From: Planctomycetaceae bacterium
GTDB taxonomy: Bacteria > Planctomycetota > Planctomycetia > Pirellulales > Pirellulaceae
Length of the DNA: 41,293 nucleotides
Direction of reading: 5' to 3'
Assembly: GCA_007694185.1 (NCBI GenBank)
Contig: RECD01000149.1
Coordinates: forward strand, 1 to 41,293
Of this stretch, positions 1-41,293 are shown piece after piece. A model generated the notes under the pieces. That model was given only the letters and a program-made list of their open reading frames with translations. It made no database searches and had not been told where the DNA came from. How positions within the stretch are numbered: position 1 is the first letter of the stretch; each line of letters begins with the position of its first letter. Made by a program: the position numbers and the translations under genes.

Positions 1-132
1 TACGAGCACCGCGATGCTGAGCACGAGCACGATACTAAAACCGAAGAAACGCCAGAAATCGGGTAGCCGGGACGGTTTCCCGTCCCGGCCCCCACACCAC
101 CTAGCATGCGGGTCCGCACTAGGCGATTCCAC
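1..132 (-). CDS. Partial membrane protein, 5' end only, runs off the left edge
   Basis: The minus strand is open from a possible GTG at 132 to the window edge, about 44 codons. The last visible residues (PDFWRFFGFSIVLVLSIAVLV in essence) form a membrane helix preceded by aromatic and basic residues, as in a short N-terminal anchor. In-frame TGA and TAG codons lie just upstream, so the gene starts in this stretch. The first 20 or so codons are read through two strong hairpins (66-123) that look like a dispersed repeat, so the true start could be nearer the helix and the GTG is a guess. Family not recognised. Confidence 0.35.
   Translation of the reverse strand, partial: MESPSADPHARWCGGRDGKPSRLPDFWRFFGFSIVLVLSIAVLV
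66..123 (-). repeat. Two adjacent strong hairpins, possible group II intron-end-like or dispersed element
   Basis: Bases 66-75 (gccgggacgg) pair perfectly with 80-89 around a 4-base loop. Bases 100-104 (cctag) and 107-110 (tgcg) pair with 119-123 and 115-118, leaving a 2-base bulge (105-106) and a 4-base loop. Read on the minus strand, this is a bulged hairpin followed by a longer hairpin and then CTACCCGAT. That layout recalls domains V and VI at the 3' end of group II introns, but the loop is not GNRA and no intron-encoded reverse transcriptase is visible. A plain planctomycete intergenic repeat is equally possible. Confidence 0.35.
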
Positions 133-742
133 GAAGCGGAGCTAAGCACTTCAACAGGTTTCATTCCGCACAATTTGAACGCGTAAATCGACACCCCGTT
201 TGCCAGCTTCGTGGATCATACCGAAATGATCCTGTTGCGGTACTTAGCGGCACGGCGTAAGGCGTCCGGTACGTCGGCAATGGCTATACCGGACGGCTTG
301 CGCCCTTCCGGTAACGTGGTGATGAATGCGGTCAGGCGATTGTGTTTGTTTTGCCGAAGGACACCTGTCGGCATGCTTGTGTGTCGCCGTGCGGGCTGTG
401 CGCGGTTAGCGAATGGGGCGTCTGCGGTCGGGCCTGTTCGGTGGTCGCTTTGGCTGTTTCCCCTTTGGGGTTAGTTTCATGGCTTTTTGGGGCCGTTTTG
501 CGTTCTCGCTACGGCAGTCGGTTGCCCGTTGAGGGGTTGTTACGGCTGGTTGTCGCCCCCCGTGGGCGATTGGGTTATTATGCACGGGTCGACGAGCCGA
601 TCGCGTCTGCCGATTGTTTGCCCCCGGATCGGGTCGACGCGAAATGGCGCCGGCTTGTCGGTGTCTGCGGGGGCTCGTTTTGTCGGTTTGTTCGACGGAA
701 TTGGCTCCTATCCCTTCATCCTGCTCATTTGTGGAAAAAAAC
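133..742. other. Non-coding stretch upstream of the Gfo/Idh/MocA gene
   Basis: About 600 bases with no convincing gene. Open frames exist but are Cys/Arg/Trp-rich and lack any family resemblance. It holds a copy of a dispersed motif (136-159, related in inverted orientation to 16397-16417 and 16873-16888) and an imperfect inverted repeat at 254-304. The promoter of the following gene should lie in its right half, but I see no clear consensus. Confidence 0.5.
254..304. repeat. Imperfect inverted repeat
   Basis: The 18-base arm at 254-271 (ggcgtaaggcgtccggta) matches the reverse complement of 287-304 at 16 of 18 positions, around a 15-base loop. It is intergenic and resembles the REP-like palindromes scattered elsewhere in this window. 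Confidence 0.5.
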
Positions 743-2104
743 ATGACCAAGCTTCGCCCTACACGGCGCGATTTCCTTCGCGTTTCCTCGACCGCTGCGG
801 CTTTGACCGCGATCCCGGCCGGATTTTCCGGGCCGCGCTGTTTGGCGCAGGAAATCGTCTCGAAGAACGACCGCATCCCCATCGGGCTGATCGGCGCCGG
901 CGGGATGGGGATGGGGAACATGAACTCGGCGAAGAGCTGGGTCGACGTCGTGGCCATCGCCGACGTCGATTCGGGGCGGTTGGCGCGGGCGAACCAGCAG
1001 CTCAGCCAAGGCAAGGCGGATGTCTACGAGGATTACCGCAAGGTGCTCGAACGGGACGACATCGCCGTCGTTCACATCGCCACGCCGGACCATTGGCACA
1101 CCAAGCCGGTGATCGAAGCGATGTTGGCGGGCAAGGACATTTACTGCGAAAAGCCGCTGACGTTGACCATCGACGAAGGGAAGCTGATCCGCAGGGTGCA
1201 GCGGGAGACGGGGCGGATCGTCCAGGTCGGAACGCAGCAACGGAGCACGTTCAACCTGTTCACCAAGGCGATGGCGATCGTGCAAGAAGGGCGGCTGGGC
1301 AAGATCCACCGGGTGCAAGCCGCGATCGGCGGTGCGCCGACGTCCAACGCGATTCCCGTCGCAGAGGTACCCGGTGATCTGAATTGGGAACGTTGGTTGG
1401 GGCCAGCGCCGCTGGTCGATTTCCGCCGCTCCGAGGATGGCAAGCAGACCAACGGGCACTACGAGTTCCGGTGGTGGTACGAGTATTCCGGCGGGAAGCT
1501 GACCGATTGGGGCGCCCACCACGTCGACATCTGCCAATGGGCGTTGAAGTTGAACGGCCAGACCGAGGGGCCGGTGTCGATCGAAGGCGAAGCGACTCAC
1601 CCGGTCGAGTTCATCGACGGGATGCCGGTAGCCAACGACCGTTACAACACGGCCACGCGGTTCCAGTTCAAGGTCAGCTATCCGGGCGGGACCGAGATGA
1701 TCATTCGCAACGACACCGACAACGGCGTGTTGATCGAAGGGGAACTGGGGCGGATTTTTGTCAGCCGCGGGAAGTTGAGCGGGGCGCCGGTCGAAGCTTT
1801 GGCCGAAAAGCCGCTGGCTGAGGACGCGATCAGCAAGGTCTACAAGGGCCTGCCGATGACCGACAACGAACGCCGGGCTCACTGGGCCAATTTCCTGCAC
1901 TGCCATCAGGCTCAGCAGGAACCGATTTCGGACGTCCATTCTCACATGGAAATGCTCAACATCTGCCACCTGGCCGGCATTTCCGGGCGATTGGGTCGCA
2001 AGTTGAACTGGGACGCGAAGTCCGAGCAGATCGTCGGGGACGATGTCGCCAACGCGATGTTGGCGCGGCCTTACCGGTCGGGATACGAGATCGAAATGGG
2101 CTGA
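743..2104 (+). CDS. Gfo/Idh/MocA family oxidoreductase, TAT-exported
   Basis: A 453-residue NAD(P)-dependent dehydrogenase-like protein; family members act on sugars, inositols or related polyols, and the substrate here cannot be read from sequence. I chose the ATG at 743 because the protein then begins with a twin-arginine signal (TRRDFLRVSS, then a hydrophobic Ala-rich stretch). A Rossmann dinucleotide motif follows (IGLIGAGGMGMGNM, about residues 52-65), then the family EKP motif (YCEKPLTLTIDEG, near residue 135), which carries the catalytic lysine. The C-terminal beta-sheet domain contains WWYEYSGGKLTDWGAHHVD, typical of the planctomycete TAT-exported subgroup. It stands alone, with non-coding DNA before it and a convergent gene after. 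An upstream in-frame ATG at 614 would hide the signal peptide and was rejected. Confidence 0.9.
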   Translation: MTKLRPTRRDFLRVSSTAAALTAIPAGFSGPRCLAQEIVSKNDRIPIGLIGAGGMGMGNMNSAKSWVDVVAIADVDSGRLARANQQLSQGKADVYEDYRKVLERDDIAVVHIATPDHWHTKPVIEAMLAGKDIYCEKPLTLTIDEGKLIRRVQRETGRIVQVGTQQRSTFNLFTKAMAIVQEGRLGKIHRVQAAIGGAPTSNAIPVAEVPGDLNWERWLGPAPLVDFRRSEDGKQTNGHYEFRWWYEYSGGKLTDWGAHHVDICQWALKLNGQTEGPVSIEGEATHPVEFIDGMPVANDRYNTATRFQFKVSYPGGTEMIIRNDTDNGVLIEGELGRIFVSRGKLSGAPVEALAEKPLAEDAISKVYKGLPMTDNERRAHWANFLHCHQAQQEPISDVHSHMEMLNICHLAGISGRLGRKLNWDAKSEQIVGDDVANAMLARPYRSGYEIEMG

Positions 2105-2256
2105 TCGGTTCGTTCGATTCGTCGAACCGGTGAACACACGCGGTGAGTGCGGCGCTGGGCGTAGTCCCCGCCGCGATGCCTTGGCGGTGCCGGCAAAACC
2201 GCGTTGTCTAAGACGCGTTGGGCGAGCGGCAGATGCCGGCGTACCTCAGGAAACCG

Positions 2257-2291
2257 TGGGCTAGCGCCCAGCGGCTGATAGAATCAGCCGC
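2257..2291. repeat. Double hairpin element in the convergent intergenic region
   Basis: Two hairpins lie back to back between the oxidoreductase gene and the convergent secreted-protein gene. Bases 2257-2261 (tgggc) pair with 2266-2270. Bases 2271-2279 (gcggctgat) pair perfectly with 2283-2291 around a 3-base loop. No T-run follows, so this looks more like a REP-type dispersed element than a classic terminator, though it may stop transcripts from both sides. The remainder of 2105-2371 shows nothing else recognisable. Confidence 0.45.
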
Positions 2292-2371
2292 CACGCGTTT
2301 GCGTCCGGTTTCTTCAGTGGTAGATCCTGTTCTGCCGATCGCGTTGGGCTTGGCGGCGTTGGCCGCTGCTG

Positions 2372-4807
2372 TCATTCCAGCCGCGGCCCGGTGGGGGCCG
2401 TGGCGCGTCCGTTGCCGCCTGGTGAAGCGGTGTTGCCGCCAGGTGAGACACCACTGGCGGCTGACCCGCCTCCGGAGCCGGTCACGGGGTTGAAGCCGCG
2501 GATGCGGGCGCGGGGTGCTAAACCTTGCACGTCGATCGGCGTGTCGAGGATGTAATGGTTGCGGTTGCCGGCTTGGTCGGCGACGTCGATCCTCAAGTAG
2601 ACCTGGCGCGGCAGATGCGGATCGGCGGGCCAAGCGTAGATCCCTTCGTTCGCCAAACCGGCGGCGATCGTCGACCAGGGACCCGAAATCGATTCGCTAA
2701 AGGAGATCGTGATCGGGCGGTTGGCCAAATGGGCGTCCTCGGCCTTGTAGCGGATGATCAGGTGCCCGGTCTGATTCCCTTGGCCATACGCCGCGCCGGT
2801 GATCCGGACGGTGGGAGCCTGTGTGTCGACGACGATCACGATGTCGGCCGGTTCGCCATCTAAGGGACGCGGTGTCGCCAGCCCGGTGTTCGAAACGACG
2901 ACGATGCGAAAGCCGTAATCGCCATCGTGATTCGTCTCGATGTCGAACGGGCTGGTACGGTCCGGGTCGGACCCCCAGCGTTTCCAAGTCGCACCACGAT
3001 CGGTCGTGCCCCACAGCTCGACGTCGCTGATCCCTGACAATCCTGCCGATTCGATTTCGTACTCGAGGCTGAACATGCGGCTGGCGCTGTGACGGACCGG
3101 GATCGAGCCGAAATCGGCGGGCGGTTCGTTTCGCGGCCGCATCGATCGGGTGGTATTCTCGTCGGTCGGCGAATCCTGTCGCGCTCGGTCGCTGTTGATC
3201 GCGGCGCTGGCGGGATTGAATGCGGAGTTGTTTCCTGGCGCACCGTAACCGTTCCGGCTACGTGTGGCGGAATTCGGATCGGCCGAGGGCTGCCGCCGTG
3301 GGTCCGAGTCGGCGGGGCGGTTCGAGTCGGCCGATTGTGGGTTGGGGGCGGGCAAGGGGTTGCCTGCTGCTGCGTCAGATGAAGTGCCCGGTTCGAGCGG
3401 CCGCATCGCTTCGGCGGGCGTTTGGGGACGCGGTGCCGGTTGAGCGGGAGTCAGTGCGATCGGCGAATCATCGTTCAAACTCGGCACGCCCGGCGACCAG
3501 GGGCCGGGAGTTGAAGATTGGGCCGGATTCGACCAGGGACCAGACGTCGCCCACGGCGAGCCGACAGGCGACTGGTTGGCAGGCGACTGGTTGGCAGGCG
3601 GTTGCCCTGAGGGAATCGGCGCGGCGAACTGTGGTCCGGGTTGGTTGCCTGCGGCGATGCCATTGCCGACGGCGTTACCGAGAGGATTGCCGGGCATGTA
3701 GAAGGGGTTCGGTACCATGCCTGGCGGCGGCGTGTTCGGCGTGTAGGGGCCGGTCGGAGGTGTCGCCGGGTAACCGTTGGAATTGCTCGGCGAGGGTCCT
3801 GTCAGCGGACCTGTCAAAGGCACGGTCGGCCACTGGGCGATCCGGACGAGTGGTTCTCGATTGGCCGAGTCCAGGTCGGCTGCCGGTGGTACGGCCGGCG
3901 TGTACGGAGCGTCCGCGGCGAGCTTGGTTTCGTCCGGTTCGGACAGGGCGTTGGGAGCCGGGTCCGCCAAGAACGGGGGCGTCGACGATTGGGGGACCGA
4001 CGATTCCTGTGCCGATGATTTCGTCTCAGCCAATCGCATCGTCGCCACGGCCATGCGTGGGCGGTCGACTTGGCGAGTGACGAGCGTTTTGTTGCCGGCC
4101 GCGTCACCCACGAGGGCTCGCAACGTGACTTGACGCCAATTCTTACCGGGATCGATCCGGACGGTCGCGACCGCCGAGGTTTCGCCGACTTTTCCGAGCC
4201 GGGTTTCGACGTCGGTTGCCGGGACCCACGGCCGACCGCCGTCGACGGAGTACTCGATCCGGATGCCTTCGGCGATCGGCGAGCGGTCGACGTACCACAG
4301 CGACACGTCGATCCAGCCCCCTTCGGCGTCGACTTCCGTTTCCCACTCGACTTGCGGGTCGGTCGTATCGACGCAGATCGCCAATTGCGGACGGATCGTC
4401 CCGGCCGGATGGACTTTGCCGGCCCCGTCGAGCGTCCGGGTGGCGAACCAATAATCGCCGTCTTCGGGGGCTTCGAAAGGGAAAAATTTGGCGGTCGAAG
4501 GGAGCGTGGCGGCGACTTCCCAGGTCGCCCCGGCGTCTCGTGAGACGTGCAGTTGGACTTGGACCGGCCGCCGACCGGTCGATTCGATGTTGAACGGGAT
4601 CTCAAACCGCTTCAGGTTCAAGTGCAGCGGCTTAGGTTGCGACTGGGCGACGACCGGATCGGACGCGGCCGCTCGGTCGATGCTGAGCATCGGAATCGGG
4701 CCGCTTGCGCTGACGAACAGCAGAGACGCCAAGCCGATCCGTCGAACGGACGAAGCCGCCCGCCGGACGGTTTTCGCCCTCAGATGAGCCGAATTGCCGA
4801 TAACCAT
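2372..4807 (-). CDS. Large secreted protein with duplicated beta-sandwich-like domain and Pro/Asn-rich linker
   Basis: 811 residues, no family recognised with certainty. A signal peptide with a basic start (LRAKTVRRAASSVRR) and hydrophobic core ends near residue 48 at AAASDP. Residues about 55-270 and 575-770 look like copies of one domain: each has an IES-x-G start, a DxGATW motif, a DGDY-x-F motif and a strand ending VDTxxPxV. This suggests an Ig-like or fibronectin-like fold for binding at the cell surface or in the periplasm. Between them is a roughly 300-residue low-complexity linker rich in Pro, Asn, Ser and Gly, including short ANQSP repeats, and the last 30 residues are Gly/Ser-rich. 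It diverges from mnmG across 200 bases that presumably hold both promoters. Function unknown. Confidence 0.75.
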   Translation of the reverse strand: MVIGNSAHLRAKTVRRAASSVRRIGLASLLFVSASGPIPMLSIDRAAASDPVVAQSQPKPLHLNLKRFEIPFNIESTGRRPVQVQLHVSRDAGATWEVAATLPSTAKFFPFEAPEDGDYWFATRTLDGAGKVHPAGTIRPQLAICVDTTDPQVEWETEVDAEGGWIDVSLWYVDRSPIAEGIRIEYSVDGGRPWVPATDVETRLGKVGETSAVATVRIDPGKNWRQVTLRALVGDAAGNKTLVTRQVDRPRMAVATMRLAETKSSAQESSVPQSSTPPFLADPAPNALSEPDETKLAADAPYTPAVPPAADLDSANREPLVRIAQWPTVPLTGPLTGPSPSNSNGYPATPPTGPYTPNTPPPGMVPNPFYMPGNPLGNAVGNGIAAGNQPGPQFAAPIPSGQPPANQSPANQSPVGSPWATSGPWSNPAQSSTPGPWSPGVPSLNDDSPIALTPAQPAPRPQTPAEAMRPLEPGTSSDAAAGNPLPAPNPQSADSNRPADSDPRRQPSADPNSATRSRNGYGAPGNNSAFNPASAAINSDRARQDSPTDENTTRSMRPRNEPPADFGSIPVRHSASRMFSLEYEIESAGLSGISDVELWGTTDRGATWKRWGSDPDRTSPFDIETNHDGDYGFRIVVVSNTGLATPRPLDGEPADIVIVVDTQAPTVRITGAAYGQGNQTGHLIIRYKAEDAHLANRPITISFSESISGPWSTIAAGLANEGIYAWPADPHLPRQVYLRIDVADQAGNRNHYILDTPIDVQGLAPRARIRGFNPVTGSGGGSAASGVSPGGNTASPGGNGRATAPTGPRLE

Positions 4808-5008
4808 GGAAACGAGTCAGCGGGTTCGCGGGAGGGGGGAGTGACAGCGCCCGACGATCACGGACTGATGCGGCCGGGCTTGGCGTAACGCTTGCCAACG
4901 GTTGGGAAGGAATGGCGAAGCGGTTCGGTGCAGGCACGACCCTTGGAGAGAAGATCGGCAGGGGGTACCGTGTGACTTGAGCGAAACTCTGGGCAGCGGA
5001 TATCCGGC

Positions 5009-6961
5009 ATGATCGATACGACTTACGACTACGACATCATCGTCATCGGCGCCGGCCACGCCGGGACCGAAGCGGCAGCGGCGGCAGCTCGGATGGGGGC
5101 CCGCACCGTGTTGCTGACCACCAACCTCGACACGGTCGGCCAGATGAGCTGCAATCCGGCGATCGGTGGCGTGGCGAAGGGTCAGATCGTCCGCGAGGTC
5201 GACGCGCTGGGTGGGCTGATGGGCCTCGCCATCGACGCTTGCGGCATTCAGTTCCGGATGTTGAATTGCCGCAAGGGGCCGGCGATGCACAGCCCGCGAG
5301 CTCAAGCCGACAAGCGGGGTTACCAAGCCTTCATCAAGCATTTGATCGAACGGCAACCCGGGTTGGACCTGCGTCAGGAAACGGTCGAGGACCTGTTGAC
5401 CGAAACCGTTGCCGGTCGAACTCGCGTCGTCGGCGTCAGGGTGCGCGGCGACGCGGTCTATCGCGCGCGGTCGGTGATCTTGACCACCGGCACGTTCCTG
5501 CAAGCCGTCATGCATACCGGGACGGCGACGACCGCAGGCGGCCGGGCCGGGGAAGGGACGACGGGGGGGATCAGCGGGGCGCTGGCGCGATTGGGTTTCG
5601 AGATCGATCGGTTCAAAACCGGAACGCCGGCCAGGTTATCGGCTCGCGGCATCGACTTCGCGTCGCTGGAGGCCCAGCCCGGCGACGCCGATCCGCAACC
5701 CTTTTCGTTTCTGACCGACCGAATCGAAAGGGAACAACTCCCTTGCCACATCACTTATACGAACGACGCCGTTCACGAAGTGATCCGCAAGAACTTGCAT
5801 CGGGCGCCGATGTACAGCGGCCAGATCAATACCCGCGGCCCGCGTTATTGCCCGTCGATCGAAGACAAGGTCGTGCGGTTTGCGGACAAGGATCAGCACC
5901 AAATTTTCTTGGAACCCGAGGGGCGGCAGACGGAAGAGGTTTACGTCAACGGCGTCTCGACGAGTTTGCCACGGGACGTTCAGGACGAGATCTTTCGCAA
6001 CATCCGCGGCTGTGAGCGGGCGTTGATCATGCGATACGGCTACGCGGTCGAATACGATTTTTGCCCGCCGACACAGCTCTGGCCGAGCTTGGAAAGCAAG
6101 TCGGTCGAGGGGCTGTTCTTCGCCGGCCAAATCAACGGCACGACCGGTTACGAAGAGGCGGCTGGGCAAGGGTTGATCGCCGGTGCGAACGCGGCGTTGA
6201 AATTGCGAGGTGACGAGCCGTTTGTACCGGGGCGTGACGAGGCTTACATCGGTGTCCTGTTGGATGATCTGGTTACCCGCGGGACGGACGAGCCCTATCG
6301 GATGTTCACCAGCCGAGCGGAGTATCGGCTGCTGTTGCGGCAGGACAACGCCGACCGGCGTTTGACCGCCTGCGGCTTCGAATTGGGGTTGGTCGACGCC
6401 GACCGACATCGACGCCTGACCGATAAGCTCGCCGCCATGGAACGGGCGCGAAGCTGGCTCGTTGAAACCCGCGTCGATCAGGTCCGTGGCGACGTCTACT
6501 TGCGACGGCCTGAGGTCGATTGGCAGGTGATGGTCGGTCACGAACCGAAGCTGGCCGAGATCGATGCGGCGGCGGCGCAGCAGGTCGTTTATGACATCAA
6601 GTACGCCGGCTATGTCGACCGCCAACAGGAAGAGATCGATCGGCATCGGCGGTTGGCGGACAAGCGGATTCCGGCTGAGTTCGATTATGCGGCGATCCGG
6701 CCGTTGCGATCCGAAGCGAAACAGAAGCTTGCAAAAATCCGTCCGTTGACGCTCGATCAGGCACAAAGGATTAGCGGCATCACGCCGGCTGACATCACGT
6801 TGGTCATGGCCCACTTGGTCGGGGGCCGAGCGACGAGTGGCAGTGCCGGTGGCGGCGGCAGTGGCGCGACGAACGTGGGGCAGCGTGAGAGTTCAGCCGC
6901 GACCGTCAGTACGACATCACCTGCCGACACGAACGTGATCGCCGACGAACCGCGGGAGTGA
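5009..6961 (+). CDS. mnmG: tRNA uridine-5-carboxymethylaminomethyl modification enzyme MnmG (GidA)
   Basis: FAD-dependent enzyme that, with MnmE, installs the carboxymethylaminomethyl group on wobble uridine 34 of certain tRNAs. The N-terminal FAD motif [21 protein letters not shown] is followed by family signatures including [43 protein letters not shown] and [10 protein letters not shown]. The middle and C-terminal regions include [33 protein letters not shown] and the end motif [10 protein letters not shown]. (Motifs over 20 residues are abbreviated in sense; the key residues are the glycines and the CNP.) At 650 residues it is slightly longer than usual because of a Gly/Ser/Thr-rich tail of about 45 residues after the conserved end. 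The lactate permease starts 16 bases downstream, so co-transcription is likely. mnmE is not in this window. Confidence 0.97.
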
Positions 6962-6977
6962 GCGGGATGACGAATCG

Positions 6978-8774
6978 ATGACCGGGATAGTGTTGTTCTT
7001 GCTCTCGCTGTTGCCGATCGCGTCAGTGGCCTGGTTTCTGGTCATCCTGCGGTGGCCAGCGAGACAAGCGATGCCGATCTGCTACCTCGTCTGCGCGGGG
7101 CTGGCGCTCTTCGTCTGGCGGGTTCCGCTGGAGAACGTCGCGGCCTCGAGCTTCAAGGGCTTGGTAATCGCGTTTGAGTTGCTGTACATCATTTTCGGCG
7201 CGATTTTGTTGCTCGCGACCGTCACTCGCGGCGGCGCGATCCGGACGATCCGCCGTTGTTTTCGAGACATTTCGCCCGATCGCCGGGTGCAAGTGATCAT
7301 CATCGCTTGGCTGTTCGGTTCGTTCATCGAAGGCTCCGCCGGCTTCGGGACGCCGGCAGCCGTCGCGGTACCGTTGTTGGTGGGACTCGGGTTTCCCGCG
7401 CTGCCTGCGGTCGTGTCGGGATTGATCATCCAATCGACGCCGGTTTCGTTCGGTGCGGTCGGCACACCGATCCTTGTTGGCGTCGCGACCGGCTTGGCGG
7501 GAGACGGCACGACGGACGCGTTGGCGGCAACGATCGGGTTCGAATCGAGTCGTTCGATGTTGACGGAGTTGGCGACGCGGGTCGCGATTTTGCATGGGCT
7601 GATCGGCACCGCGATCCCGCTGCTGCTGGTCATGATGATGACGCGGTATTTCGGGCCACGAAAGAGTTGGGCGGAGGGGTTTGCCGTCTGGCCGTTTGCG
7701 TTGTTCGCCGGGTTGGCGATGACGATTCCCTACGTCGCGGTCGCCAAATGGTTGGGGCCCGAATTCCCGTCGCTAGCCGGTGGGCTGATCGGGTTGGCGA
7801 TCGTCGTCCCGGCGGCTCGCCGCGGGTTCTTGGTCCCCGACCGATCGCAGGTTTGGGATTTCGAATTGCCAGGTGACTCGTTGATCGATAGCGGAAAGAG
7901 CCGACCGGCGGCCGCGGCGGATGAGACCGAGGCGAATGAAATTTCTGCGGACATAGTGGCAGCGGACAGCGTCGTAACGGAAGCGGCCGTAACGGCCAGC
8001 GCCGTAACGGAAGAGGACGAAGCGGAAAGCGTCGGGGCGGTGTCGGCTTGGATGCCGTACCTGATCGTCGGCGGGTTGTTGGTGCTGACGCGGCAACCTT
8101 GGCTGCGATTCGGTGGCGTGACACCAGCCGATTGGTTGCGTGGTTTCCGCTGGTCGATCGAGGGGATCGGCGGGACGTCGGTATCGCACGTCATCCAGCC
8201 GCTCTATTCGCCAGGCACCGTCTTCGTGATCGCGTCGTTGGCAGCTTGGTTTCTGCATCGGATTCCGGCGGACCGTTACGTCGCCGCTTGGCGTGACGCC
8301 GGGCGGACGATGCTGGCCGCGTCGGTCGCGTTGATCTTCACGACGCCGATGGTCCAGGTGTTCATCGGCAGTGGTGACGGCGGATCGGGGTTCGACAAGA
8401 TGCCGATCGTGTTGGCTCAAGGGGTCGAGCGGTTAGCCGGATCGGCCTGGCCGCTGTTCGCACCTTTGATCGGCGGTATCGGCGCGGCGGTCGCCGGCAG
8501 CAACACGATCAGCAACATGATGTTCTCGCTCTTCCAGTTCGAAGTTGGGGTTAAAATAGGAGCTGACCCGTTGTGGATCGTCGCGTTGCAAGCGGTCGGT
8601 GGCGCGGCGGGCAACACGATTTGCGTCCACAACGTCGTCGCGGCCGCGGCGGTCGTCGGTTTGGTCGGGCGGGAAAGCGACATCATCCGCAGAACGCTGC
8701 TCGTCTTCGTCTACTACGTCACCCTAGCCGGATTGCTCGGGCTGGCGATTGTCCAATTCACGAAGGCGGGGTGA
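6978..8774 (+). CDS. lctP: LctP-family L-lactate permease with acidic insertion
   Basis: A 598-residue inner-membrane transporter of the lactate permease family (known members carry L-lactate, D-lactate or glycolate with protons). About a dozen hydrophobic helices are visible. The family core is clear at residues about 115-170: [17 protein letters not shown], then [16 protein letters not shown] and [16 protein letters not shown]. Later hallmarks are [19 protein letters not shown] and a final helix. An unusual hydrophilic insertion at about residues 294-355 is rich in Ala, Val, Thr and Glu, built from degenerate repeats (gtaacggaagcggc-like at the DNA level), and sits between helices, so it is probably a cytoplasmic or periplasmic loop. 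The stop shares one base with the next start, and a LarA-like gene follows two genes on, so the local theme may be lactate or another 2-hydroxy acid. Confidence 0.92.
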
Positions 8775-10624
8775 TGGAGATCCGAGTTCGATATCGCGAT
8801 TGGCGAACAGTCGGTTGGTTGTCGGCGGCGTGGTTTTTGGCTGCGGTTTTGGCTATCCCGACTGACGGAATCGCCGCCGAACGGTTGCTCGCGTTCACGC
8901 CGCTGGCCGTGGGCGAAGCGACTGCTAGTTCAGCGCAGGAAGTCGGCGAAACGTCAGGCGATCAACAACCGGCTTCCGCGTCTCCGCCTTTGGGTCAGCT
9001 CGGCAACGCTGCGGACGACTCGGTCGCGGCAGAGGATCGTCCGTGGGCGGATTACCTCGATGCGTGGCGTGCGCATCATCGTGACCCTGCTGATCCGGCG
9101 CCGCGACGGCGATTGGGTTTGCCGGATCGAGAGGCGTGCGAGATCCGTGTTGGGGATGGGCAAGCGATGGCGCTGGAATACCGCCGACTGGCCGCGATCC
9201 CTTGGGTGAACCCGCAACAGGTGTTGACCGAGCACTTCGTGATCTTGGCGGACGTGCCGGCGGAGGAACTCGCGGAGATCGCGTTGGAACTGGAACGGTT
9301 TCACGCGGTTTGGACCCAGCTCTTTTTTCCGCTTTGGAAAGACCGCGCGCGGTGGGACCGAGCTGTGCCGGCGGCTACGGGCGGTCGAACACCGGTTCGT
9401 GGCGGTGCCGCCGATGCCAGGAAACTTCGAGTCGTCGTCTTTCGCGACTTGCGGCAATACTCCGCGGCGCTCGTCGGCCAAGATCCTGCCACGCGACGTT
9501 CGACCGGCTTCTATCTCGACGCGGCCAAGACGACTTTTTTGCGCCGTGCTGATGGAGAAACGGGCGGGAGAACGGGCGGGGAACCGAATGGGGGCGGACG
9601 CTCGACCGACCAAGCGGCGATCCGCGAGGCTCGCGCGACGCTCTACCACGAGTTGACTCATCAACTGTTGGCCGAAGCGACGGATGCCCGAGCCGCGTCG
9701 GCGCCGGGGCAATCGAGCGGTTTTTGGTTGGCCGAGGGGATCGCTTGCCTGATGGAATCGACTGACATCCGAAACGGCCGTGCGACGGTGGGCGGATGGG
9801 AATCGTCTCGCTTGCAATTCGCCCGACATCGGGTGCTGGCCAGCGGCGATGCGATCGGGTTGAGCGAACTCGATTCGTGGGGGCGGAACGTCTTCTTGCG
9901 GCGGACCGATTTGGCTCGCGGCTACGCCTTCGCCGCCGCCCACGCGCACCGGATCGCCGAGCGGCCGGACGGGGACGGTTGGCGAGAACTGCTCGCCCGC
10001 GTCGCGCGGCTCTACCAGATCCGCACGTCGATACGGCTGCCGCCAATCCCGCGGCCGACCCGAGGAGACCGAGAAGCGGAGGTCGCCGAATTGGTCGACT
10101 TTTTGCGTGTCGATGACGCGAGGTTGACGCCTCCGGGGCGCGGCGATTTGATCCAACTCTGCCTTGCCCGTTGCGACGTCACCCCCGAGGGACTCAGGCG
10201 AATCGGGCCGCAATCGGAATTGCGGTGGCTCGATCTGACCGGGTTGCCGGTTACGACGGAGGACGTGCTCCGCTTGCTTCCCGAGCCCGGCAAATTGAAT
10301 CAACTCAGTCTCGAAGCGACCCGCGTCGACGTGAGTTTGGGAGATTGGTTGGCGCGAGCCGATGAGTTGGAAGAGTTGGATTTGAGCTGGACCGCGATCG
10401 ACGACACGGTGATCGCGGGGTTGGCGGAAGGCGTTCCGCTGAGCACACTGTGGCTGACCGGGTCGGCGATCAGTGACGCGTCGCTGGAACGCATCGCCGC
10501 GATCGGGCCACTGAAACGGCTCGATGTGCAGCGAACCGCCGTCACGCCGGCCGGGCGTGAACGCTTTCGAGCCCGCCGTCCCGATGTGACCCTCGACCCA
10601 CTCGAATTGGTGCCTTCGCCGTGA
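8774..10624 (+). CDS. Secreted HExxH metallopeptidase-like protein (DUF1570-like) with leucine-rich repeats
   Basis: 616 residues from the ATG that overlaps the permease stop by one base. An N-terminal hydrophobic stretch (WLSAAWFLAAVLAI) ending before AAERLL looks like a signal peptide. A central domain carries a zinc-peptidase motif, HELTH at residues 292-296, with a likely third ligand in WLAEG (Glu 321), the gluzincin pattern seen in planctomycete DUF1570 proteins. The last 150 residues or so are leucine-rich repeat-like: LRWLDLTGLPVTTEDVL, LEELDLSWTAIDDTVI and LKRLDVQRTAVTP. This points to an exported or periplasmic peptidase with a protein-binding tail; its target is unknown. Its embedding between a lactate permease and a LarA-like gene is not explained by known lactate pathways. 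Confidence 0.8.
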   Translation: MEIRVRYRDWRTVGWLSAAWFLAAVLAIPTDGIAAERLLAFTPLAVGEATASSAQEVGETSGDQQPASASPPLGQLGNAADDSVAAEDRPWADYLDAWRAHHRDPADPAPRRRLGLPDREACEIRVGDGQAMALEYRRLAAIPWVNPQQVLTEHFVILADVPAEELAEIALELERFHAVWTQLFFPLWKDRARWDRAVPAATGGRTPVRGGAADARKLRVVVFRDLRQYSAALVGQDPATRRSTGFYLDAAKTTFLRRADGETGGRTGGEPNGGGRSTDQAAIREARATLYHELTHQLLAEATDARAASAPGQSSGFWLAEGIACLMESTDIRNGRATVGGWESSRLQFARHRVLASGDAIGLSELDSWGRNVFLRRTDLARGYAFAAAHAHRIAERPDGDGWRELLARVARLYQIRTSIRLPPIPRPTRGDREAEVAELVDFLRVDDARLTPPGRGDLIQLCLARCDVTPEGLRRIGPQSELRWLDLTGLPVTTEDVLRLLPEPGKLNQLSLEATRVDVSLGDWLARADELEELDLSWTAIDDTVIAGLAEGVPLSTLWLTGSAISDASLERIAAIGPLKRLDVQRTAVTPAGRERFRARRPDVTLDPLELVPSP

Positions 10625-11889
10625 ACGAACAGTTACCTCGCTGTTTTCGGGTTCGGCAACAGTTCGCCGACCGATCGCTGGCTGATGTCGCGTCGGAAGT
10701 GACCGCGAAGATCGCCGCGTCGACTTTGCCTCGGCGCGTCCGTCCGGGGCAAACGGTAGCGATCGCTGTCGGCAGCCGCGGCATCGACCGGTTGGCCGAA
10801 GCCGTCGGCGCGATTGTGCGTGCGATCCGCGAAATCGGGGCGACGCCGTTCATCGTGCCGGCGATGGGCAGTCATGGCGGCGCGACGGCGGCGGGCCAAG
10901 CTGCGGTGTTGGCCGAATACGGCATATCGCCCGAATCGATCGGATGTGAAGTCCGCTCGTCGATGGAAGTGGCACAGATCGGCACGACCGATGACGGCAC
11001 GCCGGTTCATTTCGACGTTCAAGCGCTCGCCGCGGATCATGTCGTCGTCGTCAACCGGATCAAACCGCACACTCACATTTCCGGACCGCACGAGAGCGGC
11101 TTGGTCAAGATGATGTTGATCGGGTTGGGCAAGCATCGTGGCGCGGCGGCTTATCACCAATCGATGACGCGTCAAAGTTTCGAGTCGTTAGTCGAGCAGG
11201 TGATCCCGATGATTTTCGCCCACTGCCCGATCGCGCTGGGGCTGGGGTTGGTCGAGAACGCTCACGACCGGATCGCCTTGGTCGAAGCGATCGAACCGGA
11301 CGCGATCCTGCGGCGGGAAACGGAACTGCTGGAAATCGCTCGATCGGGCATGCCGCGGTTGCCATTCGATGATGCCGATCTGCTGATCATCGACCAGATC
11401 GGCAAGAACATCAGCGGCAGTGGGCTCGACACGAACGTCGTCGGCCGCAAGTCGAACGACAAGAAAGCGGGTGAAAACGAATTTCCGAAGGTGCGTCAGA
11501 TCTACGTTCGCGGGTTGACGCCCCAAACGGCCGGAAACGCGGCAGGGATCGGGATCGCGGAGTACTGCCGTTCGAGCCTCGTGCGGGAAATGGATCACGA
11601 CAAGACGCGAGTCAATTGCTTGACGGCGCTCCACATCACCGCCGCCGCCATTCCCGTTCACTGGGAAACCGACCGCGAGATCCTGCGGATCGCCGCCGGC
11701 CAATCGGGACGTCCGGTCCCGGAGCGGTTACGATGGCTGTGGATCAAAGACACGTTGCATGTCGCCGAACTGATGTGCGCCGAAGCCTACTGGGACGAAG
11801 CCGTCGCTCGCGACGATTTGACGGTGCTCGGGCCGCCGGCAGAGATGCGTTTTGATGAGGCGGGCCAACTTGTGGAAGTCTTCAGTTGA
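10621..11889 (+). CDS. LarA-like protein (nickel-dependent lactate racemase family, DUF2088)
   Basis: 422 residues starting at a GTG that overlaps the preceding stop by four bases (GTGA), a translational-coupling arrangement. The sequence resembles the LarA/DUF2088 family: AIAVGSRGIDRLAEAV then IGATPFIVPAMGSHGG (His 85), VVVVNRIKPHTHISG (His 150, His 152), then SGLVKMMLIGLGKHRG (Lys 163, Lys 171, His 172). In true LarA, histidines and a lysine hold a nickel-pincer cofactor; the matching residues here are plausible but I cannot align them with certainty. No larB, larC or larE cofactor genes are in the window. With an LctP permease two genes upstream, a racemase or epimerase for lactate or a related 2-hydroxy acid is a reasonable inference; many LarA homologues act on other hydroxy acids. 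Confidence 0.8.
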   Translation: MNEQLPRCFRVRQQFADRSLADVASEVTAKIAASTLPRRVRPGQTVAIAVGSRGIDRLAEAVGAIVRAIREIGATPFIVPAMGSHGGATAAGQAAVLAEYGISPESIGCEVRSSMEVAQIGTTDDGTPVHFDVQALAADHVVVVNRIKPHTHISGPHESGLVKMMLIGLGKHRGAAAYHQSMTRQSFESLVEQVIPMIFAHCPIALGLGLVENAHDRIALVEAIEPDAILRRETELLEIARSGMPRLPFDDADLLIIDQIGKNISGSGLDTNVVGRKSNDKKAGENEFPKVRQIYVRGLTPQTAGNAAGIGIAEYCRSSLVREMDHDKTRVNCLTALHITAAAIPVHWETDREILRIAAGQSGRPVPERLRWLWIKDTLHVAELMCAEAYWDEAVARDDLTVLGPPAEMRFDEAGQLVEVFS

Positions 11890-11997
11890 GCTTTGCAGAT
11901 ATGGGCACCGGAAGTTGATCGCGGTTCATCGGCACGCGGGATCCTGATTCGATGCTTTGAGCCTTTTTGACAGCAAGCTTTTCAACGAAACAGGCGG

Positions 11998-13782
11998 ATG
12001 GCGATGGGAATGTTTTTGCATGCGAAGTCGAATCGAAGTGACTTTACGCGGGCGATCGGGCGCGGAATCACCGTGGCGATCGCGACCTTGGCCTTGTGGC
12101 TGCCTGCGGGGAAAGCGTTCGCGGAGGAGCAGGCCGAACTGCCGCTGAAATCGGGTCAGCGGGTTCTGTTTTTGGGTGACAGCATCACGCAAAACGGCCA
12201 GTACGTCGCGTTGACGGAAGCCTTCTTGTGGGCGGTCCGACCTGAATTGGATCTTGACATCATCCCTGCGGGGTTGAGCAGCGAAACGGTGTCGGGGATG
12301 ACCGAGCCGGTTCATCCGTTCCCTCGGCCGAACGTTCACACGCGGCTCGATCGCGCACTCGAATTGACCAAGCCGGATTGGGTCTTCGTCTGCTACGGGA
12401 TGAACGACGGGATCTATCACCCGGCCTCTCCAAAGATTCTCGATGCTTATCGCGACGGCATGCAGAAACTGATCGAGCGGATCACGGCTGCGGGCGCCCG
12501 CGTGGTGCTGCTGACCCCGCCCTCGTTCGACATCGATGCACCGCCGATTCGCAAGCGGTTGGCGGAAGTGACACCCGATGAACCTTACGGCTACCGCAAC
12601 CCGTTCGTCGAATACGACCAAACGCTCGTGCAGCTCGGCGAAATCGTCAAGTCGCTCGGTTCCGTCACCGGCGTCGAGCGGGTGATCGATGTCCATGCCG
12701 CGACCGACGCTTATTTGAAGCGAGTCAAAACCACCCGTCCCGATTACGCGTACGGCGACGGCATTCACCCGCCCGCCGACGGACACCTCGCGATGGCGAT
12801 CGGGCTGCTCGAAGGGCTCGGTTTTTCGCCGGCGCAGGTCGAAACGGTGCTCGGCCGATTGACCGGATTGGTGCCTGCCGACCGTGATGGCGAAGCGACT
12901 GAAATCCAACAAGCCATCCATCGCCGATTGCTCGATCGGTTCAACCGCCGCGCTGCGTCCTACCGTGCGGCGATCGGCGTCCCGGCCCCGATGACCGTTC
13001 AAGCCCCGCCTTTGGAAGAAGCCGAACCGGTGGCGGCGGCAGCCCGAGACGCGTTGCGGGTGCTCGTCGCGGCTCGAATGGCCCGAGGCGAGATTTCGCA
13101 AGCTCGGATCGACGCGGCGCTCGCGCGTTGGAACGACACGATCGTCAAAATGGAAGAACAGGACGCCACCGAGACGCACCCTGACGACGCGGTGCTGTTC
13201 TTGGGCAGCAGCAGCGTGCGGTTGTGGAAAGAGATCGCCGCCGACGTCGCCCCGCACCACCCGATCCAACGCGGTTACGGGGGGGCACGGTTCACCGACC
13301 TGGCAGTCTTTGCCGAGCGGCTGATCTTGCCGCACCGCTACGCCGCCGCCGTGGTCTTCGTCGCCAACGACGTCGTCGGTCGCCCGACTGACACGCCGAT
13401 GGACGAACTGGAAAGTTTGGTGCGGCACGTCTTGGCGGTCTCGCGAAGCCACCAACCGGACGCCCCGGTGCTGTTGGTCGAGATCACGCCGACCTCGTCC
13501 CGTTGGGCGGCGTGGCCAAAAATCCGCGAGGTCAACGCGATGCTCCGAGAACTCGCGTTGACCGAACCGGGCGTGCATTTCGTCGAAACGGCCGAGTTTT
13601 ACCTGGGTGCGGACAAGGGACCGATCGACGATTACTTCGTCGACGATCGGCTGCATCAGAATCGTGCCGGCTACGAGTTGTGGGGGGCGTTGATCGGCCG
13701 CAAGCTGACCGAGGTGCTCGGCCGCGACCCCGCCGGGCGTTTATCACCCGTACAAGCCGAGACGGTTCCTGCCGGAAAGTGA
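11998..13782 (+). CDS. Secreted protein with two SGNH/GDSL hydrolase domains
   Basis: 594 residues. The start is either ATG 11998 or ATG 12004; AGGCGG lies just upstream. A hydrophobic stretch with an AFAEEQ end is a signal peptide. The first SGNH domain (about residues 50-290) has VLFLGDSITQNG with the nucleophile Ser, YGMNDG with the oxyanion Asn, and DGIHPPADGH with the Asp-His pair. A second, more divergent domain (about 395-580) has VLFLGSSSVRLW, RGYGGARFTDL, FVANDVVG and DDRLHQNRAGYE. So both copies keep block I, the GxND-like block and the DxxH block. Such enzymes remove acyl groups from lipids or polysaccharides outside the cytoplasm. The doubled arrangement could have one catalytic and one binding copy. 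It stands alone. Confidence 0.88.
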   Translation: MAMGMFLHAKSNRSDFTRAIGRGITVAIATLALWLPAGKAFAEEQAELPLKSGQRVLFLGDSITQNGQYVALTEAFLWAVRPELDLDIIPAGLSSETVSGMTEPVHPFPRPNVHTRLDRALELTKPDWVFVCYGMNDGIYHPASPKILDAYRDGMQKLIERITAAGARVVLLTPPSFDIDAPPIRKRLAEVTPDEPYGYRNPFVEYDQTLVQLGEIVKSLGSVTGVERVIDVHAATDAYLKRVKTTRPDYAYGDGIHPPADGHLAMAIGLLEGLGFSPAQVETVLGRLTGLVPADRDGEATEIQQAIHRRLLDRFNRRAASYRAAIGVPAPMTVQAPPLEEAEPVAAAARDALRVLVAARMARGEISQARIDAALARWNDTIVKMEEQDATETHPDDAVLFLGSSSVRLWKEIAADVAPHHPIQRGYGGARFTDLAVFAERLILPHRYAAAVVFVANDVVGRPTDTPMDELESLVRHVLAVSRSHQPDAPVLLVEITPTSSRWAAWPKIREVNAMLRELALTEPGVHFVETAEFYLGADKGPIDDYFVDDRLHQNRAGYELWGALIGRKLTEVLGRDPAGRLSPVQAETVPAGK

Positions 13783-13817
13783 GTCGTCAATTCCAAGCCT
13801 TGGGCCGGGACAAAACG

Positions 13818-13970
13818 TCAGCGTTGGTCGACCGCGGCATTCAGTTCCTCCGCCAACTGGCGCAAATCGGCTTCGTCGCGCGCGAACAGTTCTTCGAACG
13901 AGCCACGTTCCAGCCCTGCTCGCCATGGTACAGCACCGGCAAAACTCCGTGAGTTATCCCGGAGTTCAAC
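13818..13970 (-). pseudogene. C-terminal remnant of a minus-strand gene
   Basis: About 50 codons of natural-looking protein end in a TGA at 13818-13820: the reading includes RSFAGAVPWRAGLERGSFE, ELFARDEADLRQLAEELN and AAVDQR. No in-frame ATG or GTG precedes it; upstream the frame enters the dispersed repeat near 13984. It reads like the tail of a longer helical protein cut by repeat or rearrangement. Family not recognised. A very short intact gene with an unusual start is less likely. Confidence 0.35.
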
Positions 13971-13983
13971 AATTGAGGGGAAT

Positions 13984-14010
13984 AACCACAGAGGCTCAAA
14001 GGCACAGAGA
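13984..14010. repeat. Dispersed short-word repeat (cacagaggc type)
   Basis: The sequence accacagaggctcaaaggca continues to cagaga and consists of degenerate copies of a CACAGAGG word. Similar phrases recur across environmental bacterial genomes, from general knowledge; only one copy is in this window. It lies right beside the gene remnant. Confidence 0.45.
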
Positions 14011-14094
14011 GGAGGGAAAGGGTGGAGCAGCGGAGAAGCAAAGCGGTGGGGAAATCTCGGGCGGCATCCGTCGTCCGAAACAGGATTCTCATGT

Positions 14095-14129
14095 CTATCC
14101 GCAGGTTTCGCAGATTTACGCAGATTGAG
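14095..14129 (-). repeat. Dispersed repeat, ATCTGCG family, copy 1 (inverted)
   Basis: Contains atccgcaggtttcgcagatt followed by tacgcagattgag, the reverse complement of the phrase in copies 2 and 3. Internally it is a degenerate tandem of the word AATCTGCG. Non-coding. Confidence 0.55.
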
Positions 14130-14180
14130 AATGAATTTTTCAGGAACATCCCCGCACTATCCCCGCCTTCAATCGTCCAA

Positions 14181-14216
14181 CTCAAAAATCTGCGAAAATC
14201 TGCGGATCAATCAAGG
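14181..14216 (+). repeat. Dispersed repeat, ATCTGCG family, copy 2
   Basis: Contains aaatctgcgaaaatctgcgg followed by atcaatcaagg. It matches copy 3 closely and copy 1 in the opposite orientation. Confidence 0.55.
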
Positions 14217-14330
14217 AAGGGCAAAACGTGGATGGCACCATTTGTCATTATGTCAATCCGCGAATTGGTGCAGTTCAAAAATGAGTCTTCAGAACTGGTT
14301 ATTGACGATTCCCCGCTTCGTCCGCAGGGG

Positions 14331-14374
14331 TCAAAAATCTGCGCAAATCTGTGAAATCTGCGGATCAATCAAGA
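14331..14374 (+). repeat. Dispersed repeat, ATCTGCG family, copy 3
   Basis: Contains atctgcgcaaatctgtgaaa followed by tctgcggatcaatcaag: three consecutive versions of the word. The only GTG available to the following small open frame lies inside this repeat. Confidence 0.55.
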
Positions 14375-14632
14375 AATTTACATTTGGTTGTAACCCTATA
14401 TCTGTCGGTCGCCGAGAGCTCGCGCGGGAAGCAGTTTTGCAACTGGTTGATTTCCGGAATTACCTCACCGTTTGTTGGTTCGATCCTAGCGGCGCCGCTC
14501 GCGTCCTTTGCGGTCATGATCGCGAAGACCTACATCGTGTTCCCGGTCGGGCTTACTTTCGGCATGCTGCTGCACCGGAAAGTCTGCAAAACAAGCCGCC
14601 ATAACCGAAGGTCGCGGGCGAACGAAATCTAG
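14351..14632 (+). CDS. Doubtful small membrane protein
   Basis: An open frame of up to 93 residues, with a hydrophobic centre (GITSPFVGSILAAPLASFA then a second segment ending VFPVGLTFGMLLHRK), enough for two helices and a basic tail. The start is unclear: its first residues are encoded by a dispersed repeat, and no ribosome-binding site is obvious. It could be a decayed C-terminal fragment of a larger membrane protein or a chance frame. No family recognised. Confidence 0.25.
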   Translation: MKSADQSRNLHLVVTLYLSVAESSRGKQFCNWLISGITSPFVGSILAAPLASFAVMIAKTYIVFPVGLTFGMLLHRKVCKTSRHNRRSRANEI

Positions 14633-15001
14633 GATTACGCCATCCAGCGACCATCCCCCGCCGACTGATCCGACTCGCTCGCCAGCCAAGACGGTATTAC
14701 AAACCGAATGGGCTGTTTTCGACGAGTGGATACAATCCTCCGTTTGTTTTCGCACAGACCGAATGAAAAGCCTATTGATGATTGAATCGCGTGGCAGAAA
14801 AAGCGTGACGTACTCCTTCGATGGAAATGCACCCCGCCCCCTTCTGCTGCGCCGGACCAATTGGTAGTCTAATGGTGTCTTCTTTTCCCAAATGCGGTAG
14901 CAACGATACAATACTTCGAGTAAGCGGTTTCCAACACTTCGGCCATCGCCCCTTACCGAGATCCATGTGAGAGCCATCGGTCGCATTCCCGGTTTTGAAA
15001 C
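14633..15001. other. Non-coding stretch of lower GC
   Basis: About 370 bases with no convincing gene on either strand; a minus-strand frame across it is Arg-rich and unlike any family I know. The promoter of the following membrane-phosphatase gene should be here but I see no clear consensus. Confidence 0.4.
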
Positions 15002-16171
15002 ATGTCCATAATCGCTGAAGGGAACGCTGTTTACTTCCTCTGCCGTCTCGTTTTCGGCCTGCTTGCGTTGGTGCTGATTTTCGGTACTGCAATCCCTCTA
15101 GTCCGTAGCGAAGCCTGGTGGATACGTGTCTTTGATTTTCCCCGGATACAGATCGCCGCACTGATCGTGTTGACGCTGATCGGCTACGCGGTGCTGCACC
15201 TTTGGGGGCAATTGCGGCCATGGGAATATGCGGTTGCTGCGGCGGTCGGGTTAGGACTGATCTGGCAGATCTTTTCCATCGCTCCCTACACCACGTTTTA
15301 TCCCCGCGAAATGGCGGAAAGCCGAGCCGAAGCAGATTCCAACCGAATATCGATCTTCGCCTACAATGTGCTCCACGACAATCGGGAGGTTGAATCGCTG
15401 CGCAATCTCATTCGCGAAATTGATCCGGACATTATCCTGTTAAGTGAAACGACGCGGTGGTGGCTCGACCAGCTCGACGGCTTGGACGACGAGTATCCGT
15501 TCACGCTATTTCAGCCGCAGGAGAACGAATTCGGCATGCTGGTATATTCCAGGCTGGAGTTGGCTGATCCACAGATCCGATTCTTGATTGAGCCGGAAAT
15601 TCCGTCGCTGCGAACCAAGGTTCGGCTTCGATCAGGAACGCTCATCACGCTCTATGGCGTGCATCCTCGCCCACCCGGTCTCCATCGTCCTGATAAGGAC
15701 AAACGCAACGTCAGCGAGGAATCAGAAAGAAGGGTGAACGAAGGGGGCGAGCGTGAAGACTCCGCTATGCGAGATGCCGAGTTGCTCTCGATCGCCAGAG
15801 AGGCAAAAGAATTGGGGGATGTACCGGTCATCGTCGCCGGCGATTTCAACGACGTGGCTTGGTCGCGAACCACGCATCTATTTCAGCGGATCGGAGGTTT
15901 GCTTGATCCCCGGGTGGGCCGAGGCTTGGTCAACACTTTCAGTACCAAAAGTTTTTTTTTACGATTTCCGTTGGATCATGTCTTCGCGTCGCAGCACTTT
16001 CTTCTCGTCGATCTACGGCGGCTTCCCGACATCGGATCTGACCACTTTCCCATGCTCGCGGTTTTCGATTACGATCCGCGCGCTTCGGTGAGAAACGAAA
16101 AACGCCAGCCGGACGCGGACGACAAACAGGAGGCTGACGAAGCGATCGACCAAGAGAAGTCAACCGCCTAA
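15002..16171 (+). CDS. Membrane-anchored endonuclease/exonuclease/phosphatase (EEP) family protein
   Basis: 389 residues. Three hydrophobic segments fill residues 8-100, followed by an EEP-fold domain. Family blocks are in order: IFAYNVLHDN, DPDIILLSETTRWW (metal-binding Glu), GVHPRPPG (catalytic His), VIVAGDFNDVAWS (Asp and Asn), and LDHVFAS with GSDHFPMLA (C-terminal Asp-His). Members of this membrane-linked subgroup are usually annotated as extracellular or periplasmic phosphodiesterases; substrate unknown. A charged insertion (about residues 230-260, Glu/Arg-rich) and a charged tail are atypical. Base composition is less GC-rich than in the mnmG or cytochrome regions, and the gene is surrounded by repeats, suggesting acquisition or a fast-evolving island. 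Confidence 0.85.
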   Translation: MSIIAEGNAVYFLCRLVFGLLALVLIFGTAIPLVRSEAWWIRVFDFPRIQIAALIVLTLIGYAVLHLWGQLRPWEYAVAAAVGLGLIWQIFSIAPYTTFYPREMAESRAEADSNRISIFAYNVLHDNREVESLRNLIREIDPDIILLSETTRWWLDQLDGLDDEYPFTLFQPQENEFGMLVYSRLELADPQIRFLIEPEIPSLRTKVRLRSGTLITLYGVHPRPPGLHRPDKDKRNVSEESERRVNEGGEREDSAMRDAELLSIAREAKELGDVPVIVAGDFNDVAWSRTTHLFQRIGGLLDPRVGRGLVNTFSTKSFFLRFPLDHVFASQHFLLVDLRRLPDIGSDHFPMLAVFDYDPRASVRNEKRQPDADDKQEADEAIDQEKSTA

Positions 16172-16396
16172 CAAGGCAGCGATGAAGTCATGGCTTTACA
16201 GAAGAAGTCGCCTATTTAGGCAGATTTGCCGGTTGGCCCATTGGTTTCATACCGTAACAGACGGTGTTGTGAGCCATCGAAAGCGATCATGCGTAAGTCC
16301 GGCCACTTACGCAGCTCAACAGGATTATTTCGGTATAATCCGGGAAGTCGGCCAACGGCGGTGTCGATCTGTGCGTATAGATTGTACAAGTTGAAT

Positions 16397-16417
16397 CCTG
16401 TCGAAGTACTTAAGCTG
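16397..16417 (+). repeat. Dispersed motif (CCTGTtGAAGTaCTTA), copy B
   Basis: cctgtcgaagtacttaagct shares its core with the reverse complement of 136-159 and with 16873-16888. Confidence 0.4.
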
Positions 16418-16486
16418 TGTAAGCGTCAAGCTTTAACGGCGCCGCTGAAATAATGTGTCGCCCTCCGGGCTTTTTGTGTCTATTTT

Positions 16487-16769
16487 CTTGGTTCCGGTGG
16501 CTTACGCCACCGGCAAGTATGTATCGCCCTCCGGGCTAAGAGTTCAGGCGGTCATGCTTGGCTCCGGGCTTTGGGAGTTAATTGGCTTGGTTCCGGTGGC
16601 TTACGCCACCGGCAAGTATGTATCGCCCTCCGGGCTAAGAGTTCAGGCGGTCATGCTTGGCTCCGGGCTTTGGGAGTTAATTGGCTTGGTTCCGGTGGCT
16701 TACGCCACCGGCAAGTATGTATCGCCCTCCGGGCTAAGAGTTCAGGCGGTCATGCTTGGCGTCGGGCTT
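16487..16769 (+). repeat. 99-bp tandem repeat, almost three copies
   Basis: Copies of the phrase ttccggtggcttacgccacc start at 16492, 16591 and 16690, giving a period of exactly 99 bases; the first two units are nearly identical and the third decays after about 16760. Each unit carries a perfect 8-base-arm hairpin (ccggtggc / gccaccgg, loop ttac) and a second short hairpin (gccctccgggc). Because 99 is a multiple of three, a repetitive open frame crosses the array, but it is not credible as a protein. There are no unique spacers, so this is not a CRISPR array. Confidence 0.9.
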
Positions 16770-16872
16770 TACGCCACCTGCTGGTAATCGGCTCCACACG
16801 ATTTTTGCAGAAGATTTTGAGCAAACGTCCAACGCCGGCATCGATTAATGCGTTCACGCTATGCGAAATAAG

Positions 16873-16888
16873 ACCTGTTGAAGTACTT
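16873..16888 (+). repeat. Dispersed motif, copy C
   Basis: acctgttgaagtactt; with its left flank (tgcgaaataag) it aligns over about 27 bases with the reverse complement of 136-170. Together with copy B it brackets the 99-bp array. Confidence 0.45.
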
Positions 16889-17109
16889 TCTTCGGCATCG
16901 GTTTCCGACGGCGGCTTTGGGGACGTTGGGAATGCGTTTGCTTGGTGGGCGGTGGGCGGGTAGGCTAATTGGGTGTGGCCGGTTGTCGTTAACCGACTCA
17001 CTGATTGTCTTTTTTTCCTTGTCCGTTTCGTCGGCTGGTCCCGTTGACGCTTGCGGTTGCTTCGGTTTCTTGCATTTTTGTTGCTAACCCCTCCTTGTCG
17101 TGATGAAAC

Positions 17110-17598
17110 ATGGAAAACGATGTGTCTCCCGCGACCAGTGTCGCTCATAGCCCTCTTCGGCGATTTGGGCTGATGGCAGTTGTCCTCGTGTTGGTCGGGG
17201 TTGGGGTCGCGTTCCAGCAGAGTTGGTTGCCGGGGATGCGGGCGGGGCCGCGTGCGAACGCGATCATGGTGATTTCCCCCTACCGCGATCAGGGTACCTG
17301 GGTGTTTGATGATCCGTCGGTCGGCTTGGTCAAGGAACCGTTTGTCGCCGGCGTGCCGGAGATGATCGACGTGCTCGTGGCCGACATCCCCGACGCTGGC
17401 GACGGCTTTCGGCTGCTGTTCAGCGCCAACCCCTTCCCGGGACATCAAAAGAAATTGCGGTGGCTGCGGGGTGATTCGGGCGGCAACTATTACGCCCTCG
17501 ACGAACCGCCGATGGAAGGCTGGATCTGCCCCGCGATGTTCAAGTACTATTCCAAGGCTCCTGACAACCTGTATGTGAAAGCCGAGCCGCTGCGTTGA
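17110..17598 (+). CDS. Membrane-anchored DUF6717-like protein
   Basis: 162 residues: an N-terminal helix (FGLMAVVLVLVGVGVAF, about residues 19-37), then a compact domain of about 110 residues. That domain has GTWVFDDPSVGLVKEPFVAG, DGFRLLFSANPFPGHQ and MEGWICPAMFKYY. It closely resembles the short DUF6717 family found in planctomycetes and proteobacteria, from memory; the family has no known function. Usually the domain stands alone without a membrane helix. First of three tightly spaced genes, with 11 bases to the next. Confidence 0.75.
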   Translation: MENDVSPATSVAHSPLRRFGLMAVVLVLVGVGVAFQQSWLPGMRAGPRANAIMVISPYRDQGTWVFDDPSVGLVKEPFVAGVPEMIDVLVADIPDAGDGFRLLFSANPFPGHQKKLRWLRGDSGGNYYALDEPPMEGWICPAMFKYYSKAPDNLYVKAEPLR

Positions 17599-17609
17599 GG
17601 CCGATCTTG

Positions 17610-17849
17610 ATGCGTTCTCCCCGTCCGTCACGACCGCGAGTTGCGAGCGATGTCGATCGGTTCGTCGTGAACGGTTACGAGTCGGCGGAATCCTCGCTGT
17701 TGCCGGAAATTCGCCGCCAGGTGGAGGCCGAGTTTGCTGAGCGGCTTAGCGCCGCGGGGCTGTTTCGGCGATGGATTTTACGTCGCCAAATCCGCGCGGA
17801 GATCTCGCGCCGGCTCGACCAACAGGCTCCTCCCGACGGCTTGTACTGA
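17610..17849 (+). CDS. Small basic protein, unknown
   Basis: 79 residues from the ATG at 17610; an in-frame TTG at 17595 overlapping the previous stop is possible. Charged and helical throughout (VEAEFAERLSAAGLFRRWIL, then IRAEISRRLDQQ), no membrane segment, no known family. Its stop shares a base with the start of the next gene, so it is translationally coupled to a membrane protein and may bind it. Confidence 0.65.
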   Translation: MRSPRPSRPRVASDVDRFVVNGYESAESSLLPEIRRQVEAEFAERLSAAGLFRRWILRRQIRAEISRRLDQQAPPDGLY

Positions 17850-18505
17850 TGTTGGCCAAATGTTTTGGCATCGGGCTCGCTCTCGTCGCTTTGGCGATCT
17901 CTGTCCATTCCGGGCTGACCGCCTGGCGGCATCATCGTGACTTCTATGTTTGGATCGATGCGCGGCCGCTGGATGTTACGCTCGACTTGACCCGTCCTTC
18001 GGTGCAAACGGTCCCGTTCACGCAGACGTGCAGTCTGGCTCATGGCGAATCGATCTATTTCGACACGGGCGAGGCGGGATGGAGCGAGGCGGAGGTGGCC
18101 GAGCGATTCGCGGGACTCGACGGCACGCTCAAGATTCGTGATGCCGCCGGGAAAGAAATCGCTTCGAGAGAATTGACCGCCGCAAGCGTTTCCCCGTGGG
18201 GGCTCGATCCGATGCTGACGGGCATCTTCCCCTTTGCCAAGGGCGACTACACGGCCGAGATCCGGATCGAGCGTGGTGCGAGCGATCTGCCCGGTTCGGA
18301 ACACCGTCTCTACGCCCGCTACGAACTGTGTGGTTTGGAACTGCTGCCGGCCTACCTACTCGGCGCGGTCTCGGCGGTCGCGGGTCTGGTCGGGTTGATC
18401 GCCGCCGCTATCACCGCGACCTCGATTCGGCGGCATGGGTTCTGGCCACACCCGACAACTTGCGTCGAAACCGACTCGGCAGAATCCGCCTCCGCGGGTG
18501 GCTGA
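17849..18505 (+). CDS. Bitopic/two-helix membrane protein with extracytoplasmic domain, unknown
   Basis: 218 residues. I chose ATG 17849, which overlaps the previous stop by one base; the longer upstream frame would put 26 charged residues before the helix. A helix at residues 4-25 (GIGLALVALAISVHSGL), an extracytoplasmic region of about 130 residues with alternating strands (DFYVWIDARPLDVTLDL, GDYTAEIRIERG), and a second helix near 180-205 (YLLGAVSAVAGLVGLIAAA). The tail is Ser/Ala-rich. No known family. Third gene of a small membrane operon; it ends two bases before the convergent barrel gene. Confidence 0.75.
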   Translation: MLAKCFGIGLALVALAISVHSGLTAWRHHRDFYVWIDARPLDVTLDLTRPSVQTVPFTQTCSLAHGESIYFDTGEAGWSEAEVAERFAGLDGTLKIRDAAGKEIASRELTAASVSPWGLDPMLTGIFPFAKGDYTAEIRIERGASDLPGSEHRLYARYELCGLELLPAYLLGAVSAVAGLVGLIAAAITATSIRRHGFWPHPTTCVETDSAESASAGG

Positions 18506-18507
18506 CG

Positions 18508-20577
18508 TCAGTATTCCAATGCCAATTCCACGAACCCGGCGACCGGGTTATCGATCCGGCCGTCGAATCGCTGGAACAGGTCCTTGAAGCCGTTGCCGGC
18601 GATAAGCGTCGATAAGCCGCCGAGGATCAGCACGTTATTATTCAACAACGGCCGGTATTCGGTCCCCAGGCTGATGTCGGTGCCGATGAAGTCACGGATC
18701 TGATCGGTAAAGACATAAGTTTCCAGCGGCGCGGTCTTATCAAACCATAAGAAATTGGTATTATGGATCAGCTTCCAACGGGGCGTGATGTCGGCATCCA
18801 TCCCGAGGTTGTAAAGGTGCAAGCCCGGGTTGACGAAATTGGTCTGCCCTTGGAATTTGCTGCTTCGCATGTTCGGGATCAGCGACAGTCGGTTGGTCAA
18901 CTCGATGCCGAACAGACGCACGGCCTGACGGCCGAAGTAGCTGAACTCGGCCCCCGCGAAGTTCGGGTTGGGGAAGATCGCGTCGAAACCTTGGGCTTTC
19001 GAATCGTTCGGGTTGCCGTCGCCGGAGGCGTACAGGTAAGACGTGCGGAAGCGGACCCAATCGCGGTCGTAAGAAAGCTCGATCGCCGCTAGCCAGGCGT
19101 CGATCTGCTGTTCACGGCCGGCCAACGGGTTCAAATCATCGCGTCCGAAGGCGTAGTAGGCCGCGGAGCTGATATTGAACCGTTCGATGTGCCCGTTGTT
19201 GGCGACGCCGAGGTAGTAAGACCGGATGTCGTGCGGTTGGAAGACGCCGACCGGATCGGGGCGGGCGACGAAGTTGTTGCGATCGAGCCGGAAGTCGGGG
19301 CGGTCGTGATTGGCGTGAAAGGAGACCATCGCGTTGTGTCCCGGGAAGAGGACATCTTGGCGGTAGTAGTTCACGATCCAGGTATTTTGACCACGGTCTT
19401 CGTCGAATCGGTTCAGGCCGCTGTTGATGTCCTTATCGACCTGATCGAACCAGACGACGTTGTACTGGTCGCGGTTGGCGTTGCGGGTGCCGAATAGCCG
19501 GACGCCGCGGTTGACGTCGGAAAAGATCAGCCCCCGAAAGTCGCTGACGAACGGTTGGCTGCCGACGCGGGCGGACATGAAGTCATAGTCGGGGCTGGTA
19601 TCGAGCAACTTGGTTTCGAGATACCACTGCTCGGGCGTCAGGTGTTGTCGGAACCGTGTCTTGCCGTCGCGAACGTTCGGCCCGACGATCCCGAGTTCTT
19701 GAGCTTGCAAGTAATTCGTGTTGTAGATCAGCTCGAAATGGACTCGCCAGTCAGCCGGCTTGAACGCCGTGTTGCCGTGAAACAGGTCGAAGCCGAGCGT
19801 GTGATAGGAGAGGTGGAGGAATTGGTCCGGATCACCAAAAAAGCCTTCGGATGACGGGTCACGAGTCGCTTCGAAGGGCGTTGTCGGGGTCGGCACCTGA
19901 ATCCCCTCGAACAGGTTGAAGCTGCGGCCGGTCAGTTTCATGAAGGTGTGTTGCCCGATGATCGGGTAGTCGCCTTTGAGCACGTTTTGGTTGTAGGGAT
20001 CCCACCACGCCCCCTTCACCCCGGGGTAATCGTCGAGCATCGGGTGGCCCTTGCCGTAGCGATCCTGGGCGGGGATGCCCTGGCGCCAGCGGTCTTCCAA
20101 CGGCACGAAATGGCTGCTGGTCTGGTGTTCGGTCGGCAGCACGCCGGACGGTCCGGAAAAGCCGAGCGGCGGATCGATCTCGTTCGTCCAGAGCGGATCG
20201 GTGGCGTCTTCGATCAACCGCGGCGGCGGCAACGTCTCCGGAACATCGGGGATCGGCCGCAATACGCGAGGCCTCAAGCCTTCGGGTCGCATCTCCGCTG
20301 CGTCGGGGTCTTGGTCAGACAGCCGAAAGACCTCCGGCTCGGCCGGATGCAAGGCCGGTTCAGCCTGGCGGGTGGCCGGTTCAGCCTGGCGGGTGGCCGG
20401 TTCTCTCGGGTCCAGGGCAGCGGCTTCGTCGTCAGCGAACGGGTCGTCCTCGGCGGCACCGGGCAGGTCGCTGAATCGAAAGGTCTCACCGGCAGACGGG
20501 ACGCCGAACCAGCAGAGGCAGGCGAACAGGATGCCGGTGAAGGCTCGGCGCGTCGTCAGTCCGGAAGTTGCGACCAT
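18508..20577 (-). CDS. Outer-membrane beta-barrel-like protein (porin-like)
   Basis: 689 residues. A signal peptide (FTGILFACLCWFGVPSAG) leads to an acidic, Pro-rich N-terminal region of about 180 residues that includes a 7-residue tandem repeat (EPATRQA, DNA repeat near 20353-20400). From about residue 250 onward there are many alternating amphipathic strands ending in aromatic residues (WRVHFELIYNTNYLQ, DRDWVRFRTSYLYASG, NNVLILGGLSTLI), and the chain ends FVELALEY, the terminal-aromatic signature of outer-membrane barrels. This resembles planctomycete porin-like proteins, but I cannot name the family. It contains no haem motif. The mature N-terminus GETFRFSDLP resembles that of the secreted protein at 23651. 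Convergent with the upstream operon, divergent from the dockerin/HbpS gene. Confidence 0.75.
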   Translation of the reverse strand: MVATSGLTTRRAFTGILFACLCWFGVPSAGETFRFSDLPGAAEDDPFADDEAAALDPREPATRQAEPATRQAEPALHPAEPEVFRLSDQDPDAAEMRPEGLRPRVLRPIPDVPETLPPPRLIEDATDPLWTNEIDPPLGFSGPSGVLPTEHQTSSHFVPLEDRWRQGIPAQDRYGKGHPMLDDYPGVKGAWWDPYNQNVLKGDYPIIGQHTFMKLTGRSFNLFEGIQVPTPTTPFEATRDPSSEGFFGDPDQFLHLSYHTLGFDLFHGNTAFKPADWRVHFELIYNTNYLQAQELGIVGPNVRDGKTRFRQHLTPEQWYLETKLLDTSPDYDFMSARVGSQPFVSDFRGLIFSDVNRGVRLFGTRNANRDQYNVVWFDQVDKDINSGLNRFDEDRGQNTWIVNYYRQDVLFPGHNAMVSFHANHDRPDFRLDRNNFVARPDPVGVFQPHDIRSYYLGVANNGHIERFNISSAAYYAFGRDDLNPLAGREQQIDAWLAAIELSYDRDWVRFRTSYLYASGDGNPNDSKAQGFDAIFPNPNFAGAEFSYFGRQAVRLFGIELTNRLSLIPNMRSSKFQGQTNFVNPGLHLYNLGMDADITPRWKLIHNTNFLWFDKTAPLETYVFTDQIRDFIGTDISLGTEYRPLLNNNVLILGGLSTLIAGNGFKDLFQRFDGRIDNPVAGFVELALEY

Positions 20578-20705
20578 CTGGAACCGGCCAAGTGGGGCGA
20601 TGGCGACCTGCGCGCCCGATGACGCACGCCAACCCGCTGGTAGGCTTCTGGGATGTATCGGTTGTAACGGTTGTAGGGTTGAGCCAATGTTTCGGAACCT
20701 CCGAT

Positions 20706-20734
20706 TTGACAGGTTTTTATTAACGAATCATGAT
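20706..20734 (+). promoter_or_regulatory. Candidate sigma70-type promoter
   Basis: TTGACA at 20706-20711, a 17-base spacer, and CATGAT at 20729-20734 (four of six matches to the -10 consensus), about 160 bases before the dockerin/HbpS start. The surrounding bases are unusually AT-rich. Planctomycete promoters often deviate from this consensus, so this is tentative. The rest of 20578-20893 shows nothing else recognisable. Confidence 0.3.
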
Positions 20735-20893
20735 GCGAGGTGGGTCCAACTGGGCGGTTTCGGCGGTTTTCCGTCAGCCGCCTCCCTTGCGGGCTATTCG
20801 CGAGGCAGACTTAACGTGGGCGGGCTCAGTGGTGCCGTTGCGAGCACCCTCCCACTTCTCTGACTTTTTCTTTGGCTCCGCGGGTCCGATCGA

Positions 20894-23416
20894 ATGAAGC
20901 GAAAACGATCGCGTCGGCTGCGGCTGGAACCGCTGGAAAACCGTCATCTGCTGACCGGGTGGCACAATCTGGTGTTGCCGCCGGACGTCAACGGCGATGG
21001 CGAAGTCACCCCGATCGACGCTCTGCAAGTCATCAACGCCCTTGCGCGTACCGACGGGACGTCGATCGAGCTGACGACCCCCGCCGGGCCGTCCGACCCT
21101 TTTTTGGACGTCGACAACAACGGATTCGTTACCCCGATCGACGCCTTGAAGGTGCTCAACGCGATCATCCAGCCGATCGAACCTTTGGATGCCGGTATCG
21201 ATTTGCCGGAGGCGGGTGGCGAGTACATGGGGCTCGTCGATCTGGAGAACTTCACCGCGTCGCTCGCGCCGCTCGATCTGCTGCCCGGCGGCTTGATGGA
21301 AGCGGCTGAAGTCGCGGTGCTGTTGGATCGAGCTTCGGCCGCTTCGCCATCACGAGACGGGATCATCGCGGTCGTCGATCGCGCGGGGCGGATTTTGGGA
21401 GTGCGGGTCGAGGCGGAAGTTGCCGCGTCGCTGCAAGCCGACCCGGACAAGTTGGCATTTGCGATCGACGGCGCCGTCGCGAAGGCCCGCACGGCCGCTT
21501 TCTTCAGCAGCAACTCGGCGCCGCTGACCAGTCGCACGGTGCGGTTCATCAGCCAATCGACGGTCACGCAACGGGAAGTCGAATCGGCACCCGTGCATGC
21601 CGACCCGCGATTTCGTGGCCCCGGCTTCGTCGCGCCGATCGGTGTCGGCGGCCAATTTCCGCCAGAGATCCCCTTCACTCCCCAAGTCGACTTGTTGGGG
21701 ATCGAACGCCAGAGCCGTGACAGCCGTTTTCATGCCGGTGAGGACGGGGTTCTTGGGACGGCCGACGATTTCGAATTGAACTTCCGGTTCAACGTCGACC
21801 CCGCCGCCATCCCGCCGGTGGCTGAGGACTTTTTTGAAGTTTGGCCGGAATCGTACGGGATCGTAACGGAAACGTCGCTAACCAGCCGGTCGCGGGGGAT
21901 CGCGACGCTGCCCGGCGGCGTGCCGCTTTACAAACGGGTTGACGGCGAGGTGAACTTGGTCGGCGGCATCGGGGTCTTCTTCCCTGGTGAAGAGGGCTTC
22001 GCGACTTATGAACAGGGCTTCATCCACGCTGATCTGTTGGGCGGGAAAGCTCAGACCGAGGCTTCGCGAACGAATGCCGATCGGGTGTTGGAAGCCGAAT
22101 TCATCGCCCTCGCCGCATCCGCCGGCGAAGGCATCTTGGGTCGCCCCGAATTCATGCGGGACGTGTCGGACATCAACGCAAAATTGCCGCCGCTGCCGAA
22201 TTTTGTCGCCTTGAACGGCCGCATCGATCTGGTCGGCATCACGCTAGAAATCTACGGCCCGACCCCCAGTCGCCAATTCCGTGTCCCCGGGATCGATCGG
22301 CTGTTGTCATTCGGACGAGCCCGGATCGGCAACCTGCCGACCCCCAGCGGCGTCGATGTTCCGGTCAACGCCGGCGGCGACCTGCATCTGGACGGCATGG
22401 CGGTCCCGCAAGGCTGGCTCGTCGCACCGCAGGATTCCCCGATCGCGGGTGGACTGAGTGCGGCCCAGGTCGCCGAGATGGTCCAGGCCGGGGTCGGACA
22501 AGCCAAGTTGACTCGCGCCGCGATCAGGCTGAAGCCGAACCTGTTGCCGGGGGCATCGACGCAGATGGTGTTCGCCGTCGCCGATACTCACGGCAACGTG
22601 TTGGGTGTCTTTCGGATGCCGGACGCCACCGTCTTTTCGATCGACGTGGCGATCGCCAAGGCTCGCAACACCGCTTATTACGCTGACCCCGCGGCCCTCG
22701 TTGTCGCCGATCGGGTCGATTTCAACGACGATGGGCTGTTCGGACCGATCAGCACCTCGTTTCAGCAGCCCGGCGATACCCTGCCCGTCGGCACGGCACT
22801 GACCAACCGCACCTTTCGGTTTTTGGCCGGGCCGCGGTTTCCGACCGGAGCGGAATTGCCTGGCAACGGCTTGACGCTGCAAGGGGCGACGGCGATCTGC
22901 GACCAATCGGCGACGCTCTGCGATCACGTGGGGCCGTTCAGCGGCTTGCGGCTGCCGGGGATCAATCCCTACACCGCGGAAAACGTCCGTGATCCGAACG
23001 TCCCCGGCGGGGAGTTGCCGCTGCCGTTTTCGGTCTACGCCGACCCGGCCCATTCCAGCCCACTCTTTTTTGACGCGTTCGTCCCCAGCCGTAACTTTCG
23101 CGATCCCGGTGACGCGGCGGTGATCGTGCAGGGAACGCTCGGTTCGCAACCGCTCGCTAACCAGAACGGCGTCGTCTTCTTTCCCGGCAGCACGCCGCTG
23201 TACCTGCGCGCCCCCGGCGACCCGCCGTCGGGCGGCACCCTGCTGGTCGGCGGCTTGGGGGTCAGTGGCGATGGGGTCGATCAGGATGACGTCGTGACTT
23301 TCGCCGCCCAGCGAGGATTTGAACCTGCGGAGGCGCTGCGAGCCGACCGGTTCATCGTCGGCGGCGTGCGGATGCCATACCAGAAATTCAATCGCAATCC
23401 CGGGTTGGCTGGATAA
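20894..23416 (+). CDS. Secreted protein: planctomycete N-motif, dockerin-like repeats and two HbpS/GlcG-like haem-binding domains
   Basis: 840 residues. The start RRLRLEPLENRHLL (residues 7-20) is the LEPLE-x-R-LL motif typical of large planctomycete exported proteins. Two calcium-loop repeats follow, DVNGDGEVTPIDALQVINAL (31-50) and DVDNNGFVTPIDALKVLNA (72-90), a dockerin-like pair. Residues about 135-222 (AAEVAVLLDRASAASPSRDG, IIAVVDRAGRILGVRV, AIDGAVAKARTAAFF) and about 515-640 (AAQVAEMVQAGVGQAK, FAVADTHGNVLGVFRM, DVAIAKARNTAYY) match the HbpS/GlcG family (PF03928-type), some of whose members bind haem or cobalamin. Each is followed by long loop regions containing FFPG and YLRAPGD motifs. 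It lies a gene away from the cytochrome operon, so a haem-related or redox role at the surface is an inference. Confidence 0.8.
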   Translation: MKRKRSRRLRLEPLENRHLLTGWHNLVLPPDVNGDGEVTPIDALQVINALARTDGTSIELTTPAGPSDPFLDVDNNGFVTPIDALKVLNAIIQPIEPLDAGIDLPEAGGEYMGLVDLENFTASLAPLDLLPGGLMEAAEVAVLLDRASAASPSRDGIIAVVDRAGRILGVRVEAEVAASLQADPDKLAFAIDGAVAKARTAAFFSSNSAPLTSRTVRFISQSTVTQREVESAPVHADPRFRGPGFVAPIGVGGQFPPEIPFTPQVDLLGIERQSRDSRFHAGEDGVLGTADDFELNFRFNVDPAAIPPVAEDFFEVWPESYGIVTETSLTSRSRGIATLPGGVPLYKRVDGEVNLVGGIGVFFPGEEGFATYEQGFIHADLLGGKAQTEASRTNADRVLEAEFIALAASAGEGILGRPEFMRDVSDINAKLPPLPNFVALNGRIDLVGITLEIYGPTPSRQFRVPGIDRLLSFGRARIGNLPTPSGVDVPVNAGGDLHLDGMAVPQGWLVAPQDSPIAGGLSAAQVAEMVQAGVGQAKLTRAAIRLKPNLLPGASTQMVFAVADTHGNVLGVFRMPDATVFSIDVAIAKARNTAYYADPAALVVADRVDFNDDGLFGPISTSFQQPGDTLPVGTALTNRTFRFLAGPRFPTGAELPGNGLTLQGATAICDQSATLCDHVGPFSGLRLPGINPYTAENVRDPNVPGGELPLPFSVYADPAHSSPLFFDAFVPSRNFRDPGDAAVIVQGTLGSQPLANQNGVVFFPGSTPLYLRAPGDPPSGGTLLVGGLGVSGDGVDQDDVVTFAAQRGFEPAEALRADRFIVGGVRMPYQKFNRNPGLAG

Positions 23417-23650
23417 ATCGAACCAGCCGGCAATGCGATCTGGCTTATCCGACGGCAAGCTATTTCAACCAGCCGTGCCGCCCCAACCGGGTGGAAACTT
23501 TACCGGCTGCGCAGGCTGGTCCCGTCGCGAGACCGAGTTTGGCGAGCCGCTCTCGGAACGACCGATACAACCGACACAAGGGTTCGAGACCGATCGGTTC
23601 GGTCATCCACTACCCCTTTCGGTTCGTTCCCACGTCGCGGACCCGATGGC

Positions 23651-24640
23651 ATGATGCGTGTCCGATCAACCGATATGGCTCAACGGCTCGCCGACAAGTC
23701 GCTCGCCCGCCAGAGGTCGCTGGTCGGCGGCGGTCCTCGCCCCGTCCGTGTAGCGCGGGTGCGATTTGCGCTGCGCCGCGTCGCGTTGGCCGGATTGGCT
23801 GCCGCCGGTTTCGGCATGGCCGGCTGGGGGATGACCCCAACGGCTCGAGGCGAAGAGGCTTGGTCTTTTTCGGACATCCCCGAGATCACGTTGACGCCGC
23901 CGATCGGGTCTGGACTGTCGAAGCAGGGCGGCGACATCGACACGCCGCCGAACGGCCGTCGGGAAGGTGGTGGGGACGCCCAACCCGCTCGACGGCCCAA
24001 ACCCAAGTGGAACGATCGAGTCGTCGACGAAACCGAATCGGTCTGGGCAGGTCCGATCCGCTGGGACGAAGTGAACGCCAGCGCCGAAGCGGAGCCTACG
24101 GCCGTATCGATGTCGCTCGATTTCGATGCACTTGAAGACCTCGGTTGGGACGACACCGACGCGACCGTATTCAAGGCGGAGGGCTTCAACTGGGAAGATC
24201 CCGAATCAGCCGATTGCAGCCCCGTCCATGCCGGCTCGGCCGACTTCGCCCACGAGTACCACGGCGGAATCAGCCTCGATCCAGGTTTTCCACGCAAGCC
24301 TTGTCGCGAGCTGCCGGGGGACGTCAACCGTGGCGCTTGCCCGCCCTATCGATATCAGCTCGACGATGACGAACGGGCCGGTTTGCCGCGGTGGGTGTTG
24401 CGGTTCGCCAAACCGTCGCTCAACCAACATTATTCCGGGTGGTACGTCGGTGGCGGAGCTGCTTTCGGCGGCCGTGGACGGTGCCCGGGCGAAGGGGTTT
24501 GGGGCATGGATTACCAAGGCTGGTTCCCCGTCCAGCGGGTCTGGATGAACTGGACCGGCGGACGGGTTCAAGGCGGCGAGGGGGCTTACCAAACCGACGG
24601 GCACGTCACCCCAACTCGGCCTTTCCGTCACGGTCGATGA
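23651..24640 (+). CDS. Secreted protein, unknown, Gly/Trp/Cys-rich C-terminus
   Basis: 329 residues from ATG 23651; ATG 23675 is also possible. The signal peptide (RRVALAGLAAAGFGMAGWG) ends near ARGEEAW. The mature chain starts EEAWSFSDIPEITLTPP, echoing GETFRFSDLP of the barrel protein. The middle is acidic and disordered in appearance. The last 120 residues contain five spaced cysteines and aromatic-glycine motifs (HYSGWYVGGGAAFGGRGRCP, GVWGMDYQGWFPVQRVW), perhaps a small disulfide-stabilised surface domain. Family not recognised. Its last 35 bases overlap the convergent end of the Fe-S gene. Confidence 0.65.
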   Translation: MMRVRSTDMAQRLADKSLARQRSLVGGGPRPVRVARVRFALRRVALAGLAAAGFGMAGWGMTPTARGEEAWSFSDIPEITLTPPIGSGLSKQGGDIDTPPNGRREGGGDAQPARRPKPKWNDRVVDETESVWAGPIRWDEVNASAEAEPTAVSMSLDFDALEDLGWDDTDATVFKAEGFNWEDPESADCSPVHAGSADFAHEYHGGISLDPGFPRKPCRELPGDVNRGACPPYRYQLDDDERAGLPRWVLRFAKPSLNQHYSGWYVGGGAAFGGRGRCPGEGVWGMDYQGWFPVQRVWMNWTGGRVQGGEGAYQTDGHVTPTRPFRHGR

Positions 24641-27320
24641 TCCGCAACAACTGCTCGCCGCTCATCCGATAGGCGGCGTCGTGCGGGCAGGCGTAGACGC
24701 AACTCGGTTTGCCGTCAAGGCTACGACACAGGTCACAGGTCGTCGCCTTTTGCTGGATGACCGGGATCTTGCGATCGCCTCGGTCTTCGTAAACCGGCTT
24801 CAACTTGCCGCTCCGCGGGTCGGCTTCTAATTTCGGAAAGCCGTGCATGTTGATGTTGCCGTAGGGACAATTCTGGGCACACAGCCCGCAGCCGATGCAG
24901 TAATCCTCGATGCGGATTTCCATCGAATCGCCGTTGCGATGGATCGCGTCGACCGGGCAGCCGACCAGGCAGTAGGGATCGAGGCACGACCGACAACTGC
25001 TGGCGACCAAGAAGCGATCGAACCGCAAGCCTTCGCGGACCAACCGGGTGACGCCGCCGTGGGTGTCCGCGCAAGCCTTCGTGCATTCGTCGCAACGGGT
25101 GCAGCGTTCCAGATCGAGCACCAACAGGCTTTGGCTGAGGAACAGCCCCTGATCGAGAAAATCGTCCGCTCCGACGACATCGATCTGTTTCCGCACCGCG
25201 TGCTCGCGCCGCAAGATCGCCCCAGCCGCCAAGACCATCGGCGCGAGCAATTGCGGGAAGCGTCGCATCAACTCCTCAAAGTCTTTTCCTCGGATACGGA
25301 TCAGTTCCACGTGATCGAGTGCCGAGTAGGTCGCGTTGTGCCGGCCGGCGGGGAGCTTCGATTTCACCGCGCCAGCGGCCGTTCCGAGCACCCCGTCCAC
25401 GCCGAGCGACTTGGTCAACAAGCCGACTTCGCCGAAGTAATTGCCAGGAGAGACGTATCCCAAGACCCGCTCCGAGACGCCGAACCGCTGGGTGGTTTTG
25501 ACGAACCCGAGCCGATTGATGTAGACCGCGTCGGCCGGTTCGTCTTGTCGGAAAATCGTTTGCCCCGGCTCGACCGATATCAGCCCCACGCGTTCCCGCA
25601 GGTACTCGGCCGCCTGCTGCCGCTGGTCGTCGTTCAAGCCTTCGAAGATCGGCAGCGACGCGAGCTGACCTTGCAGGCTGCGGTCGCGATAGACGCGATC
25701 GAGGAATTCGCGGGACACCTCATTCCGCCGGATCATGTAGAGCACGTTGCGACGGATCTCGACGACCGTGGACGGTTCGACCGCGACGACCGTGGCCGAA
25801 CGGGGGTAATTGTTCAAGCAGGTCATCTCACCCAAGATCACGTCGGCCGGGGTGATCTCGATCCGCACGTTCTCCCCGAGCTTCGTGCCGTTCAAGTCTT
25901 GAATCCGGGCGGTCGCGTTTCCGTCCTCCTGCTGGCCGCGGCGTTCCCAAAACCGCCAGAATCCTGAACGGCGTCGCGACTCCGCACGCCCCCGCGACTT
26001 GAGGCTGACTTCAAACCTCCCGTCGACAATCACGAACGCGGTCGAACCCTGCTCCCCTTCGCGGCACAACACCTCGCCGGCCGCGACCTTGCGGAGCTGA
26101 AAGGCGCTCTGGTTGAACTGAATGAACTTCGGCGGCAACCCCGAAAACAGCGGGATAGCGAGCAGCTCACGGACATCGACTTCGGGGCCGTCGGTTCCGC
26201 GATTGGCAGCCAAATAGGCAGGCTGGAATTCGAGCGCCCCGGTCGGGCAAGAGATGACGCATTCCCCACACGACACGCAGGAACTCTTCCCCATCGGGTC
26301 GTCCAAGTCGAACCCGATGTGGCTGGCATAGCCCTTGCCGAACTTGCCGATGACGTGATTCCCCTTGATCTGGTTGCAGCCACGCACGCAGCGAGCGCAG
26401 AGAATGCACTGGTCGGAATCGACGATCACCATGCGGCTGGAACGATCCCGCTTGGCAGGTGCGCCGGCAGGCGCGACATGGCGATCGCCCGTTCGGCCGA
26501 GCTGGCCCGTCTGACCGGCAAGCAGGTCTCCCGGACCGGACGAAAATCGGCTTTTCGAAATCCCCAACCGCTCGGCCAGCTTCGCCAATTCGTTGCCGAC
26601 GCCGGGAGTCACTGCGGCGGCCTTGGCAGGAGCGTTCGGTGCATCTTTACCAACCGGCGCACCCTTGCCACCGGGCTCACCCTGCTGGCCGGCTTTCCCC
26701 TCCGGCTCATCGCCACGGGCTTGCGGCAGGTGATCGGCGACCAGCAACTCGGCGAGCGTTCGGCAAGCGTTTTTGACCCGCGTCGCCGCTTCTGGGTTGG
26801 CACGACTCTGGATCGTGTGGACTTCCATCCCGTCCGTGACCTGCTGCACACAGGACGGCACGAGCTTGCTGCGAGTCCCGCGCCGAGTCTGCTCGACCGC
26901 CTCCACCATGCAGATCCGACAGACCCCCACCGGCGTCATGTGCTCGCGGTGACAGAGCGTCGGGATCGGGTGGACGTCGCCGGCCGAATGAACGAACGCT
27001 TCCGAAGCCGCGTCGTAAATCGTGGTCGGCCGGGGGATCGCGTTGCCCTCGGCGTCACAGCGGATCGAGCCTTGTGAATCGCGCAGCGGCATCGCCTTCT
27101 TGACGGTCACCGCCCGCCCGTCGATGGTCAACCGGATATCGGTGTCGAAGTCGGCGGCGGTGGAACTCTTGACCCGTACCAACCGCCCGTCGATGTCGCG
27201 GGCGAACAGCCCCTCGTCATCGAACGGTTTGGCGGACTCCTCGCCACCAGCCGAGGCCGCGGCAAAGTCGATCGTTTGGGTCGCCAATTCGCGGCGACGG
27301 CTCAGTTCCTCAGAATCCAT
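24606..27320 (-). CDS. Multi-cluster iron-sulfur protein with NuoG-like N-terminus and two cyclic-nucleotide-binding-type domains
   Basis: 904 residues from ATG 27320 (the longer frame adds an Arg-rich stretch). A NuoG-like [2Fe-2S] domain has Cys 123, 134, 137 and 157 (TLCHREHM, GVCRICMVE, VPSC). After a Gly/Pro-rich linker (200-295) come two [4Fe-4S] motifs, CILCARCVRGC (305-315) and CVSCGECVISCP (348-358). Two CNB-type domains follow (about 385-545 and 545-720), each with phosphate-cassette-like sequence: ILGEMTCLNNYPRSATVVA and YFGEVGLLT...RHNATYSAL. The C-terminal 160 residues resemble four-cluster B subunits of molybdo-oxidoreductases: CTRCDECTKAC, CRSCLDPYCLVGCP, CIGCGLCAQNCP and CDLCRSLDGKPSCVYACP. 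The His/Cys cluster of NuoG is missing. Last gene of a four-gene operon, overlapping the NuoEF-like gene by 11 bases. Role: electron wire from NADH:flavoprotein to haem proteins, possibly ligand-gated (inference). Confidence 0.9.
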   Translation of the reverse strand: MDSEELSRRRELATQTIDFAAASAGGEESAKPFDDEGLFARDIDGRLVRVKSSTAADFDTDIRLTIDGRAVTVKKAMPLRDSQGSIRCDAEGNAIPRPTTIYDAASEAFVHSAGDVHPIPTLCHREHMTPVGVCRICMVEAVEQTRRGTRSKLVPSCVQQVTDGMEVHTIQSRANPEAATRVKNACRTLAELLVADHLPQARGDEPEGKAGQQGEPGGKGAPVGKDAPNAPAKAAAVTPGVGNELAKLAERLGISKSRFSSGPGDLLAGQTGQLGRTGDRHVAPAGAPAKRDRSSRMVIVDSDQCILCARCVRGCNQIKGNHVIGKFGKGYASHIGFDLDDPMGKSSCVSCGECVISCPTGALEFQPAYLAANRGTDGPEVDVRELLAIPLFSGLPPKFIQFNQSAFQLRKVAAGEVLCREGEQGSTAFVIVDGRFEVSLKSRGRAESRRRSGFWRFWERRGQQEDGNATARIQDLNGTKLGENVRIEITPADVILGEMTCLNNYPRSATVVAVEPSTVVEIRRNVLYMIRRNEVSREFLDRVYRDRSLQGQLASLPIFEGLNDDQRQQAAEYLRERVGLISVEPGQTIFRQDEPADAVYINRLGFVKTTQRFGVSERVLGYVSPGNYFGEVGLLTKSLGVDGVLGTAAGAVKSKLPAGRHNATYSALDHVELIRIRGKDFEELMRRFPQLLAPMVLAAGAILRREHAVRKQIDVVGADDFLDQGLFLSQSLLVLDLERCTRCDECTKACADTHGGVTRLVREGLRFDRFLVASSCRSCLDPYCLVGCPVDAIHRNGDSMEIRIEDYCIGCGLCAQNCPYGNINMHGFPKLEADPRSGKLKPVYEDRGDRKIPVIQQKATTCDLCRSLDGKPSCVYACPHDAAYRMSGEQLLRIIDRDGKAELG

Positions 27321-29301
27321 TCGGCTGATCCCCCTCGAGGTCCGGCCCGCCGGCCGTGGATATTTCTTGCACGCCCGACGACGCCTCGTCTTCAGACATG
27401 CCACCGTCAGAGACTGTCGCGGCGGCGTCACACCGTGCCGCTACCAGGTCCGGAAAAAACCGCAGCAGCGTCCGCGCCGGGTTGCTGGCGACCTGACCCA
27501 ATCCGCAGATGCTGGTCGCTTCCATCACGCCGCCCAACTCCGTGATCACGTCACGAACCACGGGCAATTCGCCGGCCGCGATCCCGCCACGCTCGATCCC
27601 GCTGACCAACGACGTGATCTTTTCGGAACCGATCCGACAGGGGACACACTTCCCACATGACTCGTTGCGAAAGAAACGGCTGCAAGCCAACGCCTCAGCG
27701 ACGATGTCAGCCTTGGCGCCATAGACGACCAACCCCGCACCCAACATGAATCCCATCGCCCGCGACACGTTGATGTCGAGCGGCAGATCCCGAACATCGA
27801 CTTCCTTTACCCCTGCCCCAGCCAACGTCTTGGCGAAGCCGGAGGAAAACTGATCCGCGGGAATTTTCGCGGGCCACAACCCGCCGGACGGACCCGACAA
27901 CGCGACCGCCTGCGGCGGTTCCCCGTCGCGCATCCCGCCGGCATAACGGTCGATCAACTCGCCGAGCGTGATCGCCGTGGGGACTTCATAAACGCCCGGA
28001 CGGGCCACGTCGCCGCTGATCGAAAACAGCCGCCGTCCGTGGACCCTTTCCCCTTGGCCAGCAAGCTCGAACGGTCCGGTTTTGAACCCCTGATCACGGT
28101 ACCACGCCCCGCCCGACCGATCCAAAATCGCCGGAACCCAGGCGAACGTTTCGACGTTGTTCAATAGCGTCGGCTGATTTTGGTAACCGTTGGTCATCAG
28201 TTCCGGTGGGCGGTTGCGAGGCTCGGCTCGCTTATCCTCCATCGCTTCGATCAACGCGGTCTGCTCGCCACAGATGTACCCGCCCGGGCTGATGAAAACA
28301 TCCAATTGGAACGATTCGCCGGAACCGAGCAGGTCGTTGCCGAGCACCCCGATCCGGTTCGCACGCCGGATCTCACGCCGCAATCTTGCGATCTGTTCCG
28401 GGTACTCGTGCCGAACGTAGATCCAACCCTGATCGGCACCGACGACCAGTCCGCCCAGGATCATTCCTTCGATCACCAAGTGGGGATGTCGCAGCAAAAT
28501 TTCGCGGTCTTTGAACGTCCCCGGTTCGCTCTCGTCCGCATTGCATACGACGTACTTCGCTTTCCCCTCCGCCGCCAACACGTCGCCCCACTTCAGGTAG
28601 GTCCGTCCGCCGGCTCCTCCCATGCCGAGCAACCCCGCCGTTTCCAAAGCGGTCAACACACCCGCCGGGTCGGGGTCCTCCAGATAACGGCGAACGAGCC
28701 GGTAATCAGGCCGCTCGTCCGGGTCATTGCCGTACGGATCGATCTGCCACGCGGTGTCGTCTTTCGCGTTCCCTTCGCCAGGTCCCGCCTTCGCGATGCC
28801 GCTGGCCGCCGGCGGCGTCGACGCCCCATCCGGTCGTTGAGCCAGCGACCAATCGGAATCCGTGTCGGCGTCCGGTTGGCCTCCGTTCAGATACCGTCGC
28901 ACGATCCCGCACAAATCGTCCGCCGTGCGGCCGGCATAAAGCCGTTCGTTGATCAGCACCGCGGGGGCACGGTCGCAACGCCCCAAACAGGACACCCCTT
29001 CGATCTCGACCGTTCCCGCCGACCCCGGCGATCCCGCCGCTCCCGAGCCGGTGTTTTCACCGACTTCATCGTTGAGCCGCTCGATCAATCGCGTCGACCC
29101 GCGGAGGTGGCAACTCATGTCGCGGCAGACGTGTACCTGAACCTGGGGCGGCGGCGTGGTTCGAAAGTGCGGGAAGAACGAAACCAATTCTTGGACGCGG
29201 TACAGCGGCACGCCGCACTCGCGCGCGACGCGGCGTTGGTCCTCGCGAGTCAAATAACCGCCTCGCCGCTCTTGATAACGATGCAGCGCCGGAATGATCA
29301 T
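27310..29301 (-). CDS. Fused NuoE-NuoF-like NADH-oxidising flavoprotein
   Basis: 663 residues. The N-terminal 140 are a thioredoxin-like [2Fe-2S] NuoE domain: VHVCRDMSCHLRG then VSCLGRCDRAPAVLINE, giving the C-x4-C and C-x3-C pattern. A low-complexity linker (about 140-225) joins a NuoF domain with the FMN-site motif GMGGAGGRTYLKW, the NADH-site motif CNADESEPGTFKDRE, an SLBB region, and the [4Fe-4S] motif SCGKCVPCRIGS with its fourth Cys in SICGLGQVASNPART. So it should take electrons from NADH through FMN to Fe-S clusters. Fusion of E and F occurs in bidirectional hydrogenase and formate dehydrogenase diaphorase units, but no hydrogenase or formate dehydrogenase gene is here. Overlaps the cytochrome gene by four bases (ATGA), so expression is coupled. 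Confidence 0.93.
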   Translation of the reverse strand: MIIPALHRYQERRGGYLTREDQRRVARECGVPLYRVQELVSFFPHFRTTPPPQVQVHVCRDMSCHLRGSTRLIERLNDEVGENTGSGAAGSPGSAGTVEIEGVSCLGRCDRAPAVLINERLYAGRTADDLCGIVRRYLNGGQPDADTDSDWSLAQRPDGASTPPAASGIAKAGPGEGNAKDDTAWQIDPYGNDPDERPDYRLVRRYLEDPDPAGVLTALETAGLLGMGGAGGRTYLKWGDVLAAEGKAKYVVCNADESEPGTFKDREILLRHPHLVIEGMILGGLVVGADQGWIYVRHEYPEQIARLRREIRRANRIGVLGNDLLGSGESFQLDVFISPGGYICGEQTALIEAMEDKRAEPRNRPPELMTNGYQNQPTLLNNVETFAWVPAILDRSGGAWYRDQGFKTGPFELAGQGERVHGRRLFSISGDVARPGVYEVPTAITLGELIDRYAGGMRDGEPPQAVALSGPSGGLWPAKIPADQFSSGFAKTLAGAGVKEVDVRDLPLDINVSRAMGFMLGAGLVVYGAKADIVAEALACSRFFRNESCGKCVPCRIGSEKITSLVSGIERGGIAAGELPVVRDVITELGGVMEATSICGLGQVASNPARTLLRFFPDLVAARCDAAATVSDGGMSEDEASSGVQEISTAGGPDLEGDQPNGF

Positions 29302-32300
29302 CGTGCCCCCTCTCGATCCGCCAACCCAATCAACTCGTCTGCCAATTCGCCGAAAACCTGTCGGTCAAATCGCTCGGGGCTGTCCGATTCCCCCCGTTTC
29401 ACCCCATCCGTTTGGCCGAAACGCAACCGATCGGCCAAGCGGTCCAACACTTCCGCGACCGCTTGCGGATCAGCCGCCGGCGGACCGTCTCGCAGCGCCG
29501 CGTGAGCCCCGAGATACCACTGCGCGGCGTGATGCCAATCGGGTCGCCCGGCCGAAAGCGACTCCGATCCCGCGGACGCATCGACGGGAAAAGCTTGCCA
29601 AACCAGCCACTCGTCGGGCAACGGCGCGGGGTCGACCAACCGTTTCAACCAGCGATCCAAGACCGCTTCTGCCTCCCGTGTCGCCGCGGCGATCTCACCC
29701 GCCCCAGCGGCTCGCAACCGAAACGTCTCCATCGCCTTTTCCCACCGCGACGCGTCGAGCGGGAAGGCGGCGCCGAGCCTCGTGTCGTGCAAACCGGCTT
29801 GCAACCAGGCGTGCGGCGTCGGAAAACCAGGCCGCGGCCGGACGCCGACGTCGGCGATACGCAGCGGTTGATGGCAGGCGAAACAATCGTAATCCGACAA
29901 TTCCGGCCAAACCGCCGCCGGCACGACGGAGCTCTGACGCAGATCCTGAAATCGCTCGCCAGTCAACCGCACCGCCGCTCGCAGCGCGATCAGTCGCCCG
30001 ACCGACTGACGTCGCCGCTCCGACTCGCCATCGAGTGTCGCCAAACCGTCCGTCGGCAAATCACCGCCACCATGCAGCGGCAACCGCTGCAAAGCCGACC
30101 ACGGTTCGAACCGCAGCGCCGGGTGCCCGGCGGCGATCAAATCGTGATTCATGTCGCGGATCACACCATCCTCTCGCCGCGATCCGACATGACAACGGAC
30201 ACAGGTTTCGACCCGAGCCACATAGCGCCCCAAATCTCGCATCGGCGCAGTCACCTGCCAATCCGACTTCAAGTGAGGCTCCAACCATTCGGCCGCCGGC
30301 CCATGACAGGCTTCACAAGAAACCCCTTCCCACAACCCGGCCGAACCCACCTCCGCCGTGTCACGGTGCGAATGCTCACGAGGCGAATGACAACTGGCAC
30401 AACGTTCGGCCACCACTTGGTGAAACCGCTGAGCCGAACTCGCCGCGGTCGCGTCCAGCCCGATGACGATCCGGCGCGACCAATCGCCTGCTAAAGTCGA
30501 ACCGCTGCGGCCATGCGGGTCGTGAGCTTCGAATGCCGTCTGGCTGCTGTTCCAATGAGGAAACACGCCGTCCGAATCGGACCGCAGCGGCCCGCCATGA
30601 CAAGTGCTCGCCGCACAGGAATCTCGCCCCAACCAACCGCCCGATCGTGACTCGACCGCTTGCATCGTGGTGATCAAAGTCTGCGCAGCGGCCGAATCCT
30701 CACGACGCGAATCACCGTGCTCCGTCGGCGTAGGCAACGGCAGACGCTGCAAGCTCGAACCATGCAAAGTCAATCGGTGCAAATCCGGCTCAGGTCCCGT
30801 CAGCTCCCTCGCTTCCGGCGAAAACGGAATGCCCCCGCTCCCCCGCTGGTGATAGCTATGACATGTCGTGCAGCGATCCGGCGCGCGATCCGCCATGCCT
30901 CCGGTCAACGCCGCGTCGAGCGTCCGCTCCGGTTCGCCGCCACGATGACACGGCGTGCAGGAACCGATCCCGAGAATCATCGACGGATGATCGAACTGGC
31001 CGACCCATTGCGACCAAGCTGCCTGAGCAGTTCCCTCCAACGTCCGCCCCTGCGGATCGGCTTGCGGATGGCAGACGACGCACGACATCTCGCGATGGGC
31101 GGAATGGTCATAACGCCCCAACCGCAACGTCGGTCGTGGCGTCCGCGGCGAACCGACCAACCGATCGAGTTCCCCCGATGTGTGACAAACACGGCACTGC
31201 TGCTCGACCCCGCGAACCAAACCGTCCCAACCCGCAGAGGCCGCCGCCAAATCCGTTTCACTTGCCGATCGCCGCGACGCACCCGGCACTTCCGAGTTCG
31301 ACCCGCCACCCTCGCGGCCGGGAATTCGAAGCGGGAACGGATCGCTCGAACCGGTTGTCGTACCACCGGCGTCGCGCCGCGCGGCTCGCCGCGTTTCACC
31401 GCCGCCCAACCCCGCCACGGCGGCTCGCGCCACGAGCAATTCACGCAAGCGTTCCAGCGGCTGGCCGTGTGGCAGCCCGAATTGATCCTGTCGCTGACCC
31501 GGCGCCGTCAACGGATGGCAAGCGACGCAGTGCTGGTCGTACCGGATCGGCTGAGACACCGTACCCCAAACGGCTGATTCACCGTCACCCCGACCGCCCG
31601 CTCCGGCCATGCCAAAATCATGGCAGTCGGCACATGCCAATTGCACGATCGCGTCGTCAGCCTGGCCGTCGCGCCGATAACGCTCGCGGTGCTCCGGCGA
31701 CATCCGGTCGAGCCGCATCGCGCCCCGCCGCCCCTCGGCCACCTGACCGGGCAACATGTGCAACGCATGATCGAACTCGAACGGCCGCACGATAGCCTCT
31801 TCCGATTCCGATGAACCCCGCGCCTTTGACGATTCTCCTTTGTCGCCCGGCTCGCTCGCGTTTGCCCCGTCGCGGCGGAGACTGACCAACGATCGAAACT
31901 CCCCATGCCCGTCTTTGGTGAACCCGCTGACGTTGCCGATCGGCGCGGCCGACCCGGTCGCGTCCGCGGTCCGAAAGTTCGCCGTCTCGCGGTGGCAATC
32001 AATGCAAGTCCGATCGTCTCGCGGGATCAACCCGTGGGCCAAGCCGCGATGCTCTTGATGACAACCGGCGCAGGTCGAGTCGACTAGCGTGCCGGCGTCA
32101 TTCAGATTCGCGACGTGGTGGCCGACTTCACGATGACATTCGCGACACTTCGCCGCCGTCGCCTGAGCTGCCGCCGCCGGTTGCAATCGCCATGCGTTCG
32201 CGGCGATCGGCGTGAAGTCGACGTGACAGGCTTGGCAGTTCGTTTCCAGCGCCGCGTGCGCTCGCGACAAAGGCCCGGTGCTCAAGTGCCGCACCCCGGC

Positions 32301-32468
32301 CGGCGACCAACTGACCCAACCGAGGTACAGACCGATCGTGAGCGCAGCGAGGATCGCCCCGAACCATCGCCAGCGGTGATAGCGGCCGCGATCTCGGTAG
32401 TAATCGAGCCGAATCCGCCGGACCCGCATCTTCCCGGTCTGGTCGGTGGGGTCGATCAGTTCAGCCAT
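29298..32468 (-). CDS. Membrane-anchored multihaem cytochrome c, about 15 haem sites
   Basis: 1056 residues. A basic N-terminus and one helix (WFGAILAALTIGLYLGWVSW, about 35-54) anchor it with the bulk outside the cytoplasm. I count 14 CxxCH motifs: CQACH, CRECH, CAGCH, CIDCH, CADCH, CVACH, CRVCH, CVVCH, CTPCH, CTTCH, CASCH, CEACH, CVRCH and CFACH, plus one CAASTCH (C-x4-CH). The first ten form a cytochrome c3/doubled-CxxCH-like part. The last five, starting at SCAASTCHGG, form a cytochrome c554-like part ending DMNHDLIAAGHPALRFE and YDCFACHQPL, and are homologous to the exported cytochrome at 34017. So the gene looks like a fusion. It sits between a cytochrome b-like membrane protein and an NADH flavoprotein, supporting a role as transmembrane or periplasmic electron carrier. 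Acceptor unknown. Confidence 0.93.
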   Translation of the reverse strand: MAELIDPTDQTGKMRVRRIRLDYYRDRGRYHRWRWFGAILAALTIGLYLGWVSWSPAGVRHLSTGPLSRAHAALETNCQACHVDFTPIAANAWRLQPAAAAQATAAKCRECHREVGHHVANLNDAGTLVDSTCAGCHQEHRGLAHGLIPRDDRTCIDCHRETANFRTADATGSAAPIGNVSGFTKDGHGEFRSLVSLRRDGANASEPGDKGESSKARGSSESEEAIVRPFEFDHALHMLPGQVAEGRRGAMRLDRMSPEHRERYRRDGQADDAIVQLACADCHDFGMAGAGGRGDGESAVWGTVSQPIRYDQHCVACHPLTAPGQRQDQFGLPHGQPLERLRELLVARAAVAGLGGGETRRAARRDAGGTTTGSSDPFPLRIPGREGGGSNSEVPGASRRSASETDLAAASAGWDGLVRGVEQQCRVCHTSGELDRLVGSPRTPRPTLRLGRYDHSAHREMSCVVCHPQADPQGRTLEGTAQAAWSQWVGQFDHPSMILGIGSCTPCHRGGEPERTLDAALTGGMADRAPDRCTTCHSYHQRGSGGIPFSPEARELTGPEPDLHRLTLHGSSLQRLPLPTPTEHGDSRREDSAAAQTLITTMQAVESRSGGWLGRDSCAASTCHGGPLRSDSDGVFPHWNSSQTAFEAHDPHGRSGSTLAGDWSRRIVIGLDATAASSAQRFHQVVAERCASCHSPREHSHRDTAEVGSAGLWEGVSCEACHGPAAEWLEPHLKSDWQVTAPMRDLGRYVARVETCVRCHVGSRREDGVIRDMNHDLIAAGHPALRFEPWSALQRLPLHGGGDLPTDGLATLDGESERRRQSVGRLIALRAAVRLTGERFQDLRQSSVVPAAVWPELSDYDCFACHQPLRIADVGVRPRPGFPTPHAWLQAGLHDTRLGAAFPLDASRWEKAMETFRLRAAGAGEIAAATREAEAVLDRWLKRLVDPAPLPDEWLVWQAFPVDASAGSESLSAGRPDWHHAAQWYLGAHAALRDGPPAADPQAVAEVLDRLADRLRFGQTDGVKRGESDSPERFDRQVFGELADELIGLADREGAR

Positions 32469-32518
32469 GCGTCAGTTCGAAACGGAAAACGTGGAAAAGG
32501 GTTCGCTACCGGTATTGG

Positions 32519-33544
32519 CTACCAGTAACGGAGCGCGAAAAAGATGTGAGCGACCAGCAGCACGCAGAGCCCGACGGAAAAGGCGATGTGGAACGGCAAC
32601 CAGGCGTGCAACCAACCGTGCATCCGCCGCTGCAAATGGAATTGACGCCGTTGGTCGGCTAACCGCTCCAACGGCCCGATCACCCGTTCCGCCTCCGCCG
32701 AACAGGCCCGTCGCAACAACCGAAACCAACCCGTCGCACGGCTCGCGTCGCCGAACACCTCGCCACGCGTCGCCCCGTCCAGCAGGAACGGCCTTAATTC
32801 ATCATAAGCCACCCACAGCGACCGCGCGTCGTCCCGCTGCTCGCCGCCTCCCGTCACACCTCGCCCCTTCGTAATCCCCGACTGACCGGCAAACCGCTCC
32901 CGCCGTTCCGCGTCCCGCGGCGCGCCGATGACGATCATCCGCGTCATCTCGGCGCTCCCCTGCTCCCCGAGCAGCTCGCGGAACCGAGTCAGCTCCGCGT
33001 CTCCCAATTCCATCGTCATCACCGAGTCACGCGGCCCGCAAGCCGCGACCATCATTTGGTCCGCATCTGTGACCAACGACGCCGCGACCCGATCGATCTC
33101 GCCAACGATCGTCTCCGCCGGCAACCGCTTCCACATCGCCGTGGGAAGCACGTTCTGCATGATCAAGCCGAACACGCCACTGAACACCGTGAGGATCAAC
33201 AGCACCAACAATAAAGTCGTCAGCCAACCGCCGAGGTGCCATCCCGAGTGAACCAGCCCCAGCGGCAGGCAGGCGAATCCGAACCACAGGTGAGCCGACA
33301 TCCAATACTTGGTCGGCAGCAGACGCATCCGCCGCAAAGCCTTCCGAGGCCACAACAGCATCTCGAACCCGATGATCGCGGCCGCGACGACGCCCAGCAC
33401 CAATCCTGGCAAGCTACCGCCGCCCAACCACACGCCGGCCGACCACGATTCGAACCCATACCAACCGATCAGTCCGATCGTCATCGCCAAGGCCAACAGG
33501 GCCCATAGCAGATGAAATCGCCAACTGTACCGGTCGATCAACAT
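32519..33544 (-). CDS. Five-helix His-rich membrane protein, cytochrome b-like
   Basis: 341 residues. Four helices lie at about 9-30, 42-65, 80-104 and 105-132, then a soluble region of about 170 residues and a fifth helix at 310-338. Histidines are placed as for membrane haem: His 85, 99 and 103 in helix 3 (MSAHLWFGF, GLVHSGWHLGG), and His 309, 313, 319 and 333 in helix 5 (MHGWLHAWLPFHIAF, VAHIFF). This recalls cytochrome b561- or ferric-reductase-like proteins, without a clear family match. It is the first gene of the operon, 50 bases before the large cytochrome. Likely a quinone- or haem-linked membrane partner that passes electrons across the membrane; haem binding is inferred only. Confidence 0.75.
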   Translation of the reverse strand: MLIDRYSWRFHLLWALLALAMTIGLIGWYGFESWSAGVWLGGGSLPGLVLGVVAAAIIGFEMLLWPRKALRRMRLLPTKYWMSAHLWFGFACLPLGLVHSGWHLGGWLTTLLLVLLILTVFSGVFGLIMQNVLPTAMWKRLPAETIVGEIDRVAASLVTDADQMMVAACGPRDSVMTMELGDAELTRFRELLGEQGSAEMTRMIVIGAPRDAERRERFAGQSGITKGRGVTGGGEQRDDARSLWVAYDELRPFLLDGATRGEVFGDASRATGWFRLLRRACSAEAERVIGPLERLADQRRQFHLQRRMHGWLHAWLPFHIAFSVGLCVLLVAHIFFALRYW

Positions 33545-33615
33545 TTAGAGGTCCACTACCGCTAACCAATCCCGATCACGACAACCAGATCACACTAAGG
33601 ATCGTGCGGGAAATG

Positions 33616-33680
33616 AGTGTCCGGTACCTTCTGCGAGGAACTCGCCCTCAGGGTGCCTTGCACAAAAGGTTCCGGACACT
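33616..33680. repeat. Inverted repeat GTGTCCGG(t/a)ACCTT
   Basis: Arm 33616-33630 (agtgtccggtacctt) matches the reverse complement of 33666-33680 (aaggttccggacact) at 14 of 15 positions, around a 35-base centre that has its own small hairpin (ccctcaggg), and is followed by a T-run. Similar phrases recur in planctomycete genomes, so this may be a REP/MITE-like element; it might also act as a terminator. Confidence 0.55.
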
Positions 33681-33897
33681 TTTTTACCGCTCATTGCTAA
33701 TCAGCGGCACCGCCCCAACAACAAGTGGGCCCCGCTCCGCGAAACATGCTACCCCGACCGGCCGGCATCCCATCGCCTCGACGCCCGCGACATGGCATCC
33801 GACCAAAACTTTTGGAACACGCGCCATCATCTTCGCGCCAATCGACTCAAACGGGCAATCCTGCCCCATCATCGCAACCGATTGCCGACGCTCCGTT

Positions 33898-33927
33898 TGC
33901 CCATGACCAGCGGAGAGGTAGTCTAAT
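33898..33927 (+). promoter_or_regulatory. Weak candidate promoter for the exported-cytochrome operon
   Basis: TTGCCC (four of six) at 33898-33903, an 18-base spacer and TCTAAT (five of six) at 33922-33927, about 90 bases before the chosen start. Tentative. Confidence 0.22.
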
Positions 33928-34016
33928 CTTGGGCAGACGCGCGCTGTTGCCCTGCTTGTCACATTCATCCTTTCGTGGCCCGTCCGTGCTCCTTTGTTCC
34001 TTGCGAGCCGCATCTG

Positions 34017-35642
34017 ATGGACGCTCATCCAAAACGGCTACCTCCCCGCCGGCTACCTGTCCGCTGGCTCCCCGCCATCCTGGCGACGATCCTCTGCTCG
34101 CCCATCAGCTTCGCCGACGAAACCGTACCGACTCAGGGCGTCGGCGGACGCGTCGCGCCACTCTACCACCGCGACTGGGAACCGATTTCAGCGGCTAGCT
34201 GCGCCGCTTCCGGTTGCCACGGCGGCCCCCGACCCGGCGTTGCCGATCCCGCTAGTGGCGGCCTGTCCGCTTACCCGCTCTGGTTGGAACGCGATCCTCA
34301 CGCCCGCGCCTGGGATTCACTCTGCAAACCCGACGGCGTGGCGATGATGAACCGCCTCGGGATCCTGGTCGACGGCCAGATCGCCGACCTCGCCGGGTTC
34401 AACAATTGCCTCGCCTGCCACAACACGCATCAAGCCGATTCGTCCGACTTGGGAAACGCCCCCCGCCAACCCGAAGGGGTCGGCTGTGCCGCCTGCCACG
34501 GACCGGCCCAACAATGGGTCCACGAACATTACTCCGCCGACTGGAACCCAGCGGCGGCTACCCGCAGCGGATTCGTCCAGAACGCCGACCTGGTGACCCG
34601 CGCCCGCATGTGCGCGTCCTGCCATGTCGGCGACCAAGACCGTGACATGAACCATGACCTGATCGCCGCCGGGCATCCGCCGCTGCGGTTCGAGATGGCG
34701 TCTCACCATTCCCGCCTCCCCAAACACTGGCGCGACGCCGGTGCAAACGAATCCTCCGAGGATGCCGCCGATTTCGAGTCGCGTCTGTGGGCCGCCGGCG
34801 CGATCGCTTCCGCCGACGCCTGGCTCGCTCTCACTTCCGCCCGCGCGCAAGGCCATACCTCCGTCAGCACCTGGCCGGAACTGGCGAGCTACGATTGCGG
34901 CTCCTGCCACCAAAATCTTCGGCTCGCGACCGGCGACGCCCTCAGCGATCCCGAGCGACGAGGCGCGGCCAAACTGGCAAGCTGGGACCTGGCGCCGCTG
35001 TCGTACCTTACTCACGCCCATGCCCCGTCTCGCTCCGTGCGACGCTCCGATGCAAGTCTTAGACAACACGCCAACTCAACGAACGCAGGCGATTTGCAGA
35101 AGGGTCTCGAATCGCTGCGCCGCGAACTCGAACGGATGACGGTCGCGAACCCAGACCGTGTGGCGGAACTGACCGCGGAACTCCGTGACCTCCTGCCGGC
35201 ACTGGCGGCGGATTCCAGCCGATTCCATCAAGCCGCCGCTCCGGATTTGCAGGCCTGGTTGACGACGATCGGTCGCGAAACCGACCCGACACGCAGTTGG
35301 GAATCGGCGAGCCAGTTCTATTTGCTGTTGGCCGCGACTCGTCACAAATGGCCTGTGCCGCGCCAAGCCGAGCTGACCGCCCATGCTCGCAGGATCCGCT
35401 TCGAACTGGCACTCCCAGACGGACTCGATTCGCCCCGCTTCCCTCACGCCGGATCAGGGAAACTTGTCCAGCCTCGCGAATCGCTCAAACAGCATATCGA
35501 ACGCTTCCTAGCTACATTGAATGACAACGGGTCGCTCCCCAGCCCGAACCGCTCGTCCGCGTCCGCCGTTTCCCTTTCGGGCTTCAACGCTTCACCCGTC
35601 CTCGTCCCGGGTCCGCAGGATGTCGATTTCCATGCCAACTAA
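34017..35642 (+). CDS. Exported pentahaem cytochrome c (cytochrome c554-like)
   Basis: 541 residues from ATG 34017, which gives a clean signal peptide (WLPAILATILCSPISFADE); a GTG at 33975 would bury it. Haem sites in order: SCAASGCHGG (C-x4-CH), NCLACHNTH, GCAACHGPA, MCASCHVGD and DCGSCHQNL. Between the fourth and fifth is DMNHDLIAAGHPPLRFE, whose histidines may serve as distal ligands, as in the cytochrome c554 group (inference). The C-terminal 180 residues are haem-free and helical. The layout copies the C-terminal half of the large cytochrome at 29298. First gene of the divergent operon, overlapping the next by 11 bases. Confidence 0.9.
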   Translation: MDAHPKRLPPRRLPVRWLPAILATILCSPISFADETVPTQGVGGRVAPLYHRDWEPISAASCAASGCHGGPRPGVADPASGGLSAYPLWLERDPHARAWDSLCKPDGVAMMNRLGILVDGQIADLAGFNNCLACHNTHQADSSDLGNAPRQPEGVGCAACHGPAQQWVHEHYSADWNPAAATRSGFVQNADLVTRARMCASCHVGDQDRDMNHDLIAAGHPPLRFEMASHHSRLPKHWRDAGANESSEDAADFESRLWAAGAIASADAWLALTSARAQGHTSVSTWPELASYDCGSCHQNLRLATGDALSDPERRGAAKLASWDLAPLSYLTHAHAPSRSVRRSDASLRQHANSTNAGDLQKGLESLRRELERMTVANPDRVAELTAELRDLLPALAADSSRFHQAAAPDLQAWLTTIGRETDPTRSWESASQFYLLLAATRHKWPVPRQAELTAHARRIRFELALPDGLDSPRFPHAGSGKLVQPRESLKQHIERFLATLNDNGSLPSPNRSSASAVSLSGFNASPVLVPGPQDVDFHAN

Positions 35643-37551
35643 CTTTCGGACCCGCAAACCCGCGACCCGCCGCCAACCCGCCGCCACGATTTCCGGTCGC
35701 GTGCCCGCAGGAAATCGCCGCCACCGCAACATCATCCGGCCAGCTTGGAACGCCGCACCCGGTCTCGTCCAAGCTTTCGGCTGGTTGCTGGTCGCCTGCC
35801 TCGCCGGCGGCACTTCGGTCGGAATGGCTCAAGATGCCGCCGACGACCCGGTCTTGTCCGCCTGGGCTGAAATCGAAGCGACCTATTCCTGCCGCCAATG
35901 TCATTACAAGTCCGAGCCCGTTCCGATCTCGCGGTTCGATGATCCGCGCCCCAGCCCCCGTGGTGACTTTTCACGCCAAGACGAACTCTACCGCTGGGTT
36001 CGCGACGACAAGCACGCGATCTCGCGGATCCGAATCGAACCGCTGGATGAAGCACAGATCGCTTCGGAACGGGAGCGGATCGCCGCCCGCTACGCCGCCG
36101 ACAATCCCGCGGCCGTCGAAAGCTGGGTCGGCCCCAGCAACCTGCTGAGCCGTCGGATTTGCGACGCCCTCGGCTACGACATCGAACAACCCGCCGGATA
36201 TCAACAATTCGCCGACGCCTGCCTGACCTGCCACGGCGGCCACAACCCGACCGCCGGATCGCAGACCACCTTCACCAAGCCGGACGAACTCGCCACCGCC
36301 CAACCGGGGATCAGTTGCTTGGCGTGCCACCAACAGACCGAAGGTGCTGGCGCCGATTCCGCCACCTGGCGAATGGCTCACGCCGCCGCCTTTTTCGACC
36401 CGCGAAATTCGACTTGGCGAAACCTCCCGCCGGCAGCCAAAGCGGCCCAGGGGATGCGCGATTTGGTCAGCGTTTCCAATCAAGCCAACCTCTGCATCGA
36501 TTGCCACGTCGGCAACCCCAAACTGGGCATGTTCGTCACCCATGCCATGTACGCCGCCGGCCACCCGCCGCTGCCGAACTTCGAGTTAGAAACCTTCTGC
36601 CGCTCGATGCCGCGACATTGGCGTGACGACCGCGAACAAGTCGAAGCCTTCACGCTCGCCGCCTTTCCCGGAAAAGACGCCTATTTCCAAGCCAACTTTC
36701 CGGCACTCGCCCCGGCCCTCAGCCATCCCGATGCGGCAAAAAATCCGATCGCTTGGGATTCCCGCCGAATGCTCGTCGGCGCCGCAGCAGCCCGTCGCCG
36801 GGCCGCGGAAATGATCGTTTGGGCCGCCGAATCGGAAGGGTTGTGGGGCGACTACGCCTTCTACGACTGCGCCGCCTGCCACCACGAATTGCGCCGCCCC
36901 AGCCCTCGACAGGAACGTGGCTATCCCGGCGCACCGGGGCGTCCGCGGCTGCACGAATGGCCCGATGTGTTGACCCAAGCGATCGCACCAGCCAGCTCCG
37001 CCGCCGCGGCCCAACAGAACCTGGTCCGCGCCGTCTCCGCCGTCCCGTTCGGCAACCCCGTCGAATGCCGAGACGCCGCCAAGGATTGCGCCGCCGCCTT
37101 GGACGCCGTCGCCCAGCGACTCGAATCAGGTGTGATCCTGCGGGTGAACGACCTAACCAACCTCCTGATCCGGCTCGCCGCGATCCCACCCGAACATCTG
37201 ATCGATTACCCAACCGCCAGGCAAATCGTCTGGGCGATCCAGATCGTCAGTGGCGAGGCGGTCAGCGCTCCCGGCCTGACGCCCGATCAACGCGACCGGC
37301 TGACCCGAGTCCAAGCCGAAATCGCCCACTGGACGGACCCGCCGCTGACAACCAGCGCGGGCCCCACGGCGGCTAGGACAAGCCTGGTCAGCACAAACGA
37401 CATCGGTATCACCACCGACCTACCCGCCGGTCGAGGACGTTTCATCTTCGCCGAAAACCTCCGCGCCGAGCTAGCCCGCCGAGCCGACTATCACCCTGCG
37501 GCCCTCAGCGAATCGTTACGCCGCATTCAGCAAATCCTCACACGACCGTAA
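35632..37551 (+). CDS. Exported or membrane-anchored pentahaem cytochrome c
   Basis: 639 residues from ATG 35632; ATG 35620 is equally in frame, but AGGA at 35617-35620 favours the later start. A basic N-terminus precedes a helix (GWLLVACLAGGTSVGMA) that is a signal peptide or anchor. Haem sites: SCRQCHYKS, ACLTCHGGH, SCLACHQQT, LCIDCHVGN and DCAACHHEL, all CxxCH. The motif MYAAGHPPLPNFELE parallels AAGHPPLRFE in the neighbouring cytochrome, so the two are relatives with about the same haem plan. The C-terminal 200 residues carry no haem. Probable partners of the divergent NADH-linked operon. Confidence 0.9.
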   Translation: MPTNFRTRKPATRRQPAATISGRVPAGNRRHRNIIRPAWNAAPGLVQAFGWLLVACLAGGTSVGMAQDAADDPVLSAWAEIEATYSCRQCHYKSEPVPISRFDDPRPSPRGDFSRQDELYRWVRDDKHAISRIRIEPLDEAQIASERERIAARYAADNPAAVESWVGPSNLLSRRICDALGYDIEQPAGYQQFADACLTCHGGHNPTAGSQTTFTKPDELATAQPGISCLACHQQTEGAGADSATWRMAHAAAFFDPRNSTWRNLPPAAKAAQGMRDLVSVSNQANLCIDCHVGNPKLGMFVTHAMYAAGHPPLPNFELETFCRSMPRHWRDDREQVEAFTLAAFPGKDAYFQANFPALAPALSHPDAAKNPIAWDSRRMLVGAAAARRRAAEMIVWAAESEGLWGDYAFYDCAACHHELRRPSPRQERGYPGAPGRPRLHEWPDVLTQAIAPASSAAAAQQNLVRAVSAVPFGNPVECRDAAKDCAAALDAVAQRLESGVILRVNDLTNLLIRLAAIPPEHLIDYPTARQIVWAIQIVSGEAVSAPGLTPDQRDRLTRVQAEIAHWTDPPLTTSAGPTAARTSLVSTNDIGITTDLPAGRGRFIFAENLRAELARRADYHPAALSESLRRIQQILTRP

Positions 37552-37560
37552 ATCACCGCT

Positions 37561-37587
37561 CGCCCGTTGGGGCGAAGCTCGATTTTT
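37561..37587 (+). terminator. Candidate terminator after the exported-cytochrome operon
   Basis: The hairpin cgcccgttggggcg (5-base arms, 4-base loop, 37561-37574) begins ten bases after the stop and is followed after a short gap by a T-run (37583-37587). The gap makes it weak. Confidence 0.35.
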
Positions 37588-37615
37588 GGCGGTGTTTCCC
37601 AGGGCCACCGGAACA

Positions 37616-37689
37616 CCGGAAGGTGACACCAGAGCCTCCGGAAGGTGACACCCACTTTGCTCCGATACTCCCACCGGAAGGTGACACCC
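37616..37689 (+). repeat. Three copies of ccggaaggtgacacc
   Basis: Copies start at 37616, 37638 and 37674; the latter two continue as cca(c/a)(a/t)ttgctcc. A related copy (cggaagctgacacccatttt) lies at 38784, on the far side of the DUF1559 gene. Confidence 0.65.
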
Positions 37690-37716
37690 ACATTGCTCCC
37701 GCCATCCGATGCCGCG

Positions 37717-37747
37717 ATCCGCGGATTCGCAGCTTACGCAGATTTGG
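37717..37747 (-). repeat. Dispersed repeat, ATCTGCG family, copy 4
   Basis: atccgcggattcgcagctta followed by cgcagatttgg aligns with copy 1 at 14095, 23 kb away, in the same orientation. Confidence 0.5.
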
Positions 37748-37817
37748 TTCAAGGGGACGAAGTCAGGATGGGTTCCAGGCGGCAGATGATTTACTGAAAT
37801 GCAGAATTCCGTATTTT

Positions 37818-37879
37818 GATTAGCGTTCATCACTGTTCATTAGCGGTTCAAAAAAATCACGATTGGTGCGTGGCACGAT
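37818..37879 (+). repeat. 62-bp direct repeat, left copy
   Basis: Begins gattagcgttcat and ends gcgtggcacgat. It matches 38819-38880 with only three differences over 62 bases. Internally it doubles the word GTTCATTAGCG. The two copies bracket the DUF1559 gene. Confidence 0.9.
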
Positions 37880-37942
37880 TCGACGTTCCGATAACCATTG
37901 ACGCGAAGTCCAAACTGGGTCACTAACAGGTTCACTGAAAAA

Positions 37943-38698
37943 ATGGCTGGTCCCTTGAAATCGCGTAAATTCATCGTCGCTCTTGCTGTACTGCTCGTGT
38001 TTTCCTCGGGGGTGTACGCAGTCATCTCGGCACAGAAACGTGCTGCTGAAATGCGGTGCAGTAACAACCTGAAGATGATCGGACTTGCGCTCGCGAACTA
38101 CAACGACACCTTTTGGTATTTTCCCGCTGCACATGCTGCTGGTCACAGTTGGCGAATTCGATGCATTCCCTACATGTGGGCGTCACCACAGTTTGATGCG
38201 TATGATTTTGACATTCCCTGGGACTCACAGAACAATATAACCGTTCACACTCGTCCGCTTCCGGGCAAGACAGGCAATTTGGTTGTTTACGGACATCCGT
38301 ACGGCCCGCCTTGTGATCATGACGATCCCGATTCGACTTCGTACGTTCTGCTCGTCGGAAAAAATGCTTTTGCCGACGGGGAAAATGGGCGAAATGCCGC
38401 AGACATTACGGATGGCTTAGCCAATACGATTGCGGCGGTTGAGATTGCAGATAGTTTGATCCATTGGCTGTCGCCCAATGACCTCGATATCGACACAATG
38501 TCGTTCAAAATCAATGATGGCCCAAACTCAATCTCCAGTCACCATCCAACGGGTCCCGCCGTCTTGTTCTGCGATGGTGCCGTGTTTCGCATGAACCCCG
38601 AAACGCCACCTGATATCGTTCGGGCAATGTGTACAATTGATGGCGGCGAAAACGTATCGCGTGACTTCTTGATATCGCAAGGATATCTGAAGCCCTAG
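37943..38698 (+). CDS. DUF1559 family protein (pseudopilin-like, SBP_bac_10)
   Basis: 251 residues from ATG 37943, which starts just before the basic stretch and helix (FIVALAVLLVFSSGVYAVI). The DUF1559 hallmark follows at once: RAAEMRCSNNLKMIGLALAN then YNDTFWYFP. The usual C-terminal features are also present: DGLANTIAAVEIAD and a histidine/glycine block near PTGPAVLFCDGAVFRM, where the family normally has VNVLFCDGSVRF. The classical prepilin cleavage motif (GFTLVELLVVIAIIG) is absent, so processing by prepilin peptidase is doubtful. Family copies are very numerous in planctomycetes, function unknown. This copy is lower in GC than its neighbours and is enclosed by near-identical direct repeats. 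Confidence 0.82.
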   Translation: MAGPLKSRKFIVALAVLLVFSSGVYAVISAQKRAAEMRCSNNLKMIGLALANYNDTFWYFPAAHAAGHSWRIRCIPYMWASPQFDAYDFDIPWDSQNNITVHTRPLPGKTGNLVVYGHPYGPPCDHDDPDSTSYVLLVGKNAFADGENGRNAADITDGLANTIAAVEIADSLIHWLSPNDLDIDTMSFKINDGPNSISSHHPTGPAVLFCDGAVFRMNPETPPDIVRAMCTIDGGENVSRDFLISQGYLKP

Positions 38699-38818
38699 AC
38701 TTTAAATACTGGCGAGCCAAGCGGTGCAGCGGGCGGAAATTGCGTTTCGGGTTTTCGCGGAAGGCAAGATCGTTCTCGGAACTCGGAAGCTGACACCCAT
38801 TTTGCTCTTCCACCTTCA

Positions 38819-38880
38819 GATTAGCGTTCATCGGTGTTCATTAGCGGTTCAAAAAAATCACGATTGGTGTGTGGCACGAT
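38819..38880 (+). repeat. 62-bp direct repeat, right copy
   Basis: Begins gattagcgttcat and ends gtgtggcacgat; three mismatches to 37818-37879. It is preceded by a copy of the ggaag-tgacaccca motif that also precedes the left copy. Confidence 0.9.
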
Positions 38881-39144
38881 CCGGCGATTTTTTAATTCCA
38901 CAGCCGGAAATCGTTGCTCCCGGTACCACGAAAAGCTGGCAACCCGGCCGCAGGGCGGTATAATCAGTGGTTCGGGCGGAACAAAGTCCAAGCTGATTCG
39001 GTCAGGGTCCCGTGGCAGGTCAACGGTGGTTTATCGATCAACGCTCCGCGACGAGACGATAATTCGCTTTTCGTTCGGCGACTGGATAGCTGCGGCAACG
39101 GGGCCAAGTGCGGTGGTAAGATGCTATCCCGAAGGGGTGTTAGG
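38881..39144. other. Non-coding stretch before the Uma2 gene
   Basis: About 260 bases without a convincing gene; the open frame through it is only the upstream extension of the Uma2 frame. GAAGGGG at 39131-39137 is a suitable ribosome-binding site for ATG 39145. Confidence 0.4.
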
Positions 39145-39696
39145 ATGTTAACGCATACTGGAATCACGACAGCTAACGAACTGTGGCAGATGCCACCGGA
39201 CGGCCGTCGCTACGAACTTGTGCAAGGAGAGCTTCGGCAAATGGCGCCGGCAGGTAACGAGCATGGGCAGCTCACCGTTCGCATAACTTGGCGTCTGGCG
39301 CAGCACGTCGAGACAAATCGTCTCGGGGTCGTATTCGCGGCAGAAACCGGTTTTCTCATTAGCAGCGCCCCAGATACAGTGCGAGCCCCGGATTTAGCCT
39401 TCGTATCGCAGAAGCGGATCGAGGAAGTCGGGCAAGCCGAAGGGTATTGGCCGGGGGCACCGGATCTGGTCGTGGAGGTGATTTCACCGAATGACCGATA
39501 CACGGACGTTGAGGAAAAGACGACGGACTGGCTCGCAGCCGGTACACGCATGGTGTTGATCGTCAACCCGCGTAAGCGAATCGTGACGGTTTACCGGTCG
39601 CTGCACGAGATTACGATCCTGACTGCAGACGACACGCTGAGTGGAGACGATGTCGTGCCCGGCTGGCAGGTGGCGGTCGGCGACATCTTTGGCTGA
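39145..39696 (+). CDS. Uma2 family protein (DUF820, PD-(D/E)XK nuclease-like)
   Basis: 183 residues, normal for the family. ATG 39145 has GAAGGGG seven bases upstream and begins MLTHTGITTANELWQMP, matching the family start. Core motifs: DGRRYELVQGELRQMAPAG, VRAPDLAFVS (catalytic-type Asp), PDLVVEVISPNDR (Glu), then VEEKTTDWLAAGTRMVLIVN. This is the PD-(D/E)XK order of Uma2-type predicted endonucleases, which occur in many copies in cyanobacteria, Chloroflexi and planctomycetes and whose biological role is unknown. It lies next to the repeat-flanked DUF1559 gene in the same lower-GC island. Confidence 0.9.
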   Translation: MLTHTGITTANELWQMPPDGRRYELVQGELRQMAPAGNEHGQLTVRITWRLAQHVETNRLGVVFAAETGFLISSAPDTVRAPDLAFVSQKRIEEVGQAEGYWPGAPDLVVEVISPNDRYTDVEEKTTDWLAAGTRMVLIVNPRKRIVTVYRSLHEITILTADDTLSGDDVVPGWQVAVGDIFG

Positions 39697-40067
39697 CCCG
39701 TCTACCACTCAAGCACGGGCGACGGAGTGCGATGAACGTGCGGACGGGAAAGGGGGCAATGAACGGCGGGTGTGCCCCCAGTCTGGTTAAGCATTGTCAC
39801 GCTCCCCCGAATCGAGTGTTGCCGCCGGCGTCGTGGAGCGATGGAACGTGCGTAACCGGCGGGTTGCCACGGTGGGAGCCTTGTTCGTCTGGTTGCCGAA
39901 GGGGCTGGTGGGTGAAATCGGAAAAATCGTTTTTTTTGCTGACGAGTGACCAGACGTGTCATGGGGTGGGGAGATCATTCCCTCAGTCGGTGGGAACGAG
40001 TTTCGCGAAACGCGGGATTCGATTGCCGATTCGGAAAATCCACTCCTTGTGTCCTGTCGGGGGCGTC
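39697..40067. other. Non-coding stretch, nothing recognised
   Basis: About 370 bases. An open frame runs through it in phase with the following gene but is Cys/Gly/Trp-rich in the shadow-frame manner and has no family resemblance. A T-run (39927-39940) follows no clear hairpin. Confidence 0.4.
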
Positions 40068-40463
40068 ATGTTCAAGCAATTGTCTTTGTTCGATTCGGTG
40101 TTGGCCGCGGAACTTCCCCACCGGGGAAAACGCTCGGTCACGTTGCCCGAACGTGAGCAAAAGCGGGCAGGGACTCGGGACCCGGGTCACAGCGTCGGCG
40201 GGCCGAACCAGGCCTGCGGCGAACTCGGTCGAGCTGACGCGCCCAGGCCGGCCGGCTCCGGCGGGGCGACCTCCGGGGAGCTGGCGCGTCAGATCGAGCG
40301 GTTGGAAATGCGGCGGTCGGATGAACCGCGACCGCTCGGCGATTTGGCCCGCTTGGTCCTCGCCCGCTACGACTTGGTGGTCCGCCGGCGTCAAGCGAGC
40401 GAACGGCTGCGTCGGGAACGGCCGCGCAAGTCGATTCGGGTCCTGTCCCCCGTAGCCGGCTGA
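40068..40463 (+). CDS. Small charged protein, unknown
   Basis: 131 residues from ATG 40068 (MFKQLSLFDSVLAAELPHRG); gtcggggg just upstream is the likely ribosome-binding site. The C-terminal half is strongly charged and helical (QIERLEMRRSDEPRPLGDLA then RLVLARYDLVVRRRQASERL), suggesting a coiled or nucleic-acid-binding helix. The middle is Gly/Pro-rich. No membrane segment or known family. A much longer upstream extension from 39732 is possible but unlikely. Confidence 0.5.
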   Translation: MFKQLSLFDSVLAAELPHRGKRSVTLPEREQKRAGTRDPGHSVGGPNQACGELGRADAPRPAGSGGATSGELARQIERLEMRRSDEPRPLGDLARLVLARYDLVVRRRQASERLRRERPRKSIRVLSPVAG

Positions 40464-40497
40464 ACCGCCGCAAAACCTGCCGGGGCATGCCGGGCGG

Positions 40498-40761
40498 CTA
40501 GAGCTGCTTACCCGGTTCGGGATTCGTCGGTTTCGGCGATTTTACCGGTTTCGCCTGGTCGCGGCGACGAAATGCCCGGTGGAAGACCAAACCGCCGACC
40601 AGGAAGCTGACGACCGACGTCGCCAGCAGCAAAATCGAAGTCGGCACCGCTTTTTCGAAGACAAACAGTTTCAAAGTCGTCGGTTCGCTGTTCTGGAGCA
40701 TCGCGGTCACCAACACGATCGCACCGAGGATGACGACCAGCCAGCGGATTTTCTGCATCAT
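40498..40761 (-). CDS. LapA/DUF1049-like small membrane protein
   Basis: 87 residues from the Met-Met at 40761 (MMQKIRWLVVILGAIVLVTA). Two helices (about 6-22 and 40-62) flank the loop QNSEPTTLKLFVFEKAVPTS, the pattern of the LapA domain (DUF1049), whose members help organise lipopolysaccharide assembly in some Gram-negative bacteria. The tail is Lys/Pro-rich. An ATG at 40794 would add 11 residues but lies inside a perfect palindrome (40785-40798), so I prefer 40761. Confidence 0.75.
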   Translation of the reverse strand: MMQKIRWLVVILGAIVLVTAMLQNSEPTTLKLFVFEKAVPTSILLLATSVVSFLVGGLVFHRAFRRRDQAKPVKSPKPTNPEPGKQL

Positions 40762-40784
40762 CGGTGACGTTTCTCTTGACGGGT

Positions 40785-40798
40785 GTACATGCATGTAC
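40785..40798. promoter_or_regulatory. Perfect 14-base palindrome upstream of the LapA-like gene
   Basis: GTACATGCATGTAC reads the same on both strands and lies 24 bases before the LapA-like start and 200 bases before the gene at 41001. Its size and symmetry fit a dimeric repressor operator; GTAC half-sites occur in cyanobacterial LexA boxes, but no regulator is implied here. Confidence 0.4.
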
Positions 40799-41000
40799 TA
40801 GTGTGCGTTGCTCGGCACTTCGGCAGTCACCAGGACTCGATCAGCTCATCGGGATCGCGGGTCCGGAGGAGCGAGGACAGATGGGGATGGAGACCTGAGG
40901 GGGCCGCAGCCGAGGCAGAAATGGCTTGTCCAACCTACCTTGGGCGAGTTCGAGATGTCAGACGGATTCGGGACGTTTTTTCGCTGGTTCGGACAATTCG

Positions 41001-41293
41001 ATGGTTTGGGAACAGGGATTTTTGTTTTCCGTCGAGTCGCCGGAGGCGGGATCGCCTGCGGTCGTGGCCAAACCGCGTCGCGCCGCCCGGCGCGGCCCGG
41101 CGGCACGGGCTAACCAACCAGCGCGACCCAGCCAAACAGGCCGGCCCAGCCAAACCGCTCAGGCTGGCAAGATCGCTCAGGCAGATTCTCAGACCAAACA
41201 GCCGGCGGCTTCGCCGGAGCCGAGCGCGACCGCGCCGACTTCGGCTGAGTTGGCCGCGGCCGAGCTGGTTACCGAGGAACCGGTTACCGAGGA
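41001..41293 (+). CDS. Partial gene, 5' end only, low-complexity N-terminus
   Basis: Open from ATG 41001 to the window end, 97 codons without a stop. It begins MVWEQGFLFSVESPEAGSP, then becomes Ala/Gln/Pro/Arg-rich (QPARPSQTGRPSQTAQAG) and ends in a Val-Thr-Glu-Glu-Pro repeat. This looks like a disordered leader before a folded domain outside the window. Product unknown. The 200 bases before it show no other gene. Confidence 0.6.
   Translation, partial: MVWEQGFLFSVESPEAGSPAVVAKPRRAARRGPAARANQPARPSQTGRPSQTAQAGKIAQADSQTKQPAASPEPSATAPTSAELAAAELVTEEPVTE

Follow-up and report, generated by a model that had tools for sequence, protein, structure and literature searches.

Gene content of the locus

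The stretch of DNA analysed here (hereafter the window; 41,293 nucleotides) carries a compact minus-strand operon of four genes for electron-transfer proteins, flanked by genes for barrel-like, surface and conserved proteins on one side and for two further cytochromes on the other (Table 1). The initial annotation described four minus-strand genes separated by a 50-base gap, a 4-base overlap and an 11-base overlap, and the coordinates of the open reading frames (ORFs) bear this out, the 11-base overlap resulting from the preferred ATG start at 27320 within the Fe-S ORF (24606-27431). Its assignments were similarly upheld for the NuoE-NuoF fusion, in which Pfam recognised NuoE (2Fe-2S thioredoxin-like) and NuoF (FMN domain, SLBB and 4Fe-4S), and for the many-cluster Fe-S protein with two cyclic-nucleotide-binding (CNB) domains, on the basis of Pfam matches and conserved Cys sets. 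The anchored cytochrome, which has a single N-terminal hydrophobic segment, does contain 15 haem motifs as annotated when one CX4CH motif at residue 618 is included with the 14 CxxCH motifs. The neighbouring gene at 23651-24640 is convergent with the Fe-S gene and covers its 3' end by 35 bases; Pfam and NCBIfam scans of its product returned no matches.

Table 1 Features of the window, with strand and the evidence for each assignment
Feature	Position	Strand	Evidence
Outer-membrane-barrel-like protein (POR)	18508..20577	-	Weak Alginate_exp match, Pfam
Planctomycete surface protein	20894..23416	+	Pfam: sub-cut-off extracellular motif, dockerin, HbpS-like domain
Conserved protein without assigned function	23651..24640	+	Relatives near POR in G017 and G025
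Fe-S protein, NuoG-like N-terminus, two cNMP-binding domains	24606..27320	-	Fer2_4, Fer4 and cNMP_binding Pfam matches
NuoE-NuoF fusion: FMN site, N1a-type 2Fe-2S, N3-type 4Fe-4S	27310..29301	-	Pfam and NCBIfam scans
Membrane-anchored 15-haem c cytochrome: MHC10 plus CYT4-family pentahaem module	29298..32468	-	Pfam, haem motifs
Five-helix dihaem cytochrome b (proposed pairs H85/H319 and H99/H333)	32519..33544	-	AlphaFold2 model, invariant His
Intergenic region separating divergent transcription units	33545..33974	.	ORF list
Secreted pentahaem cytochrome cytA, CYT4 family (4 CxxCH + 1 CX4CH)	33975..35642	+	Relative of the 15-haem protein's C-terminal module
Secreted pentahaem cytochrome cytB, CYT5 family	35521..37551	+	Neighbourhoods, family alignment

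Cofactor ligands of the four proteins

The NuoEF fusion contains an NADH module of the complex I type, with NCBIfam scores under the equivalog cut-offs. NADH had been named as the donor; the module is present, but the nucleotide pocket of the window NuoF is altered, GGAGF-x-TG-x-KW being replaced by GGAGGRTYLKW (with loss of the usual Phe) and GEE by GEQ. Across 51 aligned NuoF sequences (49 of 54 NuoEF proteins and the window sequence, with L043 as outgroup), Gln at position 347 occurred in 17 of the 18 without the Phe and in 0 of the 33 with it, and most of the acidobacterial sequences listed have kept the canonical Phe. We take the Glu at the GEE position to govern the choice between NADH and NADPH in E. 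coli NuoF. In Aquifex NuoF, E95, E97 and E184 are placed near the nucleotide via water (PMC6560083). The donor is consequently given here as NAD(P)H, NADH itself being uncertain for the window protein. Electron bifurcation of the HydB/Bfu type was ruled out by the absence of a C-terminal ferredoxin domain (no Fer4 match to Pfam in 27310-29301), presumably a feature of the NuoF-like subunit in bifurcating diaphorases of that type.

In the Fe-S protein, an alignment of 88 sequences, of which approximately 70 include the N-terminal part, revealed Cys sets that fit seven clusters (one 2Fe-2S, six 4Fe-4S) in addition to the two CNB domains. The N-terminus, which resembles formate dehydrogenase, HydA and NuoG chains, holds the 2Fe-2S set (Cys 123/134/137/157) and two 4Fe-4S sets (305-315 and 348-358), while the HycB-like C-terminus holds four 4Fe-4S sets (740-878) in which every Cys is kept in 85-88 of the 88 sequences. 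When six sequences were compared, the interval from C157 to C305 contained no invariant Cys, and hence no His-Cys3 cluster, which we take to be the N5 motif of NuoG, was found there. The middle of the protein is related to the regulatory subunits of PKA, and its putative ligand residues are conserved in both CNB1 (E498 in 88/88, R507 in 86/88) and CNB2 (E631 in 80/88, R661 in 78/88, with H661 in place of R in the window protein). As the conserved Glu and Arg of the phosphate-binding cassette are presumably nucleotide contacts in related domains, their retention in nearly all relatives suggests that the CNB domains regulate the complex via a cyclic nucleotide.

The His-rich five-helix membrane protein of the initial annotation was corroborated by an AlphaFold2 model (mean pLDDT 87.8; helices 8-36, 45-62, 78-99, 107-140 and 283-340 among others), in which five long helices are read as spanning the membrane, and by four His (H85, H99, H319 and H333) invariant in 62/62 relatives (the window, 54 of 58 length-filtered proteins from named genomes and 7 from further genomes). 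Averaged across these 62 sequences, loop 63-78 contains 5.0 Lys+Arg and 0.0 Asp+Glu and would therefore be cytoplasmic by the positive-inside rule, as would the large 141-312 domain; H85/H319 are accordingly proposed to lie towards the cytoplasmic side and H99/H333 towards the periplasmic side. The window cytochrome b has no Pfam match of its own, and the matches among the 62 relatives at E ≤0.1 were weak (DUF4405 in 25, Ferric_reduct in 9 and Ni_hydr_CYTB in 8). Foldseek gave no convincing fold match for the models of the cytochrome b (best E 0.67) or the decahaem protein (pLDDT 74; best E 5.0). With VIA-align the best Z was 9.1 for the former, at an rmsd of 8.0 and between helical bundles that show no evident kinship, and 2.9 for the latter.

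The decahaem (MHC10) and pentahaem modules, joined in the window protein, are encoded separately in G017 and in some named loci, L062-L069 among them. Ten CxxCH motifs and ten further His are invariant in 45/45 MHC10 sequences (44 of 50 MHC10 proteins plus a portion of the 15-haem protein from the window), and the CYT4 (49 sequences) and CYT5 (9 sequences) families each have five haem motifs and five further His at ≥90% conservation, with the CX4CH position kept in 49/49 CYT4-family sequences. For every haem motif there is thus one additional conserved His, a balance typical of electron wires, and this equality led us to reject a catalytic haem in MHC10, CYT4 and CYT5. In 21 sequences of the LVIVD cytochrome described below, the 10 His of the haem motifs are accompanied by 14 other conserved His, and this protein could hold an open haem site.

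Recurrence and extent of the gene set

When named genomes were searched using the Fe-S alignment, 114 relatives were confirmed, the best 80 of which were analysed as loci. The initial annotation had proposed co-conservation in relatives as a check, and the four-gene set does recur: NuoEF, the Fe-S protein, cytochrome b and MHC10 were all present in 48 of these best 80 of 114 loci, with the cytochrome b (TM)-MHC10 pair first in 26 and the NuoEF-Fe-S pair first in 22, and 37 of the 48 also contained a CYT4 gene. The complete loci belong to Planctomycetota, Acidobacteriota and a small number of other lineages. That the set has survived rearrangement speaks for function and not for gene order passed down by descent. 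The best 80 of 114 derive from Planctomycetota and Acidobacteriota, with single or few records titled Rokuibacteriota, Methylomirabilota, Deltaproteobacteria and Spartobacteria (including two Spartobacteria loci without NuoEF), and because the same genes recur together in other phyla, the gene set is not due to chance. In the 41 loci where all four proteins met length limits, their pairwise distance matrices correlated (r 0.87-0.92; 0/2000 permutations as high), with shared ancestry contributing to these correlations and plain common descent compatible with them.

Among the best 80 of 114, NuoEF accompanied 64 of the 67 Fe-S proteins with a NuoG-like N-terminus and none of the 13 without. The three exceptions with the N-terminus were L078, where room was present, and L079 and L094, each at the end of its contig, while the 13 loci lacking the N-terminus comprised four cut by a contig end, two with <1.4 kb upstream and seven with ≥3.3 kb. 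Wherever present (64/64 loci), NuoEF preceded the Fe-S gene in the same orientation, at most 285 bases away, and the two genes overlapped by exactly 4 bases in 14 of the 64. Since NuoEF tracks the NuoG-like N-terminus in this way, NADH entry looks like a plug-in module. Across the 38 roomy loci with this N-terminus, the genes missing from the stretch were TM in 6, MHC10 in 8, CYT4 in 12, the barrel in 26 and the LVIVD cytochrome in 27.

In a closer set of 60 genomes (the window's own included), Fe-S proteins matching both query halves were identified in four of five genus members, the one without being G001 (78% complete), as well as in G017 (same family) and G057 (a different family within the order). 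In G004 and G017 the set is complete and has cytA and cytB as divergent neighbours; G057 has TM, MHC10, a CYT4 gene, NuoEF and the Fe-S gene, with no cytB match in the stretch; and the contigs of G002 and G003 end inside NuoEF. The four-gene set is also whole in the cultured-strain records of Aporhodopirellula aestuarii (L064), Rhodopirellula sallentina (L066), Rubripirellula obstinata (L067), Roseiconus nitratireducens (L068), Neorhodopirellula pilleata (L069) and Tautonia sociabilis (L080), which makes the system testable. Several Pirellulaceae genomes encode a shorter 'B' set, akin to this one but separate from it, consisting of a CNB/Fe-S protein of ~600 aa, a cytochrome b and a 10-haem protein of ~650-860 aa, with no NuoEF.

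The initial annotation treated the four genes as the unit and, while their co-conservation stands, the unit appears to be larger: the divergent pentahaem cytochromes (33975-37551), the genes at 18508-24640 and an unlinked 10-haem LVIVD cytochrome probably go with it. Relatives of cytA and cytB also follow MHC10 in G007, where the CNB protein is different and NuoEF is absent from the stretch. The barrel-like protein matched Alginate_exp at E 2.7e-5, which is under the Pfam cut-off in the window (Alginate_exp was found in 4/17 members), and had no sequence match in the PDB. Its neighbourhood with the surface protein recurs in G003 and G057, and in G017 the barrel gene and those for the dockerin/HbpS surface protein and the 23651 relative stand together directly before the 10-haem LVIVD cytochrome. 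This cytochrome (~1180-1430 aa, ten haem positions) had no PDB match in a sequence search at E 0.1. Barrel and LVIVD genes were ≤200 bases apart in 14 of the 17 named loci having LVIVD, the three misses being L106 (at the limit of the sequence fetched), L136 (at the end of its contig) and L117 (separated by 441 bases). The window barrel has no adjoining 10-haem cytochrome, the LVIVD gene of this genome lying on another contig (C25) with no barrel adjoining within the stretch fetched.

The LVIVD gene was present in 8 of ten genomes queried, the window's own included, and absent from G001 and G010; three relatives that have the B set alone (G010, G016 and G031) lack it. In a phylum sample of 292 genomes, scored at E ≤1e-60 with few candidates per genome, an A- or B-like Fe-S protein was found in 24, the LVIVD cytochrome in 26 and both in 18, such that LVIVD occurred in 18/24 genomes with the Fe-S protein versus 8/268 without (odds ratio 97.5, P 8e-18, relatedness uncontrolled). 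Eight of the nine sampled genomes with a NuoG-like N-terminus have LVIVD, G099 having a weak match alone (E 4e-23); G243, which matches the Fe-S query in two pieces (118-511 and 665-852), was left out of the nine. The remaining eight LVIVD-bearing genomes have no Fe-S protein at E ≤1e-60.

The wider genome does not support the suggestion in the initial annotation that the complex bypasses complex I: NuoD gave 0 matches in this genome (G000) and in its genus relatives G001-G004 (those four 78-95% complete), compared with 11 of 14 control genomes in which it was found, so that complex I is not there to be bypassed. On the same ground we rejected the idea that the module is a fragment of complex I that serves a full enzyme. 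PF01512 matched twice in the 99% complete genome, at the window NuoF and at an RnfC-like ORF; a second NADH dehydrogenase at the latter was rejected, as that ORF looks like RnfC and adjoins one resembling pyruvate:ferredoxin oxidoreductase (both named by eye). NQR2_RnfD-family matches lie on two contigs. Across the 60 genomes, with relatedness uncontrolled, an A- or B-like Fe-S match at E 1e-20 was present in 14/17 genomes without NuoD versus 12/43 with it.

Proposed electron route, alternatives and implications

From the parts, the conservation of their cluster and haem ligands, their linkage and their co-occurrence, we infer an assembly, carrier order, direction, nucleotide, cyclic-nucleotide control and extracellular end point that would together constitute a modular trans-membrane complex, an NAD(P)H-driven, cyclic-nucleotide-regulated exporter of electrons into a periplasmic and outer-membrane cytochrome chain; we lean towards this reading, though not strongly. 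NAD(P)H would be oxidised at the FMN of the NuoEF fusion, and electrons would pass from N3 through the NuoG-like N-terminal clusters of the Fe-S protein to its four C-terminal 4Fe-4S clusters, and from there to the cytoplasmic-side haem b (H85/H319), the periplasmic-side haem b (H99/H333) and the anchored decahaem and pentahaem c modules. Soluble pentahaem cytochromes would then carry them to the outer-membrane barrel and the 10-haem LVIVD cytochrome and thus to an extracellular or outer-face acceptor, and a cyclic nucleotide on the two CNB domains would switch the complex. Support for this route is good up to the periplasmic haems and weaker past them.

Each module has known counterparts. The peripheral arm of complex I shares the NADH/FMN/N1a/N3 module and a NuoG-like 2Fe-2S domain, whereas here no NuoD was found in the genome, two 4Fe-4S sets follow the 2Fe-2S and the neighbours are a dihaem b and c-type cytochromes. 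NAD-linked hydrogenases and formate dehydrogenases (HoxFU, HydAB, FDH alpha/beta) share the NuoEF-like diaphorase and a HoxU/HydA/FdhA-like N-terminal Fe-S domain, but the rest of the Fe-S protein here consists of CNB domains and a HycB-like four-cluster domain, and no hydrogenase or molybdopterin domain was matched by Pfam in the eight scanned proteins of the window. Hmc-type complexes and alternative complex III also employ multihaem c cytochromes, with the MHC10 profile matching HmcA (E 5e-7 to 8e-7) and ActA (E 6e-10); in contrast, NrfD had no Pfam match among the 62 TM proteins or the eight window proteins, and a cytoplasmic NuoEF arm is present. CbcL combines a membrane cytochrome with multihaem c, and CbcL/MtoC/MtrH, likened here by description and not by sequence, share a dihaem cytochrome b, multihaem c and an outward route. 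These proteins and ImcH, quinol oxidases of extracellular electron transfer (PMC6295460), use quinol, whereas the present system has a cytoplasmic NAD(P)H/Fe-S arm and its b and c parts are separate genes. Porin-cytochrome conduits (MtrCAB, OmbB-OmaB-OmcB), also compared by description, similarly place a barrel-like gene beside a large multihaem cytochrome, which for a putative verrucomicrobial porin-MHC is described as periplasmic with eight haem sites (PMC5615132); here the adjoining cytochrome is instead a ten-haem LVIVD protein. As judged from titles and abstract openings, searches of the open-access literature listed no description of the gene set, in agreement with the initial annotation, which knew of no named complex of this combination. 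The assembly is therefore provisionally regarded as undescribed, apparently a new combination of known modules.

The same route could end in the periplasm, with soluble cytochromes feeding a reductase or oxidase located there; the barrel and the LVIVD protein would then have some other task. The presence of the barrel in 12 and LVIVD in 11 of the 38 roomy loci with a NuoG-like N-terminus, and the unlinked LVIVD gene of this genome, would fit such an end point, but it is made unlikely by the genome-wide co-occurrence of LVIVD with the Fe-S protein and by a row in G025 of an MHC10 match (partial, at the stretch edge), CYT5, CYT4, the 23651 relative, the barrel and the LVIVD gene. The direction of flow could also be reversed, such that periplasmic or extracellular donors reduce NAD(P)+ through the haems, given that all parts are reversible carriers and that inward electron flow, from periplasm to cytoplasm, builds membrane potential. 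Donors near or below -320 mV, or coupling, would be needed, and as no ion-pumping family was matched among the eight scanned proteins of the window, we consider reversal improbable. Least probable is a quinone enzyme in which the dihaem b links NADH and the c haems to membrane quinone, as in formate dehydrogenase-N and CbcL: some cytochrome b relatives weakly match DUF4405 or Ni_hydr_CYTB and b561-type subunits often bear a quinone site, but the four invariant His at two depths, while compatible with such a site, suit a straight relay, and the NQR2_RnfD genes mean that NADH:quinone transfer may already be covered.

Outward export, the reading favoured here, would spend membrane potential as electrons flow from cytoplasm to periplasm, and its benefit is not obvious. 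A redox-balancing or overflow role, possibly tuned by the cyclic nucleotide, would thus be expected rather than main energy capture. In its fullest form, which we advance only tentatively and regard as rather doubtful, the system would be a quinone-independent respiratory complex that conducts electrons from NAD(P)H through both membranes to an outside acceptor, with a cyclic nucleotide bound on an electron-carrying subunit as the switch, interchangeable input (NuoEF) and output (barrel/LVIVD) modules across several phyla, and, in some of the Planctomycetota, an input that has moved away from NADH and towards NADPH. If so, bacteria from sediments, lakes and soils would possess an unrecorded drain of cytoplasmic NAD(P)H into periplasmic or extracellular haem chains that requires neither quinone nor complex I. 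The CNB domains would make it an electron-transfer enzyme under direct signal control, and the inference of respiration and redox balance would change for the Planctomycetota and Acidobacteriota, many of which are known from genomes only.

Other genes of the window

The gene for an outer-membrane-barrel-like protein is accompanied by one for a surface protein, whose product is possibly a haem-related partner at the surface. Relatives of this protein also accompany the barrel gene in three of the genomes compared (G003, G017 and G057). The permease, racemase-domain and MnmG/GidA genes listed below all lie on the same window as the four-gene set.

Features of the window outside the four-gene set
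Position	Feature	Context
5009-6961	MnmG/GidA	
6978-8774	L-lactate permease	
10621-11889	Lactate-racemase (Lar_N) domain protein	
20894-23416	Surface protein that carries a dockerin and an HbpS-like domain	Accompanies barrel gene

Residues of possible functional importance

The nucleotide pocket of the window NuoF carries a covarying change at residues 232, 235 and 347, in which a Phe is lost and a Glu is replaced by Gln, and this combination occurs in 17 of the 51 aligned NuoEF sequences, including that of the window. Such a substitution pattern could reflect a shift to NADPH. C419 and C501 in CNB1 of the Fe-S protein lie outside the cluster motifs, are each kept in 80/88 sequences and possibly form a redox switch.

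Partial sets and other partners

The LVIVD 10-haem cytochrome was present in G071, G084, G106, G123, G153, G168, G171 and G176, genomes where the Fe-S protein had no match at the cut-off used (E at most 1e-60). Several loci (L038, L039, L047, L050 and others) encode a 'B' set that lacks NuoEF and comprises a CNB/Fe-S protein of ~600 aa, a cytochrome b of ~280 aa and a 10-haem protein. At L043 (9565-14244), the locus that supplied the outgroup for the NuoEF alignment, NuoEF adjoins a protein that, read by eye, resembles NAD-linked formate dehydrogenase. Loci L092 (5121-8060) and L093 (4905-7823) encode NuoEF with the Fe-S/CNB protein but no cytochrome b or MHC10 in the stretch, and the divergent neighbour of the pair (~975 aa) appears by eye to be FAD-linked dehydrogenase-like. 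These two neighbourhoods suggest that the NuoEF and Fe-S/CNB pair may serve other partners too.
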